Assembly: GCA_016926955.1 (NCBI GenBank)
Contig: JAFGNN010000049.1
Span: 1-53,846, forward strand
Length of the DNA stretch: 53,846 bases
Reading direction: 5' to 3'
Origin: Spirochaetales bacterium
GTDB taxonomy: Bacteria; Spirochaetota; Spirochaetia; Treponematales; UBA12059
Part shown: piece by piece, positions 1 to 53,846 of the stretch
How positions within the stretch are numbered: the first letter of the stretch is position 1
How the letters are laid out: every line of letters starts with the position of its first letter
Notes under the pieces: generated by a model
Databases searched by the model: none
Told to the model about the DNA's origin: nothing
The model's input: only the letters and a program-made list of their open reading frames with translations
Translations under genes and position numbers: made by a program

Positions 1-1
1 C

Positions 2-328
2 GTCGAAAGCTTCGGCGTGAAAGAGGACCCTGCCTGCGACGACGAGGAAATCCGGCGTCACGATATCCGGAAGCTCCGAACGGTGCTGCTCCTGGCCGTG
101 GCCACCAGCATCGACGCGCTCGCGGTCGGAGCGAGCTACGCGCTGGTCGGATCGCCCATATGCGTCCCGGCGCTCGTCATCGGGTGCGTGACCTTCGCCC
201 TGTCATTCGCGGGGATCGAATTCGGCAAGCGCCTCGGCGCGCGTTTCGAACGGGGCGCCGAGATCGCGGGAGGACTCGTTCTCGTCGGCCTCGGCGCCCG
301 GATACTCTTCGAACACCTTTTCGCCTGA
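2..328 (+). CDS. mntP: Manganese efflux pump MntP, 3' part (truncated by window start)
   Basis: C-terminal half of a MntP-family (formerly DUF204) inner-membrane Mn2+ exporter. The frame stays open to the window edge. Translation upstream of the first possible start gives VESFGVKEDPACDDEE, which resembles the acidic cytoplasmic loop between the two repeats of MntP, so the real start lies outside the window. The visible part holds the second repeat: hydrophobic segments separated by the family motif ATSIDALAVG, whose Asp is a conserved membrane acidic residue, and a C-terminal GGLVLVGLGARIL helix. The family is about 190 residues with six helices; about 108 codons are visible here. It is followed at once by the convergent dnaJ, with only 5 nt between the stop codons. 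Confidence 0.85.
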   Translation, partial: VESFGVKEDPACDDEEIRRHDIRKLRTVLLLAVATSIDALAVGASYALVGSPICVPALVIGCVTFALSFAGIEFGKRLGARFERGAEIAGGLVLVGLGARILFEHLFA

Positions 329-333
329 GCGCG

Positions 334-1473
334 TCAGGCGTTCTTCAATTCCTCAAGAGGGATGGGCTCGGGCTCGCTGCCGGATCCTTCGATCCTGGCG
401 AATTCCTCGAGCAGCTCGCGGGCGCGCTTGGACAGCCTGGACGCCTGGGGCACGCGGATCATGAGCTTCACGTACATGTCGCCCCGTCGGCCGCCCTGCT
501 GCGGAACGCCCTCTTCGCGGATGCGGAGTATCTTGCCGTGGGGTGCGCCCGCGGGCACCGAGAGCTTGATTTTCTTGCCTTCTATCGTCGGCACCACGAT
601 CTCGGCGCCGAGCATGGCCTGGACCGGGCTTATCGGCATGGCGCAGTAGAGGTCTGCCCCGTCGCGTTCGAAGAAGCGGTGGCTCTTCACGCGGATGAAC
701 ACGTAGAGGTCGCCCGCCTGTCCGCCGTTCGGACCGGCATCCCCCTGCCCGGAGATGACGACGCGCTTTCCGTCGTCCACGCCCGGCGGGATGGTTACCT
801 TGATCTTCTGGCGCTTCTTCGTCGTGCCCGTACCCTGGCAGTCGCGGCAGGGTCGTTCGACGACATAGCCTTCGCCGCCGCAGGTCGGACAAGGCTGGGC
901 GATCGAGAAGAAGCCCGAGCTCCGCCTGACCTGGCCCGAGCCCTGGCAGGTGCCGCACACCCGGCGTCCGCCGCCCGCCTGCGCCCCTGAACCCTGGCAG
1001 GTCTGGCAGGTATCCTCGCGCGAATACGAGATCTCGAGAGAGGTTCCGAAGACCGCCTGCTCGAATTCGAGTTCGACGTCGTAGCGGAGGTTGCGGCCCT
1101 GGTTGGGACGACTTCTCCCGCCCTGCCGTCGTCCGCCTCCGAAGATGTCCCCGAAAATGCCGGAGAAATCCCCGAAGCCGAAAATGTCCTCGAAATCGCG
1201 GAACACCGAGCTGAAGTCGTGAGCCCCGCCCGCGCCGCCGCCCATGCCTTCGACGCCGGCGAAACCGAACTGGTCGTAGGCCTGTCGCTTCTGGTCGTCG
1301 CCGAGCACCTCGTAGGCTTCGGTAGCCTCCTTGAAGCGCTCCTCGGCGGAGTGATCGCCCGGATTCTTGTCCGGGTGGTTCGCCACGGCGAGCTTGCGGT
1401 ACGCCTTCTTGATCTCGTCCTTGCCCGCGCCCTTCTGGACGCCGAGCACTTCGTAATAGTCGCGTTTAGCCAC
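334..1473 (-). CDS. dnaJ: Molecular chaperone DnaJ (Hsp40)
   Basis: Cytoplasmic co-chaperone that delivers unfolded clients to DnaK and stimulates its ATPase. Of 379 residues, the N-terminal J domain begins AKRDYYEVLGV and carries the HPD motif (NHPDKNPGD). A Gly/Phe-rich linker (FGFGDFSGIFGDIFGG) follows, then four CxxCxGxG zinc-binding repeats (CQTCQGSG, CGTCQGSG, CPTCGGEG, CRDCQGTG) and the two C-terminal beta domains. I chose the GTG at 1473 because AAGGAAG lies just upstream and the protein then starts exactly at the J domain. The longer frame to 1515 runs into the repeat element and adds 14 unrelated residues. Last gene of the grpE-dnaK-dnaJ group; the 166-nt gap to dnaK is filled by an inverted repeat. 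Confidence 0.97.
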   Translation of the reverse strand: MAKRDYYEVLGVQKGAGKDEIKKAYRKLAVANHPDKNPGDHSAEERFKEATEAYEVLGDDQKRQAYDQFGFAGVEGMGGGAGGAHDFSSVFRDFEDIFGFGDFSGIFGDIFGGGRRQGGRSRPNQGRNLRYDVELEFEQAVFGTSLEISYSREDTCQTCQGSGAQAGGGRRVCGTCQGSGQVRRSSGFFSIAQPCPTCGGEGYVVERPCRDCQGTGTTKKRQKIKVTIPPGVDDGKRVVISGQGDAGPNGGQAGDLYVFIRVKSHRFFERDGADLYCAMPISPVQAMLGAEIVVPTIEGKKIKLSVPAGAPHGKILRIREEGVPQQGGRRGDMYVKLMIRVPQASRLSKRARELLEEFARIEGSGSEPEPIPLEELKNA

Positions 1474-1494
1474 GGAGCTTCCTTCACAAATCGA

Positions 1495-1622
1495 ACCACG
1501 GAGGCACGGAGGCACGGAGATCGAGAGGGAGAAGAAAGTGAGCGGACAGTTGCGGGATCCGGACCGAACCCAATTCCATCAACGACCTCTCTCCTCCCTC
1601 CTCTCCTCCGTGGCTCCGTGGT
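1495..1622. repeat. Inverted-repeat intergenic element (ACCACGGAG type)
   Basis: Between dnaK and dnaJ. The left arm ACCACGGAGGCACGGAG (1495-1511) is matched in inverted orientation at 1606-1622 with 16 of 17 positions identical. The left arm continues with a second GGCACGGAG unit and then purine-rich sequence; the right arm is preceded by a pyrimidine run, so the potential stem is longer but imperfect. It has the look of a small dispersed (MITE or REP-like) intergenic repeat. Sequences of this type are often mis-translated as TTEARRHG or LLRGSVV peptides, both of which appear in frames here. There is only one copy in this window. It could affect the dnaK/dnaJ transcript ratio. Confidence 0.7.
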
Positions 1623-1639
1623 CTTCTTGGGCCGGCGAT

Positions 1640-3580
<1,941 letters not shown>

Positions 3581-3627
3581 TTCGTTCTCCTTGCTATGGA
3601 ACGCGACTTCCGCCGCGTACGGTGTCG

Positions 3628-4257
3628 TTAACGATCTTCGCCCGTGGCGTCTTCGTCCGGGGCTCCGGCTTCGGCCCGCGCGACGTCGGGCATGGCCACC
3701 TTGACCTTGGCGCAACGCACCACGCGGTCGTGCAGACGGTAGCCGGCGAGGAATTCCTCGGCGACCGTAGGCTCATCGAAATCGCCGGTCTCCGAGGCGA
3801 TTGCCTCGTGGAGGTTCGGGTCGAAAACCTGTCCGGCCGAATCGAAGCGCTTGAGGCCGTACTTGCCCTCGAGAACCCCAAGAAGCCGGGTGTGTATCAT
3901 CTTCACGCCGTCGTGCAAGGCCGCGTAATCGTGACCGTGGGCGTCGGCGGCAGCGGCCGCGCGGTCGAAGTCGTCGATGACTCCGATCAAGTCCAGTATC
4001 AGGCTGGAATTGGCGTACTGGACGGCGTCGTCCTTCTCGCGGAACATGCGCTTCCGGAAATTCTCGTAGTCGGCCAGCTTGCGGAGGTACTGGTCCTTGA
4101 GGGAGGACAGCTCCTCCTGCAGGGCGGCGTTCGCTCCCTCCAGTTCCTTGATTCTGGCTTCGAGGGCCGAGGCGTCGGGCCCGGCCGTCGAAGCGGTTTC
4201 GCGAACCTTTTCCGAAGGCTCGTTCGCGTCGCTCCGGGCCTGTTGCTGTTTCGACAT
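3628..4257 (-). CDS. grpE: Nucleotide exchange factor GrpE
   Basis: GrpE releases ADP from DnaK. The protein has 209 residues. An acidic, low-complexity N-terminus (about 1-30) leads into a long coiled coil ([20 protein letters not shown] and on), then the conserved [19 protein letters not shown] dimer helix. The C-terminal beta domain includes [14 protein letters not shown]. The ATG at 4257 is 5 nt after AAGGTG; an in-frame GTG two codons upstream has no ribosome site. First gene of the chaperone operon, with a plausible vegetative promoter upstream. I see no CIRCE element (TTAGCACTC-N9-GAGTGCTAA), so HrcA control is not supported here. Confidence 0.96.
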
Positions 4258-4294
4258 TGGCACACCTTGTCCGCGTGATTGATGGATTGCGGAT

Positions 4295-4324
4295 AAAGTA
4301 ATGACGCGGCGCCTGCAGGGTCAA
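4295..4324 (-). promoter_or_regulatory. Putative sigma70-type promoter for grpE-dnaK-dnaJ
   Basis: On the minus strand TTGACC (4324-4319) is followed after 18 nt by TACTTT (4300-4295), about 38 nt upstream of the grpE ATG. Spacing is slightly long and the -10 is imperfect. No heat-shock operator is visible around it. Confidence 0.45.
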
Positions 4325-4374
4325 GCGGAAGGCGCAGGGGGGGGTCGGCGCGGACGATCGCCGCCCCGGTCTGC

Positions 4375-4402
4375 TTGACAAGGCCGGAGCGGACGCTACC
4401 AT
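4375..4402 (+). promoter_or_regulatory. Putative promoter for rpoN
   Basis: A perfect -35 TTGACA (4375-4380) and TACCAT (4397-4402) are separated by 16 nt. The predicted transcript starts near 4409, leaving a leader of about 25 nt with AAAGGAG ahead of the GTG start. It is divergent from the grpE promoter. Confidence 0.6.
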
Positions 4403-4433
4403 TTAAACAGCATCAGTAGCGAAAGGAGTATCC

Positions 4434-5828
4434 GTGCAGCTCCAGAAGCCGGTCCTCGCGCAGGAACAACGCCAGAAGCTCAGCCCCCAGATGATCCAGA
4501 GCATCCGGCTCATGGCCCTGCCCGTCGCGGAGCTCAAGGAGCAGATCGTCGCCGAGGTGGAGGCGAACCCCGCCCTCGAGGTGGTGGAGGACCGCTCCGA
4601 GGTCTCCCTGGAGATCTTCCCCGAAGAGAGGGAGGCGGAAGCCGCGGAGCAGATGTTCGACACGGCCTCCGATCCGGGCTTCGCCGGGTCGTCCCGGCGC
4701 GACGACGACGCGAAGCGGATGTTCATGGAAGGGTCCATCGCCGAGGCGGAGTCCCTGCAGGATCACCTGCTCTGGCAGCTCCGGCTCCAACCCATCTCCC
4801 CGAAAGCCCGCGATATCGGCGAGGCCTTGATCCGCAACCTGGACGACGACGGCTTCAACCGTACGGACCCTTTCAGCCTGGTTGCCGAGCTGTTCGCCCT
4901 CGAGGACGGCAACCGGACGATCGAGGAGACGAAGGCCGTCATCGGCGTCATCCGCTCGCTCGAACCCGTCGGTTGCTGCACGTCCGACTACCGGGAATCC
5001 CTGCTGGCCCAGGCCGAACTCGATCCGGAGGCTCCCCCGGCCGTCCTCGCGGTGCTCCGCGACCACGTCGAGCTCCTGGAGAAAGGCAAGCACGAAGAGG
5101 TACGAAAACGCCTCAAGCTCGACGAGGAGGGCCTCGCGGAGCTCCTGGCCTACATGAAGCGCCTCAATCCCTTCCCCGGCAGGCAGTTCTCCAAATCGGA
5201 GCCGCGCTTCGTCATTCCCGACCTGCTCGTGAAGCTCAAGGACGGGGAATTCGTCATCGTCCTCAACGACGAGGAAATCCCGGTGCTCGGCATCAACGCG
5301 TTCTTCGACCGGCTGACGGAGGAGAAGCACGACAAGTCCACGGATGCCTTCGTCAAGGACAACGTCAGGAGGGCGCGCTTCTTCATCCAGAGCCTCCACC
5401 AACGCAACAAGACCCTGCTGAAGGTGGCCAAGGCAGTAGTCGAGTTCCAGCGAGCCTTCTTCGGCAAGGGTCCGAAACACCTGGCCCCGCTGACGCTCAA
5501 GGACGTGGCCCAGGAAGTCGGCGTTCACGAGACCACGGTGTCGCGCATAGCCAACCGCAAGTACGTGCAGACCGACTGGGGCATCTTCGAACTGCGATAT
5601 TTCTTCACCAACTCCATCTCGGGGGCAGGCTCCGGCGGCTCCCGTTTCTCGAAGGAGGGCGTAAAGCAGGTGATCAAGGAGCTCATCGGAGAGGAGACCG
5701 CCGCCATGTCCGACCAGGACATCGCGGACCTGTTGGCCCGGCGCGGCATCAAGCTGGCCCGGCGGACCGTAGCCAAGTACCGTCAGGAGCTCAACATGGA
5801 CTCCTCGTTCGGCAGGCGGCACGGCTGA
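4434..5828 (+). CDS. rpoN: RNA polymerase sigma-54 factor RpoN
   Basis: Alternative sigma factor recognising -24/-12 promoters and needing an AAA+ activator; a candidate activator is encoded about 4 kb downstream. Of 464 residues, region I (about 1-50) is Gln/Leu-rich (QEQRQKLSPQMIQSIRLMA), followed by an acidic region II and the core-binding domain. A helix-turn-helix (LKDVAQEVGVHETTVSRIA) precedes the RpoN box ARRTVAKYRQ at residues 442-451; the classical box ends in E rather than Q. The GTG start has a good ribosome site (AAAGGAG). It is followed by hpf, the conserved arrangement in many bacteria. Confidence 0.97.
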   Translation: MQLQKPVLAQEQRQKLSPQMIQSIRLMALPVAELKEQIVAEVEANPALEVVEDRSEVSLEIFPEEREAEAAEQMFDTASDPGFAGSSRRDDDAKRMFMEGSIAEAESLQDHLLWQLRLQPISPKARDIGEALIRNLDDDGFNRTDPFSLVAELFALEDGNRTIEETKAVIGVIRSLEPVGCCTSDYRESLLAQAELDPEAPPAVLAVLRDHVELLEKGKHEEVRKRLKLDEEGLAELLAYMKRLNPFPGRQFSKSEPRFVIPDLLVKLKDGEFVIVLNDEEIPVLGINAFFDRLTEEKHDKSTDAFVKDNVRRARFFIQSLHQRNKTLLKVAKAVVEFQRAFFGKGPKHLAPLTLKDVAQEVGVHETTVSRIANRKYVQTDWGIFELRYFFTNSISGAGSGGSRFSKEGVKQVIKELIGEETAAMSDQDIADLLARRGIKLARRTVAKYRQELNMDSSFGRRHG

Positions 5829-5909
5829 CCCGATCCGCTCGCTCCCGAAGCGCACATCCGGCGGCGGCCGCCAGAAGGCCGTCAATCGCATCGATACCGA
5901 GGAGGCTGT

Positions 5910-6203
5910 ATGACTGTCGATGTCCGTTCCGTCCATTTCGAGCTTTCGCAAGTCAACCGGGATTTCCTCGACCGGAAGCTCGAGCGGCTCGCGTACGCGA
6001 AGGACCTCGTGGTGGACTTGCTGTTCGCGCTCACCCACGAGAAGGACTTCAAGTGCGAATGTACCGTGAATTTCCGCTGGGGCGCCCAGGCGCATCTGGT
6101 GGAGCACGACTTCGAGCTGACGGCGGGAATCGACAAGCTGATCGACCGGCTCGAGCAGAAAATCGCCAAGGAAAAGGACAAGGTGCAGGACCGGAAAGCC
6201 TGA
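5910..6203 (+). CDS. hpf: Ribosome hibernation promoting factor, short form (HPF/RaiA family)
   Basis: A 97-residue protein of the S30AE/sigma54-modulation family, which binds the decoding region of the small ribosomal subunit in starved cells. The beta-alpha-beta-beta-beta-alpha pattern can be followed: VRSVHFELSQ, helix VNRDFLDRKLERLAY, strands VVDLLFALTHE and FKCECTVNFRW, a longer strand VEHDFELTA, then helix IDKLIDRLEQKIAKEKDKV. It lacks the C-terminal dimerisation domain of long HPF, so by analogy it would need a partner to make 100S dimers. GAGGAGG lies before the ATG. It sits between rpoN and hprK and ends at a strong terminator. Confidence 0.9.
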   Translation: MTVDVRSVHFELSQVNRDFLDRKLERLAYAKDLVVDLLFALTHEKDFKCECTVNFRWGAQAHLVEHDFELTAGIDKLIDRLEQKIAKEKDKVQDRKA

Positions 6204-6238
6204 TCCGCCCTCCCCGCGCCCGCCGCGGGCGTCCATGA

Positions 6239-6268
6239 GAAAGCCGCCCGGAAATCCGGGCGGCTTTT
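6239..6268 (+). terminator. Rho-independent terminator after rpoN-hpf
   Basis: A perfect GCCGCCCGG / CCGGGCGGC stem with an AAAT loop, flanked by A-rich sequence upstream and TTTT downstream (6265-6268). It closes the rpoN-hpf unit and separates it from hprK. Confidence 0.88.
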
Positions 6269-6398
6269 GCTTTTCGGCTCTCTGCCCGGAAGCAGGGCCT
6301 CACCGGACGGGCGGCCGACGCCCTCGCGTTGCGCGACGCGCGCCTCCCCGACGCGCTGGCGCCGCATCATCCTGGCCGGGCGCCACAACCGGCTCGCG

Positions 6399-6427
6399 TT
6401 GCGCGCGAGTGCGCTTCGTAGTATGCT
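6399..6427 (+). promoter_or_regulatory. Putative promoter for hprK
   Basis: TTGCGC (6399-6404) and TATGCT (6422-6427) are spaced by 17 nt. The hprK ATG is only 9 nt past the -10 and no Shine-Dalgarno sequence precedes it, so the transcript would have a leader of only about 1-3 nt. Confidence 0.45.
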
Positions 6428-6436
6428 TCCCGCGCA

Positions 6437-7423
6437 ATGGACGAAAAACGGCGCTTCACGGTCCTCGACCTGCTCGATCTCGAGCTCAGGGAGCATAACG
6501 CCCTCGACCTGCGCTGCCTCGGCGGCCGGAAGGGGCTCGTCCGCGAGATCACCGTGCCCGACATCAACAGACCCGGCCTGACCCTGTCGGGCTTCTACGA
6601 GTCCTTCGGCGCGGAACGCCTACAGATTTTCGGGCAAGGCGAGTGCGCGTACCTCGAGAAACTGGCCGCCGAGGGCCGCTCCGACACGCTGGAGCGCTTT
6701 TTCCAGTTTCCCATCCCCTGTTGCGTCTTCGCCAACTCCCTCCAGCCCGACCGCACCTTCATGCGGCTCGCGGAAGCCGCCGATTGTCCGGTCCTGCAGA
6801 CCGACCTCTCTTCGAGCGAATTCTCGAGCCGCCTCCTGCGGGTGCTCTCCGACGTTTTCGCGCCCCAGACCACCATCCACGGGGTCCTGGTTGAAGTGTT
6901 CGGCATCGGCATACTCCTGACCGGCGATTCGGGGGTCGGCAAGAGCGAAACCGCCCTCGAACTCATCGAACGCGGACACCGGCTGGTGGCCGACGACGTG
7001 GTCGAGATCCGCTGCGTCAACGGCAACGTCCTGATGGGGCAAGGCGCCAACAAGGTGATCGGCCACCACATGGAGATCCGCGGGCTCGGCATCATAAACG
7101 TCACCCATCTGTTCGGCGTCGGCGCCATCCGCGACAAGAAACAGATCCAGCTTGTGTGCGACCTCGAGCTCTGGGATCCGGAGAAGGTCTACGACCGCAT
7201 CGGCACCGACGAGAACCTGACGGAAATCCTGGACGTCAAGGTCCCGAAGCTCGACATCCCGGTCAAACCCGGCCGGAACATCCCGGTCATCGTGGAAACG
7301 GCGGCGATGAACGAACGTCTCAAGAAGATGGGTTACCACTCCGCGCGGGAGTTCAACCAGAACATACTCCGCTGGCTGGAAAGCGAAAGCGCGCGGGCCG
7401 TCTATTTCGGACAGGACGACTGA
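6437..7423 (+). CDS. hprK: HPr kinase/phosphorylase
   Basis: Bifunctional enzyme that phosphorylates Ser46 of HPr with ATP and removes the phosphate with inorganic phosphate. The protein has 328 residues. The N-terminal domain (about 1-130) is followed by the catalytic domain with Walker A GDSGVGKS at residues 163-170, the acidic pair in LVADDVVEI, and the HPrK signature MEIRGLGIINV beginning at residue 212. The C-terminal helix (EFNQNILRWLES) is also typical. Its substrate HPr is encoded 60 nt downstream, and Ser46 and its surroundings are intact. No PTS enzyme I or sugar-specific EII is in the window, so a regulatory rather than sugar-transport role is possible. Confidence 0.97.
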   Translation: MDEKRRFTVLDLLDLELREHNALDLRCLGGRKGLVREITVPDINRPGLTLSGFYESFGAERLQIFGQGECAYLEKLAAEGRSDTLERFFQFPIPCCVFANSLQPDRTFMRLAEAADCPVLQTDLSSSEFSSRLLRVLSDVFAPQTTIHGVLVEVFGIGILLTGDSGVGKSETALELIERGHRLVADDVVEIRCVNGNVLMGQGANKVIGHHMEIRGLGIINVTHLFGVGAIRDKKQIQLVCDLELWDPEKVYDRIGTDENLTEILDVKVPKLDIPVKPGRNIPVIVETAAMNERLKKMGYHSAREFNQNILRWLESESARAVYFGQDD

Positions 7424-7483
7424 CATGGCGACGGCATGTGTCGCTGACGGCGCGGCGAGGCCGACAGGAACGAGGAGCGCTCG

Positions 7484-7750
7484 ATGACGGAACGCGAGGT
7501 TACTATCACCAACAGGGCAGGCATCCACGCGCGGCCTGCCGCGCTCATCGTGCAGACGGCGGGAAAATTCGCCTCGCGGGTGCACCTCAAGAAAGGCGGC
7601 GATTCCATCAACGCGAAGAGCATCATGGGCATCCTGACGCTCGGCGCCTCATACGGCACGCCGGTGCTCATCGCGGCCGAAGGCCCCGACGAGGAAGCCG
7701 CGGTCGAAGCCTTGGCGCGCCTGTTCGAGAGCCGGTTCGAGGAGGAATGA
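7484..7750 (+). CDS. ptsH: Phosphocarrier protein HPr
   Basis: An 88-residue HPr with both regulatory sites: His15 in AGIHARPAA, phosphorylated by enzyme I, and Ser46 in INAKSIMGILTL, the HprK target. Length and secondary-structure order match the family. An AGGA-type ribosome site lies upstream. The stop overlaps the start of the following sensor kinase (ATGA), so HPr and the kinase are probably translationally coupled. That coupling hints at a link between carbon or phosphate signalling and the two-component system. Confidence 0.96.
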   Translation: MTEREVTITNRAGIHARPAALIVQTAGKFASRVHLKKGGDSINAKSIMGILTLGASYGTPVLIAAEGPDEEAAVEALARLFESRFEEE

Positions 7751-9543
7751 ACCGGAGGCGCCGTACCGGATCGAGGACGGAGGTCCTTTCGGTACTGATC
7801 CTGTACGCGCTCTTGTTCATCGGCTCGCTCGCCCTGGCCGGCGATTTCCTCGGACGCGAACCCGCTCGGCGCTCGCCGGGCGATTACGTTGGCGTCGCCT
7901 TGCTGGCGCTCGTTCCCTTGGCCGTCATCGCGGTCCTGGTCGCCCGCTGGCGCGCCCTGGCGCTGGACAGCGCCCGACGGGCGTACGGTTCGCGGCTGCG
8001 CGTCAGGCTGACGGTCCTCTTCCTCGGCGTGGCCGCGCTGGCCTTCATCCCCACCGCGGTCTTCCTCGGCAGCTTGCTGGCGTTCTCCATGGAAGCGCCC
8101 GCCAGCGAGAACATCGCCATAGCGGTGGAACGCGCGAGGCTCAGAACCTTCGCCGAGGACCAGGAGCGCCTGGGGCGGATCGAACGGCTCATGCTGCTCG
8201 ACGCGCCTCGCCTGGCGGCACGCTGGAACTACGAGGCGCCGCGCCTGCTCGACGAACTCGCCGCGCGCGAACCCACCATAATCGGAGCGGGCGTCTACGC
8301 CGCCGACGGCCGGGAGCTCGGCTGGGCGGAGCGGACTTCCGCGGATCTTCAAGGCCCCCGATCCACGAGGGAAGAACGGGAGCGGGCAGCCGCTTCCATG
8401 AGCGGTTCCGGCTTCCTCGCGCGCGAAACCGCCGGCGGACGCACGCGGGTGCGGTTCAGGGTTGTGCTCGACGCGGCGCTCGGCCTCTCGGCCGTGGCCT
8501 TGTCGGAAACGGAACGCGCCCTGGAGGAAAGCGCGGAGGCGCTCGAAATCGCCGGCGCGGAAATCGCGGCGTTGCGCTCCCGCCGCGACAGTTTTCCGTT
8601 CGAGCTCGCATGGTTCATGGCGGCCTTCGTGTTGCCGGGCGCGCTCCTGGCCCTGCTCGTCGGCGTATCCGCCGCGGATTCGATGACAGGACCGCTCGAA
8701 GCCCTCGACGAGGCCATGCGCCGCGCCGGCGAGGGCGACCTGACCCCGAGGCTCATGACCAAGCCCGGCGACGAAATTGCGAGCCTGCTCGCCGCCTTCA
8801 ACCGCATGCTGGTCGCCGTGGCGCGCTCCCGCGACGAGACCGCCGCTTCCGGCAAGGCGAGCGCCTGGCGCGAGATTGCGCGAAGCCTGGCACACGAGCT
8901 GAAGAACCCGCTGACGCCGATAAAGCTTTCGGCCGAGCGGGTCCTGAGGCGCTGGAGGAACGAACCTTCGTCGATCGGCGAGATCCTCGAGAATTCCATG
9001 ATGGCCGTCATCAAGGAAGTGGAGTCGATGAACGCCCTGCTCGCGGAATTCCGGGACTTCGCCCGCCTGCCCGTGCCGGAGCCCGCCTGGATAGATCTGG
9101 CGAGCCTGGTCGAGGAGGCGGTCTCGCCGTACCGCGCATCGTATCCCGGGGTCAGCTTCGACGCGAGCGCCGTTCCCCGCGACCTCGTCTTGCCTGTCGA
9201 CCGCTCCCAGCTCAGGCGGGCGATCTCCAACCTGGTGCAGAACTCCGTGGACGCCATGGATGGCCGCGGCGAGATTTCATTCCGCGCCGACCTTGTAAAG
9301 GCGGCGGACAACAGGTATTGTAGGCTTCGCGTCCGCGATTCGGGCCGCGGCGTGTCCGCGGCCATCCGCGACCGGATCTTCGAACCCTACGTCAGCGACA
9401 AGCCGGAAGGCACCGGTCTCGGCCTGGCCATAGTTGACCGCATCCTGCGCGACCATGGCGGCAGGATTTCGCTCGAATCGGCCGAGGGCGCCGGCGCGGT
9501 GTTCACCATCGACCTACCCATGGACCGGAGTCTATCGACGTGA
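7747..9543 (+). CDS. NtrY-like membrane sensor histidine kinase
   Basis: A 598-residue sensor kinase. The N-terminus has three hydrophobic segments (about residues 12-33, 47-66 and 82-105) and then a periplasmic stretch. A fourth membrane helix (ELAWFMAAFVLPGALLALLVG) leads into a HAMP-like linker (LTPRLMTKPGDEIASLLAAF). The dimerisation/phosphoacceptor box LAHELKNPLTPIKL has His383. The ATPase domain shows N box NLVQNSVDAM, G1 DSGRGV and G2 GTGLGLAI. The NPLTPIKLSAER H box is typical of the NtrY branch. The start overlaps ptsH and the stop overlaps the response regulator, both by 4 nt. The signal is not evident from sequence. Confidence 0.88.
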   Translation: MNRRRRTGSRTEVLSVLILYALLFIGSLALAGDFLGREPARRSPGDYVGVALLALVPLAVIAVLVARWRALALDSARRAYGSRLRVRLTVLFLGVAALAFIPTAVFLGSLLAFSMEAPASENIAIAVERARLRTFAEDQERLGRIERLMLLDAPRLAARWNYEAPRLLDELAAREPTIIGAGVYAADGRELGWAERTSADLQGPRSTREERERAAASMSGSGFLARETAGGRTRVRFRVVLDAALGLSAVALSETERALEESAEALEIAGAEIAALRSRRDSFPFELAWFMAAFVLPGALLALLVGVSAADSMTGPLEALDEAMRRAGEGDLTPRLMTKPGDEIASLLAAFNRMLVAVARSRDETAASGKASAWREIARSLAHELKNPLTPIKLSAERVLRRWRNEPSSIGEILENSMMAVIKEVESMNALLAEFRDFARLPVPEPAWIDLASLVEEAVSPYRASYPGVSFDASAVPRDLVLPVDRSQLRRAISNLVQNSVDAMDGRGEISFRADLVKAADNRYCRLRVRDSGRGVSAAIRDRIFEPYVSDKPEGTGLGLAIVDRILRDHGGRISLESAEGAGAVFTIDLPMDRSLST

Positions 9544-10910
9544 GCAAGCCGACCATCCTCGTCGTCGACGACGAGCCGGGCATAAGGACCACCGTACGGG
9601 AAGTGCTCGAGGACGAGAACTACCGCGTCCTCGTCGCCGAAGACGGTCAGGCCGCCCTCGACACCCTCGAACTGGACCCGGTCGACCTCGTCATCCTCGA
9701 CGTCTGGTTGCCGCGTGTCGGCGGCATGGACGTGCTCGCGAAGATCCGCGAGTCCCGGCCCGGCCTGGAAACCATCGTCATCTCGGGCCACGCGAGCGTG
9801 GACATGGCAGTGCAGGCGCTCAAACTCGGCGCCTTCGATTTCGTCGAAAAGCCCATCAGCCTCGACCGCTTGCTGGCCGCAGTCCGGAACGCCCTCGCCA
9901 TCCGCGAGCTCAGGGCCGAGAACCGCCGCCTGAAGCGGGCGGTCGCCCCGAACCTGGAACTCGTCGGGTCGTCGGCCGCCATGGAAATGGTGCGCTCCCT
10001 CGTGGCCCAGAGCGCGCGCTCCGACGCCCGCGTACTCATCTCGGGCGAGAACGGCACCGGCAAGGAGCTCGTAGCCCGCAGCATCCACGAGCAGTCCGAT
10101 CGCGCGGACGGTCCCTTCGTGGCGGTGAACTGCGCCGCCATCCCGGACACGCTGATAGAGAGCGAGCTGTTCGGGCACGAAAAGGGCGCCTTCACCGACG
10201 CGGCGTCGCGTCGTGTCGGCCGTTTCGAAGCGGCCCGCTCGGGAACGCTGTTCCTGGACGAGGTGGCGGACATGTCGCTCTCCGCGCAGGCGAAAGTCCT
10301 CCGGGCCATACAGGAGCTTCGCTTCGAGCGCGTCGGCGGCGAGGAGACCATCGAGGCGGACGTCCGGGTGATCGCGGCGACCAACAAGGACCTGCAGGCC
10401 GAGATCGCCGCGGGACGCTTCAGGGAAGACCTCTACTTCCGCCTTGCCGTCGTTCCCATATCGATACCGCCCCTCAGGGAGCGGCCCGGCGACGCGGTCG
10501 AGCTTGCCGAGCGCTTCCTCGCCGACTCCGCGCGTCCCGGCTCCCCGCTCCGGACCTTTTCGGTCGAAGCCGCCCGCCTGATCGCAGGCCACCCCTGGCC
10601 GGGCAACGTGCGGGAACTCAGGAATTTCGTTGAGCGCGTCGACGTGCTTTCGGACGAAGGCAGCATCTCCGAAGGAACCGTGGCCCGGCTGCTCGGATCC
10701 GCGAGTCCCCGCTCCGCCAAGGCTTTGATTCCGGACGAGTACCTCGAACTCCCGCTCGCCGCGGCGAAGGATCTGTTCGAACGGAATTATCTTGTTCAAA
10801 AGCTCCGGGACAGCGGTTATACTGTCGCCAAAGCGGCCGAGGCGATCGGGGTATATCCTAGCAACCTCCATGCCAAGATCCGCAAATACGGAATCGGGAC
10901 AAACGAATGA
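9540..10910 (+). CDS. NtrX-like sigma54-dependent response regulator
   Basis: A 456-residue activator: receiver domain (1-120) with phosphoacceptor Asp54 in VILDVWLP and acidic pocket VDDE; AAA+ domain with Walker A GENGTGKE (169-176) and Walker B GTLFLDEVAD; C-terminal Fis-type helix-turn-helix (YTVAKAAEAIGVYPSNLHAKI). The sigma54-contacting loop reads GAFTDA (216-221) rather than GAFTGA; Gly to Asp at position 5 is a known minority variant among such activators and may alter the sigma54 interaction. The GTG start overlaps the kinase stop (GTGA) and the end overlaps lexA (ATGA). It is the likely partner of RpoN encoded upstream. Confidence 0.9.
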   Translation: MSKPTILVVDDEPGIRTTVREVLEDENYRVLVAEDGQAALDTLELDPVDLVILDVWLPRVGGMDVLAKIRESRPGLETIVISGHASVDMAVQALKLGAFDFVEKPISLDRLLAAVRNALAIRELRAENRRLKRAVAPNLELVGSSAAMEMVRSLVAQSARSDARVLISGENGTGKELVARSIHEQSDRADGPFVAVNCAAIPDTLIESELFGHEKGAFTDAASRRVGRFEAARSGTLFLDEVADMSLSAQAKVLRAIQELRFERVGGEETIEADVRVIAATNKDLQAEIAAGRFREDLYFRLAVVPISIPPLRERPGDAVELAERFLADSARPGSPLRTFSVEAARLIAGHPWPGNVRELRNFVERVDVLSDEGSISEGTVARLLGSASPRSAKALIPDEYLELPLAAAKDLFERNYLVQKLRDSGYTVAKAAEAIGVYPSNLHAKIRKYGIGTNE

Positions 10911-11506
10911 AGTCGCTGACCGAACGGCAGAATGAGGTCCTCGCCTTCATCACGGACCACGTGGAGCGGCACTCCTACCCGCCCACCATCCGCGAGATCG
11001 CCGAGCACTTCGGCATTTCCGTCAAGGGCGCCTACGATCACGTGAAGGCGCTCGAGAAGAAGGGCGCGCTCAGGCTCGGGGAAAACCGCTCCCGCGCCAT
11101 GGAGGTCCTCCGGCGCGAACGAACGGAAGGGGACGTCAGGGACGTCCCCCTGCTCGGTTCGGTGGCCGCCGGCAAACCCATCTTCGCGGACGAGAACTTC
11201 GAAGGCTCGGTCCACGTCCCGTGCGAGATGACCCGAAACCGACCCTGCTTCGCCCTCAGGGTGCGCGGTGACTCCATGCGCGACGCGGGCATCCTTGACG
11301 GAGACATCGCCGTCATCGAGGAGCGCCCCCTGGCCACCGACGGCGAGATTGTCGTGGCCATGATCGACGACGCCGTGACCCTCAAGCGCTTCTACAGGGA
11401 GGCCGGCCGCATCAGGCTGGCCGCCGAGAACCCGGCCTACGCCCCAATCTACACCCAGGACGCCCGCGTGCTCGGAAAGCTCCGCGGGGTGATCCGCGTC
11501 TACTGA
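10907..11506 (+). CDS. lexA: SOS repressor LexA
   Basis: A 199-residue repressor and self-cleaving protease. The N-terminal winged helix reads LTERQNEVLAFI and PTIREIAEHFGISVKGAYDHVKALEKKG. The cleavage site is Ala88-Gly89 in LLGSVAAGKPIF. The catalytic dyad is Ser123 (RVRGDSMRDAGI) and Lys160 (DAVTLKRFYR). All elements needed for RecA-stimulated autocleavage are present. It is translationally coupled to the NtrX-like regulator by an ATGA overlap and followed 1 nt later by holA, an unusual placement for an SOS regulator. No own promoter or obvious LexA operator is visible upstream because the preceding sequence is coding. Confidence 0.95.
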   Translation: MKSLTERQNEVLAFITDHVERHSYPPTIREIAEHFGISVKGAYDHVKALEKKGALRLGENRSRAMEVLRRERTEGDVRDVPLLGSVAAGKPIFADENFEGSVHVPCEMTRNRPCFALRVRGDSMRDAGILDGDIAVIEERPLATDGEIVVAMIDDAVTLKRFYREAGRIRLAAENPAYAPIYTQDARVLGKLRGVIRVY

Positions 11507-11507
11507 A

Positions 11508-12518
11508 ATGGCGGTCGAGTCCGTCCTCCTCCTAGCCGGCCCCGAGCTCGGGCGCAGGGACAAGCGCGTCGCCGAGCTCAAGGTTCGCCTCGCCAGGGAA
11601 TGGGGCGAAGCCCCGGAGGAGCACCGCCGCTACGCAGGCGACACCCCGGTGGAGGAACTCCTCGACCTGCTGCGGAACGGGTCGCTCTTCTCGCCCGGGA
11701 AGCTCGTTCTCGTCTTCGACGCCGAGCTCTACAAGGGCAAGGCGACGACGGGACCGCTGGCCGCCTACATCAAGGCGCCGGCGGAACGCACGACGCTCGT
11801 CCTGGTGACCGAAACCTTCGGATTCGACAAGGCCCTCGAGGACGCGGCCGGGAAAGACCGCAAGACCGTCTTCTGGGAACTAAGGGAGGACGAGAAGGAA
11901 CGCCTGGCCCGCGATTGGTTCCGCGGCGCCGGACTGAAAGTCGACGACGAGGCGCTCGACGCCCTGCTCTCGCTGGTCGGAAGCGATTCCGGCACAATCG
12001 AGGCGGAATGCGGCCGGATCGCGGAATTCCTGGGCGGTTCGGGCACCGTCGACGCGCCCACCGTCGAGCAATACGTCGCCCGCACCCGGGGCATCGACGC
12101 GTTCGGCGTCTTCGACCTGATGGCGCGCGGAGAGCTGCAGGCAGCGCTCGAAGCGCTGGACGCCGTGCTCTCGGGAAGGGAAGGATCCGGAGTCGGCATA
12201 CTCGCCGGCCTGCAATGGTCCATGCGCCGCCTCGCGAAGCTGCACGCCCTGACGGGCGAAGGGGTCGCGTTCGACGAAGCTTGCAGGAGGCTCCGGGCCA
12301 CGAGCCGGAAGCAGCTCTCAGGCCTCGACGCGGCCCGGAAGCGCTGGCCGCCCGCCGCCTGCGCGGACCTGGTGGCCTTCGGCACCGATGTCGACCTCGC
12401 CCTCCGATCCGGAGGCGCCGCCTTCGAGCGGCATTTCCTCTCGCTGTACGTCTACGCCTGCTCGGGCAAACGCGCGCCGGTCGAGCTCACGCATGAACCG
12501 GAGACCTTCCCGGACTAG
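11508..12518 (+). CDS. holA: DNA polymerase III subunit delta
   Basis: Clamp-loader delta subunit, which opens the beta sliding clamp. The 336-residue length is typical. The N-terminal AAA-like domain contains ELLDLLRNGSLFSPGKLVLV and a TTLVLVTE strand (delta has no functional P-loop). A middle helical lid has LLSLVGSDSGTIEAECGRI, and the C-terminal collar domain has the AFGVFDLMARGELQAALEALD segment common to HolA. It starts 1 nt after lexA. The stop overlaps by 4 nt the convergent stop of the next gene. Assignment rests on domain order and these conserved segments. Confidence 0.85.
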   Translation: MAVESVLLLAGPELGRRDKRVAELKVRLAREWGEAPEEHRRYAGDTPVEELLDLLRNGSLFSPGKLVLVFDAELYKGKATTGPLAAYIKAPAERTTLVLVTETFGFDKALEDAAGKDRKTVFWELREDEKERLARDWFRGAGLKVDDEALDALLSLVGSDSGTIEAECGRIAEFLGGSGTVDAPTVEQYVARTRGIDAFGVFDLMARGELQAALEALDAVLSGREGSGVGILAGLQWSMRRLAKLHALTGEGVAFDEACRRLRATSRKQLSGLDAARKRWPPAACADLVAFGTDVDLALRSGGAAFERHFLSLYVYACSGKRAPVELTHEPETFPD

Positions 12519-13207
12519 GCCCAGTCCCCAAACCGCATGACGAAGCGGAAGCGCTTCCGGACGAACAGGATGGACGCGTCAGCGCGGTACTCGAGCGAGG
12601 CTATGACGAGCTCGCCTCCCGGCCCGCGCGCGTAGCGTATGATCGCCTCCATCCCGGAAACCGCCATCGGCAGCTGGACCCAGGTCTGGCGCGCGTACAA
12701 CGGCTGCCCCGACTCATCCGCGACGAGCAGGCCCTTCACCCGGGTCTTCCCGTCCCCGGAAAGCTCGTACGGCGTGAAAAGCCGAGTCGCCCCGACGTCC
12801 ACGGCCTGGTAGGGGGCCGAAACGATGCGGCCTTCCTGGAAGCCAGGATCGAAAGGCGTGGCGCTGAAACCCTCGCCCCACGCGGGGGGGCCGTCGCCGG
12901 AACCGCTTTTCTCGAGACGCTTCCGCCACGTCTCGGTCACGTCCTCCCCGTTCTTGCTGGCGGAGACGACCGTGCTGCGAGCGGTGCCTCCGGACCAGTC
13001 GACGCGGGTGTCGACCTCCTCCCACGAACTCACCGCTCCGTCCCCGTCGAGCTCCTCGATCCGCCATGACACGCGGCGCGCCTGGAGCGAAAGCCCGCGC
13101 GCGTAGTCCGATACGGCGCGGTCCCAGGCCTCATCCGCGCGGGCGGCTGGAGGGCAAAGCCCAGAAACCAGGAGGCAAAGGAGCGCCGTTACGCCGAAGT
13201 GTCGCAT
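12515..13207 (-). CDS. Exported protein of unknown function
   Basis: A 230-residue protein with a clear Sec signal peptide (MRHFGVTALLCLLVSGLCPP, likely cleavage after AARA). The mature part is rich in predicted beta strands with alternating polar residues (ARRVSWRIEELDGDG, STVVSASKNGEDVTETW, TRVKGLLVADESGQPLYARQ), reminiscent of periplasmic LolA/LppX-like half-barrels, but I cannot assign a family. The ATG at 13207 has GAGGGA upstream and gives a complete signal peptide. It is convergent with holA and divergent from the GGDEF-EAL gene, whose start is 62 nt away, so the two may share a control region. Confidence 0.75.
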   Translation of the reverse strand: MRHFGVTALLCLLVSGLCPPAARADEAWDRAVSDYARGLSLQARRVSWRIEELDGDGAVSSWEEVDTRVDWSGGTARSTVVSASKNGEDVTETWRKRLEKSGSGDGPPAWGEGFSATPFDPGFQEGRIVSAPYQAVDVGATRLFTPYELSGDGKTRVKGLLVADESGQPLYARQTWVQLPMAVSGMEAIIRYARGPGGELVIASLEYRADASILFVRKRFRFVMRFGDWA

Positions 13208-13269
13208 TCCCTCAAGTATATCGCCGGGATTGCCGATGCGAACAGGGAACGCCTGTGTACGGAGCCCCA

Positions 13270-15006
13270 ATGAGCGGAACCTTTGACGAAGCCGGAGGGC
13301 GACGGGCCGAGCCCGTTTCGGAAACGAGAATCGGCACGGATCGTCCGGACGGCGGAACGGAATTCCGCCTCGCGAGACGGCTGCTCGACCTGATGCCGGA
13401 CGGCGCCTTTTTCGCCGACGAGCGGTTCACGCTCGCCTGGACCAACCCGGCGCTCGGCAGGGTGGCCGGCCTGCCCTCCTTCGAACTCGTGGACGCGGAC
13501 CTGGACGCGCTGTTCCCCGAGAGCGACCACGAGGGACGCGCCCTCGAAGCGCGCAACGCCCTCGCGACGATGGGCCACTGGCGCGGCGTGATCCGACGGA
13601 GGGACCGCAGGGGCGCGGCGCGGGGCTACGAGCTGGCCGTCTCGGCGCTCCGCGACGAGAACGGACGCCGTTGGTACGCCGGCCACCTCCGCGACCTGTC
13701 CTCGGTCGACCGCGCCCGTGAACGCCTCGAATACAGCGCGAGCCACGACGCCCTGACCGGGCTGCCCAACCGCGAGCTCTTCGCCTCCGGCCTCGAGACC
13801 CTCATCTCGGCTCCCGGCCGCCCGAGCTTCGCGGTCGCCCTCATCGACCTCGACAACTTCAAGCGCATCAACACCGAGCTCTCGCGAGAGGACGGCGACC
13901 GCATCCTCAAGGCCGTGGCCGACCGGCTCTCGGCGGTCGTCCGCTCCGGCGACTTCCTCGCGCGCTCCGGCGGTGACGAGTTCAGCCTGATCGTACGGCT
14001 CGAGAGCGACCAGGACGGCGCCGAGGCCGCCCAGCGCATACTCGGCGCGTTTTCCGAACCATTCGACGCCGGCGGGAAATCCATACACGCGCGCGCGAGC
14101 ATGGGTCTGGCACGCTTCCCCGAGCATGGAGCCGACGCCCGCACGCTCATGGCGAACGCCGACCTGGCCTTGCAGGCCAGCAAGGACCGGGGGCGCTCGG
14201 CGCTCAACTTCTATCGTCCCGACATCGACCTCGAGCTGCGTGACCGCGCCTTCCTCGAGGACAGCCTCCGCGACGCCCTCGACCGGAGCAAGCTGTCCGT
14301 CCACTACCAACCCGTCATCGACGTAGCCACCGGCGAACTGGTCAGCGTCGAGGCCCTGGCCCGCTGGTATCACGCGGGCCAGGGCTCGATATCGCCGGAA
14401 CGGTTCATTCCCGTAGCGGAGCGCTCCGGCATGATCGGCGAACTCGGCGAACAGGTGCTCCGTACCGCCTGCCGGCAGGGAGGCGCCTGGTCGGTGGTCG
14501 GCGGTCCCGACCTGCGGGTGGCCTTCAACGTCTCGCCGATCCAGCTCAAGGATCCGGGCTTCGTCGATTCCCTCGCGGCGGCCCTGCTCGAGACCGGCGT
14601 AGATCCGTCGCGCCTCTCGATCGAGATAACCGAAAGCACCATCTGCGACGACCTCGAGGACGCCGCCCGCGTGCTTTCGCGCATCAAGTCGCTCGGCTTG
14701 TCGATCTCGGTGGACGACTTCGGAACGGGCTATTCGTCGCTGGCCTACATCAAGAACCTGCCCATCGACGTGGTCAAGATAGACCGCGAATTCATCCGCG
14801 ACATCGAGACCAACGAACGCGCTTTCGCGATCGTGGAAAGCGTGGTCCGACTCTCGCACGAGATGGGCATCAAGGTGATTGCCGAGGGCGTCGAGAATCC
14901 CACCCAGTTCGAGCTGCTCCGCAACGTCGGTTGCGACTGCGCCCAGGGTTTCCTCTTCAGCCGCGCGCTTCCGGCGTCGGAGCTCGAGTACCTGTTCTAC
15001 GGCTGA
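13270..15006 (+). CDS. PAS-GGDEF-EAL cyclic di-GMP turnover protein
   Basis: A 578-residue soluble protein. A PAS-like N-terminal domain (about 40-155: FFADERFTLAWTNPALGRV) is followed by a GGDEF domain with the signature intact (SGGDEF, residues 234-238) and an EAL domain with E361-A362-L363 in SVEALARW. The other EAL metal/catalytic motifs are visible: FNVSPIQL, EITEST, VDDFGTGYSSL, VKIDREFI, IAEGVEN. Both cyclase and phosphodiesterase activities look possible; many such hybrids use only one. No membrane segment is present, so the PAS domain probably senses a cytoplasmic cue. The ATG start is weakly preceded by GGAG; a GTG five codons upstream is an alternative. Confidence 0.9.
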   Translation: MSGTFDEAGGRRAEPVSETRIGTDRPDGGTEFRLARRLLDLMPDGAFFADERFTLAWTNPALGRVAGLPSFELVDADLDALFPESDHEGRALEARNALATMGHWRGVIRRRDRRGAARGYELAVSALRDENGRRWYAGHLRDLSSVDRARERLEYSASHDALTGLPNRELFASGLETLISAPGRPSFAVALIDLDNFKRINTELSREDGDRILKAVADRLSAVVRSGDFLARSGGDEFSLIVRLESDQDGAEAAQRILGAFSEPFDAGGKSIHARASMGLARFPEHGADARTLMANADLALQASKDRGRSALNFYRPDIDLELRDRAFLEDSLRDALDRSKLSVHYQPVIDVATGELVSVEALARWYHAGQGSISPERFIPVAERSGMIGELGEQVLRTACRQGGAWSVVGGPDLRVAFNVSPIQLKDPGFVDSLAAALLETGVDPSRLSIEITESTICDDLEDAARVLSRIKSLGLSISVDDFGTGYSSLAYIKNLPIDVVKIDREFIRDIETNERAFAIVESVVRLSHEMGIKVIAEGVENPTQFELLRNVGCDCAQGFLFSRALPASELEYLFYG

Positions 15007-15009
15007 GCG

Positions 15010-15058
15010 TCAAGGGCGCTCCGCGCCATTGACGGCGCCGAAGCCAATGGCTTCGGCG
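15010..15058. terminator. Two tandem hairpins between convergent genes
   Basis: GTCAAgGGCGC-TCC-GCGCCaTTGAC (15010-15033) is followed directly by a perfect 10-bp stem CGCCGAAGCC-AAT-GGCTTCGGCG (15036-15058). No T tract follows on either strand. The position between the stops of the GGDEF-EAL gene (+) and the GH13 gene (-) suggests bidirectional termination or mRNA 3' end protection. Confidence 0.55.
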
Positions 15059-15079
15059 ATCTCCCCAACCGGCAACCCT

Positions 15080-16729
15080 TCACGCTTCGGGATATTTACG
15101 CTCGGCCGGGGCCAGCAGCAGGACCTCGCAGGGGGACAGGACCGCGGTTCCGGCTTGAATCCGCGCGCCCGGTTCGCGGTGCGTGCCGAGCAGGACCGAT
15201 CCGTCCGAGGGCAATTCAGCGCGCCGCGCCTTCGCGTCGAAGTTGAGGATCACGAGGACGCGCCCCTCGCCGGACACGCCGCCTTCGCCGCGCCGTTCGT
15301 ACGCGAGCACGCCGGGATCGTCGCCCAGGAACGCGAGGCTTCCGAGCGCGAGCTCGGGTCGCGAACGCCTGAGCGCGATCATCGAGACGTAGAACGAAAG
15401 CACCGAGCCCGGGTCGCGCAGTTCCCTCTCGACGTTCCGCTCCCGCCACCCGCGCTCCAGGGGCAACCATGGGGTTCCGGTGGTGAATCCGGCGTTTTGC
15501 GACGAATCCCACTGCATGGGCGTGCGCTCCGGATCCCGGCCGTAGGCGCGGAGAGGCCAGGTCGCGATTCCGAGCGGATCGCGGAGCTGCCCGCGCGGAG
15601 GATAGCCGCCCTCCATGCCGAGCTCCTCGCCGTAGTAGAGGAAAGGACTGCCGCGGAGCGTGAGCAGCATGGCCGCCGCGACCTTGGCGCGCGCGTCGGT
15701 GTAGCCGGCCTTGCGGTAGCGCCTCGCATGCCGAATCTGGTCGTGGTTCGACAGGGTGAAGTTCGGCCAGGCGCCCTCAGGAAGCGCCGCATACCAGGCG
15801 CGCGCCGAGTCGCGGAAGGCCTTGGCGCTCCAGGGCCTGAAGAGGAAGTCGAAATTGAAGGCCATGTGGAGGCCTTCGCCGCGTTCGCCATGGCACGCCG
15901 CCGCCAGGGAGGCGTCGCGGCCATGGGTCTCGCCGACGAGCACCCGATCGCCCCGCTCGTCGGCGACCTTCCTGAGCTCCGCAAGGGCTCCGAACACCTC
16001 GGGCCGGTTCCGGTCATAGACATGCCGCTGGAAGAGGTCGAGCGGCTTCCACGAGAAGGGGTTCGAGCGGAGCTCCGCGTCCTTGAAATACGCGGTGGCT
16101 ACGTCGAGCCGGAAACCGTCCACCCCGAGCTCGAACCAGAAGCGGAGGATATCGGCGAACTCGGCGGGCACGGCGGGATTCCGCCAGTCGAGCTCCGGTT
16201 GGTGGCGGGTGAAGGTACCGAGGTAGAGCTCGTCGGTGGCAGCGTTCTCGAACCAGGCGGACCGCAGTTCGAAGAGACACTTCCAGTTGTTCGGCGGCAC
16301 GGGACGGCCGAGCGCGTTCCGACGGGCGATCGGATGCCAGAGGTACCAGGAATGGCGGGGATTCGCGCGCGACGCGCGCGCCTCGACGAACCACGGATGC
16401 TCCTCGCTCGTATGGTTCGCCACAAGGTCCAGGAGCACGCGGATGCCAAGGCGGTGCGCTTCGTCGACGAGGGCCCGGCAATCATCGAGGGAGCCGAAGA
16501 GCGGGTCGACGTCGCGGTAATCTGCCACGTCGTAGCCGAAGTCCTTCATGGGGCTCTTGAAAAAGGGGCTGATCCAGAGCGCGTCGACACCGAGGCTGGC
16601 GAGATAGGGCAAGCGCGAGCGGATCCCGGGAAGGTCGCCGACCCCGTCGCCGTCCGAATCCATGAAGGATCGCGGGTAGATCTGGTAGAACACCGCGCGC
16701 TTCCACCACTCCCGGTCGACGCCAGTCAT
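15080..16729 (-). CDS. GH13 alpha-glucosidase / oligo-1,6-glucosidase-like
   Basis: A 549-residue glycoside hydrolase family 13 enzyme without signal peptide, so cytoplasmic. The four conserved regions are present: DLVANHTSEEHPWF (I), DGFRLDV with nucleophile Asp209 (II), LVGETHGRD with acid/base Glu267 (III) and LSNHDQ with Asp330 (IV). The QIYPRSF start and QPELDWRNPAV segment are typical of alpha-glucosidases acting on small oligosaccharides. Exact linkage preference cannot be read from sequence. ATG at 16729 is preceded by GGAAGGA and overlaps the ferredoxin stop (ATGA). It is the last gene of a diguanylate cyclase-ferredoxin-glucosidase operon. Confidence 0.9.
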   Translation of the reverse strand: MTGVDREWWKRAVFYQIYPRSFMDSDGDGVGDLPGIRSRLPYLASLGVDALWISPFFKSPMKDFGYDVADYRDVDPLFGSLDDCRALVDEAHRLGIRVLLDLVANHTSEEHPWFVEARASRANPRHSWYLWHPIARRNALGRPVPPNNWKCLFELRSAWFENAATDELYLGTFTRHQPELDWRNPAVPAEFADILRFWFELGVDGFRLDVATAYFKDAELRSNPFSWKPLDLFQRHVYDRNRPEVFGALAELRKVADERGDRVLVGETHGRDASLAAACHGERGEGLHMAFNFDFLFRPWSAKAFRDSARAWYAALPEGAWPNFTLSNHDQIRHARRYRKAGYTDARAKVAAAMLLTLRGSPFLYYGEELGMEGGYPPRGQLRDPLGIATWPLRAYGRDPERTPMQWDSSQNAGFTTGTPWLPLERGWRERNVERELRDPGSVLSFYVSMIALRRSRPELALGSLAFLGDDPGVLAYERRGEGGVSGEGRVLVILNFDAKARRAELPSDGSVLLGTHREPGARIQAGTAVLSPCEVLLLAPAERKYPEA

Positions 16730-17067
16730 TCCTTCCCCCTGTGTCCGCCGAGCCCCTCCCGTCCCGGTTTGCCGGAGTCGAGGATCTCGAATTCGATGTC
16801 GCGCGCCGCGCGCGCCTGGCAGGCCAGCCGGTCCCCGGGCGGCGCCTTCACGGCCTCGAGCCGCTCCCGCTCCGAAGTTCCGATCGCGGAAAGGCCCGCC
16901 GCATCGCCGGCTACGCGGATCCGGCAGGTGCCACAGTATGCGATGCCGCCGCAATCGTGGCGTATGGGGACATCGGCGAGGAGCAGCGAGGAGAGCACGC
17001 TGCGCGCGGGAGAGTTCTCCACGACGCGGACGGTCCCGTCGTCGGCTTTCGCGATGAGGCGGCTCAA
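16726..17067 (-). CDS. 2Fe-2S ferredoxin domain protein
   Basis: A 113-residue protein with the cluster ligands Cys39-x5-Cys45-x2-Cys48 and Cys83 (HDCGGIAYCGTC and LACQ), the spacing of adrenodoxin/Isc-type 2Fe-2S ferredoxins rather than the Cx4C of plant type. The N-terminal strand pair (LIAKADDGTVRVVEN) and helix (SVLSSLLL) fit the beta-grasp fold. The likely start is the TTG at 17067 overlapping the cyclase stop (TTGA) with GGGAG upstream; no ATG is available. It also overlaps the downstream glucosidase by ATGA. Electron partner unknown; no reductase is nearby. Confidence 0.8.
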   Translation of the reverse strand: MSRLIAKADDGTVRVVENSPARSVLSSLLLADVPIRHDCGGIAYCGTCRIRVAGDAAGLSAIGTSERERLEAVKAPPGDRLACQARAARDIEFEILDSGKPGREGLGGHRGKE

Positions 17068-18122
17068 GGGCTCCCCGCGACGGTGACGCGGTTGCGGCCG
17101 GATTGCTTCGACTGGTAGAGGGCTTTGTCCGCCCGGTCGATCAGGTTGCGCCCGGAAATGTCGTGGCCGGGCAGGTAGCGCGCGACGCCGACGGATACCG
17201 TTACCTGGAGGGAAAGCCCTTCGTACTCCGTGCGGGCGGATTCGATGGCCGCCCGGACGCGCTCGGCTACCGCCAGGGCGCGCGCGTCGTCGGCGTCGGG
17301 CAGGAGCACGCAGAACTCCTCGCCGCCGTACCGGGCCGCAAGGTCGCTGGGGCGCACGCTCTCGCGCAGGGTGCGGGCGACCTGCTTCAGCACCGCGTCG
17401 CCGCAGGAATGCCCGTAGGTGTCGTTGAACTGCTTGAAGTGGTCTATGTCGAGCATGAGGACCGAGAGATCCTTGCCGCGCTCGGCGGCCTTCTCCATTC
17501 GCTCCAGCAGCACCGTGTAGAAATAGTGCTTCAGCTTGAGCTTGGTCATCATGTCGGTCGTGGTCAGCTCGAAGAGGAAGGCGTTGTGGACGGCGCCGGC
17601 GGCCAGGTCCGCGATGGCGAGCAACTGGCTCAGCTCGTAGTCGCTGAAGCTTTCGCTGTCGATGCGGTCGCCGAGCAGGATGACGCCGTTCACCGCCCCC
17701 TTGGCCTTGAGCGGCACGACCAGGTCCGGGCCGAGGGAGCGCAGCGCGGGAAGCTCGGCCGCCTCGGGCACGCGCGAGATGAGCTCGCCGTAGCGGTAAA
17801 CCCCGGCCTCGCGGGCGAGGAAGCGGACGAGCTCGTGATCCTCCGGGAAGCTGTAGTCGATATTCTGGTCTATCTCGAAGCCTTTGAAGTTCCGGTACAG
17901 CGAGAAGGTGGGCGACTCGAGCCCCTTCTTCGAGAAGAGGCCAGCCTTGACGACACGCAGCTGCCCCATGATGGTGAAGAGTATCGAGTCTATGAGGATC
18001 GGATACTCGAGCGTGGAGTTGAGGCTCTTCGATATCTCGAGCAGCTGCTCGAGGTCGTAGATGCGCTTCTCGCAGGCGGCCCGGGCCGCTTCGGGACCGG
18101 CGGACCAATCGATTGCCGTCAC
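17064..18122 (-). CDS. GAF-GGDEF diguanylate cyclase
   Basis: A 352-residue cytoplasmic cyclase making c-di-GMP from two GTP. The N-terminal helix (EKRIYDLEQLLEISKSL) and GAF domain (about 35-185) lead through the linker TTTDMMTKLKLKHYF into a GGDEF domain with active-site GGEEF (266-270). An inhibitory RxxD site (RPSD, 257-260) lies the usual distance upstream, so product inhibition is expected. I chose GTG at 18122 because GGAGAGGG precedes it; an in-frame ATG seven codons upstream (18143) has no ribosome site but lies 6 nt after a perfect TATAAT, so a leaderless start there is an alternative. First gene of the cyclase-ferredoxin-glucosidase operon. Confidence 0.88.
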   Translation of the reverse strand: MTAIDWSAGPEAARAACEKRIYDLEQLLEISKSLNSTLEYPILIDSILFTIMGQLRVVKAGLFSKKGLESPTFSLYRNFKGFEIDQNIDYSFPEDHELVRFLAREAGVYRYGELISRVPEAAELPALRSLGPDLVVPLKAKGAVNGVILLGDRIDSESFSDYELSQLLAIADLAAGAVHNAFLFELTTTDMMTKLKLKHYFYTVLLERMEKAAERGKDLSVLMLDIDHFKQFNDTYGHSCGDAVLKQVARTLRESVRPSDLAARYGGEEFCVLLPDADDARALAVAERVRAAIESARTEYEGLSLQVTVSVGVARYLPGHDISGRNLIDRADKALYQSKQSGRNRVTVAGSP

Positions 18123-18149
18123 TCCCGTTCCCTCTCCATGCATGGACCG

Positions 18150-18155
18150 ATTATA
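18150..18155 (-). promoter_or_regulatory. -10 element TATAAT for the diguanylate cyclase operon
   Basis: A perfect minus-strand TATAAT. It ends 6 nt before an in-frame ATG and 27 nt before the preferred GTG. The -35 region (TAGCGA at 17-nt spacing) is poor, so an activator may be needed. Confidence 0.45.
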
Positions 18156-18188
18156 GGCGAAATTCCCGCGCGTCGCTACGGCGAGCCG

Positions 18189-18935
18189 CTACAAAGCGGC
18201 GGCGGCGGCCTTGACGGAGTTCTCGAAAAACGCCAGTCCGGTTCCGCCGTCGAAGCCCCTCCGCCTCCCCGGATGGTTTTCCGGCGCGAGAAAGGCTTCC
18301 GGATGCGGCATCAGGCCTATCACGCGGCCGCTCGGATCGCGCAAGCCCGCGATGCCGCCGGTCGAGCCGTTGGGATTCCGGCCCTCGTAACGCAGCGCGA
18401 CCAGGCCTTCCCGTTCGAGACGCTCGAGGACCGCCGCGTCCCGGGCGACAAAGCGGCCCTCGCCGTGCCGGACAGGCAGCTCGCGCGGAGACAGGCCCCT
18501 GGTCCACGCGCAGGCGCCGGTGGCGTCGAAGGACACGCGGACCCAGTCGTCGACGAAACGGCCGGATTCGTTGTGGACGAGCGTCACCGAGCGCTCCCCG
18601 GATTCAGGCCACGGCAGGAAGCCCGATTTGACGAGCGCCTGGAAGCCATTGCAGATGCCGAGCGTGAGGCCGCCCCGCGCGTGATGCTCCGACAAGGCGG
18701 CGGCGAGCCGGGTCCTCAGCAGGTTCGCGACGACTTGCGCCGAGCCGAGATGGTCTCCGAAGGAGAAGCCTCCCGGCAGGGCGACTATCGAGGCGCCCGA
18801 GAGCAGGGCGGGGTCGGCGAGCAGGTCGGAAAGGTGAAGGCGGACGGGCGCGGCGCCCGCCATGCGGAACGCTTCCGCCAGTTCGGGATCGGAATTGAAG
18901 CCGTAGCCCGAGAGGACGATCGCCCGGACGCTCAT
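18189..18935 (-). CDS. purQ: FGAM synthase glutaminase subunit PurQ
   Basis: Class I glutamine amidotransferase that supplies ammonia for the fourth step of purine synthesis. The protein has 248 residues, with the nucleophile elbow GICNGFQ (Cys95), the oxyanion strand ALPGGFSFGDHLG and the His-Glu of LMPHPEAF. The start ATG overlaps the purL stop (ATGA). It is followed 66 nt later by the divergently controlled cyclase operon on the same strand. Sequence and length resemble the glutaminase domain of large single-chain PurL enzymes, here a separate polypeptide. Confidence 0.95.
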   Translation of the reverse strand: MSVRAIVLSGYGFNSDPELAEAFRMAGAAPVRLHLSDLLADPALLSGASIVALPGGFSFGDHLGSAQVVANLLRTRLAAALSEHHARGGLTLGICNGFQALVKSGFLPWPESGERSVTLVHNESGRFVDDWVRVSFDATGACAWTRGLSPRELPVRHGEGRFVARDAAVLERLEREGLVALRYEGRNPNGSTGGIAGLRDPSGRVIGLMPHPEAFLAPENHPGRRRGFDGGTGLAFFENSVKAAAAAL

Positions 18936-21900
18936 CGACGGCCTCCGCCCGCAAGGGGAGTCTTGAAGGCGGACTCGAGCGCGTCGAGCGTCGTGCTGAC
19001 AAGGGCTTCGCCTCCGCGCCGGATCTCGAAACGAGGCCCGTCTTCCAGAACGCCGAGCAGCCGGAACGGATGCGCGGCGAAGGTGGTCTCGAAGCGCTCG
19101 CGGTCGACCCGGCGTACCGAGACGACGAAGCGCGATGGATCCTCCGCGAACAGGGCGCGCGCGGCGTAGTCGGGCGCGCCGGGGTCGAGCCCAGGCAGCC
19201 CGTCGACCCTGGCGACTATGCCGAGCCTGCCGCCGAGGCAGCTTTCAGCCAACGCGACGGCGAGCCCGCCGTCGGACAGGTCGTGGCAGGATCGCAGCAT
19301 GCGGCCGGAGATGCCCTTGTGCACTGTCGCGTAGAGCGCCTTGGCCGCCGCGAAATCCGGGACAGGCGCCCGACCGTAGCGGGGTCCCGCCACGTTCCGG
19401 GCGCGGCGAGCGGCGCCGTCGATCCTCTCGAGCATCGAGCCGCCGAGCGCTCCGGGCGTCGCTCCGAGCAGGTAGACGAGCTCACCCGCTTCGAGGAAGT
19501 CGGTCGACGAAGCCTTGCGTATGTCGTCGATGGCGCCGGCGAGCGTCACGAGCAGGGTTGGCCGCGACGAGATGGTCCGGCCGCCCGCCCGCGCGTCGTT
19601 CTTCATGCTGTCCTTGCCGGATACGAGCGGCAGGCCGTAGGCGAGGCAGGCTTCCGACAGTCCTTCGCAGGCGCGGACGAGGGCGCCGAGCTTGGCGGCC
19701 CCGTCCGGCACGGCCTCGGACTCGACCGGATCGGGCCAGCAGAAATTGTCGAGCAGGGCGGCCCGCTCCGGGTCGCCGCCGAGCGCGACGTGGGCGCGGT
19801 ACGCCTCGTCCACGGCGCAGGCCGCCATGCGGCTCGCGTCGTCCTCGGCGTAGCGGGGACAGATCCCGTGGGTGACGGTGTAGCCTTTGAAATTCCCCAG
19901 GTCCGCCCGCAATACCGCGCCGTCGCCGGGGGCGTCCCGCCGTATGCCCACCATGGGCTTCTCGATGGACCGCGCCTGAACCTCATGGTCGTACTGCCGT
20001 ATCCAACATTCCTTGGATGCGACGTTCGGCTCGGCGAGGATCCCGAGCAGCGCCTCCGTCCAGTCGGCGCGCGCGGGGACGGGTTCGGCAGCCCTCGAGT
20101 CGAGGCGCAAATCGGCTTTCAGGCTCAGGACCGGCAGGCCGTCGTGGAGGAAATCGAGCGGCAGCAGGCCGACGGCTTTACCCCCGTTCGCCCTGAGCTC
20201 CACAAGCCCCGAATCGAGGAACTCCCCGACCACGCTCGCCTCGACGCCGCGAAGCGCGGCCAAGGACATGAAGGCCGCAAGCGATTCCGGCGGCACCGCG
20301 AGGCTCATGCGCTCCTGGCTCTCGGAAACGAGGATCTCCCAGGGGGAAAGCCCCGGGTACTTGAGCGGGCAAGCGTCCAGGTCGACGCGCACGCCTCCGC
20401 ATTCCCGAGCCATCTCGCCGAGGCTGGAGGAAAGCCCGCCGGCCCCGTTGTCGGTGACGAAGCGGTAGAGCCCCGCGTCGCGCGCCTCCAGCAGGAAGTC
20501 CGTCATGCGCTTCTGGATGATGGGGTCGCCGATCTGCACCGCGCCGACCGGGCTCGACTCGTCGAGTGCCTGGCTCGAGAAGGTGGCGCCGTGTATGCCG
20601 TCCTTGCCGACGCGGCCGCCCAACATGACGGCCAGGTCGCCCGGGCGGATTTCCTTCTCCCAGGAAGGCTTGCCGTCCAGGAATTCCGGCATGACGCCGC
20701 CTGTGCCGCAGAACACAAGCGGCTTGCCGAGCCAGCTCTCGTCGAAAAGGAAGGCGCCGGCCACGGTCGGGATGCCCGACTGGTTCCCGCCGTCGACGAT
20801 GCCTCGGTGCACGCCCGCGAGCACGTCGCGCGGCGCGATGAGCCCTTCCGGAACCTCGTCGTCCGGCGTGTCGGGCGGCGCGAAGCAGAGCACGTCGGTG
20901 TTGAAGATCGGCTTCGCGCCCATGCCGGTCCCGAGGACGTCGCGGTTGACCCCGACGATGCCCGTGATGGCGCCGCCGTACGGGTCAAGCGCGGACGGGC
21001 TGTTGTGAGTCTCGGCCTTCACGCAAAGCGCCTGGCCCGGATGGAAGACCACGACGCCCGCGTTATCGGTGAAGACCGAGCGCAGGAAGGGTTTCGAAGG
21101 CGCGAGCGCCTCGGTGGTGGCGCGTATGCAGGTCTTGAAGAGCGATCGGATGGTCCGCGAGCCTTCGGGAGCGCGGCATTCGATGTCGGCGTTGAATATC
21201 TTGTGCTTGCAGTGCTCGCTCCAGGTCTGGGCGAGCATCTCGAGCTCGACGTCGCTCGCGAGCGGGGGAAGGCCCGCTCCTTCGCGGCGGCGCCGTGTTT
21301 CCGGATCGGCGTAGTGGGCGCGGATGGCGGCCAGCTCCCCGCGCGAGAGCGCGAGCGTCCGTTCCGCGGAGAGGCGTTCGAGGGCGGCGTCGTCCATGCC
21401 GGCCAGGTCGAACCACGCGGGTTCGGCAGGGTCGTGGACGCCCGGCGCCGCGTGCGCAGTCGGCGGTCTCGCCCCGGCCGCCCACTCCGCCGCGTCCAGG
21501 ACCATCGCCGTCTGCACGAGCGGATTGTGGAGCGAGGCGGCGAGCCCTTCCCGCCCCTCGGGGCCGAGTTCGCCGTAGACCAGGAACTGCCGGGCCGTAG
21601 AAAAGCGAACGCCCCCGACCGCGTCGCGGCCGAGGGCGAACTCGAGGGCCTCACGCGCGGTGAGGGCCAGGGTGTCGGTGACGCCGGGGCGCCAGGCCAC
21701 CTCTATCAGGGTTGACCATCCGGCCAGGGCCGGACGCTCGGCCGCCCAGGCGTCCACCTCCGCGACCTGGACCACCGGATCGACGAAGGCGTCGACGCAG
21801 GGACCGGACGGCAGGGGACGGTCGACCAGGATCGCGTCGACCAGGACGACGCGGACCGGGAAGCCGAGACGGACGCTCGCGGAGGCCGAGAGCGAAGCGG

Positions 21901-21946
21901 CGCGTCCGTCGAGCGCCGGATCAAGGTAACTCGTTTCGATGCGCAT
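18932..21946 (-). CDS. purL: FGAM synthase PurL with N-terminal PurS-like region
   Basis: ATP-dependent synthase converting FGAR to FGAM. It has 1004 residues, longer than stand-alone small PurL (about 600-750) and shorter than glutaminase-fused large PurL (about 1250-1300). The N-terminal 150 residues have the paired ferredoxin-like strands of a PurS-type region, followed by a linker with LEMLAQTWSEHCKHKIFNADI, the usual SEHCxHK motif, then duplicated AIR-synthase-like halves (KAETHNSPSALDPYGGA; VTDNGAGGLSSSLGEMA; PLVSGKDSMKN). No separate purS gene is nearby, consistent with this architecture. A TATCAT -10 lies 11 nt upstream of the ATG with no ribosome site. Confidence 0.94.
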   Translation of the reverse strand: MRIETSYLDPALDGRAASLSASASVRLGFPVRVVLVDAILVDRPLPSGPCVDAFVDPVVQVAEVDAWAAERPALAGWSTLIEVAWRPGVTDTLALTAREALEFALGRDAVGGVRFSTARQFLVYGELGPEGREGLAASLHNPLVQTAMVLDAAEWAAGARPPTAHAAPGVHDPAEPAWFDLAGMDDAALERLSAERTLALSRGELAAIRAHYADPETRRRREGAGLPPLASDVELEMLAQTWSEHCKHKIFNADIECRAPEGSRTIRSLFKTCIRATTEALAPSKPFLRSVFTDNAGVVVFHPGQALCVKAETHNSPSALDPYGGAITGIVGVNRDVLGTGMGAKPIFNTDVLCFAPPDTPDDEVPEGLIAPRDVLAGVHRGIVDGGNQSGIPTVAGAFLFDESWLGKPLVFCGTGGVMPEFLDGKPSWEKEIRPGDLAVMLGGRVGKDGIHGATFSSQALDESSPVGAVQIGDPIIQKRMTDFLLEARDAGLYRFVTDNGAGGLSSSLGEMARECGGVRVDLDACPLKYPGLSPWEILVSESQERMSLAVPPESLAAFMSLAALRGVEASVVGEFLDSGLVELRANGGKAVGLLPLDFLHDGLPVLSLKADLRLDSRAAEPVPARADWTEALLGILAEPNVASKECWIRQYDHEVQARSIEKPMVGIRRDAPGDGAVLRADLGNFKGYTVTHGICPRYAEDDASRMAACAVDEAYRAHVALGGDPERAALLDNFCWPDPVESEAVPDGAAKLGALVRACEGLSEACLAYGLPLVSGKDSMKNDARAGGRTISSRPTLLVTLAGAIDDIRKASSTDFLEAGELVYLLGATPGALGGSMLERIDGAARRARNVAGPRYGRAPVPDFAAAKALYATVHKGISGRMLRSCHDLSDGGLAVALAESCLGGRLGIVARVDGLPGLDPGAPDYAARALFAEDPSRFVVSVRRVDRERFETTFAAHPFRLLGVLEDGPRFEIRRGGEALVSTTLDALESAFKTPLAGGGRR

Positions 21947-21957
21947 GGCGTGGCCGC

Positions 21958-21963
21958 ATGATA
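21958..21963 (-). promoter_or_regulatory. -10-like TATCAT upstream of purL
   Basis: A minus-strand TATCAT ends 11 nt before the purL ATG, predicting a leader of about 5 nt with no Shine-Dalgarno. No good -35 is visible. No purine riboswitch is possible in so short a leader. Confidence 0.35.
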
Positions 21964-22030
21964 GCCCGGGCCGGGCAAGGAGCGGAAGGGGCGGCGGCCG
22001 GTTTCGCGGCGATCCGTCCCCTTTCGCGAC

Positions 22031-23857
22031 TCAATAGACGAACACGACCGGTTCGGTGGCGAGGCGGTGGCGCAGCTTTAGGTAGAGTGAGTTGGAGGCG
22101 CGCTTGTAGTTGAAGCCCGAGACCTCGTAGCGTTCGAACGCAGGATCCATGCGGTAGTCGATGCCGTGGATGCGGATGGCCTGGTAGGGAGCCACGCCGT
22201 AGACCGCGGCGAAGTGGGCGTAACCCACGGGATGGTCGAAGGAGTAGACGGCGCGCCCCGCCTCCTTCAGCACCGTAACCCTGGAAGCCACGGTCCAGGT
22301 CCAGGCTCCCGGCCCGAGCTCGCGGTAGAACGATACCTGGCGCGGATACCGGGGGTTCCCGGAGACCAGGTCGTACACCGCCTCGGGAGCGAGGGTTCCC
22401 GATCCGGCCGTGAACGCTCCGTCCCTTACCGTCGCGGCCGCCGGCAGGAAGCCGTCCGGGTCGGAAAGGGCGAGCACGCCCGCCACGAGGCTCTGCCCCA
22501 CCCCGACCATGGTCGGATTGGCGGCCTTCTCGCCGTAGCGGATCAGCGCGTAGCCAGCCCGCAACCCCAACCTCGGATCGAGGGTTCCGTCGGCGTCCGC
22601 CCGGTAGAAATATCCCTGCGCCGTCTTGCGCACGGAGGGCAGCATGACGCGCTCGGCGACGGCGCCGAAGCGCGCGAACGGATTCGCCTCTGCCCCGAGC
22701 AGCTCGAGCCCGTCATTCCAGGCCTCGAGGGCCGCCACGGCTCGCCGCGGGTCGAGGGAGGCAGGATCCACGCCCTGAGCCCAGGCGAAGACCGAACGAG
22801 CGAGGGAGTAGGGCGTGCGGTCGAGCAGGAAGGGCACGAGGCGCTCGCGGTCGAAGATGGAGGAAGAGTTTTCCGAGATGGCCCGTTCGATCCGACGCAC
22901 CTCCGCAAGATCGGCCTCTTCGAGACGGGTCATGGCGTTGACGATGTCGCCGAAGTAGGGAGCGCTCAACCATGAGAATCCGGTCGGGTTCGCCGATCTG
23001 ACGGCGGCGACCCGCGCGAAGGCGGCGGGTTCGACGCCGCGCGACCAGGCTTCGGCCAGGTAGGCGACGGCCGCGGGCTCGGGAGGAACCCGGCCGCCCG
23101 AGCCATCGGTCCAGGCGCCTTCCGATGGAAGCCAGCGGCGCGCCGACAGACCCGTCCAGACCTTGTCGAGGTAGTCGGACCGCACGGCGGCCCAGGCCGA
23201 GGCTTCCATGGGGGCCTGCTCGACGAAGCTGGCGGCCGGCGCGGCAGGCGCGGCCGGCGCGGCGACGACGGGCAGGAACGCCAGGGCCGCCGGTACGAGA
23301 GCGCTGCCCGTCAGGGTCAGCGTCCTGCCCGCGCGGTCGAGCGCCTCCGCCGGGACCCCGAGCGACCAGGCGGAACCGGAGCGGGTCAGCTCGAGCCCCC
23401 CTTCAGCGCCTTCGATGAAGCGAGCTCCCCGGGAAAGCCGCCACGAAACCGCAACTTCGCGGGCGGCGTCGACGGCGATCGAGGCGCCGCCGTCCGGCGA
23501 AGCCTGGGCGCGCAACACGACTCCGCCCTCGAATTCCAGGGCGAAGCCGGAGCTCAGCGCGCGGAAGGAGACCGGCGCCGATTCGCGGCGAGTTCCCTTG
23601 GCATCGGACCACGAAAGCGGCCGTTCGCCGGAGAATTCGAGCGCAAGGCCCTGGAAGGACAGACTGGCGGCGGAGACGGGCCCGTTCGTCCGATCGCCCC
23701 GTTCCTCGCCCTCGGGACGTTCCAAGCGCAGGGCGAAGCCTCCGGATTCGACGAGGAAACCGCCTTCCCTGGGGAACTGGAGGAGGACGAGGACGACGAT
23801 GATGCCGATATAGAGAGCGGCGAGGCCCAGGCCACGCCAGAGGGAACCGTATTTCAT
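22031..23857 (-). CDS. Membrane-anchored protein of unknown function
   Basis: A 608-residue protein with one N-terminal membrane helix (LGLAALYIGIIVVLVLLQF, no cleavage site), so probably anchored with the bulk outside the cytoplasm. Residues about 30-190 are predicted beta-rich. An Ala/Pro linker (VVAAPAAPAAPAA) follows, then a mainly helical C-terminal domain of about 390 residues (SDYLDKVWTGLSARRW, LEEADLAEVRRIERAI, GLRAGYALIRYGEKAAN) ending in aromatic strands and RLATEPVVFVY. I do not recognise a family. The start at MKYGSLWR gives a proper anchor and is 11 nt downstream of a promoter. It is divergent from the TPR lipoprotein, with which it may share a cell-envelope role. Confidence 0.75.
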   Translation of the reverse strand: MKYGSLWRGLGLAALYIGIIVVLVLLQFPREGGFLVESGGFALRLERPEGEERGDRTNGPVSAASLSFQGLALEFSGERPLSWSDAKGTRRESAPVSFRALSSGFALEFEGGVVLRAQASPDGGASIAVDAAREVAVSWRLSRGARFIEGAEGGLELTRSGSAWSLGVPAEALDRAGRTLTLTGSALVPAALAFLPVVAAPAAPAAPAASFVEQAPMEASAWAAVRSDYLDKVWTGLSARRWLPSEGAWTDGSGGRVPPEPAAVAYLAEAWSRGVEPAAFARVAAVRSANPTGFSWLSAPYFGDIVNAMTRLEEADLAEVRRIERAISENSSSIFDRERLVPFLLDRTPYSLARSVFAWAQGVDPASLDPRRAVAALEAWNDGLELLGAEANPFARFGAVAERVMLPSVRKTAQGYFYRADADGTLDPRLGLRAGYALIRYGEKAANPTMVGVGQSLVAGVLALSDPDGFLPAAATVRDGAFTAGSGTLAPEAVYDLVSGNPRYPRQVSFYRELGPGAWTWTVASRVTVLKEAGRAVYSFDHPVGYAHFAAVYGVAPYQAIRIHGIDYRMDPAFERYEVSGFNYKRASNSLYLKLRHRLATEPVVFVY

Positions 23858-23868
23858 GGCGGTTTCGG

Positions 23869-23897
23869 ACTGTAGCGCAGGAAGGGCCGAAGTGCAA
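23869..23897 (-). promoter_or_regulatory. Promoter of the 22.0-23.9 kb membrane protein gene
   Basis: Minus-strand TTGCAC (23897-23892) and TACAGT (23874-23869) are spaced by 17 nt. The ATG is 11 nt past the -10, so the 5' leader would be about 5 nt and lacks a ribosome site. Confidence 0.5.
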
Positions 23898-23899
23898 GC

Positions 23900-23929
23900 T
23901 TGCCCCCGGTCCGCTCCTGAGGCTATCAT
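23900..23929 (+). promoter_or_regulatory. Putative promoter for the TPR lipoprotein operon
   Basis: TTGCCC (23900-23905) and TATCAT (23924-23929) are spaced by 18 nt, partly face to face with the promoter of the divergent gene. The leader would be about 33 nt and includes a GGAG ribosome site. Confidence 0.45.
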
Positions 23930-23968
23930 TGCCGACCTGCCCTTCCACGAAACGAAACGGAGCCGACC

Positions 23969-25396
23969 ATGAGCGAACACGCCTTCCGAAACCGCTCCCG
24001 CCGCGCCGCGGGACCAGTCATCGCCCTTTCGCTTGCCGGCCTGGCCTTGCTGGCAGCGGCCTGCGGAAGCACCGGCCGGGTTCCCGGAGTCACGGCAGCC
24101 GTCGCCCGGGAAATCGTGACCCTCGACCAGATCCACGAACTCCTCGCGAAAGGCAAGCTGGAAGCCGCGCTCGAAAAAACCGAGTCCTACGCGGCCGACG
24201 CGCCGGACAAGGTCGACCGCCGCCTCGTACTGGCTTCGGTGCGCGCCTCGGCCGGCGACCTGGACGGCGCCCGCGCCGCGACGGAGGAAGCCAAGGCCCT
24301 CGCCCCGCAGAGCGCCGAGCCCTGGTTCTTCGCCGCCGAGCTCGCCTCGTGGTCCGGCGACCAGGCCGGCCGCAAGGCAGCCCTCGACAAGGCCCTGGCC
24401 CTCGACCCCGCGCACGCCGACGTGCTGGCCGCCTACGGCGACCTCCACTGGGAGGAAGGCGCCTACGCCAAGGCCGAGGACTCCTACCGTCGCGCCTTCG
24501 CCGCCGACGCGACCAACCTGGGCGCCCTGCTCGGCATGGGCCGCGCAGCCTACCGCAAGGACGACTTCAAGGCCTCGGCATCCTTCCTCGACCGCGCGGT
24601 CGCAGCGCACCCCTCCTCGTCCCTGGCCCGTTCCGACCGAGCCCGCGCCCGCTACGAGCTCGGCCGCTATCTCGAAGCCCTCGACGACCTCGACGCCGCC
24701 GTCGAGCTCGACCCGGACTCCGCCTGGCACCGCGTCGAGCGCGGCCAGCTGCTCCTCGACTTCGGGCGCTCCGACGAGGCCCTCGCCGACTTCTCGCGAG
24801 CCATCGAGCTCGACCCTTCAGACTTCCTGCCCTACGTCTACCGCGCCGGCATCCACGAGGAAGCCGGACGCGACGGGGAAGCGCTGGCCGATTACAAGAA
24901 GCTGCTCGCGCTCGAGCCCGATTACTGGTATGCCAACGAATCCATCGGCACGGTGGCCTTCCGCTCCGGAGACTGGAAGACCGCGCGCGAAGGCTTCGAG
25001 GCCGCGTTCCGCATGAGTCCCGTCCAGTACGAGTACGCCATCATGGCGGCCGTCTCGCTGGCCCGGGGCGGAGACGCGGAAGGCGCCCGCGCCCTGGCCG
25101 AGAAGGTCATGCCCTCCGTCGACCGCGAAAAGTTCCCCGCCGAGTGGCTCGCGCTCCGCCTCTTCTACGACCGCTCCGGGTCGACCTCGGAAATCGAGCT
25201 GCGCATAGGCGCGGAAACGCGGCTCGACATGAAGGCCGCCCTTCTGCTCTGGCTCGGCGAATACTGGATAGCCAAGGGCCGCCCCGAGCTCGGCGCCACC
25301 TATGTCGGCCTGTCGCTCGAGCTCGACCGGCAGGGCACCATCTGGCACCGCCTCGCGGAGGCCGAGGCGAAGCGGCCGGGATCCGCCAAGCCGTGA
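23969..25396 (+). CDS. TPR-repeat lipoprotein
   Basis: A 475-residue protein with a lipoprotein signal (hydrophobic SLAGLALLAAAC, Cys the probable lipidation site near residue 33). The rest is a run of about ten tetratricopeptide repeats with typical W/A/G/Y/P spacing: AEPWFFAAELASWSGDQAGR, AHADVLAAYGDLHWEEGAYAKAE, ALDDLDAAVELDPDSAWHRVE, ALADYKKLLALEPDYWYANE. Such proteins scaffold protein-protein contacts on the periplasmic side of a membrane; the partner is not evident. It is translationally coupled by GTGA to a DHH phosphoesterase, an odd pairing of an envelope protein with a nucleotide enzyme. Confidence 0.88.
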   Translation: MSEHAFRNRSRRAAGPVIALSLAGLALLAAACGSTGRVPGVTAAVAREIVTLDQIHELLAKGKLEAALEKTESYAADAPDKVDRRLVLASVRASAGDLDGARAATEEAKALAPQSAEPWFFAAELASWSGDQAGRKAALDKALALDPAHADVLAAYGDLHWEEGAYAKAEDSYRRAFAADATNLGALLGMGRAAYRKDDFKASASFLDRAVAAHPSSSLARSDRARARYELGRYLEALDDLDAAVELDPDSAWHRVERGQLLLDFGRSDEALADFSRAIELDPSDFLPYVYRAGIHEEAGRDGEALADYKKLLALEPDYWYANESIGTVAFRSGDWKTAREGFEAAFRMSPVQYEYAIMAAVSLARGGDAEGARALAEKVMPSVDREKFPAEWLALRLFYDRSGSTSEIELRIGAETRLDMKAALLLWLGEYWIAKGRPELGATYVGLSLELDRQGTIWHRLAEAEAKRPGSAKP

Positions 25397-26370
25397 GGCC
25401 GACGGGCGCCCTCGCGTCCCTCGAGGCGGCGCTCGACCGCCGCCTTCCCGTCATCGCCCAGGCGCACGACTTCCCGGACGTCGACGCCTTCGGTGCCGCC
25501 TGGGCCCTGGCCAGCCTGCTGGCCGCGCGCGGCTACGACGCCGCGCCCGCCTTCCGCGGGGGGCTCCGCTCCCGTAGCCTCGCGAACATGGCCCGCGAGC
25601 TCGGCGCCCCCGTCAACCCGGCGCCCGACGAGTCCTCCGTCGAGCGCTCGATCGTCTCGGTCGACTGCATACCCGAGAACGGCAACGTCGAGCTCTTTCC
25701 CGGAACGCTCGCAGGAGCCATCGACCACCACGTCCCCGCCGCTGCGCCGAACGCGCCCTTCGCCGACCTCCGAATCGACTCGGGTTCCTGTTGCTCCATA
25801 ATCGTGGACTATTGGAGGGAAGCCGCCCTCGAACCCGAACGCCGCGTCGCCACCGCCCTGCTCGCGGGCTTGCAGGCGGACACCGACTTCCTTTCGCGCG
25901 GGGCCGGCCCCCTCGACGTGGAAGCCTTCCACTGGCTATCATCGCGCGCGGACCGCGACCAGGCGGCCCGGCTCGTCAAGACCGCGCTGGCACCCGGCGA
26001 GCTCAAGCTCCTCGCGGCCGCGCTCCAGGCGGCGACCCTTGCCGACTCCGCCCTGTTCGCCGTGGTCGGCCGGGCGCGCGACATCGAGGCGCCCGCCCTG
26101 CTCGCCGACTTCGCGCTCCGCGCCGAGGACGTCTCGGTCGCCCTGGTCGCCTCGGTCGACGACGAGGGCGTGCGCATCTCGATACGCTCGCGCGATCCGC
26201 TCGTACCCGCCTTCGACGCGGCGCGCGCGCTCGTCGCCGGCATAGGCTCCGGCGGCGGCCACGGCCGCTCCGCCGGCGGCCGCATAGCCCTGTCCGAGTT
26301 CCCCGGCGAAGAAGCGCTCGGCGCCCGCTTCTTCGACGCCGTCCGCTCGCTGCGCGCACATCAATCCTGA
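25393..26370 (+). CDS. DHH/DHHA1 family phosphoesterase (NrnA-like)
   Basis: A 325-residue cytoplasmic enzyme of the DHH superfamily, whose members hydrolyse oligoribonucleotides, pAp or cyclic dinucleotide products with Mn2+. Motifs: HDFPDVDAFG (His25, Asp29, Asp31), VSVDCIPENG, and the name-giving DHH at 111-113 (AIDHHVP). The C-terminal DHHA1 substrate-binding motif is GSGGGHGRSAGG. Length matches NrnA. The GTG start overlaps the lipoprotein stop. Two c-di-GMP enzymes elsewhere in the window make pGpG/nanoRNA turnover a reasonable but unproven role. Confidence 0.85.
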   Translation: MRPTGALASLEAALDRRLPVIAQAHDFPDVDAFGAAWALASLLAARGYDAAPAFRGGLRSRSLANMARELGAPVNPAPDESSVERSIVSVDCIPENGNVELFPGTLAGAIDHHVPAAAPNAPFADLRIDSGSCCSIIVDYWREAALEPERRVATALLAGLQADTDFLSRGAGPLDVEAFHWLSSRADRDQAARLVKTALAPGELKLLAAALQAATLADSALFAVVGRARDIEAPALLADFALRAEDVSVALVASVDDEGVRISIRSRDPLVPAFDAARALVAGIGSGGGHGRSAGGRIALSEFPGEEALGARFFDAVRSLRAHQS

Positions 26371-26380
26371 CGGAGTCCCC

Positions 26381-27550
26381 ATGCCCGCCGTCCGCCGCAT
26401 CGTCCACGGAAACCGCGAATTCATCCTCGTCGGCACCGCCCACGTCTCGCCCGAAAGCGTGCGCGAGGTCCAGGAAACCATCGAGACCGAACGCCCCGAC
26501 CGCGTCTGCGTCGAGCTGGACCCCGGCCGCCACGGATCGCTGACCAAGGGTTCCGACTGGCGCGCGCTCGACATCTCCAAGGTGCTCAAGCAGGGCAAGG
26601 GCTTCCTCCTCCTCGCCAACCTCGCGCTCTCGTCCTTCCAGCGCCGCATGGGTTCCGGCTCCGGCACCAAACCCGGCGCCGAGATGCTCGCCGCCGTGGA
26701 AGCAGCCGACGCCGCCGGCATCCCCTGGAGCCTCTGCGACCGCGAGGTGCAGGTGACGCTCCGCCGCGCCTGGACCATGAGCGGGCTCTGGGGCAAGGCC
26801 AAGCTCGTCGCCAGCCTCCTCTCCGGCGTCGCCGGCGGCGACGAGGTCAGCCCGGAGGAAATCGAGAAGCTCAAGGAGCAGAACGAGCTCGACGCGATGC
26901 TGGCCGAACTGGCCGACTACCTGCCCTCGGTCAAGAAGGTGCTGATCGACGAGCGCGACCGCTACCTGGCCGCGAAGATCTGGTCGAGCGAAGGCGCGCG
27001 CGTCCTGGCCGTCGTCGGCGCCGGCCACGCCGCCGGCATCGAGGACTGGCTCGGCCGCTTCGCGCGCGGCGAGGAATCCACCGATGTCTCGGAAATCGAC
27101 ACCGTTCCGGGCCCCGGCCTCTTCTCCAAAATTCTCCCCTATGCCCTGCCGGCGGCCCTCGTGGCCCTCTTCGGCGCCAGCTTCCTCCGCTCCGGCGCCC
27201 TCGCCAGCCTCCGCATGCTCGGCTTCTGGGTGCTCTTGAACGGCGGCCTCGCGGCCCTCGGCTCGGCACTCTGCCTCGCGCATCCCCTGACCATCCTTGT
27301 CAGTTTCGTCTCGGCCCCTGTCGCCACGCTCAACCCCCTCGTGGGCGTCGGCCTCTTCGCCGGCCTCACCGAAGCCTTCATCCGCAAACCATCCGTCGCG
27401 GACTTCGAGAACCTGCAGGACGACATCGCGAGCTTCCGCGGCTTCTACCGCAACCGCGTCACGCACATCCTCCTCGTGTTCTTCGTGTCGACCCTGCTGG
27501 CCGCGATCGGGAACTTCTTCGCGATCCCCCTGCTCGCGGGCACGCTCTAA
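26381..27550 (+). CDS. TraB/PrgY family membrane protein
   Basis: A 389-residue protein of the TraB family (related to PrgY of enterococcal pheromone shutdown and to Tiki-type metalloproteases). The N-terminal 230 residues hold the conserved VGTAHVSPES (GxxH), CVELDPGRHGS (ELD), IDERDRYLA (ER) and VVGAGHAAGI (GxGH) motifs, which in Tiki-type members supply metal ligands. The C-terminal 130 residues have about four membrane helices (FSKILPYALPAALVALFGA, LGFWVLLNGGLAALGSAL, LTILVSFVSAPVATL, ILLVFFVSTLLAAIGNFF). The ATG lies 10 nt after the DHH gene with AGTCC only weakly resembling a ribosome site. Third gene of the TPR-DHH-TraB operon. Confidence 0.88.
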   Translation: MPAVRRIVHGNREFILVGTAHVSPESVREVQETIETERPDRVCVELDPGRHGSLTKGSDWRALDISKVLKQGKGFLLLANLALSSFQRRMGSGSGTKPGAEMLAAVEAADAAGIPWSLCDREVQVTLRRAWTMSGLWGKAKLVASLLSGVAGGDEVSPEEIEKLKEQNELDAMLAELADYLPSVKKVLIDERDRYLAAKIWSSEGARVLAVVGAGHAAGIEDWLGRFARGEESTDVSEIDTVPGPGLFSKILPYALPAALVALFGASFLRSGALASLRMLGFWVLLNGGLAALGSALCLAHPLTILVSFVSAPVATLNPLVGVGLFAGLTEAFIRKPSVADFENLQDDIASFRGFYRNRVTHILLVFFVSTLLAAIGNFFAIPLLAGTL

Positions 27551-27650
27551 GCGAAAAGGGGGAGCACACGCAACCCGGACTACGGGAAGCGCGCTACTCC
27601 ACCGCAGGCGCGGCGTGGGGTGTTATCAAGACCCTGCAGCGCGGGGCCTG

Positions 27651-27712
27651 GTGAGCGGAAACGCACCCCGCTTGCTCCGCTGCGCTGCGCTCGGGGGCGC
27701 GTTTCCGCTCAC
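27651..27712. repeat. Long inverted repeat, 14-bp perfect arms
   Basis: GTGAGCGGAAACGC (27651-27664) is repeated inverted at 27699-27712. After one mismatch the pairing continues with CCCC(C)G on both sides, and the interior CCGCTTGCTCCGCTGCGCTGCG folds further. A strong cruciform or RNA hairpin of about 62 nt. Confidence 0.75.
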
Positions 27713-27819
27713 CACAGCCGTGCTACCCGCCCCATTAAAGCGTTCGCCGGGTTTGCGCCAGCACGCCGCTTCTCGGAGCGGGCAGGCGCGCTTCCCGTTC
27801 GCTTGGCGGGGGTAAGGCC

Positions 27820-27870
27820 GGCGCGCATGGATGCGCGCCCACCACGAGGCCCGTCCGCTCCGCGGACGGG
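27820..27870. repeat. Two adjacent short palindromes
   Basis: GGCGCGCAT-GG-ATGCGCGCC at 27820-27839 and CCCGTCCGC-TCC-GCGGACGGG at 27850-27870, separated by 10 nt (CCACCACGAGG region). Neither is followed by a T tract, so simple termination is unlikely. Confidence 0.7.
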
Positions 27871-28052
27871 TACGTCATGGACGACGACGCTGCTCCCCCA
27901 CGCTTCAGCGTCCTCGGGCGCGTGGCGCCCTGCGGTCGCTTACGCTACCCCCACTTTTTGCGGGTGGCTTCACGGCGGGCGGCGACGCGGAGGTTCGGGT
28001 GATGCGGGGTGCGCGGCGGACGCAAGCGTGGCGGGGCGGGCGGGCGGTGGTG

Positions 28053-28058
28053 TATCAT
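28053..28058 (+). promoter_or_regulatory. -10 element TATCAT directly upstream of the Uma2 gene
   Basis: TATCAT is followed by six G residues and then the ATG (28065). Transcription would start at or next to the A of ATG, so the mRNA is predicted leaderless. No good -35 is visible at 17-18 nt. Confidence 0.4.
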
Positions 28059-28064
28059 GGGGGG

Positions 28065-28670
28065 ATGAAAACGATGGCAGATCCCGCTGTCGACCGTTCC
28101 GCACAGTATGCCTACCGCGATTACCGCGCCTGGCCCGACGACGAGCGTTGGGAGCTGATCCGCGGCGAAGCCTGGATGATGGGCGCCCCGACGACCGCGC
28201 ACCAACGGCTCGTCGGCAAGCTGTTCTTCATGCTTACGACCCTGCTGGCGGGCAAGCCCTGCGAGGCGATGCTCTCGCCCGTAGACGTCCTCCTGCCAAG
28301 GCGCCCGGCGGACTCAGACGACGAGGTGGACACGGTCGTCCAGCCGGACCTGATCGTGGTCTGCGACCCGTCCAAGGTGCGCGACAAGTTCGTGCGCGGC
28401 GCCCCGGACCTGGTCGTCGAGATCCTCTCGCCCTCAACCTCAGGCAAGGACCAGCGTGAGAAGTTCCGCGTCTACGAGGAAGCGGGCGTCCGCGAATACT
28501 GGATCGTCGATCCGGCAGGCAAGTGGTTCGAGCGCCACGAGCGGGGACCTGATGGCCGTTACCGCAAGCCGGACCTCCGCGAGCCCTGGGGCGTCGACCA
28601 GTCGCCAGTCCCCTCGGCGGTCGTGGAGGGTTTCGCGCTCGACCGCGAGGCGCTGCTGGAGCGGGCGTAG
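28065..28670 (+). CDS. Uma2 family (DUF820) restriction endonuclease-fold protein
   Basis: A 201-residue PD-(D/E)xK-type protein. The Uma2 pattern is clear: RWELIRGEAWMMGAPTTAHQ, then VVQPDLIVVCD, then APDLVVEILSPSTSGKDQREKF, YEEAGVREYWIVDP. The Asp and Glu/Lys residues in the last three motifs form the usual nuclease site. Uma2 proteins are very numerous in some cyanobacteria, spirochaetes and planctomycetes and often sit among accessory or toxin-antitoxin genes; their cellular role is unclear. The ATG at 28065 (or the one three codons later) follows a -10 element by 6 nt. A decayed copy of its 3' end lies about 600 nt downstream. Confidence 0.88.
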   Translation: MKTMADPAVDRSAQYAYRDYRAWPDDERWELIRGEAWMMGAPTTAHQRLVGKLFFMLTTLLAGKPCEAMLSPVDVLLPRRPADSDDEVDTVVQPDLIVVCDPSKVRDKFVRGAPDLVVEILSPSTSGKDQREKFRVYEEAGVREYWIVDPAGKWFERHERGPDGRYRKPDLREPWGVDQSPVPSAVVEGFALDREALLERA

Positions 28671-28745
28671 GCGACGGCACCGTCGCGCGTTATGTGACCG
28701 TACCGGCGCGGACTTCCATCCATAAATCGATCGGGGGTTGGTTTC

Positions 28746-29183
28746 ATGGCCGGCAAGCTCGACGTCAAGAAGGAAATCCTCAATGTGCTCGTCGTAGCCG
28801 GCACGAGCCTCATGTTCTTCGCGCTGGCGTTCGCGCTCTATTTCGGGCTTTTCGCCGCGTTCGAATCCTTCGCGAACCGCGATGGCTCGTACAGGTTCGT
28901 CGGCCCGCTCCGGGTCGGATACGGACTGGTCCTGTGCGGTCTCTGCGTCATGCTCTACCGGACCCGGGCGCCCGAGCCGTTCAAGGTAGCGGCGCTGGCC
29001 GCCGCGCTCGGAACGCTCTGGATAAGCCTGGGCGTCCAGTTCCACGAGCGCCCCCGCGTCTTCCTCGTCCTCGCGTTCGCGAGCGGACTCGGCGCCGTCG
29101 CGGTCCTCGCGCGGTCGAGACGGCGCTGGTATCACTTCCTCGCGCCCGCACTCGCGGCCGCGGCGGCCGTCGCCTACCTCTGA
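28746..29183 (+). CDS. Small integral membrane protein of unknown function
   Basis: A 145-residue protein with about four predicted membrane helices (VLVVAGTSLMFFALAFALYF, VGYGLVLCGLCVMLY, VAALAAALGTLWISLGV, VFLVLAFASGLGAVAVLA) and a fifth short hydrophobic end (LAPALAAAAAVAYL). Connecting loops are short and basic. I recognise no family. A weak G-rich ribosome site precedes the ATG. Between the Uma2 gene and the relic of a second Uma2 gene, it may have been inserted or duplicated as part of the same event. Confidence 0.65.
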   Translation: MAGKLDVKKEILNVLVVAGTSLMFFALAFALYFGLFAAFESFANRDGSYRFVGPLRVGYGLVLCGLCVMLYRTRAPEPFKVAALAAALGTLWISLGVQFHERPRVFLVLAFASGLGAVAVLARSRRRWYHFLAPALAAAAAVAYL

Positions 29184-29203
29184 GCGGCGCCGGCATGGAG
29201 CGG

Positions 29204-29271
29204 TCGCCGGTGCCCTCCGCCGTCATGGAAGTCATTTCACCCGCCGCGAGGCCAAGCCGGAGCGGGCGTAG
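29204..29271 (+). pseudogene. Relic of the 3' end of a second Uma2 gene
   Basis: These 68 nt align with the last 69 nt of the intact Uma2 gene (28602-28670). The first 27 positions match at 21 (TCGCCGGTGCCCTC versus TCGCCAGTCCCCTC; both encode SPVPSAV), the middle is diverged and 1 nt shorter, and the last 28 match at 24 (CCGCGAGG...GGAGCGGGCGTAG; REA..ERA-stop). The 1-nt loss puts the two conserved blocks in different frames. No start or upstream part of the copy remains. Confidence 0.72.
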
Positions 29272-29301
29272 GGAAACAGGATCGACTCTGTCCCGGCCTT
29301 G

Positions 29302-29333
29302 TTGCCGCATACAGTCGGCTGTTTATTGTATGC
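29302..29333 (+). promoter_or_regulatory. Promoter and inverted-repeat operator of the FitAB/VapBC module
   Basis: The 7-bp inverted repeat GCATACA (29307-29313) / TGTATGC (29327-29333) is separated by 13 nt and overlaps a -10-like TATTGT (29324-29329), with TTGCCG (29302-29307) 16 nt upstream. A smaller palindrome ACAG-TCGG-CTGT (29311-29322) sits inside. This layout fits autorepression by the ribbon-helix-helix antitoxin. Confidence 0.6.
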
Positions 29334-29344
29334 AGGAGGACGCC

Positions 29345-29590
29345 ATGCCTTTGCTGCAGGTGCGCGAATGTCCCGAGGACCTCTACCGAAAGATCACCGC
29401 CCGGGCCCGCCGCGAGAACCGGACCATCGCACAGCAAGTCGTGGTCCTGCTCGAAAAAAGCCTCGGCCAGGAGCAGTCGAACCGCGAGCGCAGACGGGCG
29501 GTCCTCGATCGCATCGGTACCCGGGAGGCTGCCGCGGGCGCGGACGGGATCGACGACGTCGCCCTTATCCGGGAAGGGCGCGATCGGTGA
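29345..29590 (+). CDS. FitA/VapB-type antitoxin
   Basis: An 81-residue protein whose N-terminal half is a ribbon-helix-helix DNA-binding domain: strand PLLQVRECPEDLYRKI (FitA-like), then RARRENRTIAQQVVVLLEKSL. The C-terminal half is charged and likely wraps the toxin. The ATG at 29345 has AGGAGG 6 nt upstream; an ATG five codons earlier has no such site. The stop overlaps the toxin start (GTGA), the usual antitoxin-first coupling. The inverted repeat at the promoter is its probable operator. Confidence 0.82.
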   Translation: MPLLQVRECPEDLYRKITARARRENRTIAQQVVVLLEKSLGQEQSNRERRRAVLDRIGTREAAAGADGIDDVALIREGRDR

Positions 29591-29985
29591 CCCTCGTGCT
29601 CGACGCCAGCGCCGCGGTCCAGATCATCCTCCGGAAGGAGAAATTCGGGCTCTACGCCGAGCGTTTCCAGGCTGCTTCCTGGGTGATCGCGCCGGACCTC
29701 TTCGTCGCCGACTTCGCCAACGTGCTCTGGAAATACCGCCGGGCGGGAATTCTCGACCACGCGGCATGCCAGGAGCGCGTCATGGACGGCATCGAGCTGG
29801 TGGACGACTTCTTCGGGAGCGTCGAGCTCTGGAAGGAAGCGCTTGCAGAGAGCATCCGCCACGACCATTCCGCGTACGACATGTTCTACGCGATGCTGGC
29901 CCGGCGCAACGACGCGACCTTGCTCACCAACGATGCCCGGCTCCGCGAGACCTGCGCCGGGATGCGGGTCGAGTGCTTCGGTTAA
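29587..29985 (+). CDS. PIN-domain toxin (VapC/FitB type)
   Basis: A 132-residue PIN-domain ribonuclease. Acidic site residues: Asp6 (LVLDASAAV), Asp42 (LFVADFANVLWKY), Asp98 (SAYDMFYAMLAR) and Asp116 (LLTNDARL). In most VapC toxins the second position is Glu (xEVANxLWK); here it is Asp, which may reduce or alter activity, or may be the normal residue of this subgroup. The GTG start overlaps the antitoxin stop. VapC toxins cleave specific tRNAs or rRNA; the target cannot be read from sequence. Confidence 0.85.
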   Translation: MTLVLDASAAVQIILRKEKFGLYAERFQAASWVIAPDLFVADFANVLWKYRRAGILDHAACQERVMDGIELVDDFFGSVELWKEALAESIRHDHSAYDMFYAMLARRNDATLLTNDARLRETCAGMRVECFG

Positions 29986-30039
29986 TACGATCGTTGTTAC
30001 GGTTTTCCAAAACTTATCGCTTTTTTGAGCCACACCCTC

Positions 30040-30094
30040 TTGACCCGCTCGCAGAATTGTTACAATACTCCTCCACATGCAGTATATTTGTAAC
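30040..30094 (+). promoter_or_regulatory. Promoter and operator-like inverted repeat of the PaaX-like operon
   Basis: TTGACC (30040-30045) and TACAAT (30061-30066) form a promoter with short (15-nt) spacing. GTTACAATACT (30059-30069) and AGTATATTTGTAAC (30081-30094) form an inverted repeat (arms identical except for a 3-nt ATA insertion in the right arm) that covers the -10 and start site. A repressor bound here would block transcription. The sequence is strikingly AT-rich against its surroundings. The PaaX-like regulator encoded in the operon is the obvious candidate. Confidence 0.55.
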
Positions 30095-30114
30095 GATACG
30101 GCCGGGAGGCTCGC

Positions 30115-30357
30115 ATGAACTCGTCTCCGTTCAAGCTCGTCAATTTCCTGGTCAGCATGGTCGCCGGCTGGTTCGTTCTGGCCTTCCTGCACTCGGCCGC
30201 CGTGTCGCTCTTCACGGGCGCCTGGTCCGCGCTGATGCCGCGCTTCAAGGACATCGCCTTCTTCCGCGACGGCCGGGGCGCGGCCATTGACGTAGCCATC
30301 GTGCTCGTGTTCTTCGTGGGCGGCAACCTCGCCTGGCACCTGGCCTGTGCCCGCTAG
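30115..30357 (+). CDS. Small two-helix membrane protein of unknown function
   Basis: An 80-residue protein with two predicted membrane helices (LVNFLVSMVAGWFVLAFLHSAA and IDVAIVLVFFVGGNLAWHLA) joined by a basic loop (MPRFKDIAFFRDGRG). GGGAGG precedes the ATG. It is the first gene after the AT-rich operator and overlaps the PaaX-like gene by 11 nt. No family recognised. Confidence 0.68.
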   Translation: MNSSPFKLVNFLVSMVAGWFVLAFLHSAAVSLFTGAWSALMPRFKDIAFFRDGRGAAIDVAIVLVFFVGGNLAWHLACAR

Positions 30358-31201
30358 GCGAAGCGCGGAAGCCGGACCGCGGACGCCCGATTTCCGCGAG
30401 GCCTACCCGATCACGGCCAAGGCCGCCGTCCACACGCCGGCAGTCTTCCGGTCCGGCATGCCGGGACTGGCCGGACTGCCCTGGCCCAGACTCGAAGGCA
30501 TCCGCGACTTCGCGCGCTTCGCCGGCATCTCGGACGGCGCGATGCGGACCGCGCTCTCGCGGGCCAAGGCCGAGGGCAGCCTCGTCGTCGAGGAGGACGA
30601 GGCGGGCGTCAAGCGCTACCGCCTTTCGGCAACCCAGCTCGCGCGCGGCAACGCGGTCATCCGCTCCGGCTCCCGGCCCGAGGGCTTCCTCGTCGCGGTC
30701 TTCTCGTTCAAGAGCGAGGACACCGAAGAACGCGCCGCGCTCCGCGAGACCCTCAAGGATTTCGGTTTCCGGAAGCTCGCCCAGAACGCGTACATCAACG
30801 GACGCATCGAAACCGCGCCCCTCAAGGCCGCGGTGCGGGAACTGGGGCTCGAAAGCCACCTGTACCTCTTCACCTGTCCCGAGCTCGAGGACGAGGATCA
30901 GGCGCGCCGCGTCCTCGCCCTCTTCGACCTCGAATCCCGGAAGCGCGAGCTCGCGGACTACCTGGCCACGCTCCGCGCCTTCCTGCCCGACTCGCTCGCC
31001 GACGACGAGCTCGCGCGGCGGCTCCTCTACGTGGGTCCCGTCCACTTCGAGCGCGTCGAGCTCGGCGAGCCGCCCATCCCGAAACGGCATCGCCCGGCGG
31101 ATTATCCGCTGGACGAGATCAACCGCTTCTACGGCGAAAAGCTCGAGCGCGGCGGCGCCTTGATGCTTTCGTATTACCTCGACCTGAACGGCAAGGAGTG
31201 A
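30347..31201 (+). CDS. PaaX-family transcriptional regulator
   Basis: A 284-residue protein. The N-terminal winged helix (IRDFARFAGISDGAMRTALSRAKAEGSL) is followed by a wing with YRLSATQ. The central and C-terminal part (ETLKDFGFRKLAQNAYINGR, then LESHLYLFTCPE and FLPDSLADDELARRLL) matches the PaaX layout, in which the rest of the protein binds an acyl-CoA such as phenylacetyl-CoA and dimerises. No phenylacetate genes are nearby, so the ligand is unknown. The GTG start lies within the preceding gene. It probably controls the AT-rich inverted repeat upstream of the small membrane protein. Confidence 0.78.
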   Translation: MPARRSAEAGPRTPDFREAYPITAKAAVHTPAVFRSGMPGLAGLPWPRLEGIRDFARFAGISDGAMRTALSRAKAEGSLVVEEDEAGVKRYRLSATQLARGNAVIRSGSRPEGFLVAVFSFKSEDTEERAALRETLKDFGFRKLAQNAYINGRIETAPLKAAVRELGLESHLYLFTCPELEDEDQARRVLALFDLESRKRELADYLATLRAFLPDSLADDELARRLLYVGPVHFERVELGEPPIPKRHRPADYPLDEINRFYGEKLERGGALMLSYYLDLNGKE

Positions 31202-31206
31202 AAACC

Positions 31207-31986
31207 ATGAACGGAATCAAGGCCCGCCCGGGCGCGGCCCCGGCAAAAGGCACGGCAATCCGCGCGACGGCGGAACGCGGAGGGCGCGAGGGCGTCCTGC
31301 TGTTCGGGGGCGTTTCCGCCCTCCTCGTCGCGGCTCTGTCCCTCGTCGACGTGGCCGTCGGCGCCATGACTGGCGGCAACCTCGAGGCCCTGCCGCGGAC
31401 GGCGGCGGAGCGTTTCGCGCAGCTCGCGGACTCCCCGCTCCTCGGCCTCTACAACCTCGACCTGCTGAACTTCGTCACGACGCTGCTCTTCCTGCCCGCG
31501 CTCCATGCGGTATACGTCGCGCTCCGCGGGAAGGGATCGAAACTGGCGGGACTCGGCTGGGGTCTGTCCCTCGTCGGGGCGGCCGTGTTCGCGGCGGGCA
31601 ATCCCGCCCTGCCGATGCTCGGCCTTTCGCGGGACTACCTTGCCTCGTCCGACCCGGTCCTCCACCAGTCGCTCGCGGCCGCGGGCGAGGCGATATTAGC
31701 CCGCGGCGCGCACGGGGGCGCCGGGGTCTTCCCGAGCTTCCTCCTGCCGCTCGTCGCGAACCTGCTGCTCTCGGTCGCGATGCTGAAAGGCCGCCGCTTC
31801 CCGCCCGCGCTCGCCTGGCTCGGGCTCACGGGCAACGCGCTCCTCGGAGCCTACCTCGCGCTCGTGACCTTCGTGCCCGGCGTCGCGACCGTCGCCACCG
31901 CCGTCGCAGCCCCCGGCGGCCTCATGTCGATCGCGTGGATGGTGGCGGTCGGGCTCGCCCTCGTGCGTCGTGATTCCGGTCAGTAG
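31207..31986 (+). CDS. Multi-helix membrane protein (possibly DUF4386-like)
   Basis: A 259-residue protein with about six membrane helices (GVLLFGGVSALLVAALSLVDVAVGAM, LDLLNFVTTLLFLPALHAVYVAL, LGWGLSLVGAAVFAAGNPALPML, FPSFLLPLVANLLLSVAML, LGLTGNALLGAYLALVTFV, GLMSIAWMVAVGLALV). The LNF..TLLFLPALHAVYVAL segment and the loop pattern recall DUF4386 membrane proteins, but the match is weak. I chose ATG 31207 because AAGGAG lies 9 nt upstream; an in-frame GTG at 31198 abuts that site. It follows the PaaX-like gene by 5 nt and is probably co-transcribed. Confidence 0.65.
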   Translation: MNGIKARPGAAPAKGTAIRATAERGGREGVLLFGGVSALLVAALSLVDVAVGAMTGGNLEALPRTAAERFAQLADSPLLGLYNLDLLNFVTTLLFLPALHAVYVALRGKGSKLAGLGWGLSLVGAAVFAAGNPALPMLGLSRDYLASSDPVLHQSLAAAGEAILARGAHGGAGVFPSFLLPLVANLLLSVAMLKGRRFPPALAWLGLTGNALLGAYLALVTFVPGVATVATAVAAPGGLMSIAWMVAVGLALVRRDSGQ

Positions 31987-32011
31987 CGCCGAGACCGCCG
32001 ATCGTCGATCC

Positions 32012-32046
32012 TTGACAGGCGGCTCCATAGTAATTACCGTAATCAC
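32012..32046 (+). promoter_or_regulatory. Promoter and palindromic operator of mazEF; leaderless start
   Basis: Perfect TTGACA (32012-32017) and TACCGT (32035-32040) are spaced by 17 nt. The palindrome ATTAC-C-GTAAT (32033-32043) covers the -10. The mazE ATG follows the -10 by exactly 6 nt and has no Shine-Dalgarno, so transcription should begin at the start codon. A repressor on the palindrome, expected to be MazE/MazEF, would block the polymerase. Confidence 0.65.
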
Positions 32047-32304
32047 ATGAAGGCCTCGGTCGTGCGCATCGGCAACTCGCGGGGGCTCAGGCTCCCGGCG
32101 CGGCTGCTCGAGCTCTATGGGCTCTCGGAAGGCGACGAGCTCGTGCTCGAGGAGCGCGCCGAGGGGATACTGGTCCGGCCCGCACCCCGCGCGGACGGCA
32201 AGCTGGACCGGGAGGAAGCCTACCGGCGGATGGCGGAAGAGGTCGCGGAGCGCGCGGAGTGGTCGGACTGGGACGGGACGGCAGGCGATGGCCTCGAGCG
32301 TTGA
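32047..32304 (+). CDS. mazE: AbrB/MazE-type antitoxin
   Basis: An 85-residue protein. The N-terminal swapped-hairpin AbrB/MazE domain is clear (VVRIGNSRGLRLPARLLELY, then LSEGDELVLEERAEGILVRP); the acidic C-terminal tail (EEVAERAEWSDWDG) is the part that blocks MazF in known complexes. It overlaps mazF by 17 nt. The start codon lies at the predicted transcription start. Confidence 0.85.
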   Translation: MKASVVRIGNSRGLRLPARLLELYGLSEGDELVLEERAEGILVRPAPRADGKLDREEAYRRMAEEVAERAEWSDWDGTAGDGLER

Positions 32305-32635
32305 GCGCTACGGCGTCTACTGGGTCGAGCTCGATCCGACGCGCGGCTCGGAGATCGCCAAGACCCGCCCCGCGCTCGTGGTCAGCGACGAGGACATGAA
32401 CCGTTTCCTCGCGACGGTGGTGGTGTGTCCGATCACCTCGCGGCTCCACCCGAGCTGGCCGAGCCGCGTCCAGACGGAGCTTGACGGGCGCGCGGCGGAA
32501 GTCGCCGTGGACCAGATCAGAACCATAGACAAGGCGCGGCTCCGCGGCTTTATCGGAAGCGTTCCTCCGGAAGCGGCGGCGGCGGTACGCCACGTCATCA
32601 CCGAGCTGTACGGGGTTCTGTCGGTAAAGGCCTGA
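32288..32635 (+). CDS. mazF: MazF/PemK-type endoribonuclease toxin
   Basis: A 115-residue toxin of the MazF/PemK family, which cleaves mRNA at short specific sequences. Signature: YGVYWVELDPTRGSEIAKTRPALVVSDEDMN, with the conserved Arg of the KTRPA motif, followed by VVVCPITS and the C-terminal RTIDKARL and ELYGVLS. Length is standard. The ATG lies inside mazE with GGCAGG upstream. With mazE it forms a complete type II toxin-antitoxin pair. Confidence 0.88.
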   Translation: MASSVERYGVYWVELDPTRGSEIAKTRPALVVSDEDMNRFLATVVVCPITSRLHPSWPSRVQTELDGRAAEVAVDQIRTIDKARLRGFIGSVPPEAAAAVRHVITELYGVLSVKA

Positions 32636-32663
32636 GCGCGAGCCGCGCGAGCCCCTTTCGCGC

Positions 32664-32669
32664 TACAAT
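32664..32669 (+). promoter_or_regulatory. -10 element TACAAT upstream of the DUF3788 gene
   Basis: TACAAT is followed by 6 nt (GGTTCC) and the ATG at 32676, the same spacing as at lacI, mazE and the Uma2 gene. No -35 consensus is visible. A leaderless mRNA is predicted. Confidence 0.4.
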
Positions 32670-32675
32670 GGTTCC

Positions 32676-33101
32676 ATGAACGACAACGCCTTCCTTCCCG
32701 AGAATCCCGCGCCGGACGAGGCCGCGATCGCCGCAGCGCTCGGGCCTGCCCTGCCCCGCTACCGGGCAGTGCTCGAGGCGGCCGACGGCTACGAGCGCGA
32801 GTGGAAGCACCACGGCCCGAAGTACGGCTGGAAGCTCAAGCTGCACGACGGCGACAAGGCCCTCGCGGAAATCACGGTCGCGTCGGAGGGCTTCCTGGTC
32901 GCGCTCGCGGCCCGCGCGCTCGAGCTCGAAGAACTCCGGGAAGACCCGGAGCTCGAGGAAACGCTCGCCGCCCTTATGCCCGACGAGGGCGCGAAAGGCG
33001 GCTGGGGGCTCCGCGTCGCCGTGACGGACGACGGAAGCCTCGCGACGGCCGTCCTGCTAGTAAAAGCCCTGGCCGCGCTCCGGGAAGGCGGGCGGCTGTA
33101 G
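32676..33101 (+). CDS. DUF3788 family protein
   Basis: A 141-residue cytoplasmic protein. The segment EWKHHGPKYGWKLKLHDGDKAL followed by a strand (AEITVASEGFLVALA) and the C-terminal helix is the pattern of DUF3788, a small family of unknown function common in Firmicutes and Bacteroidetes. The protein is acidic, with a Glu-rich helix (ALELEELREDPELEETLAAL). A -10 element lies 6 nt before the ATG and there is no ribosome site, so the mRNA may be leaderless. Confidence 0.75.
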   Translation: MNDNAFLPENPAPDEAAIAAALGPALPRYRAVLEAADGYEREWKHHGPKYGWKLKLHDGDKALAEITVASEGFLVALAARALELEELREDPELEETLAALMPDEGAKGGWGLRVAVTDDGSLATAVLLVKALAALREGGRL

Positions 33102-33143
33102 AGCCGCCGCCATCAACGCCCTCGCGGAACCGTGCGGGGGCGC

Positions 33144-33149
33144 TATAAT
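33144..33149 (+). promoter_or_regulatory. -10 element TATAAT upstream of the SprA-like gene
   Basis: A perfect TATAAT 12 nt before the ATG; GGAAGG lies between them and serves as ribosome site. The leader would be about 6 nt, so part of the ribosome site might be at the very 5' end. Confidence 0.42.
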
Positions 33150-33161
33150 GGAAGGCGAGCC

Positions 33162-33710
33162 ATGCGCGTCGTCTACGAGGTTTCCGGCGTCGAGCCCGTC
33201 TCCAGGGTTTCCGCCGTTTCTCCGGTCCGCCGCGGAGAAGGCCGCGAGGTGCTCGTGGTGCGGATCGGCGAAAGGGAAGATGCCGCGCGACCCGGACACG
33301 GCGGACCGGCGGGCGAGGCCCCGCGCTTCGTCCTCGACGAGGACGCGGCCGCCGCGCGCGACGCCGTCGTGCGCTCGCACGAACGGGCCCACCTCTCCGC
33401 GCTCGGCCCCTACGCCGCGTCGCTGGTCGACTATTCCACGGTGAAGGGCGAGGACGGCCGCGCCTACGCGACCGGCGCCTCGATCAAGGTCGACCTCGCG
33501 CCCGTACCCGGCGACCCGGAGGCGAGCCTCCGCAAGGCGCGCGCCGTGCTGGCCGCCGCACAGGCGCCGGGCGACCCGTCCGCCGCGGACCAGGCGGTGG
33601 CCGCCAAGGCGTACCGTCTGGCCCGGGATGCCGAGGCGGCCATCCGCGCGGAACGGTCGGCTCCCGACGAGGGACAGAGCTCCCGCGGCGGCTTCGAAGC
33701 CTTCGCCTGA
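33162..33710 (+). CDS. SprA-related putative metalloprotease
   Basis: A 182-residue protein with the SprA-related (PF12118-type) core: a HExxH zinc motif (His73-Glu74-x-x-His77 in RSHERAHLSALG), then a GEDGRAYATGASIKVDLAPVPGDPEA segment and a long Ala-rich helix (RKARAVLAAAQAPGDPSAAD). The family is widespread, often encoded without conserved neighbours, and its substrate is unknown. No signal peptide, so it acts in the cytoplasm or is released otherwise. The ATG at 33162 has GGAAGG upstream. Confidence 0.75.
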   Translation: MRVVYEVSGVEPVSRVSAVSPVRRGEGREVLVVRIGEREDAARPGHGGPAGEAPRFVLDEDAAAARDAVVRSHERAHLSALGPYAASLVDYSTVKGEDGRAYATGASIKVDLAPVPGDPEASLRKARAVLAAAQAPGDPSAADQAVAAKAYRLARDAEAAIRAERSAPDEGQSSRGGFEAFA

Positions 33711-33750
33711 ACGCGCCGGTCCAGCGGGCTGGGCAAAGGGAAAGAAGGGC

Positions 33751-33781
33751 CCGGGAAGGAAACCGCAGGTTTCCGTCCCGG
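33751..33781. terminator. Strong hairpin between convergent genes
   Basis: A 14-bp stem with one mismatch and a GCA loop: CCGGGAaGGAAACC / GGTTTCCgTCCCGG. It lies between the stop of the SprA-like gene (+) and the stop of the exported protein (-) and probably ends transcription from both sides. Confidence 0.65.
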
Positions 33782-33785
33782 ACGA

Positions 33786-34832
33786 TTACCGAACGCTGTC
33801 GAGGATGCCTTCGAAGTACGCCTCGTTCGAGAGCCAGACGTCCTCGAAGGCGGAGAAATTGAGCAGTTCGACGAAGCCGTCGCCAACCTTGACCGCGTAG
33901 ACCTGCGCGGTCCTGCGCGCGCCCTCCCGGCTCGCCGCGAAGCGGAGCCAGACCAGTCCGTCCCGCTCCTCGAACTCGACCGAGTCGTAATTCACGGGCA
34001 GGTTGTAGGTCAGCAGCGTCATCTTGAGGACGCGGGCGACGAAAGCGCGCGCGTCGACGCGCGGATCGAGCGGAGCGCTCTCGAACGAAACCTGCGCATC
34101 GCGGCCCGAACGCTCGGACAGCCAATAGCCCCGGTAGCCGGGTTCCTCGCGCGGCGTCCACTTCCCGTCGAGCGTCAGGCTCCAGTATCCCAGCCGGACG
34201 TCGAGCGCCTCGCCACCTTCGATGGCGAGCGTTCCCGACGGCGCCGGGGAGCCCGAGGGAACGGGCGGCGATTTGGCGATGTAGTCGACCGGATCCGCGC
34301 CCGGAGGCACGATGCCCGCGCTGATCAGCCGATACGAAGGCGTTTCCTCGTCCTCGTACCGGATGCCGGAGAATCCGAACAAGGGAAGCGCCGCGCCGAG
34401 GTCGAAATGCAGGGTGTAGGGCGGATCCCTATCGGTCCAGGGATCCTCGACGACGCTCGACCAGCCGATGTCGGCGGCGTGGAAGAGCCGGAAATTGGCG
34501 AAATTGGCGGCATCGAGGATGGCCTGCCTGTGGCCCGGGGCGTCGCCTTCGTCGTCCCCCTCGACCTCGCCGATCCGGAGCCCCTCTTCGGTCTCGAAGA
34601 GGTACATCAGGTAGAAGTCGGCGGAGCCCCGTACCTTCAGGTCGATGCTCCGCACCAGGAAGGCGTGCTGTCCGAGCGAGCTGTCGAGATACAGGTAGCA
34701 GCGGAGGTAGGCGCCTTCGCCGCGCTCGTCCAGATACCAGGCGAACTCGCCGGGCTCGAGGAAGCCGAGGGCCTGGGCATGGACGGAAAGGGCGAGCATG
34801 ACGATCGCGAATGCCAGAATCGGTCTTTTCAA
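33786..34832 (-). CDS. Exported protein of unknown function, paralogue A
   Basis: A 348-residue protein with a Sec signal peptide (hydrophobic ILAFAIVMLALSVHA, cleavage near HAQA). The mature part is acidic and aromatic with predicted beta strands. It shares with its upstream neighbour the start FLxxGExAWYxDERG, a central DPPYxLxFxxG..PLFGFxGIR motif, and the C-terminus SAFEDxWLxNEAYFEGIL. No family recognised. The start is a TTG at 34832 with GGAGGC upstream. Tandem with paralogue B, 130 nt apart, same strand. Confidence 0.78.
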   Translation of the reverse strand: MKRPILAFAIVMLALSVHAQALGFLEPGEFAWYLDERGEGAYLRCYLYLDSSLGQHAFLVRSIDLKVRGSADFYLMYLFETEEGLRIGEVEGDDEGDAPGHRQAILDAANFANFRLFHAADIGWSSVVEDPWTDRDPPYTLHFDLGAALPLFGFSGIRYEDEETPSYRLISAGIVPPGADPVDYIAKSPPVPSGSPAPSGTLAIEGGEALDVRLGYWSLTLDGKWTPREEPGYRGYWLSERSGRDAQVSFESAPLDPRVDARAFVARVLKMTLLTYNLPVNYDSVEFEERDGLVWLRFAASREGARRTAQVYAVKVGDGFVELLNFSAFEDVWLSNEAYFEGILDSVR

Positions 34833-34962
34833 AGTCTGCCTCCAGGTATGTCCCCGTCTCCGCGCGCACCGCGAACGACGCGCCGCGCTTGAACGGAATA
34901 CGTCTCATGGCCAGCCGGGACTTATCCTCATGGCCGGCACGCGGCGGAATCGGGCGCTTCGA

Positions 34963-36003
34963 TCATCGCGCGCTTTCGAGTATCCCCTCGAAGTAGGCTT
35001 CATTCGCGAGCCAGATGTCCTCGAAGGCGGAAACGTTGAGCGCATGCAAGGAGTCTTGCGCGAGCTTGACGACAAAGGCCTGGACATTTCGGACGCCACG
35101 CTTGTCCGACAGGGAAAAGGCCAGGGTGACGAGCCCGTCGCGCTCCATGATGCGCACGGTATCGAAATCGATCCAGTCGTCCTGGATGAGCAGCATGGCC
35201 TTGAGGAACCAGGCTGTCGCCTCGTCCGGATCGGCCCCGGCGATGGGCATCGACTCGACGCTGACCTGCGAGTCGCGGATCGTCCTGAGCGCGAGCCAGT
35301 AGCCGCCGGGGACTACTTCGTCGTTCCTGGTCCAGCGCTTGTCCAGCGCGACCGAGAAGGCGCCGAGGTCCACCCTGCCGGATCGCGCCTTGTCGAGCGC
35401 GGGGGGAGCCTCCGGCAGGGCGGTCTCCGCGGGTGCCCGGGGCAGGGTCTCGAGAAAACCGGACTGCTCTTCATAGTCGATCAAGCCGGCGGCCACGAGC
35501 CGGTACGAGCGCCCGGATTTTGACTCGTGCCGGATCCCGAGGAAGCCGAACAGCGGCACGGCCTTGCCGAACTCGAAGTACAGCGAATATGGAGGATCGC
35601 TTTCTTCCCAGCGATCCTCCACCTCGGTCATCCAGCCGATGGCGTCCGCGCGGTTCTTCCGGAGGCTCAGAAAGTTGAGAAGGTCGATGATCGCCTGAAA
35701 ATGGCCATGCTCGTCGGGTTTCACGTCACCCTGCACATCGCCGAGTTCCAACCCGTCGGCACCGAGATCCACGACGCTGGCGACGAAGCGACGCTCGCCC
35801 GAAGCCCCGGGGCCGACGCTTCGGACCACGAAGACATGCGCTGCCTCTCGCACGCCCAGATACCAGTACCCGCGGAGATAGGCATCGGCGCCGCGCTCGT
35901 CGGAGTACCAGGCATATTCGCCGCTTACCAGAAAATCCAGCGACTGTGCATGGACGGAAAGGGCGACAAGCGCCAATACGACGAGAGTCCGGATTTTTCG
36001 CAT
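34963..36003 (-). CDS. Exported protein of unknown function, paralogue B
   Basis: A 346-residue paralogue of the next downstream gene, with signal peptide (RTLVVLALVALSVHAQ). Shared landmarks: GEYAWYSDERGADAYLRGY near the mature N-terminus, PPYSLYFEFGKAVPLFGFLG in the middle and SAFEDIWLANEAYFEGILES at the C-terminus. The ATG at 36003 follows GAGGTG closely; a GTG two codons upstream is possible. Probably periplasmic or surface-exposed. It is divergent from the gpx-ohrR operon; a gap of 137 nt separates the starts and holds the OhrR-type operator on the gpx side. Confidence 0.78.
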   Translation of the reverse strand: MRKIRTLVVLALVALSVHAQSLDFLVSGEYAWYSDERGADAYLRGYWYLGVREAAHVFVVRSVGPGASGERRFVASVVDLGADGLELGDVQGDVKPDEHGHFQAIIDLLNFLSLRKNRADAIGWMTEVEDRWEESDPPYSLYFEFGKAVPLFGFLGIRHESKSGRSYRLVAAGLIDYEEQSGFLETLPRAPAETALPEAPPALDKARSGRVDLGAFSVALDKRWTRNDEVVPGGYWLALRTIRDSQVSVESMPIAGADPDEATAWFLKAMLLIQDDWIDFDTVRIMERDGLVTLAFSLSDKRGVRNVQAFVVKLAQDSLHALNVSAFEDIWLANEAYFEGILESAR

Positions 36004-36092
36004 AAGCACCTCGCTCTGGCGGAGGGCCGCGAGCGGCGCCTCGACGCGAAGGAACTATAGCAACTCGGTTTCGAAGGGGGCAAGGCAAGTAC

Positions 36093-36121
36093 TTGTCTTT
36101 TTATATTGTGTGCAATATAAT
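36093..36121 (+). promoter_or_regulatory. gpx-ohrR promoter with palindromic operator
   Basis: TTGTCT (36093-36098) and a perfect TATAAT (36116-36121) are spaced by 17 nt. Between and over the -10 lies the palindrome TATATTG-TGTG-CAATATA (36102-36119; 7-bp perfect arms). AT-rich palindromes with TACAATT-like half-sites are the usual OhrR operators, and an OhrR homologue is encoded in the operon. An oxidant-relieved autorepression circuit is predicted. Confidence 0.75.
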
Positions 36122-36140
36122 ATCTCGCAAGGAGATTACA

Positions 36141-36629
36141 ATGGACAAGAATCCCTTCGACTTCTCGCTCGAGCTGACCAAGGGCAGGACCCTCGACCTT
36201 TCCGCCCACAAGGGCAAGCCTTTGCTCGTCGTGAACACCGCCACCAAGTGCGGGCTGGCGCCCCAGTTCGAAGCCCTCGAGGACCTGCACGAGGACTACG
36301 GTCCGCGGGGCCTCCTGGTGCTGGGCATGCCGAGCAACCAGTTCGCCAACCAGGAGCCGGTGGGCGACGCGGACATGGTCGAGGCGTGCAAGGTCGGTTT
36401 CGGCGTCACCTTTCCCCTGACGCGCAAGGTCGACGTGAACGGGCCGGGGACGCATCCGCTCATGGCCCTCCTCAAGGAAATGGCCCCGGGCATGCTCGGC
36501 AAGCGCGACCTTTCCTGGAATTTCACCAAATTCCTCGTGTGGCCCGACGGCTCGAAGGTGAAGCGTTACGCGCCCACGACCCTGCCCTCGAGAATCCGCA
36601 AGGACATCGAGAAGCTGCTGCCCGCATGA
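36141..36629 (+). CDS. Glutathione/thioredoxin peroxidase (GPx family)
   Basis: A 162-residue thiol peroxidase. The peroxidatic Cys37 lies in NTATKCGLAPQ; the active-site Gln71 (NQFANQEP) and Trp126-Asn127 (LSWNFTKFLV) complete the tetrad. Cys83 in VEACKVGFGVTFPL sits where thioredoxin-dependent GPx enzymes carry the resolving Cys, so reduction by thioredoxin rather than glutathione is likely. The usual FPCNQF is MPSNQF here (Cys to Ser). A strong ribosome site (AAGGAGATT) precedes the ATG. It is coupled to ohrR by an ATGA overlap and shares its operator. Confidence 0.9.
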   Translation: MDKNPFDFSLELTKGRTLDLSAHKGKPLLVVNTATKCGLAPQFEALEDLHEDYGPRGLLVLGMPSNQFANQEPVGDADMVEACKVGFGVTFPLTRKVDVNGPGTHPLMALLKEMAPGMLGKRDLSWNFTKFLVWPDGSKVKRYAPTTLPSRIRKDIEKLLPA

Positions 36630-37072
36630 GCCATCCGCAGCTCGCGCTCGACGCGCAGGTCTGCTTCCTCGTGTACCGGCTCGAGCACCGCATCATGGAG
36701 CTGTACCGTCCCCTGCTCGAGCCGCTCGGGCTGACCTATCCGCAGTACCTGGCCATGCTGGCCCTGTGGGAACACGGCCCGATGAGCGTGGGCCGGCTCT
36801 CGGAGCTACTGCGCCTCGATTCGGGCACGGTGTCGCCGCTCCTGAAGCGCATGGAAAAGGCGGGGCTCGTGACGCGAACCCGCTCGCCCGAGGACGAGCG
36901 CTCGGTGAGGGTCGAACTGACGCGATCGGGGACAGAGCTCGAGGAAAAGGCGGCCAGCGTCCCGCTAAAGCTGGTTTCCTGCCTCGGCGGCGGCGGGGAA
37001 GCGGAAGCCCGCGCGCTGGCGCCGGCCTTGCGCGCCGTGCTGGCGCGGCTCGAGGGACAGAGCTGCATCTGA
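36626..37072 (+). CDS. ohrR: OhrR-like MarR-family peroxide sensor
   Basis: A 148-residue MarR-family repressor. The N-terminus LDAQVCFLVYRLEHRIMELYRPLLEPLGLTYPQYLAML is the OhrR pattern, with the redox Cys at residue 13 and the Tyr residues that hydrogen-bond it. The winged helix follows (VGRLSELLRLDSGTVSPLLKRMEKAGLVTR, RSPEDERSVRVELT). A second Cys near the C-terminus (LEGQSCI) could form a disulfide. In OhrR proteins organic hydroperoxide oxidises the N-terminal Cys and releases DNA. Here the regulated gene is a GPx instead of Ohr. The ATG overlaps the gpx stop. Confidence 0.85.
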   Translation: MSHPQLALDAQVCFLVYRLEHRIMELYRPLLEPLGLTYPQYLAMLALWEHGPMSVGRLSELLRLDSGTVSPLLKRMEKAGLVTRTRSPEDERSVRVELTRSGTELEEKAASVPLKLVSCLGGGGEAEARALAPALRAVLARLEGQSCI

Positions 37073-37101
37073 ACTTGATCCGGATCGAGGGACAGAGCTG
37101 C
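37050..37101 (+). repeat. 17-bp direct repeat at the 3' end of ohrR
   Basis: TCGAGGGACAGAGCTGC occurs at 37050-37066 (coding, EGQSC of OhrR) and again at 37085-37101 (non-coding), both followed closely by an in-frame-looking stop (ATCTGA; CGCTGA). This suggests a small tandem duplication of the gene end. The core GGGACAGAG recurs elsewhere in the window. Confidence 0.75.
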
Positions 37102-37145
37102 CGCTGAGCGGGACCGCGGGCAGGCCCTCCAAAACGCGAAGGATC

Positions 37146-37188
37146 GCGGGCGGCCCGGGATCGCCCTTTCAGGTCCGGGCCGGCCCGC
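37146..37188. terminator. GC-rich hairpin at convergent gene ends
   Basis: GCGGGCGGCCCGG (37146-37158) pairs with CCGGGCCGGCCCGC (37175-37188) with a single bulged base. It overlaps the stop of the YgjP-like gene and faces the end of ohrR. No T tract. A possible bidirectional terminator. Confidence 0.5.
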
Positions 37189-37906
37189 AGAGCGCGGCCT
37201 TGCGTTCCTTCCAGTCGGGCAGGACGCGCTCGATGATGGCGTGGAAGCGGGGGCCGTGGCCGGGTTCGAGCAGGTGCGCGAGCTCGTGCACCACGACATA
37301 TTCCAGGCAGGAGGGCGGCTTCGAGGTCAGTTCGAGGCTGAGCCGGATGGCGCCGGTCCGGACGCTACAGCTGCCCCAGCGTGTCTTCATGCGGCGCGGG
37401 CGGACCGGTCCGGGCTTGACGCCGAGCTTCCGGGACCAGGCTTCGACCAAGGGTAAAGCCCGCTCGAGCAGGGCCGCCGCGAGCCAGGCGTCGAGCAGGG
37501 CGGCGCGAGCCTTGTCGCTCGAACCTGGCCGGACGCGGAGCGTGAGCGTTTCGCCCGCGAGCTCGACACGAGCGCGACCCGGCCCCTCCGCGATTTCGAG
37601 CCCGAGCTGTTCGCCCCAGAGGCGCAAGCGGCCGCAGGAAATCGGGTCGGCCGGACTCGCGGCGGACCTGGCCCGGACGGCTTCCCGGTGGCGCTTGATC
37701 CAGGCCAGCCGCGACTCGACGAAGCGGCGGATCTCGCCGAGGGGCAGGCCCTCGGGCGCCGATACGAGCACGTCCCCTTCGGGCGGGACGACGCGGAGCC
37801 GCAGGGTTTTGATGCGCTTCCGCTCGACGCGGGCCTCGAGCCCGCCGACCGCCAGGGCCTCGATCCGGCTTGCCCGGCGGTCGCGGCCCGCTCCGTAAAC
37901 GCCCAC
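37169..37906 (-). CDS. YgjP-like (M48-related) metallohydrolase
   Basis: A 245-residue cytoplasmic protein of the YgjP/DUF45 family. The zinc site is HELAHLLEPGHGPRFH (HExxH plus a downstream His), preceded by the family motif MKTRWGSCSVRTGAIRLSLEL. The N-terminal segment RIKTLRLRVVPPEGDVLVSAP is also typical. The function of the family is unproven; it is related to SprT/WLM peptidases. The start is uncertain: GTG at 37906, 4 nt after the preceding stop, gives the longest sensible product but lacks a good ribosome site. Last gene of the sugar operon strand, perhaps by read-through only. Confidence 0.82.
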   Translation of the reverse strand: MGVYGAGRDRRASRIEALAVGGLEARVERKRIKTLRLRVVPPEGDVLVSAPEGLPLGEIRRFVESRLAWIKRHREAVRARSAASPADPISCGRLRLWGEQLGLEIAEGPGRARVELAGETLTLRVRPGSSDKARAALLDAWLAAALLERALPLVEAWSRKLGVKPGPVRPRRMKTRWGSCSVRTGAIRLSLELTSKPPSCLEYVVVHELAHLLEPGHGPRFHAIIERVLPDWKERKAALCGPART

Positions 37907-37910
37907 GCCG

Positions 37911-39704
37911 CTAGGACGCGCTACCGGGCTCGCCACGGCCCTCGCCGCCGCGGGAGGAAGCGGCCGCGCCCGCGGCATGCCGCGTCGCGCCTTCCGGGTC
38001 GGCGGGCGCCGACTCGAGCAGCCAGCGCGCCTGGTAGGGAGCGAGCGTGACGCGGGGGCGGTCCACGAACTCGCCCGAAATCGCGTCGAAGGAGCCCCAC
38101 GGCACCTCAAGGGTGAAAGCGTCACCGGAGACGTTGGCCAGAGCCAGGACGCGATTCCCCGGCGCGCCGCGGGCCAGCGCGAGGACGCGCGGATCCAGGG
38201 CGATCACGGCCTGTGGCGAACCCGGCGCGAAGGCGGGCAGGTCGCGGCGAACGCGGATCATGGCGAGGAGGCGGCTGGACACGCGCGCGCGCAAGCCGTC
38301 CCCGGCGAGTTCCGCTTCGAGCGCGGCAAGGTCGAGCTTCTCGCGGTTGATGCGCCGCGCGATGCCCGACTCCTCGACGCCCGCCGACCAGTTCCGCGAC
38401 CCCAGCAGGCTGTGGACGTAGATGCCGGGCATGCCGTCCAGCGCGAGCAGGATGGCGTGGGCCGCGCACATACGGTCCGCGCGTCCGCCGTCGTCCGCTT
38501 CGGGCGGAGACAGCGCGTCGAGGTAGTTGATGTTCAGCTCGTAGGGCGAGCGGCTCCCGTCAGCGGCGCTCCGGTACCCGACCCTGCCGCCCCGCTCGAG
38601 CGTCGCCCGGACGAGCGCGTCGCGCCCGGCGTCGTCCAGGATGCCCTCGGTGGGCCGCAATCCGATGCCGTCGTGCGAGGCGAGGAAGTTGAACCAGGCG
38701 CAGCCCGACGGCAGGGCCGTCGCTCCGAGCGACGCGATCCAGGCCCCGAGCCGTTCGGCGGACCCGGAGAGGAAGGCGTGAAGGACGAGCGGCGGCAGCG
38801 GGAACTGGTACACCAGCCCCGCCTCGTCGCCCTCGCCGAAATATGCGACGTTCTCGTCGTGGGGCACGTTGGTCTCGGTGATGATCCGCGTGCCCGAGCC
38901 CGCCGCGTCGAGGGCAAGCCGGGCCAGCTTCACGATGGCGTGCGCGCCCGGAAGGTTCAGGCAGGACGTCCCTTCCTCTTTCCACACGAAGCCGACCGCG
39001 TCGAGGCGCAGGTAGCGCGCGCCGCGTTCCGCGTAGAAGAGCAGGGTGTCGAGCACCGCGAGCAGGACCTCGGGCTCGGAGAAGTCGAGATCCGCCTGGT
39101 CGGCGCTGAAGGTGGTCCAAACCAGCTCGCGGCCGCGTGAGGTCTCGAAGGGCGTGAAGAGCGGCAGGGCGCGCGGCCTGACGACCGATGAATAGTCGGC
39201 GCCCTCGCGGGCCTTCGCGAAGAAGCGCCCGTAGGGAGCCTCGCCGCGCAGGAAGGCGCGGAACCAGGGGTTGGAGACCGAGGCGTGGTTGACCACGGCA
39301 TCGAACATGAGCTCGTAGCCGCGCGCGAGCTCCGCGACGTCCTCCCAGTCCCCGAGCTCCGGGTCGACCATCCGGTAATCCGACACCGAGAACCCGTCGT
39401 CCGAGGTGGACGGGTACATGGGCAGGATGTGCACGGCCGTGACGGTCCCCCGCGCGTGCCGGTCCAGGAAGCGGCCGAGCGTGGCGAGCGGAGCCTCGCC
39501 TTCCGTGCCGATCGAATCGCCGTAGCTGATCAGCATTACTTCGCCGACCCCGGGCGGAGCAGAAGGGGCCGGGTCGCGCCGCGTCCCCAGTCGTTCCGCG
39601 CACGCGTCCACCAGGGCCGCCAGCCGTTCGGCCACCGCTCCGGCGCGAGCTCCGTAGAGGCGGGCGAGCAGGGCTTCCGTCCGCTTCAGGCTAGCGCTTT
39701 CCAT
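37911..39704 (-). CDS. ycjM: GH13_18 phosphorylase (YcjM/sucrose phosphorylase-like)
   Basis: A 597-residue GH13 subfamily 18 enzyme, whose members split alpha-glucosides with phosphate to glucose 1-phosphate (sucrose, glucosylglycerol or glucosylglycerate phosphorylases). Visible features: LISYGDSIG, HILPMYPSTSDDGFSVSDY, FDAVVNHAS, nucleophile Asp235 (YLRLDAVGF), acid/base Glu277 (IITETNVPH) and Asp345 (LASHDGIG). Early SDDGFSVSDY and WKEEGT are characteristic of this subfamily. By context it corresponds to E. coli YcjM (glucosylglycerate phosphorylase), but the acceptor is not determined. ATG 39704 lies 14 nt inside the GH65 gene. Confidence 0.85.
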   Translation of the reverse strand: MESASLKRTEALLARLYGARAGAVAERLAALVDACAERLGTRRDPAPSAPPGVGEVMLISYGDSIGTEGEAPLATLGRFLDRHARGTVTAVHILPMYPSTSDDGFSVSDYRMVDPELGDWEDVAELARGYELMFDAVVNHASVSNPWFRAFLRGEAPYGRFFAKAREGADYSSVVRPRALPLFTPFETSRGRELVWTTFSADQADLDFSEPEVLLAVLDTLLFYAERGARYLRLDAVGFVWKEEGTSCLNLPGAHAIVKLARLALDAAGSGTRIITETNVPHDENVAYFGEGDEAGLVYQFPLPPLVLHAFLSGSAERLGAWIASLGATALPSGCAWFNFLASHDGIGLRPTEGILDDAGRDALVRATLERGGRVGYRSAADGSRSPYELNINYLDALSPPEADDGGRADRMCAAHAILLALDGMPGIYVHSLLGSRNWSAGVEESGIARRINREKLDLAALEAELAGDGLRARVSSRLLAMIRVRRDLPAFAPGSPQAVIALDPRVLALARGAPGNRVLALANVSGDAFTLEVPWGSFDAISGEFVDRPRVTLAPYQARWLLESAPADPEGATRHAAGAAASSRGGEGRGEPGSAS

Positions 39705-41970
39705 CAATAGCTTCTCCCCGCGCGAGGCGCGCTCTTCGTCCGTACAATTCTACCTCGATCGGGTCGCCTTCGAGTAGTTCTATCCGGGCGCCGCCGCCCC
39801 GGGCTTCGACGCGGAGGCGCCGCCCCCGGAAGCGGAGCGGGAACGCGAAGCCCCGCCAGGCCGTCGGCAGCCTCGGCTCGAAGCGCGGAACGCCGTCCGC
39901 GACGCGGAAGCCGCCGAAGCCCATGACAAGCGCCATCCAGAGCGCGCCGAAGCCGGCCGCGTGCACGCCGTCGTCGGAGGAATGGGGACGGGGCCCCAGA
40001 TCCACCTCGCGCGCCTCGATGAAGCGACGGTACGCTTCGTCCGTCTCGCCCAGGCGCGCCGCGACCGCGGCGTGGATGGCCGGGCTCAGCGAAGAATCGT
40101 GCACCGTGCGGGGTTCGTAGTAGCGGTAGGTCGCGAGCGCGACCTCGCGCGTGAAGCGTTCGGGCATCAGGAAAAGCAGCATGACCGCGTCGGCCTGCTT
40201 GAGCACCTGCAGCCCGTTCAGGTCCTCGCGGGAATGCTCTCGCAGGATCGCCTGCTTGCGCTCGGCCGCCCGGTACGCGGAGACGTCCAGCTCCGGAAGC
40301 GAAAGGAAGCCCGCATCCTGGGGAAGGACGCCGTCCCCGCGCGGCTCGGGCAGGTGGATCCGCGCGGAAAAGTCGCGGAGCCGCTCCAGCTCCGCCTCCG
40401 CGGGCGCCGCGGGATGCCCCGCGCGCGCCAGCTCGAGCGCGGCGTCGACGCAGGCCTTGGCCAGGTAGTTCGTGTAGGCATTGTCGTCGACATGCTCGCT
40501 GTACTCGTCCGGCCCTACCACGTCATTAATATGCAGCGCGCCATCCGGCCCCTCCGCCGCGCGCGAGCGCCAGAACCGGGCCGCCTCGAAGACGAGAGCG
40601 GCGCCGCCCGAATCCATGAAGGCGTCGTCGTCCGTCGCCTCGCGGAATTTCGCCACTGCCCAGGCCAGGTCCGCGGTGACGTGGTGCTCCTTGAGGCCGG
40701 ACCAGACCGGCGCCAGGTTCCCCGTGTGCGGATCGAGGCCGGCGCGCTCCGGCGTCTCCTCGTCCCCCGTGGCCGCGGATTCCCAGGGAAACATGGCGCC
40801 CTCGTAGCCTCGGGCGGCGGCGCGCCGCCGGGCCGCGTCGAGCCGGCGAACCCGGTACTCGAGGATGCCCCGGGCCAACTCGGGTCGCCCGTACTGCAGG
40901 AAGGGAAGCATGAACATTTCCGCGTCCCAGAACACGTGGCCGCGATACCCTTCCCCGGTCAGCCCCTTCGCCCCGATGGAACTCGAGCCCCCGTCGTCGG
41001 GCGTCATGGCGCGGAGGTGGTAGAGCGCCACGCGGAGGGCGAGCTGGTCGTCGAGCGCATCGGTGTCGAGGTCCGGGGCGGATTCCCGGAAGTCCGACCA
41101 TGCGTTCCGGCTCTCCGCCAGGAGCCGGCCGTAGTCGCCCGGATCGGGGAGCGCGACGGGCTCGGTCGCGTCGAGGGCCCCGGACGAAGCGCGGACCAGG
41201 ACGAAGCGCTCGAAGACGAGGACCCCGCCGCGCTCGATCGCGAAGGAGTCCTCCCGGACGATACGGCGCCGATCGACCTCGAAGCGCGGATGGCCGGGCC
41301 GTTCAGCCGCCCGTTCCGAAGCGCCGGCGAGCCCGGACACAAGGCTCAGCTCGAGCTCGAACCCGGAGCCGGGCGCGCGCGCCGCGTAGCGCAGGATCGA
41401 GCGCCCCAGGACCCGCTGTTCGCCTTCGGCGAAATGCTGGACGCCCGCGTTGGCGACCCGGCCGTCGATGCCGAAGCGCAGCTCCACGGAACCGCGGCCG
41501 TCGAGCGGCCTCGCCTCGAAGCGGAAGGCGATCAGGCGCGGGTCGGCGAGCGAGGCGAAGCGCGCGTGGCGCAGGCGCCAGGTCCGACCCGCGGCGGTAC
41601 GCACGAGCGCGTCCCGCGCGAGCTCGCCCGAACGAAGGTCCAGGGCGCGGCGGTACTCGAGCGGAGCCAGGCGGAGCAGGTCCAGGCGCTCGCCGTCGAG
41701 CCGGGCTTCCATGGCCGCCGGGTCGGGGCAGTTCGGCAGCTCGACGCTCTCGCCCTCCATCGCGCGGCCGAAGCTGCCGGCAAAGTAGAGCCCCCGGCGC
41801 TGGCCGGCGTAGTCCTCCTCGTGCGCGGCGCGCAGGCCGAGATAGCCGTTGCCCGAGCACATGAGGCTTTCGCACTTCCCGAACAGCTCGGGCTCGAAGC
41901 GCGTTTCGACGAGCGACCACGCGTCCGCCGAGGGCTCGAGCCGGGGCGGGCGTCCGTCATCCCGTCTCAT
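39691..41970 (-). CDS. ycjT: GH65 disaccharide phosphorylase (YcjT/kojibiose phosphorylase-like)
   Basis: A 759-residue GH65 enzyme, full length for the family. The N-terminal beta-sandwich (CSGNGYLGLRAAHEEDY) is followed by the (alpha/alpha)6 barrel with GEGYRGHVFWDAEMFMLPF, the catalytic acid Glu489 in VVGPDEYSEHVDDNAYTN, the phosphate-site segment DSSLSPAIHA and the C-terminal jelly roll. GH65 phosphorylases release beta-glucose 1-phosphate from kojibiose, maltose, trehalose or nigerose; the neighbourhood points to the YcjT type (kojibiose). Start ATG overlaps the YcjS-like stop (ATGA). A beta-phosphoglucomutase to use the product is not in the window. Confidence 0.9.
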   Translation of the reverse strand: MRRDDGRPPRLEPSADAWSLVETRFEPELFGKCESLMCSGNGYLGLRAAHEEDYAGQRRGLYFAGSFGRAMEGESVELPNCPDPAAMEARLDGERLDLLRLAPLEYRRALDLRSGELARDALVRTAAGRTWRLRHARFASLADPRLIAFRFEARPLDGRGSVELRFGIDGRVANAGVQHFAEGEQRVLGRSILRYAARAPGSGFELELSLVSGLAGASERAAERPGHPRFEVDRRRIVREDSFAIERGGVLVFERFVLVRASSGALDATEPVALPDPGDYGRLLAESRNAWSDFRESAPDLDTDALDDQLALRVALYHLRAMTPDDGGSSSIGAKGLTGEGYRGHVFWDAEMFMLPFLQYGRPELARGILEYRVRRLDAARRRAAARGYEGAMFPWESAATGDEETPERAGLDPHTGNLAPVWSGLKEHHVTADLAWAVAKFREATDDDAFMDSGGAALVFEAARFWRSRAAEGPDGALHINDVVGPDEYSEHVDDNAYTNYLAKACVDAALELARAGHPAAPAEAELERLRDFSARIHLPEPRGDGVLPQDAGFLSLPELDVSAYRAAERKQAILREHSREDLNGLQVLKQADAVMLLFLMPERFTREVALATYRYYEPRTVHDSSLSPAIHAAVAARLGETDEAYRRFIEAREVDLGPRPHSSDDGVHAAGFGALWMALVMGFGGFRVADGVPRFEPRLPTAWRGFAFPLRFRGRRLRVEARGGGARIELLEGDPIEVELYGRRARLARGEAIDGKR

Positions 41971-43016
41971 GCTTCGTCCGGGCCGACGGCGCGTCCGAGC
42001 TCCGCGGAGCGGTAGAGCAGGTCCACGAGCCTCTGCAGCTCGGTTCCCTGCCGCGCCCCGGCCGCGGGTTCCGACCCGGTGCGGCAGGCGCGGACGAAAT
42101 CGCGGACGCATTCGAAGTGCGCGTCGGACTCGCCGGGGAAGGGCAGGCTCGTATCCGTCAGGAAGCCCTCCGTTTCGCCGTACAGCTCGAGGGGGAACAC
42201 CGAGAGTCCCGCGTCCGATCCGTACAGCTCGACGTTCATGCGGCTCCGCTCCTTCATGTTCAGGGCGAAGGAGGTCTCGAGGGAGAGGCTCACCCCGCCC
42301 TCGAAACGCACGAAGCCGAACAGCGAATCCTCGACCCCGTAGCGGTCAGGATCCCACTTCCCCATGAGCCCCGGCCCCGGCCGTCGGCCGAGCTCGGCGT
42401 AGGCGGCCGCGCTCGCCTCGACGACCTTCGGAAAGTCCATCAGATAAAGGGCGAGGTCGAGGGCGTGCACGCCGATGTCCATGAGCGGGCCGCCGCCCTG
42501 TATCGCCTTGTCGCCGAAGGAACCCCAGCCCGGAATGCCGCGCCGCCTCAGGGCGACGGCCTTGCCTGCGTACACGCGGCCGAGCCTTCCCGCCGAAATC
42601 AGCGCGCGGGCGGCGCGGGCTTCGGGGGCAAAGCGGGTCTGGAAGCCGTAGGCGAGCACCTTGCCGGCGCGGGCCGCGGCGGCTTCCATCGAGGCGGCTT
42701 CTGCCGCGTTCATCGCGGGGGGCTTTTCGCACAGGACGTGGAGGCCCGCTTCGAGCGCGCCGAGAGTCGCCAGCGCGTGGAAGCGGTTGGCGACGCAGAC
42801 GCTCACCGCGTCGACGCCGCCCGCGGCGAAGAGCTCCCCGGCCGAAGCGTAGATCCGTTCGATGCCGAAACGCGCGCCGAGCGCAGCGCCCCGAGCGGGG
42901 TCGGAGCTGGCCAGGGCCACGAGCTCGACCTCGTCCGGCATCCGCGCGTAGGCGGGAAGGTGGATGTTCGCCGCCGCGTTGCCGGCGCCGATGATGCCGA
43001 CCCTGAGCGCGCTCAC
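41967..43016 (-). CDS. ycjS: Gfo/Idh/MocA dehydrogenase (YcjS-like)
   Basis: A 349-residue NAD-dependent sugar dehydrogenase. The Rossmann motif VGIIGAGNAAANIHLPAY opens the protein; the Gfo/Idh signature HVLCEKPPAMNAAEA supplies the catalytic Lys, and the C-terminal sheet contains GGGPLMDIGVHALDLALYL with the catalytic His. In the E. coli pathway YcjS interconverts D-glucosides and 3-keto-D-glucosides. Start GTG at 43016 overlaps the preceding stop (GTGA). Position between the YcjR-like epimerase and the GH65 gene matches the ycj order. Confidence 0.87.
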   Translation of the reverse strand: MSALRVGIIGAGNAAANIHLPAYARMPDEVELVALASSDPARGAALGARFGIERIYASAGELFAAGGVDAVSVCVANRFHALATLGALEAGLHVLCEKPPAMNAAEAASMEAAAARAGKVLAYGFQTRFAPEARAARALISAGRLGRVYAGKAVALRRRGIPGWGSFGDKAIQGGGPLMDIGVHALDLALYLMDFPKVVEASAAAYAELGRRPGPGLMGKWDPDRYGVEDSLFGFVRFEGGVSLSLETSFALNMKERSRMNVELYGSDAGLSVFPLELYGETEGFLTDTSLPFPGESDAHFECVRDFVRACRTGSEPAAGARQGTELQRLVDLLYRSAELGRAVGPDEA

Positions 43017-43825
43017 GACAGGAATCCCGCCGCCGAGAGGAGGCCGCGGACGTGGAGCGCCGATGCCCGATAGGCTTCCGCGGGGTTCTCGCCGCGTACC
43101 CGGCACTCGATCGAAAAAGCGCCGCCGTAGCCCGCCGCCTTGAGCGCCCGCAGGCCGGGCAGGAAGTCCAGGTGGCCGTCGCCCGGCTGGTAGCGATGCG
43201 AGTCGGCCAGGTGGACGTGCCCGACAAGGGCGGCATGGGTCGCGAGGCTTTCCTCGATGCGCGCTTCCTCGATGTTCATATGGTAGAAATCGGCCGCGAT
43301 CCTGACCCGCCGGAACCCGCCTTCCTCGATGTAGCCGGCGGCCGTCTCCAGCAGGTTCACCATGTGGTCCTCGTAGCGGTTCAGCGGCTCGAGGTACAGG
43401 TAGGAGTCGCCGGCCTCCGCCGCTTCCTCGAGCCGGGTCAGGGAATCGAGCAACGCCGCCCGGTCGCTTGCTTCGTCGCGGGGCGGGACCATGGGCGGCA
43501 AGCGAAGCGAGAACATGCCCCAGGCCGCGGGCGCGACCACGCCGCTGCCGCCGAGCGCCCGCACGCGCCGGAGCATGAGGGCAAGGTCCTCGCAGGCTTC
43601 CAGGCGCTTCGCTTCTTCGAAGTGGCCGATCCAGCCCCGGTAGCCGCCGCAAGCCGCGACGACGCCGACGCCGCTCGAGTCGCGCGCGCGGAGCAGGTCC
43701 TCGAAACGCCCCAGCAGCAGGGCGCCGTCAACCTCCATCGCGTCGAAGCCGAGCGCGCCGGCCGCCTTGAATTTCCCGGTGAGGTCCGCGGGCAGGAAGG
43801 GCTTGTCGTGGGTCGCGAGGATCAT
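43013..43825 (-). CDS. ycjR: Sugar epimerase/isomerase, TIM barrel (YcjR-like)
   Basis: A 270-residue xylose-isomerase-like TIM barrel. Metal-ligand segments can be seen: LYLEPLNRYEDH (Glu), VRIAADFYHMNIEEA (Asp and His), VGHVHLADSHRYQPGDGHLDF (His, Asp) and FSIECRVRG (Glu). The pattern is that of tagatose-3-epimerase relatives; YcjR of E. coli epimerises C4 of 3-keto-D-gulosides. Length agrees with YcjR (about 260). Start ATG overlaps the YcjQ-like stop (ATGA), and the product fits the step between the two dehydrogenases. Confidence 0.85.
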   Translation of the reverse strand: MILATHDKPFLPADLTGKFKAAGALGFDAMEVDGALLLGRFEDLLRARDSSGVGVVAACGGYRGWIGHFEEAKRLEACEDLALMLRRVRALGGSGVVAPAAWGMFSLRLPPMVPPRDEASDRAALLDSLTRLEEAAEAGDSYLYLEPLNRYEDHMVNLLETAAGYIEEGGFRRVRIAADFYHMNIEEARIEESLATHAALVGHVHLADSHRYQPGDGHLDFLPGLRALKAAGYGGAFSIECRVRGENPAEAYRASALHVRGLLSAAGFLS

Positions 43826-44895
43826 GGGACGCTCCGGCCGAACTCGACGCCGAGCTTGACGGCCAGCTCGGGCGATCTGTCCACGTAGCGCATGAAACCC
43901 TCCGCGGAAACGGCGAAGGGAACCACGGGATCGACTATCCTCTCGCAGTCGAGGCGGCCGCGGACGAGCATGTCCCAGCACGCGTCCTCGATGCGCTTCC
44001 GGTCCCAGCGCGGGTGGTCACGGTTCGGCTCGCTCGCCGCGCGCGAGAACACCAGCTCGGCGGCGTTGAAATGCGCTTCCCTGCCGAGCCGGAGATCGTC
44101 GATCACCTTCGAGAAGGCCACGTACGAGATCCGGCCGCCGTAGGCCAAGCCGCGCAGGGCCGCCTGCAGGGCGGATCCGTGTCCCGAGGTCTCGACGACG
44201 GCGTCCACGCCCCGCTTGTCCGTCGCGCGCTTCAGCTCGAGCCCGACGTCGGTCGCGGGATCGCTCGGGTCGAGGGCCAGGTCGGCGCCGTACTCGAGCG
44301 CGAGTTCGCGGCGGCGAGTGATCGGATCGACGACGACGAGCGTTCCCGTGCCGATGGCTCGGATCATCTGGACGGCGAGCAGGCCGATGGCGCCGAGCCC
44401 GAAGACGCAGGCCGCGTCGCCGGGGCGCAGCAGGGCGTCGCGCACGCCGCCGAGGGCGAACTGGGCCGGGTCGTAGCAGACGGCCGCCTTCGGCGAAACG
44501 CCTTCGGGAACCTTGCGCAGGCGGAAATTGTCGACGGCCCGGACGATCTGGGTCTCGCGGATGCCGCCGTAGGAGCATACCCGGTCCCCGATCGAGAAGG
44601 CGGACACGTCGGCGCCCAGCTCCACGACGCGGCCCACCCACATGTTGCCGGGGTTCCACTCGCCGAAGACCACGGCCGGCGTCTCGTCCTTGTCGCGGGC
44701 CATGAACGCCCGCCATTCCGGATCGTACTTTTCCCGGTCGAAGGGATTCAGCCCGCGGAAATCGACCAGCTCCGTGCCGTGCTTGGGAGAGGCGAAATCG
44801 ACTTCGACCAGGATCTCGTTGCGCGCGAGCGACCGATCACGGTAGGTCCTGAGTTCGGCGACGCGCGGCGCCGTCGCGATGAGAGCCTGGGGCAT
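43822..44895 (-). CDS. ycjQ: MDR-family dehydrogenase (YcjQ-like D-guloside 3-dehydrogenase)
   Basis: A 357-residue medium-chain dehydrogenase. The NAD-binding motif is GLGAIGLLAVQMIRA, with an acidic residue after the next strand (VVVDP) indicating NAD preference. It carries stretches that I associate with YcjQ: TAPRVAELRTYRDR, SPKHGTELVDFRG, CYDPAQFALGGVRDA, LAYGGRISYVAFSK, LGREAHFNAAELVFSRA, SEPNRDHPRWDRKRIEDACW. In E. coli YcjQ oxidises D-gulosides at C3. AGGAAGGA precedes the ATG. First gene after lacI on the same strand, 40 nt downstream, so it is probably read from the lacI promoter. Confidence 0.9.
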   Translation of the reverse strand: MPQALIATAPRVAELRTYRDRSLARNEILVEVDFASPKHGTELVDFRGLNPFDREKYDPEWRAFMARDKDETPAVVFGEWNPGNMWVGRVVELGADVSAFSIGDRVCSYGGIRETQIVRAVDNFRLRKVPEGVSPKAAVCYDPAQFALGGVRDALLRPGDAACVFGLGAIGLLAVQMIRAIGTGTLVVVDPITRRRELALEYGADLALDPSDPATDVGLELKRATDKRGVDAVVETSGHGSALQAALRGLAYGGRISYVAFSKVIDDLRLGREAHFNAAELVFSRAASEPNRDHPRWDRKRIEDACWDMLVRGRLDCERIVDPVVPFAVSAEGFMRYVDRSPELAVKLGVEFGRSVP

Positions 44896-44935
44896 GATTC
44901 CTTCCTCGCTTGGTACGCGGCGGGCCGGACCCGCC

Positions 44936-45928
44936 CTACCTCGTTGTCGAGCGGGCGACTACCCGCGATGAAATGGTTATTTCCATGGGGCGTTCGTGCG
45001 GCTGCTTGCCCGCCCAACGATCGGACAGGTAGCCCGCCACCGCTTCCGCCTTTTCCTTGAGATGCTGGTTCATGGTGGTAAGGCCCCACCATTCCGCCTG
45101 CGCGATGTCGTCGAAGCCCATGATGCCGAGCGCGCCCGGTACGGGGAGGCAGCGGCGCCTGCACGCCTCGAGTCCGCCGAGGGCCATCACGTCGCAGGAG
45201 AAAAAAACGCAGTCAGGCGCTTCGGGCAGCTCGAGCAGGCGCTCCATCGCTTCCATGCCGCCGTGGAAATCGAGCGGTCCCGTCTCCTCGGGCAAGGTCG
45301 CCGTATCGATGCCCGCCTGCTCGAGCGCGGCGCGGTATCCGGCGCGCCGGTCGCGGAGCGTCTCGTTCTCGAAATTCCAGCCGACGAAGGCGGGCCGCCG
45401 GTACCCGCGGCCGAGCAGGTAGGAGGCCGCGTCGAAGCCGCCCGAGTAATTGTTGTTATTGATGGAGAACAGGTAGGGGTTCCTGGACTGAACCACGACT
45501 GAGGGCACTGTATGCCGTTCGAGCAGGTCGGCCGCCTGGCGGTCCAGGAGCAGGCTGAACGCCACCACGGCGTCGTACTGGTCGAGCGGAAGCTCGCGGA
45601 AACGCTGGTATTCGAAGAAATTCCGCTCGCCTTCGAGATCGAGGACGATCAGGTGCTTGTCGAAGGGAAGCAGGACCCGCTGCAGTTCCCGGAAGAATTC
45701 GATCACCGAATCGAGATGGAGGTTCGGGACGGCGAGAGCGACCATGCCCGACTGCTGACGCTTCGCCCGCCGTCGGGCTACCGGGGTGTACTCGAGCTCG
45801 CGCATCGCGTCGAACACCTGCCGCCGGGTGTCCGGGTTGACCTTGCCGGGTTCGTTCAGCACCCGGCTGACCGTGCTGAGGCTGACGCCCGCCTTGCGGG
45901 CCACGCTGGCGATCGATGCTCGTCCCAT
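44936..45928 (-). CDS. LacI-family transcriptional regulator of the sugar locus
   Basis: A 330-residue LacI/GalR-family regulator. Helix-turn-helix and hinge: ASIASVARKAGVSLSTVSRVLNEPGKVNPDTRRQV, ELEYTPVARRRAKRQQS. The ligand domain contains SRNPYLFSINNNNYSGGFDAA and GIMGFDDIAQAEW. By position the ligand is a glycoside of the adjacent pathway or a breakdown product. The ATG at 45928 lies exactly 6 nt after the -10 of a near-consensus promoter (TTGACA-17-TATAAG), so the GAGG in front of it would be outside the mRNA and the message is predicted leaderless. It is divergent from the binding-protein operon with two palindromes between. Confidence 0.93.
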   Translation of the reverse strand: MGRASIASVARKAGVSLSTVSRVLNEPGKVNPDTRRQVFDAMRELEYTPVARRRAKRQQSGMVALAVPNLHLDSVIEFFRELQRVLLPFDKHLIVLDLEGERNFFEYQRFRELPLDQYDAVVAFSLLLDRQAADLLERHTVPSVVVQSRNPYLFSINNNNYSGGFDAASYLLGRGYRRPAFVGWNFENETLRDRRAGYRAALEQAGIDTATLPEETGPLDFHGGMEAMERLLELPEAPDCVFFSCDVMALGGLEACRRRCLPVPGALGIMGFDDIAQAEWWGLTTMNQHLKEKAEAVAGYLSDRWAGKQPHERPMEITISSRVVARSTTR

Positions 45929-45934
45929 GCCTCG

Positions 45935-45963
45935 CTTATACCGCCCGAGCACCGTCTTGTCAA
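45935..45963 (-). promoter_or_regulatory. lacI promoter, leaderless
   Basis: Minus-strand TTGACA (45963-45958), 17 nt, TATAAG (45940-45935), then 6 nt to the ATG at 45928. Near-consensus. The transcription start expected 6-7 nt past the -10 falls on the start codon. Confidence 0.8.
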
Positions 45964-45968
45964 TTTCA

Positions 45969-46034
45969 ATTCATGAATCACTCATCCGATGATGAAACTT
46001 TTTCATTGACAGCCTGACATGGCGGTGCTAGCGT
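45969..46034 (+). promoter_or_regulatory. Operators and promoter of the sugar ABC operon
   Basis: Two palindromes between the divergent genes: ATTCATGAAT (45969-45978), just upstream of the lacI -35, and ATGAAA-CTT-TTTCAT (45992-46006), which touches the -35 TTGACA (46006-46011) of the plus-strand promoter. The -10 is TAGCGT (46029-46034) at 17 nt. Both palindromes contain ATGAA/TTCAT half-sites, close to the TGAAA..TTTCA cores of LacI-family operators. The LacI protein encoded alongside is the natural ligand. Confidence 0.68.
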
Positions 46035-46040
46035 TCGCGG

Positions 46041-46080
46041 GAAAGCCCGGATTCCCTTCAATTCAAAGGGAGCGGCTTTC
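46041..46080 (+). promoter_or_regulatory. Leader hairpin of the binding-protein mRNA
   Basis: GAAAGCC (46041-46047) pairs with GGCTTTC (46074-46080) and inside it CCCTT pairs with AAGGG around a short loop. The structure starts about at the predicted mRNA 5' end and ends 13 nt before AAGGAGG. Probably a 5' stabiliser; no anti-ribosome-site pairing is seen. Confidence 0.5.
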
Positions 46081-46104
46081 GCCCGCGTTCATAAGGAGGC
46101 AATC

Positions 46105-47388
46105 ATGAAACGTCGGCTCATCGTCGTCTTTGTCGCGCTGTTGGCCTTGCTCGCTTCGTGCGCGAAGCCGGCGAGCGCACCGGTCGGCTTCGAATTCATG
46201 CACACGTACGTCGAGGAAGATCGCCTCAAGGTGATCCAGGGACTCATCGACGCCTTCCAGGCGGAGAACCCCGGCTTCGAGGTGAAGCAGGTGCCGGTTT
46301 CTGAAGACGCGTTCTGGACCCGCATCACCACGCTCATGCAGGGCCGCCAGCTGCCCGCGCTCATCGACGTGTCGGTCGACCAGGCCCGCCTGCTCGCGGC
46401 TTCCGACGTCGTGGACGTCGATACGTGCACCTCGGTGGTCCAGGATGTCGGCGTCGACCGCTTCTACGCGGGCGCCGTGGCCGTGCTCCGCGGCGACTCC
46501 GGCAAGCTCTTCGGCGTCCCCCTGACCGGTTGGGTGCAGGGCATCTGGTACCGCAAGGACCTGTTCGCCGAGAAGGGGCTCGCCGCCCCGGAGAAATGGG
46601 ACGACATCCTCACCGCTGCCAAGGCGTTCCATTCGCCCGCTGACAAGAAGTACGGCATCGTCTTCGCGACGGAGGCCACCGACTTCACCGAGCAGACCTT
46701 CTCGCAGTTCGCCCTTTCAAACGGCGCCGAGCTTTTCGACGCCTCCGGCAAGCCGGCCTTCAACTCGCCCGCCATGCGCCGCGCGGTCGAATTCTACCGC
46801 GAGCTCTACAAGTACAGCCTGCCCGGCTCCAACGGCTTCACCCAGGTCAAGGACTCCTTCTCGGGCGGGAACGCCGCCATGGTCGTCTATTCCACCTACA
46901 TCCTGGGCGGCCTGTACGAACAGGGCATGGCCGACAAGGTCGGCTTCGCGGTGCCCGAGGGCGTCGCTCCCGCGTCGTTTGGCATGGTCTCCACCGAGGT
47001 CATCACCAACACCGTGCCCGAGGCCCAGCGCCAGGCGGCCGCGGCGTTCATGAAATTCCTGCTCAGGAACGAGAATTACATTCCCTGGATGCACATGGCG
47101 CCCGGCGGCCCGAACCCGGTCCTCAAGGGCGTGGCGTCCGACCCCGCCTATCTCGGGCACCCGCTGCTCAAGGCCTACGGCGACACCGCGAAGGCGATCC
47201 CGGAAGCCTTCGCCGACCTGGCCATGTTCGGCTTCCAGGACGGCAAGACCAATCCGAAGATGGGCGAGATCAGCGCGCGCATGATCATCCCCACCGCGCT
47301 CAACAACATCCTCGTGCTCGGGGCCGATCTCGACGGCGAGCTTGCCAAGGCCCAGAAGGCCATGGAAGACGTCGTGGCGGGTCGCTGA
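46105..47388 (+). CDS. Sugar ABC transporter substrate-binding lipoprotein (YcjN-like)
   Basis: A 427-residue extracellular solute-binding protein, family 1. The lipoprotein signal ends at LALLASC (Cys19). The family pattern is present: FQAENPGFEVKQVPV, GKLFGVPLTGWVQGIWYRKDLF, APEKWDDILTAAKAF, FSGGNAAMVVYSTYI. AAGGAGG precedes the ATG. First gene of a binding protein-permease-permease operon divergent from lacI; it delivers the glycoside probably processed by the ycjQRST-type enzymes. A perfect hairpin after the stop is likely to make the binding protein more abundant than the permeases. Confidence 0.92.
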   Translation: MKRRLIVVFVALLALLASCAKPASAPVGFEFMHTYVEEDRLKVIQGLIDAFQAENPGFEVKQVPVSEDAFWTRITTLMQGRQLPALIDVSVDQARLLAASDVVDVDTCTSVVQDVGVDRFYAGAVAVLRGDSGKLFGVPLTGWVQGIWYRKDLFAEKGLAAPEKWDDILTAAKAFHSPADKKYGIVFATEATDFTEQTFSQFALSNGAELFDASGKPAFNSPAMRRAVEFYRELYKYSLPGSNGFTQVKDSFSGGNAAMVVYSTYILGGLYEQGMADKVGFAVPEGVAPASFGMVSTEVITNTVPEAQRQAAAAFMKFLLRNENYIPWMHMAPGGPNPVLKGVASDPAYLGHPLLKAYGDTAKAIPEAFADLAMFGFQDGKTNPKMGEISARMIIPTALNNILVLGADLDGELAKAQKAMEDVVAGR

Positions 47389-47394
47389 CGCGCC

Positions 47395-47424
47395 GGACGG
47401 CCCGCCGCCCCAGGCGGGCCGTCC
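47395..47424 (+). terminator. Intercistronic 12-bp hairpin after the binding-protein gene
   Basis: Perfect stem GGACGGCCCGCC / GGCGGGCCGTCC with a GCCCCA loop, then CTTC. Because it lies between a binding-protein gene and its permeases, partial termination or protection of the upstream mRNA is likelier than full termination. Further GC-rich palindromes follow up to the permease start. Confidence 0.65.
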
Positions 47425-47497
47425 CTTCAAGCCCGGCTCGCGCCGGGCGCATCGACGCGGCCGGCGCGAGCGCGCCGGCGCGCTCCGGAGGCCAACC

Positions 47498-48394
47498 ATG
47501 CGAAGCCCGCCGCCGAGAATCCCGCCGAGCCTCGAGGCGCAGAACCGGAGGCTCGGCCTCCTCTTCGTCCTGCCCGCCGTCGCCCTCGTTTTCGCGGTCA
47601 TCATCTACCCGGTGTTCTTCAACCTCTACCTCAGCCTGTGGAAACCGGCCCTGAACCCCGCCAAGCCCGACCTCTTCGTCGGCTTCGGCAACTACGCACG
47701 ACTGCTCGCCGACCCCCAGTTCTACCGCTCGCTCGCGCTGACCGCAGTCTACGTGGCGCTTACGGTCGCCGGCTCCACCCTGCTCGGCGGCTCCGCCGCC
47801 CTGCTCATGAACCGGGATTTCCGGGGACGCAAATTCGCGCGCTCGGCGCTGCTCCTGTCGTACGTGATGCCCGTCATCTCGTCGGTCTTCGTCTGGATCT
47901 ACCTGTTCAATCCGCTCTACGGCATGGTGGACTACGCGCTGGTCGACCTGCTCGGGCTCTTCGAGGTGGCGCCGCAGTGGTTCGACGACCCGGTGCTCTC
48001 GCTGCTCCTGGTCTGCCTCTTCGACATCTGGCGCATCTTCCCCTTCGCGCTGATCATGATCCTCTCGTCGCTGCAGTCCATCGACGGGGCGGTGTACGAG
48101 GCGGCCCTCATCGACGGGGCGCGCCCCTTCCGGATTTTCAGGTGCATCACGCTGCCCGAGATCCTGCCGGTGGTGGCCTCGGTCGTGACCCTGCGCTCGA
48201 TCTGGAACTTCTACAAATTCGAGGACGTCTACCTGCTGACCAAGCAGGTGCCCATCCTGGGCGTATACCTCTACCGGACTGCGTTCACCGTCAACGATCT
48301 CGGCCTCGCCTCGGCCATCTCCGTCGTCATGTTCGCGCTCGTCATGGGCATCGTGTTCGTCGCCGCGGCGCGGCGCAAAGGAGCGTCGTCATGA
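47498..48394 (+). CDS. Sugar ABC transporter permease 1 (YcjO-like)
   Basis: A 298-residue inner-membrane permease of the MalF type with six predicted helices, the first being LGLLFVLPAVALVFAVIIYP. The EAA loop that docks the ATPase reads EAALIDGARPFRIFRCITLPEI. CGGAGG precedes the ATG. It overlaps permease 2 by ATGA. Length agrees with YcjO (about 293). Confidence 0.92.
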   Translation: MRSPPPRIPPSLEAQNRRLGLLFVLPAVALVFAVIIYPVFFNLYLSLWKPALNPAKPDLFVGFGNYARLLADPQFYRSLALTAVYVALTVAGSTLLGGSAALLMNRDFRGRKFARSALLLSYVMPVISSVFVWIYLFNPLYGMVDYALVDLLGLFEVAPQWFDDPVLSLLLVCLFDIWRIFPFALIMILSSLQSIDGAVYEAALIDGARPFRIFRCITLPEILPVVASVVTLRSIWNFYKFEDVYLLTKQVPILGVYLYRTAFTVNDLGLASAISVVMFALVMGIVFVAAARRKGASS

Positions 48395-49227
48395 AGCGGA
48401 AAGCCGCCAGAAAGCTCGCGCTCGACGCGCTCGTCGCGCTCATCGTGCTGGTCGCCGTGTCGCCCTTCGTGGTCATGCTGGGTACGGCCCTCAAGACGCC
48501 GGCCGAATCCGTCGCCTACCCGCCGAAGATCATGCCGGCGCGACCGACGCTCATGCACTTCGCCGACGTGCTCGATCCGGCGAAGTTCCCCTTCGCCCGC
48601 TACTTCGCCAACAGCTTCATCGTCGCGTTCAGCACGGCGCTGATCGCCGTGGTCGTCGGGAGCGTCGGCGCGTACGCCTTCGCCAAGCTGCCCGTGCCCG
48701 GCAAGCGCTTCCTGGAGTCGGGCACCTTCGTCGTCTACATGTTCTCCGGCATCCTGCTGGTCGTGCCGCTCTTCCGCATCATCGCCGCGCTCGGCCTCTA
48801 CGGCAGCCGCGTCGCGGTGGTAATCGCCTGCCTGGTCTCCACGCTACCAGCGGCGCTGTCCATGCTCGGCAACTACTTCCGCACCATCCCCGACTCGCTG
48901 GAGGAAGCCGCGTTCATGGACGGGCTTTCGCGGCTCCAGAGCCTCTGGCGCATCATCCTGCCGCTGTCCCTGCCCGCCATCATGTCGGTGTTCGTGTACG
49001 TGTTCATGATCGCGTGGAACGACTTCCTGTTCGCGTCCATCTTCCTGTCCGACCCCGCCAAGATGACCCTGCCCATCGGGCTCCGGCAGTTCTTCAGCTC
49101 GCAGGATTACGTCTGGGGAAGGATGATGGCGGCCTCGCTGCTGACGGGACTGCCGGTGGTGATCATGTTCGCGGCCGTGGAAAAGTACATCACGGGCGGC
49201 CTGACCTCGGGCGGCGTCAAAAACTGA
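48391..49227 (+). CDS. Sugar ABC transporter permease 2 (YcjP-like)
   Basis: A 278-residue MalG-type permease with six predicted helices and the EAA motif EEAAFMDGLSRLQSLWRIILPL. The C-terminus MFAAVEKYITGGLTSGGVK is the standard MalG ending that contacts the ATPase. The ATG overlaps the stop of permease 1. No ATPase gene follows, so the complex must borrow a shared MsmK/MalK-like ATPase from elsewhere in the genome. Confidence 0.92.
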   Translation: MKRKAARKLALDALVALIVLVAVSPFVVMLGTALKTPAESVAYPPKIMPARPTLMHFADVLDPAKFPFARYFANSFIVAFSTALIAVVVGSVGAYAFAKLPVPGKRFLESGTFVVYMFSGILLVVPLFRIIAALGLYGSRVAVVIACLVSTLPAALSMLGNYFRTIPDSLEEAAFMDGLSRLQSLWRIILPLSLPAIMSVFVYVFMIAWNDFLFASIFLSDPAKMTLPIGLRQFFSSQDYVWGRMMAASLLTGLPVVIMFAAVEKYITGGLTSGGVKN

Positions 49228-49248
49228 GCGGACATCCGCTCCGAACCA

Positions 49249-49271
49249 CCCGCCGGCGCGAAACCGGCGGG
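49249..49271 (+). terminator. Hairpin after the sugar ABC operon
   Basis: CCCGCCGG-CGCGAAA-CCGGCGGG, 8-bp perfect stem, no T run. It lies between the end of permease 2 (+) and the end of the small membrane protein gene (-). Confidence 0.5.
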
Positions 49272-49298
49272 CGAGTCGGAGAGTGGCCGACGCCCGGT

Positions 49299-49544
49299 CT
49301 AGCGGCCCTCCAGCAGCTTGTTCGCGAAGGCCACGTCGCGGCGCAGCGATTCGATCTGCAGGGTCTTTTCGGCACCCTCGTGTTCGAGGAGGGCCAGGCG
49401 GCTTTCCAGCTCCTTGACCCTGCGCTCGAGCTCGGGCGCGTTGCCGCGCGGCCGCTTCGAGGTGAGGATTCCCATGATCGGGATCGAGATTCCCGCCATC
49501 GTGATGGCGAAGATCATCCAGACGATAAGCCTGCCGAGTTCCAT
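49299..49544 (-). CDS. Small membrane/coiled-coil protein
   Basis: An 81-residue protein: one N-terminal membrane helix (RLIVWMIFAITMAGISIPIMGIL), a basic patch (TSKRPRG), then a coiled coil with leucine heptads (LERRVKELESRLALLEHEGAEKTLQIESLRR). The architecture recalls PspB of the phage-shock system, but the sequence is too short to claim homology. AAGGAA lies upstream of the ATG. It follows purD by 22 nt and is probably co-transcribed with the purine genes, though a purine role is not suggested by the sequence. Confidence 0.72.
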   Translation of the reverse strand: MELGRLIVWMIFAITMAGISIPIMGILTSKRPRGNAPELERRVKELESRLALLEHEGAEKTLQIESLRRDVAFANKLLEGR

Positions 49545-49566
49545 GTCCGTTCCTTTTCCGGCCGCC

Positions 49567-50823
49567 TTACGCGCCGATGTCCCGCCTGAAGCGCGCCCCG
49601 TCGAAATCGACGGCGGCCGCCAGGGCGAGTCCGTTTTCGCGGGCGCGCACGGAATCCGCGCCGAGCCCGACCGCGGCGAAGCAACGCCCGCCGCCGGTAT
49701 GCAAAATACCATCGGAAGCGCGCGTCGTCGAGGCGTGGAACAGCAGGCCATCCGGATTTTCCGCCTCGGGGAGCGAGCGGACGGCAAGGCCCTTCGGGTA
49801 GGCGCCTGGATAACCCGGCGCCGCAACGACGAAGCCGCAGGCCGCGCGGTCCGGCCGCGCTTCGAAGGTCCGGATCGGCGCTTGATCGAGCCTGCCTTCC
49901 GCCGCGTCCCGGAGCAGTTCGCCGAAGCCTTCCGGAAGGATCGGCAGCAACGACTGCGTCTCGGGGTCGCCGAAGCGGACGTTGTACTCGAGCAGCTTCG
50001 GCCCCGAGGCCGTGACCATGACGCCGAAGAAGACGACGCCGCGATAGGCGAGCCCTTCCGCCGACATACCCGAAAAGGTCGGCTCGACAAGGCGCTTCCG
50101 GATCTCGGCCATGAGAGCGAGGTCCGCCCGCGGCTCCGGCGCCACGGCGCCCATGCCGCCGGTATTGGGTCCCGCGTCACCCTCGAAGGCCTTCTTGTGG
50201 TCGCGCGCCGCGGGCAGGATCGCGAAATCCCTTCCGTCGGACAGCGCGAAGACCGAAAGTTCGAAGCCCTCGAGGAATTCCTCCGCCAGGAGCTCGTCGT
50301 CGGCCAGAACCGCGCGGCCGAACGAAAGCAACTCGACCGGGTCGTCGGACTCGAGGACGCCCTTGCCGGCCGCGAGGCCGCTCTTCTTGAGGACGAGGCG
50401 CCCCGGATGGGCGGCGATGAAGCGCTCGAGCTCTGTCCCCGCTGCCGGGTCCGAAAAGCGGGCGGTGCGCGCGCAGGGCACGCCGTGCCGCTCCATGAAG
50501 GCGCGCGCGAAGGCCTTGCTGGACTCAAGACGCGCGGCCGCGGCGCCGGGACCGAAACAGGGGACGCCCTCCGCGCGCAGGGCGTCCGCCACCCCCGCGA
50601 CGAGCGGCGCCTCGGGACCGACCACGACGAGCTCCGTCCCCGTTTCGCGCGCGGCCGCGACGACAGCGGCGGGATCGTCGGGATCCAGTTGCAGATTGCG
50701 CGCGCCCCGCAGCTCCGCCGTGCCGGCGTTGCCGGGCGCGCAGACGGGCTCGTGGCCTTCGCGCGCAAGCTTCCAGGCCAGGGCGTGCTCGCGCCCGCCC
50801 GAGCCGAGGACCATGACCTTCAC
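49567..50823 (-). CDS. purD: Phosphoribosylamine-glycine ligase PurD
   Basis: GAR synthetase, second step of purine synthesis. The 418-residue ATP-grasp enzyme has VLGSGGREHALAWKL at the N-terminus, VVGPEAPLVAGVADAL, the ATP-binding LVLKKSGLAAGKGV and the metal-binding LLEYNVRFGDPETQ. The GTG at 50823 overlaps the purN stop (GTGA); an ATG three codons in is possible. Last purine gene of the purF-purM-purN-purD order. Confidence 0.96.
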   Translation of the reverse strand: MKVMVLGSGGREHALAWKLAREGHEPVCAPGNAGTAELRGARNLQLDPDDPAAVVAAARETGTELVVVGPEAPLVAGVADALRAEGVPCFGPGAAAARLESSKAFARAFMERHGVPCARTARFSDPAAGTELERFIAAHPGRLVLKKSGLAAGKGVLESDDPVELLSFGRAVLADDELLAEEFLEGFELSVFALSDGRDFAILPAARDHKKAFEGDAGPNTGGMGAVAPEPRADLALMAEIRKRLVEPTFSGMSAEGLAYRGVVFFGVMVTASGPKLLEYNVRFGDPETQSLLPILPEGFGELLRDAAEGRLDQAPIRTFEARPDRAACGFVVAAPGYPGAYPKGLAVRSLPEAENPDGLLFHASTTRASDGILHTGGGRCFAAVGLGADSVRARENGLALAAAVDFDGARFRRDIGA

Positions 50824-51449
50824 CGCGCGCCTCCTTCGGCGGGTCCGCCGCTCGCCCCGGGGCCGATCGCCGCCCGGTCGCGTACGGCATCGACGCGGTC
50901 GAGCATTTCGAGCACGACCCGCGGGTAGAGCCCGTGTTCGAGCTCGTGGACGCGCGTCTCGACCGCCTCGAGCGTCGCTCCAGGCCAGCGCCGGAATTTC
51001 CGCTGCGCGATGACCTGCCCTGTGTCCATCCCTGAGTCGACATAGTGGACCGTGACCCCGAATTCATCGGCGCCCGCGTCGAAAGAGCGGCGGACCGAGT
51101 CGACGCCGGGCCAGGCGGGCAGAACCGAGGGATGCACGTTGACGAGCCGTCCCGCCCAGCGCTCGACGAAGGCCGGCGACAGCAGGCGCATGAAGCCGGC
51201 GAGCGCCACGAGCTCTGTCCCCGCTTCCGAGAGCGCCGCGCCAAGTTCGGCTTCGGCTTCTTCGCGCGACCGCCCCGCCCAAGTGACGTAGCGCGAGGGG
51301 ATGCCGAGCCGCGCGGCCCGTTCCTGCGCGTACGCGTCCTTCCGGTCATGGACAAGCAGGACGAGGCGGTGCGCGCCCCCCTCGAGCGCGAGCGCGAGCG
51401 CCTCGAAGTTCGTACCGTTCCCCGAGGCCAGGACCGCCAGCTTCGCCAA
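50820..51449 (-). CDS. purN: Phosphoribosylglycinamide formyltransferase PurN
   Basis: GAR transformylase using 10-formyl-THF. It has 209 residues. LAVLASGNGTNFEAL holds the phosphate-binding start, and the catalytic Asn-His and Asp lie in LVNVHPSVLPAWPG and YVDSGMDTGQVI. I chose TTG at 51449 because GGGGAGG lies 6 nt upstream and the protein then begins exactly at the family N-terminus; an ATG at 51503 would overlap purM by 34 nt and add an unrelated extension. It overlaps purD by 4 nt. Confidence 0.93.
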   Translation of the reverse strand: MAKLAVLASGNGTNFEALALALEGGAHRLVLLVHDRKDAYAQERAARLGIPSRYVTWAGRSREEAEAELGAALSEAGTELVALAGFMRLLSPAFVERWAGRLVNVHPSVLPAWPGVDSVRRSFDAGADEFGVTVHYVDSGMDTGQVIAQRKFRRWPGATLEAVETRVHELEHGLYPRVVLEMLDRVDAVRDRAAIGPGASGGPAEGGAR

Positions 51450-51469
51450 GGCCGCCTCCCCCCGCCCGC

Positions 51470-52432
51470 TCAGCGCCGGACCAGGCTGCCCATGCGGAAG
51501 CACGCGATGCCGCGAGCGCGGGCGAACTCGAGCGCTTCGTCGGCCGCCTCCCGCGGCACCACGAAGGCGATGCCCACACCCAGGTTGAAGACGCGGCGCA
51601 TTTCCTCCTCGCCCACCTTCCCGCCTTCCTGGATCTTCCGGAAGATGCCCGGCCGCGGCCAGTCCCAGGTGAACTCGCCGCGCAAGGTCGCGGGTATGAC
51701 GCGGTCGAAATTCCCCTCGAGCCCCGAGCCGGTTATGTGCGCGGCGGCGAGGAGCTTCCCTGTCGTCATCAGGTCCATGATTTCGCGCACGTAAATGCGT
51801 GTGGGCGTGAGCAGTTCCTCCCAGGTCGCGTTGTCGTCGGGGTCAACGCACTTGCGGGCCAGGGAATAGCCGTTGGAGTGCACGCCCGAGGAGGGCAAGC
51901 CCAGGATGGCGTCGCCTTCGCGGATGATTTCCAGCTTCGGCAGCATCTCGGTCTTCTCGACAAGGCCGAGGCAGAAGCCCGCCAGGTCGATGTCGTCGGG
52001 CCCGTAGACGTCCGGCATCTCCGCGGTCTCGCCGCCGGTGAGCACGCAGTCCGCCTGCTCGCAGCCGGTCACCACGCCCTTGATGACGTCGCGGAGCACG
52101 CCCTCGCGGATCGTGCCCGTGGCGATATAGTCGAGGAAGGAGACCGGCTTGCAGCCGCAGACGGCCAGGTCGTTGACGTTCATCGCCACGAGGTCGATGC
52201 CGATGGTGTCCCACTTCCCGAGCTTCTTCGCGACGAGCAGCTTGGTGCCGACGCCGTCGGTGGTCGAGAGCAGAACCGGCTCCTTCCATTTCGACGCGTC
52301 GATCGGCAGTCCGCCCGCGAAGCCGCCCAAGCCCTTCGACACGGCCTTCGAAGGCAGGCCCTTGATGAAGTCGGCGAACTCGTCGCCCTTCCGCATGTCC
52401 ACGCCGGCCTTCTCGTAACTGTCGATGCCCAT
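51470..52432 (-). CDS. purM: Phosphoribosylformylglycinamidine cyclo-ligase PurM
   Basis: AIR synthetase. It has 320 residues, slightly short against the usual 340-350. The N-terminal SYEKAGVDMRKGDEF, then LLSTTDGVGTKLLVA (glycine-rich ATP loop), DLVAMNVNDLAVCG, TGGETAEMPDVY, GLPSSGVHSNGYSLARK and HITGSGLEGNFDRVIP are all in place. A GGGAGG ribosome site is 8 nt before the ATG. It lies between purF (84 nt upstream) and purN in a probable operon. Confidence 0.97.
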   Translation of the reverse strand: MGIDSYEKAGVDMRKGDEFADFIKGLPSKAVSKGLGGFAGGLPIDASKWKEPVLLSTTDGVGTKLLVAKKLGKWDTIGIDLVAMNVNDLAVCGCKPVSFLDYIATGTIREGVLRDVIKGVVTGCEQADCVLTGGETAEMPDVYGPDDIDLAGFCLGLVEKTEMLPKLEIIREGDAILGLPSSGVHSNGYSLARKCVDPDDNATWEELLTPTRIYVREIMDLMTTGKLLAAAHITGSGLEGNFDRVIPATLRGEFTWDWPRPGIFRKIQEGGKVGEEEMRRVFNLGVGIAFVVPREAADEALEFARARGIACFRMGSLVRR

Positions 52433-52516
52433 CGCCCGTGCCTCCCGCCGCCAGGTCGGCGGAACGGAACGGGATGCCGGGAAGCGCCGCCGCGCCGCTC
52501 CCCGCCCGCGTCGCGC

Positions 52517-53846
52517 CTACAACCCGCCGGCCGCCGCGTCGAGGACGCCGCATTTTCCGGCAGCGCCGCCCCGCACGGGGCAGGGGTGACGGCCGTCGAA
52601 GCAGGCCTTGCACCACCCCTCCGTCCCGAGCGCCTCGCCCAGCCTGTCGATGCCCAGGAAGCGGCAGGAATCCGCGCCTACGAATTCCGCTATGCCGGCG
52701 GAATCGAGCCGGTTGGACACGAGCTCCTCACGGGTCGGTATGTCGATGCCGTAATAGCAGGGCCATTTGAGCTCGGGACTGGCCAGGCGGAGGTGGACTT
52801 CCTTCGCGCCGGCCTCCTTGAGGAGCCGCACGATGGCCTTGCTCGTGGTGCCGCGCACCAGGCTGTCGTCGATCATGACGACGCGCTTCCCTTCGAGCAC
52901 CTCGCGCACCGGGTGCAGCTTCATGCGGACCGCCAGCTCGCGGTCGGCCTTGGTCGGCATGATGAAGGAGCGCCCCGCGTAATGGTTGCGCGTCAGCCCG
53001 AACTCGAAGGGAAGGCCGCGGCGCGCGGCGTAGCCCATGGCGGTCAGGGTCCCCGAGTCGGGGACGGGCACCACCACGTCGGCTTCGACCGCGTCGTCCT
53101 CGGCGAGCGCGGCGCCGAGGAGCCTGCGCGCCTCGTGGACCGAGCGGCCGAACACGCGGCTGTCGGGCCGCGCGAAATAGATGAGCTCGAAGACGCAGCG
53201 CGAGAGGACGCTTTCAGGCTCGAAGAGCCGCACCGTCCGCATGCCGCTTCCGTCGATGACGACGCATTCGCCCGGCTCGACCTCGCGCTCGAACTCGACG
53301 CCGAAAGGATGCAGGGCGCAGGTCTCGCTCGCGACGTACCAGATGCCGTCCTTGCGCGCCACGTGGAGAGGCCTGAAGCCCCGCGGGTCGCGGATGGCGA
53401 GGAGCTTGTCATCCCAGAGCAAGGCCAAGCTGTAGGCGCCCTCGAGGGGGCCGAGCGCGTCGCGGAGCACGTCCTCCATGCCCGAGGCCTTCGAGCGGCT
53501 GATCCGGTGCAGGATGAGCTCGGAGTCGGCGGCGGTCTGGAATATGGCGCCCTCGGCGGAGAGGGCGGCGCGGATTTCCGCCGCGTTGGAGATGTTGCCG
53601 TTGTGCGCCAGCGCGATTCGTCCCTTGGTGCATTCCACCGCCAGGGGCTGGGCGTTGCGGAGTCCCGAGCCGCCGTCGGTCGAATAGCGCACGTGCCCCA
53701 CGCCGGCGGCGGACGGCGCTCCGGAAAGCCAGCGCTCGCGCGCCTCGGCCACCATGCCCTCGCGACGGTCGGCAAGGTGGCGCCCGTCCGGCATTAGCGT
53801 GGCTATGCCCGCGCTCTCCTGCCCGCGATGCTGCAGGGCGAAAAGC
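52517..53846 (-). CDS. purF: Amidophosphoribosyltransferase PurF (5' end outside window)
   Basis: First committed enzyme of purine synthesis. The frame is open at the window edge: codons before the first ATG read LFALQHRGQESAGIATL, the conserved N-terminal PurF sequence, so the N-terminal Cys and a few more residues are missing. Visible: GHVRYSTDGGSG, ALAHNGNISNA, the PRPP motif VVMIDDSLVRGTT, and Cys residues in SRCVFELIYFARPDS, KWPCYYGIDIPT and GWCKACFDGRHP that match the 4Fe-4S ligands of the Bacillus subtilis type. The Fe-S form is oxygen-labile, consistent with an anaerobic or microaerobic host. First gene of purF-M-N-D. Confidence 0.96.
   Translation of the reverse strand, partial: LFALQHRGQESAGIATLMPDGRHLADRREGMVAEARERWLSGAPSAAGVGHVRYSTDGGSGLRNAQPLAVECTKGRIALAHNGNISNAAEIRAALSAEGAIFQTAADSELILHRISRSKASGMEDVLRDALGPLEGAYSLALLWDDKLLAIRDPRGFRPLHVARKDGIWYVASETCALHPFGVEFEREVEPGECVVIDGSGMRTVRLFEPESVLSRCVFELIYFARPDSRVFGRSVHEARRLLGAALAEDDAVEADVVVPVPDSGTLTAMGYAARRGLPFEFGLTRNHYAGRSFIMPTKADRELAVRMKLHPVREVLEGKRVVMIDDSLVRGTTSKAIVRLLKEAGAKEVHLRLASPELKWPCYYGIDIPTREELVSNRLDSAGIAEFVGADSCRFLGIDRLGEALGTEGWCKACFDGRHPCPVRGGAAGKCGVLDAAAGGL

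Follow-up and report, generated by a model that had tools for sequence, protein, structure and literature searches.

The closest described counterpart of the locus presented here is the ycjMNOPQRSTUV-ompG/ycjW cluster of Escherichia coli. It encodes a D-guloside 3-dehydrogenase, a 3-dehydro-D-guloside 4-epimerase, a D-glucoside 3-dehydrogenase, a kojibiose phosphorylase and a glucosylglycerate phosphorylase, and most of its enzymes have been studied individually. In the chemistry of this family, Q oxidizes C3, R inverts C4 and S reduces C3 (PMC11543891). Kojibiose releases YcjW from DNA, and the natural effector of YcjW may be "some derivative of kojibiose" (PMC6599011). Growth of strain K-12 with kojibiose as the sole carbon source was unsuccessful (PMC6599011), and no clear ligand emerged when YcjN was screened thermally against compounds that included kojibiose (PMC11543891). 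Glucosylglycerate phosphorylases (GGaPs) are marked by a (T/S)ETN motif at the tip of β5 and a glutamate in loop A (PMC7178133). The correlated-position motif EEAPxx sets kojibiose phosphorylases apart from other GH65 classes (PMC8537180).

Organization of the spirochaete locus

The analyzed stretch of DNA (the window) comprises contig C67 (53,846 bases) in full; the genome to which it belongs totals 3.38 Mb in 94 contigs and is 98% complete. Positions 37911–49227 hold nine genes, all open: eight full-length homologues of YcjM, YcjN, YcjO, YcjP, YcjQ, YcjR, YcjS and YcjT and one LacI-family regulator. Each of the nine proteins falls into its stated family by Pfam, and the eight homologues align with those of E. 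coli MG1655 over 87–99% of the query at 37–54% identity. The minus strand carries the LacI gene and the five enzyme genes. The plus strand carries the genes for an ABC sugar-binding lipoprotein (ycjN-like, 46105–47388; 37% identity to YcjN; the top PDB matches include 8vqk, a structure of YcjN) and for two ABC permeases (ycjO-like, 47498–48394, 54% identity to YcjO; ycjP-like, 48391–49227, 50% identity to YcjP); the two permease genes overlap by 4 nt. The enzyme genes are arranged in the order Q-R-S-T-M, with successive overlaps of 4, 4, 4 and 14 nt as counted from the start codons (ATG for the MDR dehydrogenase, epimerase, GH65 and GH13_18 genes and GTG for the Gfo/Idh gene).

The full nine-gene architecture was found again in a second spirochaete (locus L019, a Spirochaetales MAG). 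Chance does not account for the locus, given that a single E. coli operon supplies the matches for eight of its proteins and that L019 has the complete arrangement as well. A sequence-only reading of this DNA had described the nine genes, enzyme-gene overlaps of 4 to 14 nt and a conserved Q-R-S-T order with ycjM placed after it; ORF and Pfam analyses reproduced the coordinates, strands, families and overlaps, and comparison with MG1655 confirmed the gene order. Its central proposal, a putative ycj-type pathway from gulosides to glucosides that would supply two phosphorylases of a probable spirochaete, is supported by homology, gene order and sequence fingerprints.

A foreign or contaminating origin of the cluster was rejected because neither its G+C content (0.691 versus 0.679/0.701) nor its dinucleotide profile is clearly distinct. 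No RNA elements or tRNAs were found in the window. On the minus strand, two adjacent genes (33786–34832 and 34963–36009) encode paralogous 348-residue proteins with signal-like N-termini. The minus-strand region adjoining the cluster on the other side (49567–53794) contains apparent purF-, purM-, purN- and purD-like purine synthesis genes, as judged by eye from the translations.

The epimerization module

The products of three adjacent minus-strand genes are full-length homologues of YcjQ, YcjR and YcjS in this order. The ycjQ-like gene (43822–44895) encodes a predicted MDR-family D-guloside 3-dehydrogenase (54% identity to YcjQ over 98%), the ycjR-like gene (43013–43825) encodes a predicted TIM-barrel 3-dehydro-glycoside 4-epimerase (46% identity to YcjR) and the ycjS-like gene (41967–43016) encodes a predicted Gfo/Idh D-glucoside 3-dehydrogenase (43% identity to YcjS). 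The best PDB match of the epimerase is a 3-keto-D-glucoside 4-epimerase (6wn6) with an E value of 8e-74, and the next match follows at 3e-21. The epimerase residues E146, D179, H205 and E240, which we take to be the metal-site residues by analogy with the YcjR/tagatose-epimerase fold, are invariant in an alignment of ten divergent relatives. The nearest solved structures of the Gfo/Idh protein are the DgpA-type glycoside 3-oxidoreductases 9m3d and 7xr9. C-glycoside deglycosylation by DgpA-like enzymes was nevertheless rejected, since the cluster that encodes this relative is ycj-type.

Inositol catabolism, which the sequence-only reading had named as an unrelated family with which the dehydrogenases or epimerase might group, was rejected. 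Scores against the NCBIfam models for inositol/keto-inositol catabolism lie far below the curated cut-offs (IolM, 83 versus 450 bits, with the MDR dehydrogenase as the query; IolO, 110 versus 300 bits; IolG, 96 versus 355 bits).

Divergent epimerases (42–45% identity) were observed in seven Paenibacillales loci (L125, L126 and L128–L132), each together with a Q-like dehydrogenase (53–58%) and without S, T and M of the ycj set. These loci usually contain a transporter and often an AraC-like regulator. Their pairing of Q and R without M suggests that the epimerization module serves more than one pathway.

The two phosphorylases

The GH65 protein (ycjT-like, 39691–41970, minus strand) is 40% identical to YcjT, and its best PDB match is the kojibiose phosphorylase 3wiq. 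Its motif reads EEAPW(S/L), in which the final position is alignment-dependent, and fits EEAPxx. Of the +1 subsite residues, W391 and E392 are conserved and serine takes the place of T417 (WES for WET), as in YcjT and most ycj-linked GH65 proteins. Position 416 is tryptophan in both the Caldicellulosiruptor saccharolyticus enzyme and the window protein and alanine in most ycj-linked GH65 proteins. Kojibiose phosphorylases take α-1,2-oligoglucans (PMC8537180), which makes an α-1,2-linked group on the reducing side of the substrate plausible.

The GH13_18 protein (ycjM-like, 37911–39704, minus strand), encoded by the final gene of the enzyme operon, is 43% identical to YcjM. Within the specificity FINGERPRINTS, it shows both GGaP markers, TETN at the β5 tip (as IITETN) and the loop-A glutamate (as SPYE). 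Both markers were detected by a strict regular expression in 72 of the 77 cluster GH13_18 proteins; the remaining five, on inspection, have TETN and YE with altered neighbors. Phosphorylases specific for substrates with no link to the keto-sugar steps, a possibility raised by the sequence-only reading, are thus not what was found: the two proteins carry the expected kojibiose phosphorylase and GGaP fingerprints.

A second GH65 gene of the genome (G000:C47 = L004:7789–10347, plus strand, outside the window) lies divergent from genes for a LacI protein, a binding protein and two permeases. It was rejected as a member of the pathway on account of this LacI/transporter cluster of its own and a trehalose-phosphorylase-like TR.. 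motif.

Regulation

The regulator gene (44936–45952, minus strand; Pfam LacI and Peripla_BP_3) opens the enzyme operon. Its product is not an orthologue of YcjW (24% identity) and shares 69% identity with the LacI protein at the same position in L019. A YcjW-type regulator is present in 72 of 80 related loci. The exchange of the regulator is compatible with ycj-type membership because the YcjW-type repressor stands outside the pathway chemistry.

The intergenic region between the LacI and binding-protein genes contains the palindrome ATGAAACTTTTTCAT (ATGAAA-CTT-TTTCAT, 45992–46006), which is a candidate operator of the LacI protein. The palindrome overlaps the TTGACA −35 box (46006–46011) of the binding-protein promoter, and a TAGCGT element follows 17 nt downstream of this box. 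An identical palindrome occupies the identical place in L019. A search for a CG-centered LacI palindrome found nothing shared in the intergenic region; the shared palindrome is ATGAAANNNTTTCAT, whose occurrence here is the sole match in the window (0.00 expected).

Distribution of related clusters

Among named genomes, L019 encodes the closest relative of the epimerase (62% identity), and a search beyond the named genomes located the same contig position in a genome (G169) of the window's own family. Both results support the probable spirochaetal origin assigned from the letters of the sequence. Such an epimerase (E ≤ 1e-35) occurs in 4 of 394 sampled genomes of the window's order, and two congeners lack it. 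The full cluster is found in two of these four members, the window and L019. Of the other two, L033 has QRS and M without T. In L022, R and M adjoin two further genes, a GH63 MGH1-like (mannosylglycerate hydrolase-like) one and one for a D-2-hydroxyacid dehydrogenase.

The comparison covered the 80 named loci most similar to the window's epimerase, a sample that is uneven across genera and that comprises, besides the window's order, Bacillota and Enterobacterales. The ycjQRS genes are present in 78 of the 80 loci. Among these 78, ycjM is found in 76, and both exceptions (L032 and L057) are truncated where the contig ends. The ycjT gene is likewise found in 76, and clusters that lack it (L033 and L124) retain M. 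Non-canonical ycjQRS clusters were observed beside genes for GH36-like α-galactosidases (L033:13574–15886, L034:4065–6170 and L093:2822–4921) and for a GH4 enzyme (L091:7619–8929).

Clustering of all ORFs revealed one further widespread gene that bears on the substrate, a glycerate kinase gene. It is part of the cluster in 41 of the 45 Bacillota ycjQRS loci, where it shares the strand of the cluster, is in most cases no more than 110 bp away from one of the cluster genes and most commonly stands in the order T-K-U. With the TIGR00045 model (cut-off of 168 bits), one Listeria kinase and the Limnobaculum kinase score 460 and 449 bits, respectively. The genomes of these loci (1.4–7.6 Mb) contain one to four such genes, so that by our estimate ∼1% of 20-kb stretches would carry one by chance. 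The Listeria genome that harbors L024 has no copy besides that of the operon. Only one of the 31 Enterobacterales loci, that of Limnobaculum, contains the kinase gene, between T and U. A link between glycerate kinase and the ycjQRST module was not found in the open-access literature searched and may have been published elsewhere.

In a rapidly computed tree built from concatenated Q, R and S sequences, Enterobacterales are nested within Bacillota, beside Listeria and Enterococcus (SH-aLRT of 99), and the window is joined with L019 in one clade (100); the grouping of L033 with L091 was flagged as a possible long-branch artefact. The kinase of Limnobaculum falls together with the T-K-U kinases of Bacillota, apart from E. 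coli GarK/GlxK (SH-aLRT of 94, no bootstrap). Those found at U-K or M-K positions lie on other branches, an indication that the kinase was recruited more than once. On the simplest reading of these trees, Enterobacterales received the cluster from Bacillota together with its kinase, which most lineages would then have lost; the E. coli operon, too, probably lost its glycerate kinase. The Limnobaculum gene (L077, 14051–15208) is an observed case of a T-K-U glycerate kinase kept in an enterobacterial cluster outside Enterobacteriaceae.

Functions encoded elsewhere in the genome

According to the sequence-only reading, the transporter ATPase and β-phosphoglucomutase (β-PGM) had been dropped. Both are indeed missing from the cluster but have not been lost from the organism. 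The genome encodes a single UgpC/MsmK-type ATPase that scores above the curated cut-off, at a site separate from any sugar permease gene, and a β-PGM domain above the cut-off that is fused behind a GH3 domain. Since β-PGM and the ATPase are variable among other ycj loci too, they are accessory rather than defining components. The GH3–β-PGM protein is encoded outside the window in a single 1121-residue frame (G000:C52 = L100:4523–7888, plus strand), and this fusion would be sensible if the GH3 domain were a retaining phosphorylase that yields β-glucose 1-phosphate. A PF02595 glycerate kinase is absent from the spirochaete's own genome, which contains one MOFRL-type glycerate 2-kinase gene directly after a GntP-family permease gene. 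With the ATPase, β-PGM and glycerate 2-kinase encoded outside the cluster, the pathway can be complete at the genome level.

Proposed pathway and alternative explanations

The presence of a glycerate kinase in most Firmicute clusters suggests that the substrate is a sugar linked to glycerate; more precisely, the rare glycoside of the sequence-only reading is probably a glycoside of glycerate. We assign a probability of roughly 0.6 to the whole pathway as proposed, in which the locus would serve the ycj-type catabolism of an imported glycoside with a probable glycerate aglycone. From gene identity, gene order, fingerprints and comparative gene content, we infer the following route. The YcjN/O/P-like transporter would import the glycoside with energy from the shared UgpC/MsmK-type ATPase encoded elsewhere. 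Q would oxidize the terminal glycosyl unit at C3, R would epimerize C4 of the 3-keto sugar and S would reduce C3, for a net conversion of a D-guloside into a D-glucoside; the sugar acted on by Q-R-S would have to be terminal. The GH65 enzyme would release the terminal α-1,2-glucose of the resulting kojibiose unit as β-glucose 1-phosphate, and the GH13_18 enzyme would convert the remaining 2-O-glucosylglycerate into α-glucose 1-phosphate and D-glycerate, which would enter glycolysis via glycerate kinase.

If one compound is to pass through all of the enzymes in order, the simplest candidate is gulosyl-(1,2)-glucosyl-(1,2)-glycerate. Gulosyl-glycerate would fit as the substrate of a T-less cluster, and kojibiosylglycerate would fit as the natural effector of YcjW. 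D-Gulose glycosides of glucosylglycerate are, to our knowledge, not known as natural products. The glycerate argument is drawn from relatives, the window cluster itself having no glycerate kinase, and the kinase association could follow ycjM alone, as GGaP genes are known to adjoin glycerate kinase genes (PMC7178133). A broader proposal is more tentative, and we put its chances well below even: all ycj operons, including that of E. coli, may be dedicated to one unrecognized gulosylated (or otherwise 3/4-epimeric) glucosylglycerate, with the E. coli operon as a Bacillota-derived copy minus the glycerate kinase.

An alternative is a multi-substrate salvage function for several unconnected α-glucosides. 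Gulosides would be the substrates of QRS, kojibiose that of T and glucosylglycerate that of M, with no compound common to all enzymes, and co-location would reflect shared regulation by α-1,2-glucosides. Each E. coli enzyme has been characterized with its own small substrate (PMC11543891, PMC6599011), and the phosphorylases are separable, given that L033 and L124 lack T but have M. However, M is present in every intact QRS cluster, the Q-R-S-T order is conserved in three phyla with translational overlaps and all enzymes share a single transporter. We consider salvage unlikely.

Two other substrates appear less probable still. Oxidation at C3 gives the same 3-keto sugar from a galactoside and a guloside, so QRS could convert galactosides into glucosides, and a D-galactoside rather than a D-guloside could be the true entry substrate. 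The GH36 α-galactosidase-like genes by L033, L034 and L093 and the GH4 gene by L091 are in line with such a substrate, but most clusters have no α-galactosidase and the annotation of YcjQ in E. coli is D-guloside 3-dehydrogenase, which makes the galactoside improbable. We give hardly any credence to the breakdown of glycerol-linked glycolipid head groups, such as the kojibiosyl- or galactosyl-glucosyl-glycerol of Gram-positive lipoteichoic acid. The GH65 specificity suits α-1,2-linked disaccharides on glycerol, and the second-best PDB relative of the GH65 protein is 4ktr/4ktp, which we take to be the glucosylglycerol phosphorylase of Bacillus selenitireducens. The GH13_18 markers, on the other hand, are those for glucosylglycerate and not glucosylglycerol, and TIGR00045 identifies the linked kinase as one for glycerate. 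A glycerate glycoside remains the preferred substrate.

Comparison with known systems

The spirochaete locus is a new, rare member of the known ycj system, and the new information is comparative. The near-constant glycerate kinase of Bacillota and the constant GGaP define a compound class to test, glycerate glycosides, for which the enzymes and the repressor are already available from E. coli K-12.

The locus resembles the E. coli ycj cluster in its eight homologues, Q-R-S-T order, transporter family and phosphorylase fingerprints. In the spirochaete, M follows T and the transporter genes diverge from the enzyme genes, whereas M leads the E. coli cluster; the spirochaete cluster also lacks ycjU, ycjV and ompG, and its LacI protein is unrelated. 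Bacillota operons of the kinase-bearing type (such as Listeria L024, Enterococcus L044 and Fictibacillus L027) share the M, N, O, P, Q, R, S and T content and the QRST order but have their own glycerate kinase, β-PGM and YcjW-type repressor, which are absent from the spirochaete cluster. DgpA-type systems are related through the structures closest to the YcjS-like protein, but the spirochaete cluster contains no recognized DgpB/DgpC-type C-glycoside lyase and has a ycj-type neighborhood. GGaP systems with a glycerate kinase or GpgS/GpgP (PMC7178133) share TETN and the loop-A glutamate of GH13_18, but they are described for glucosylglycerate itself, whereas the spirochaete locus combines its GGaP-like protein with a 3-keto epimerization module and a GH65 phosphorylase.
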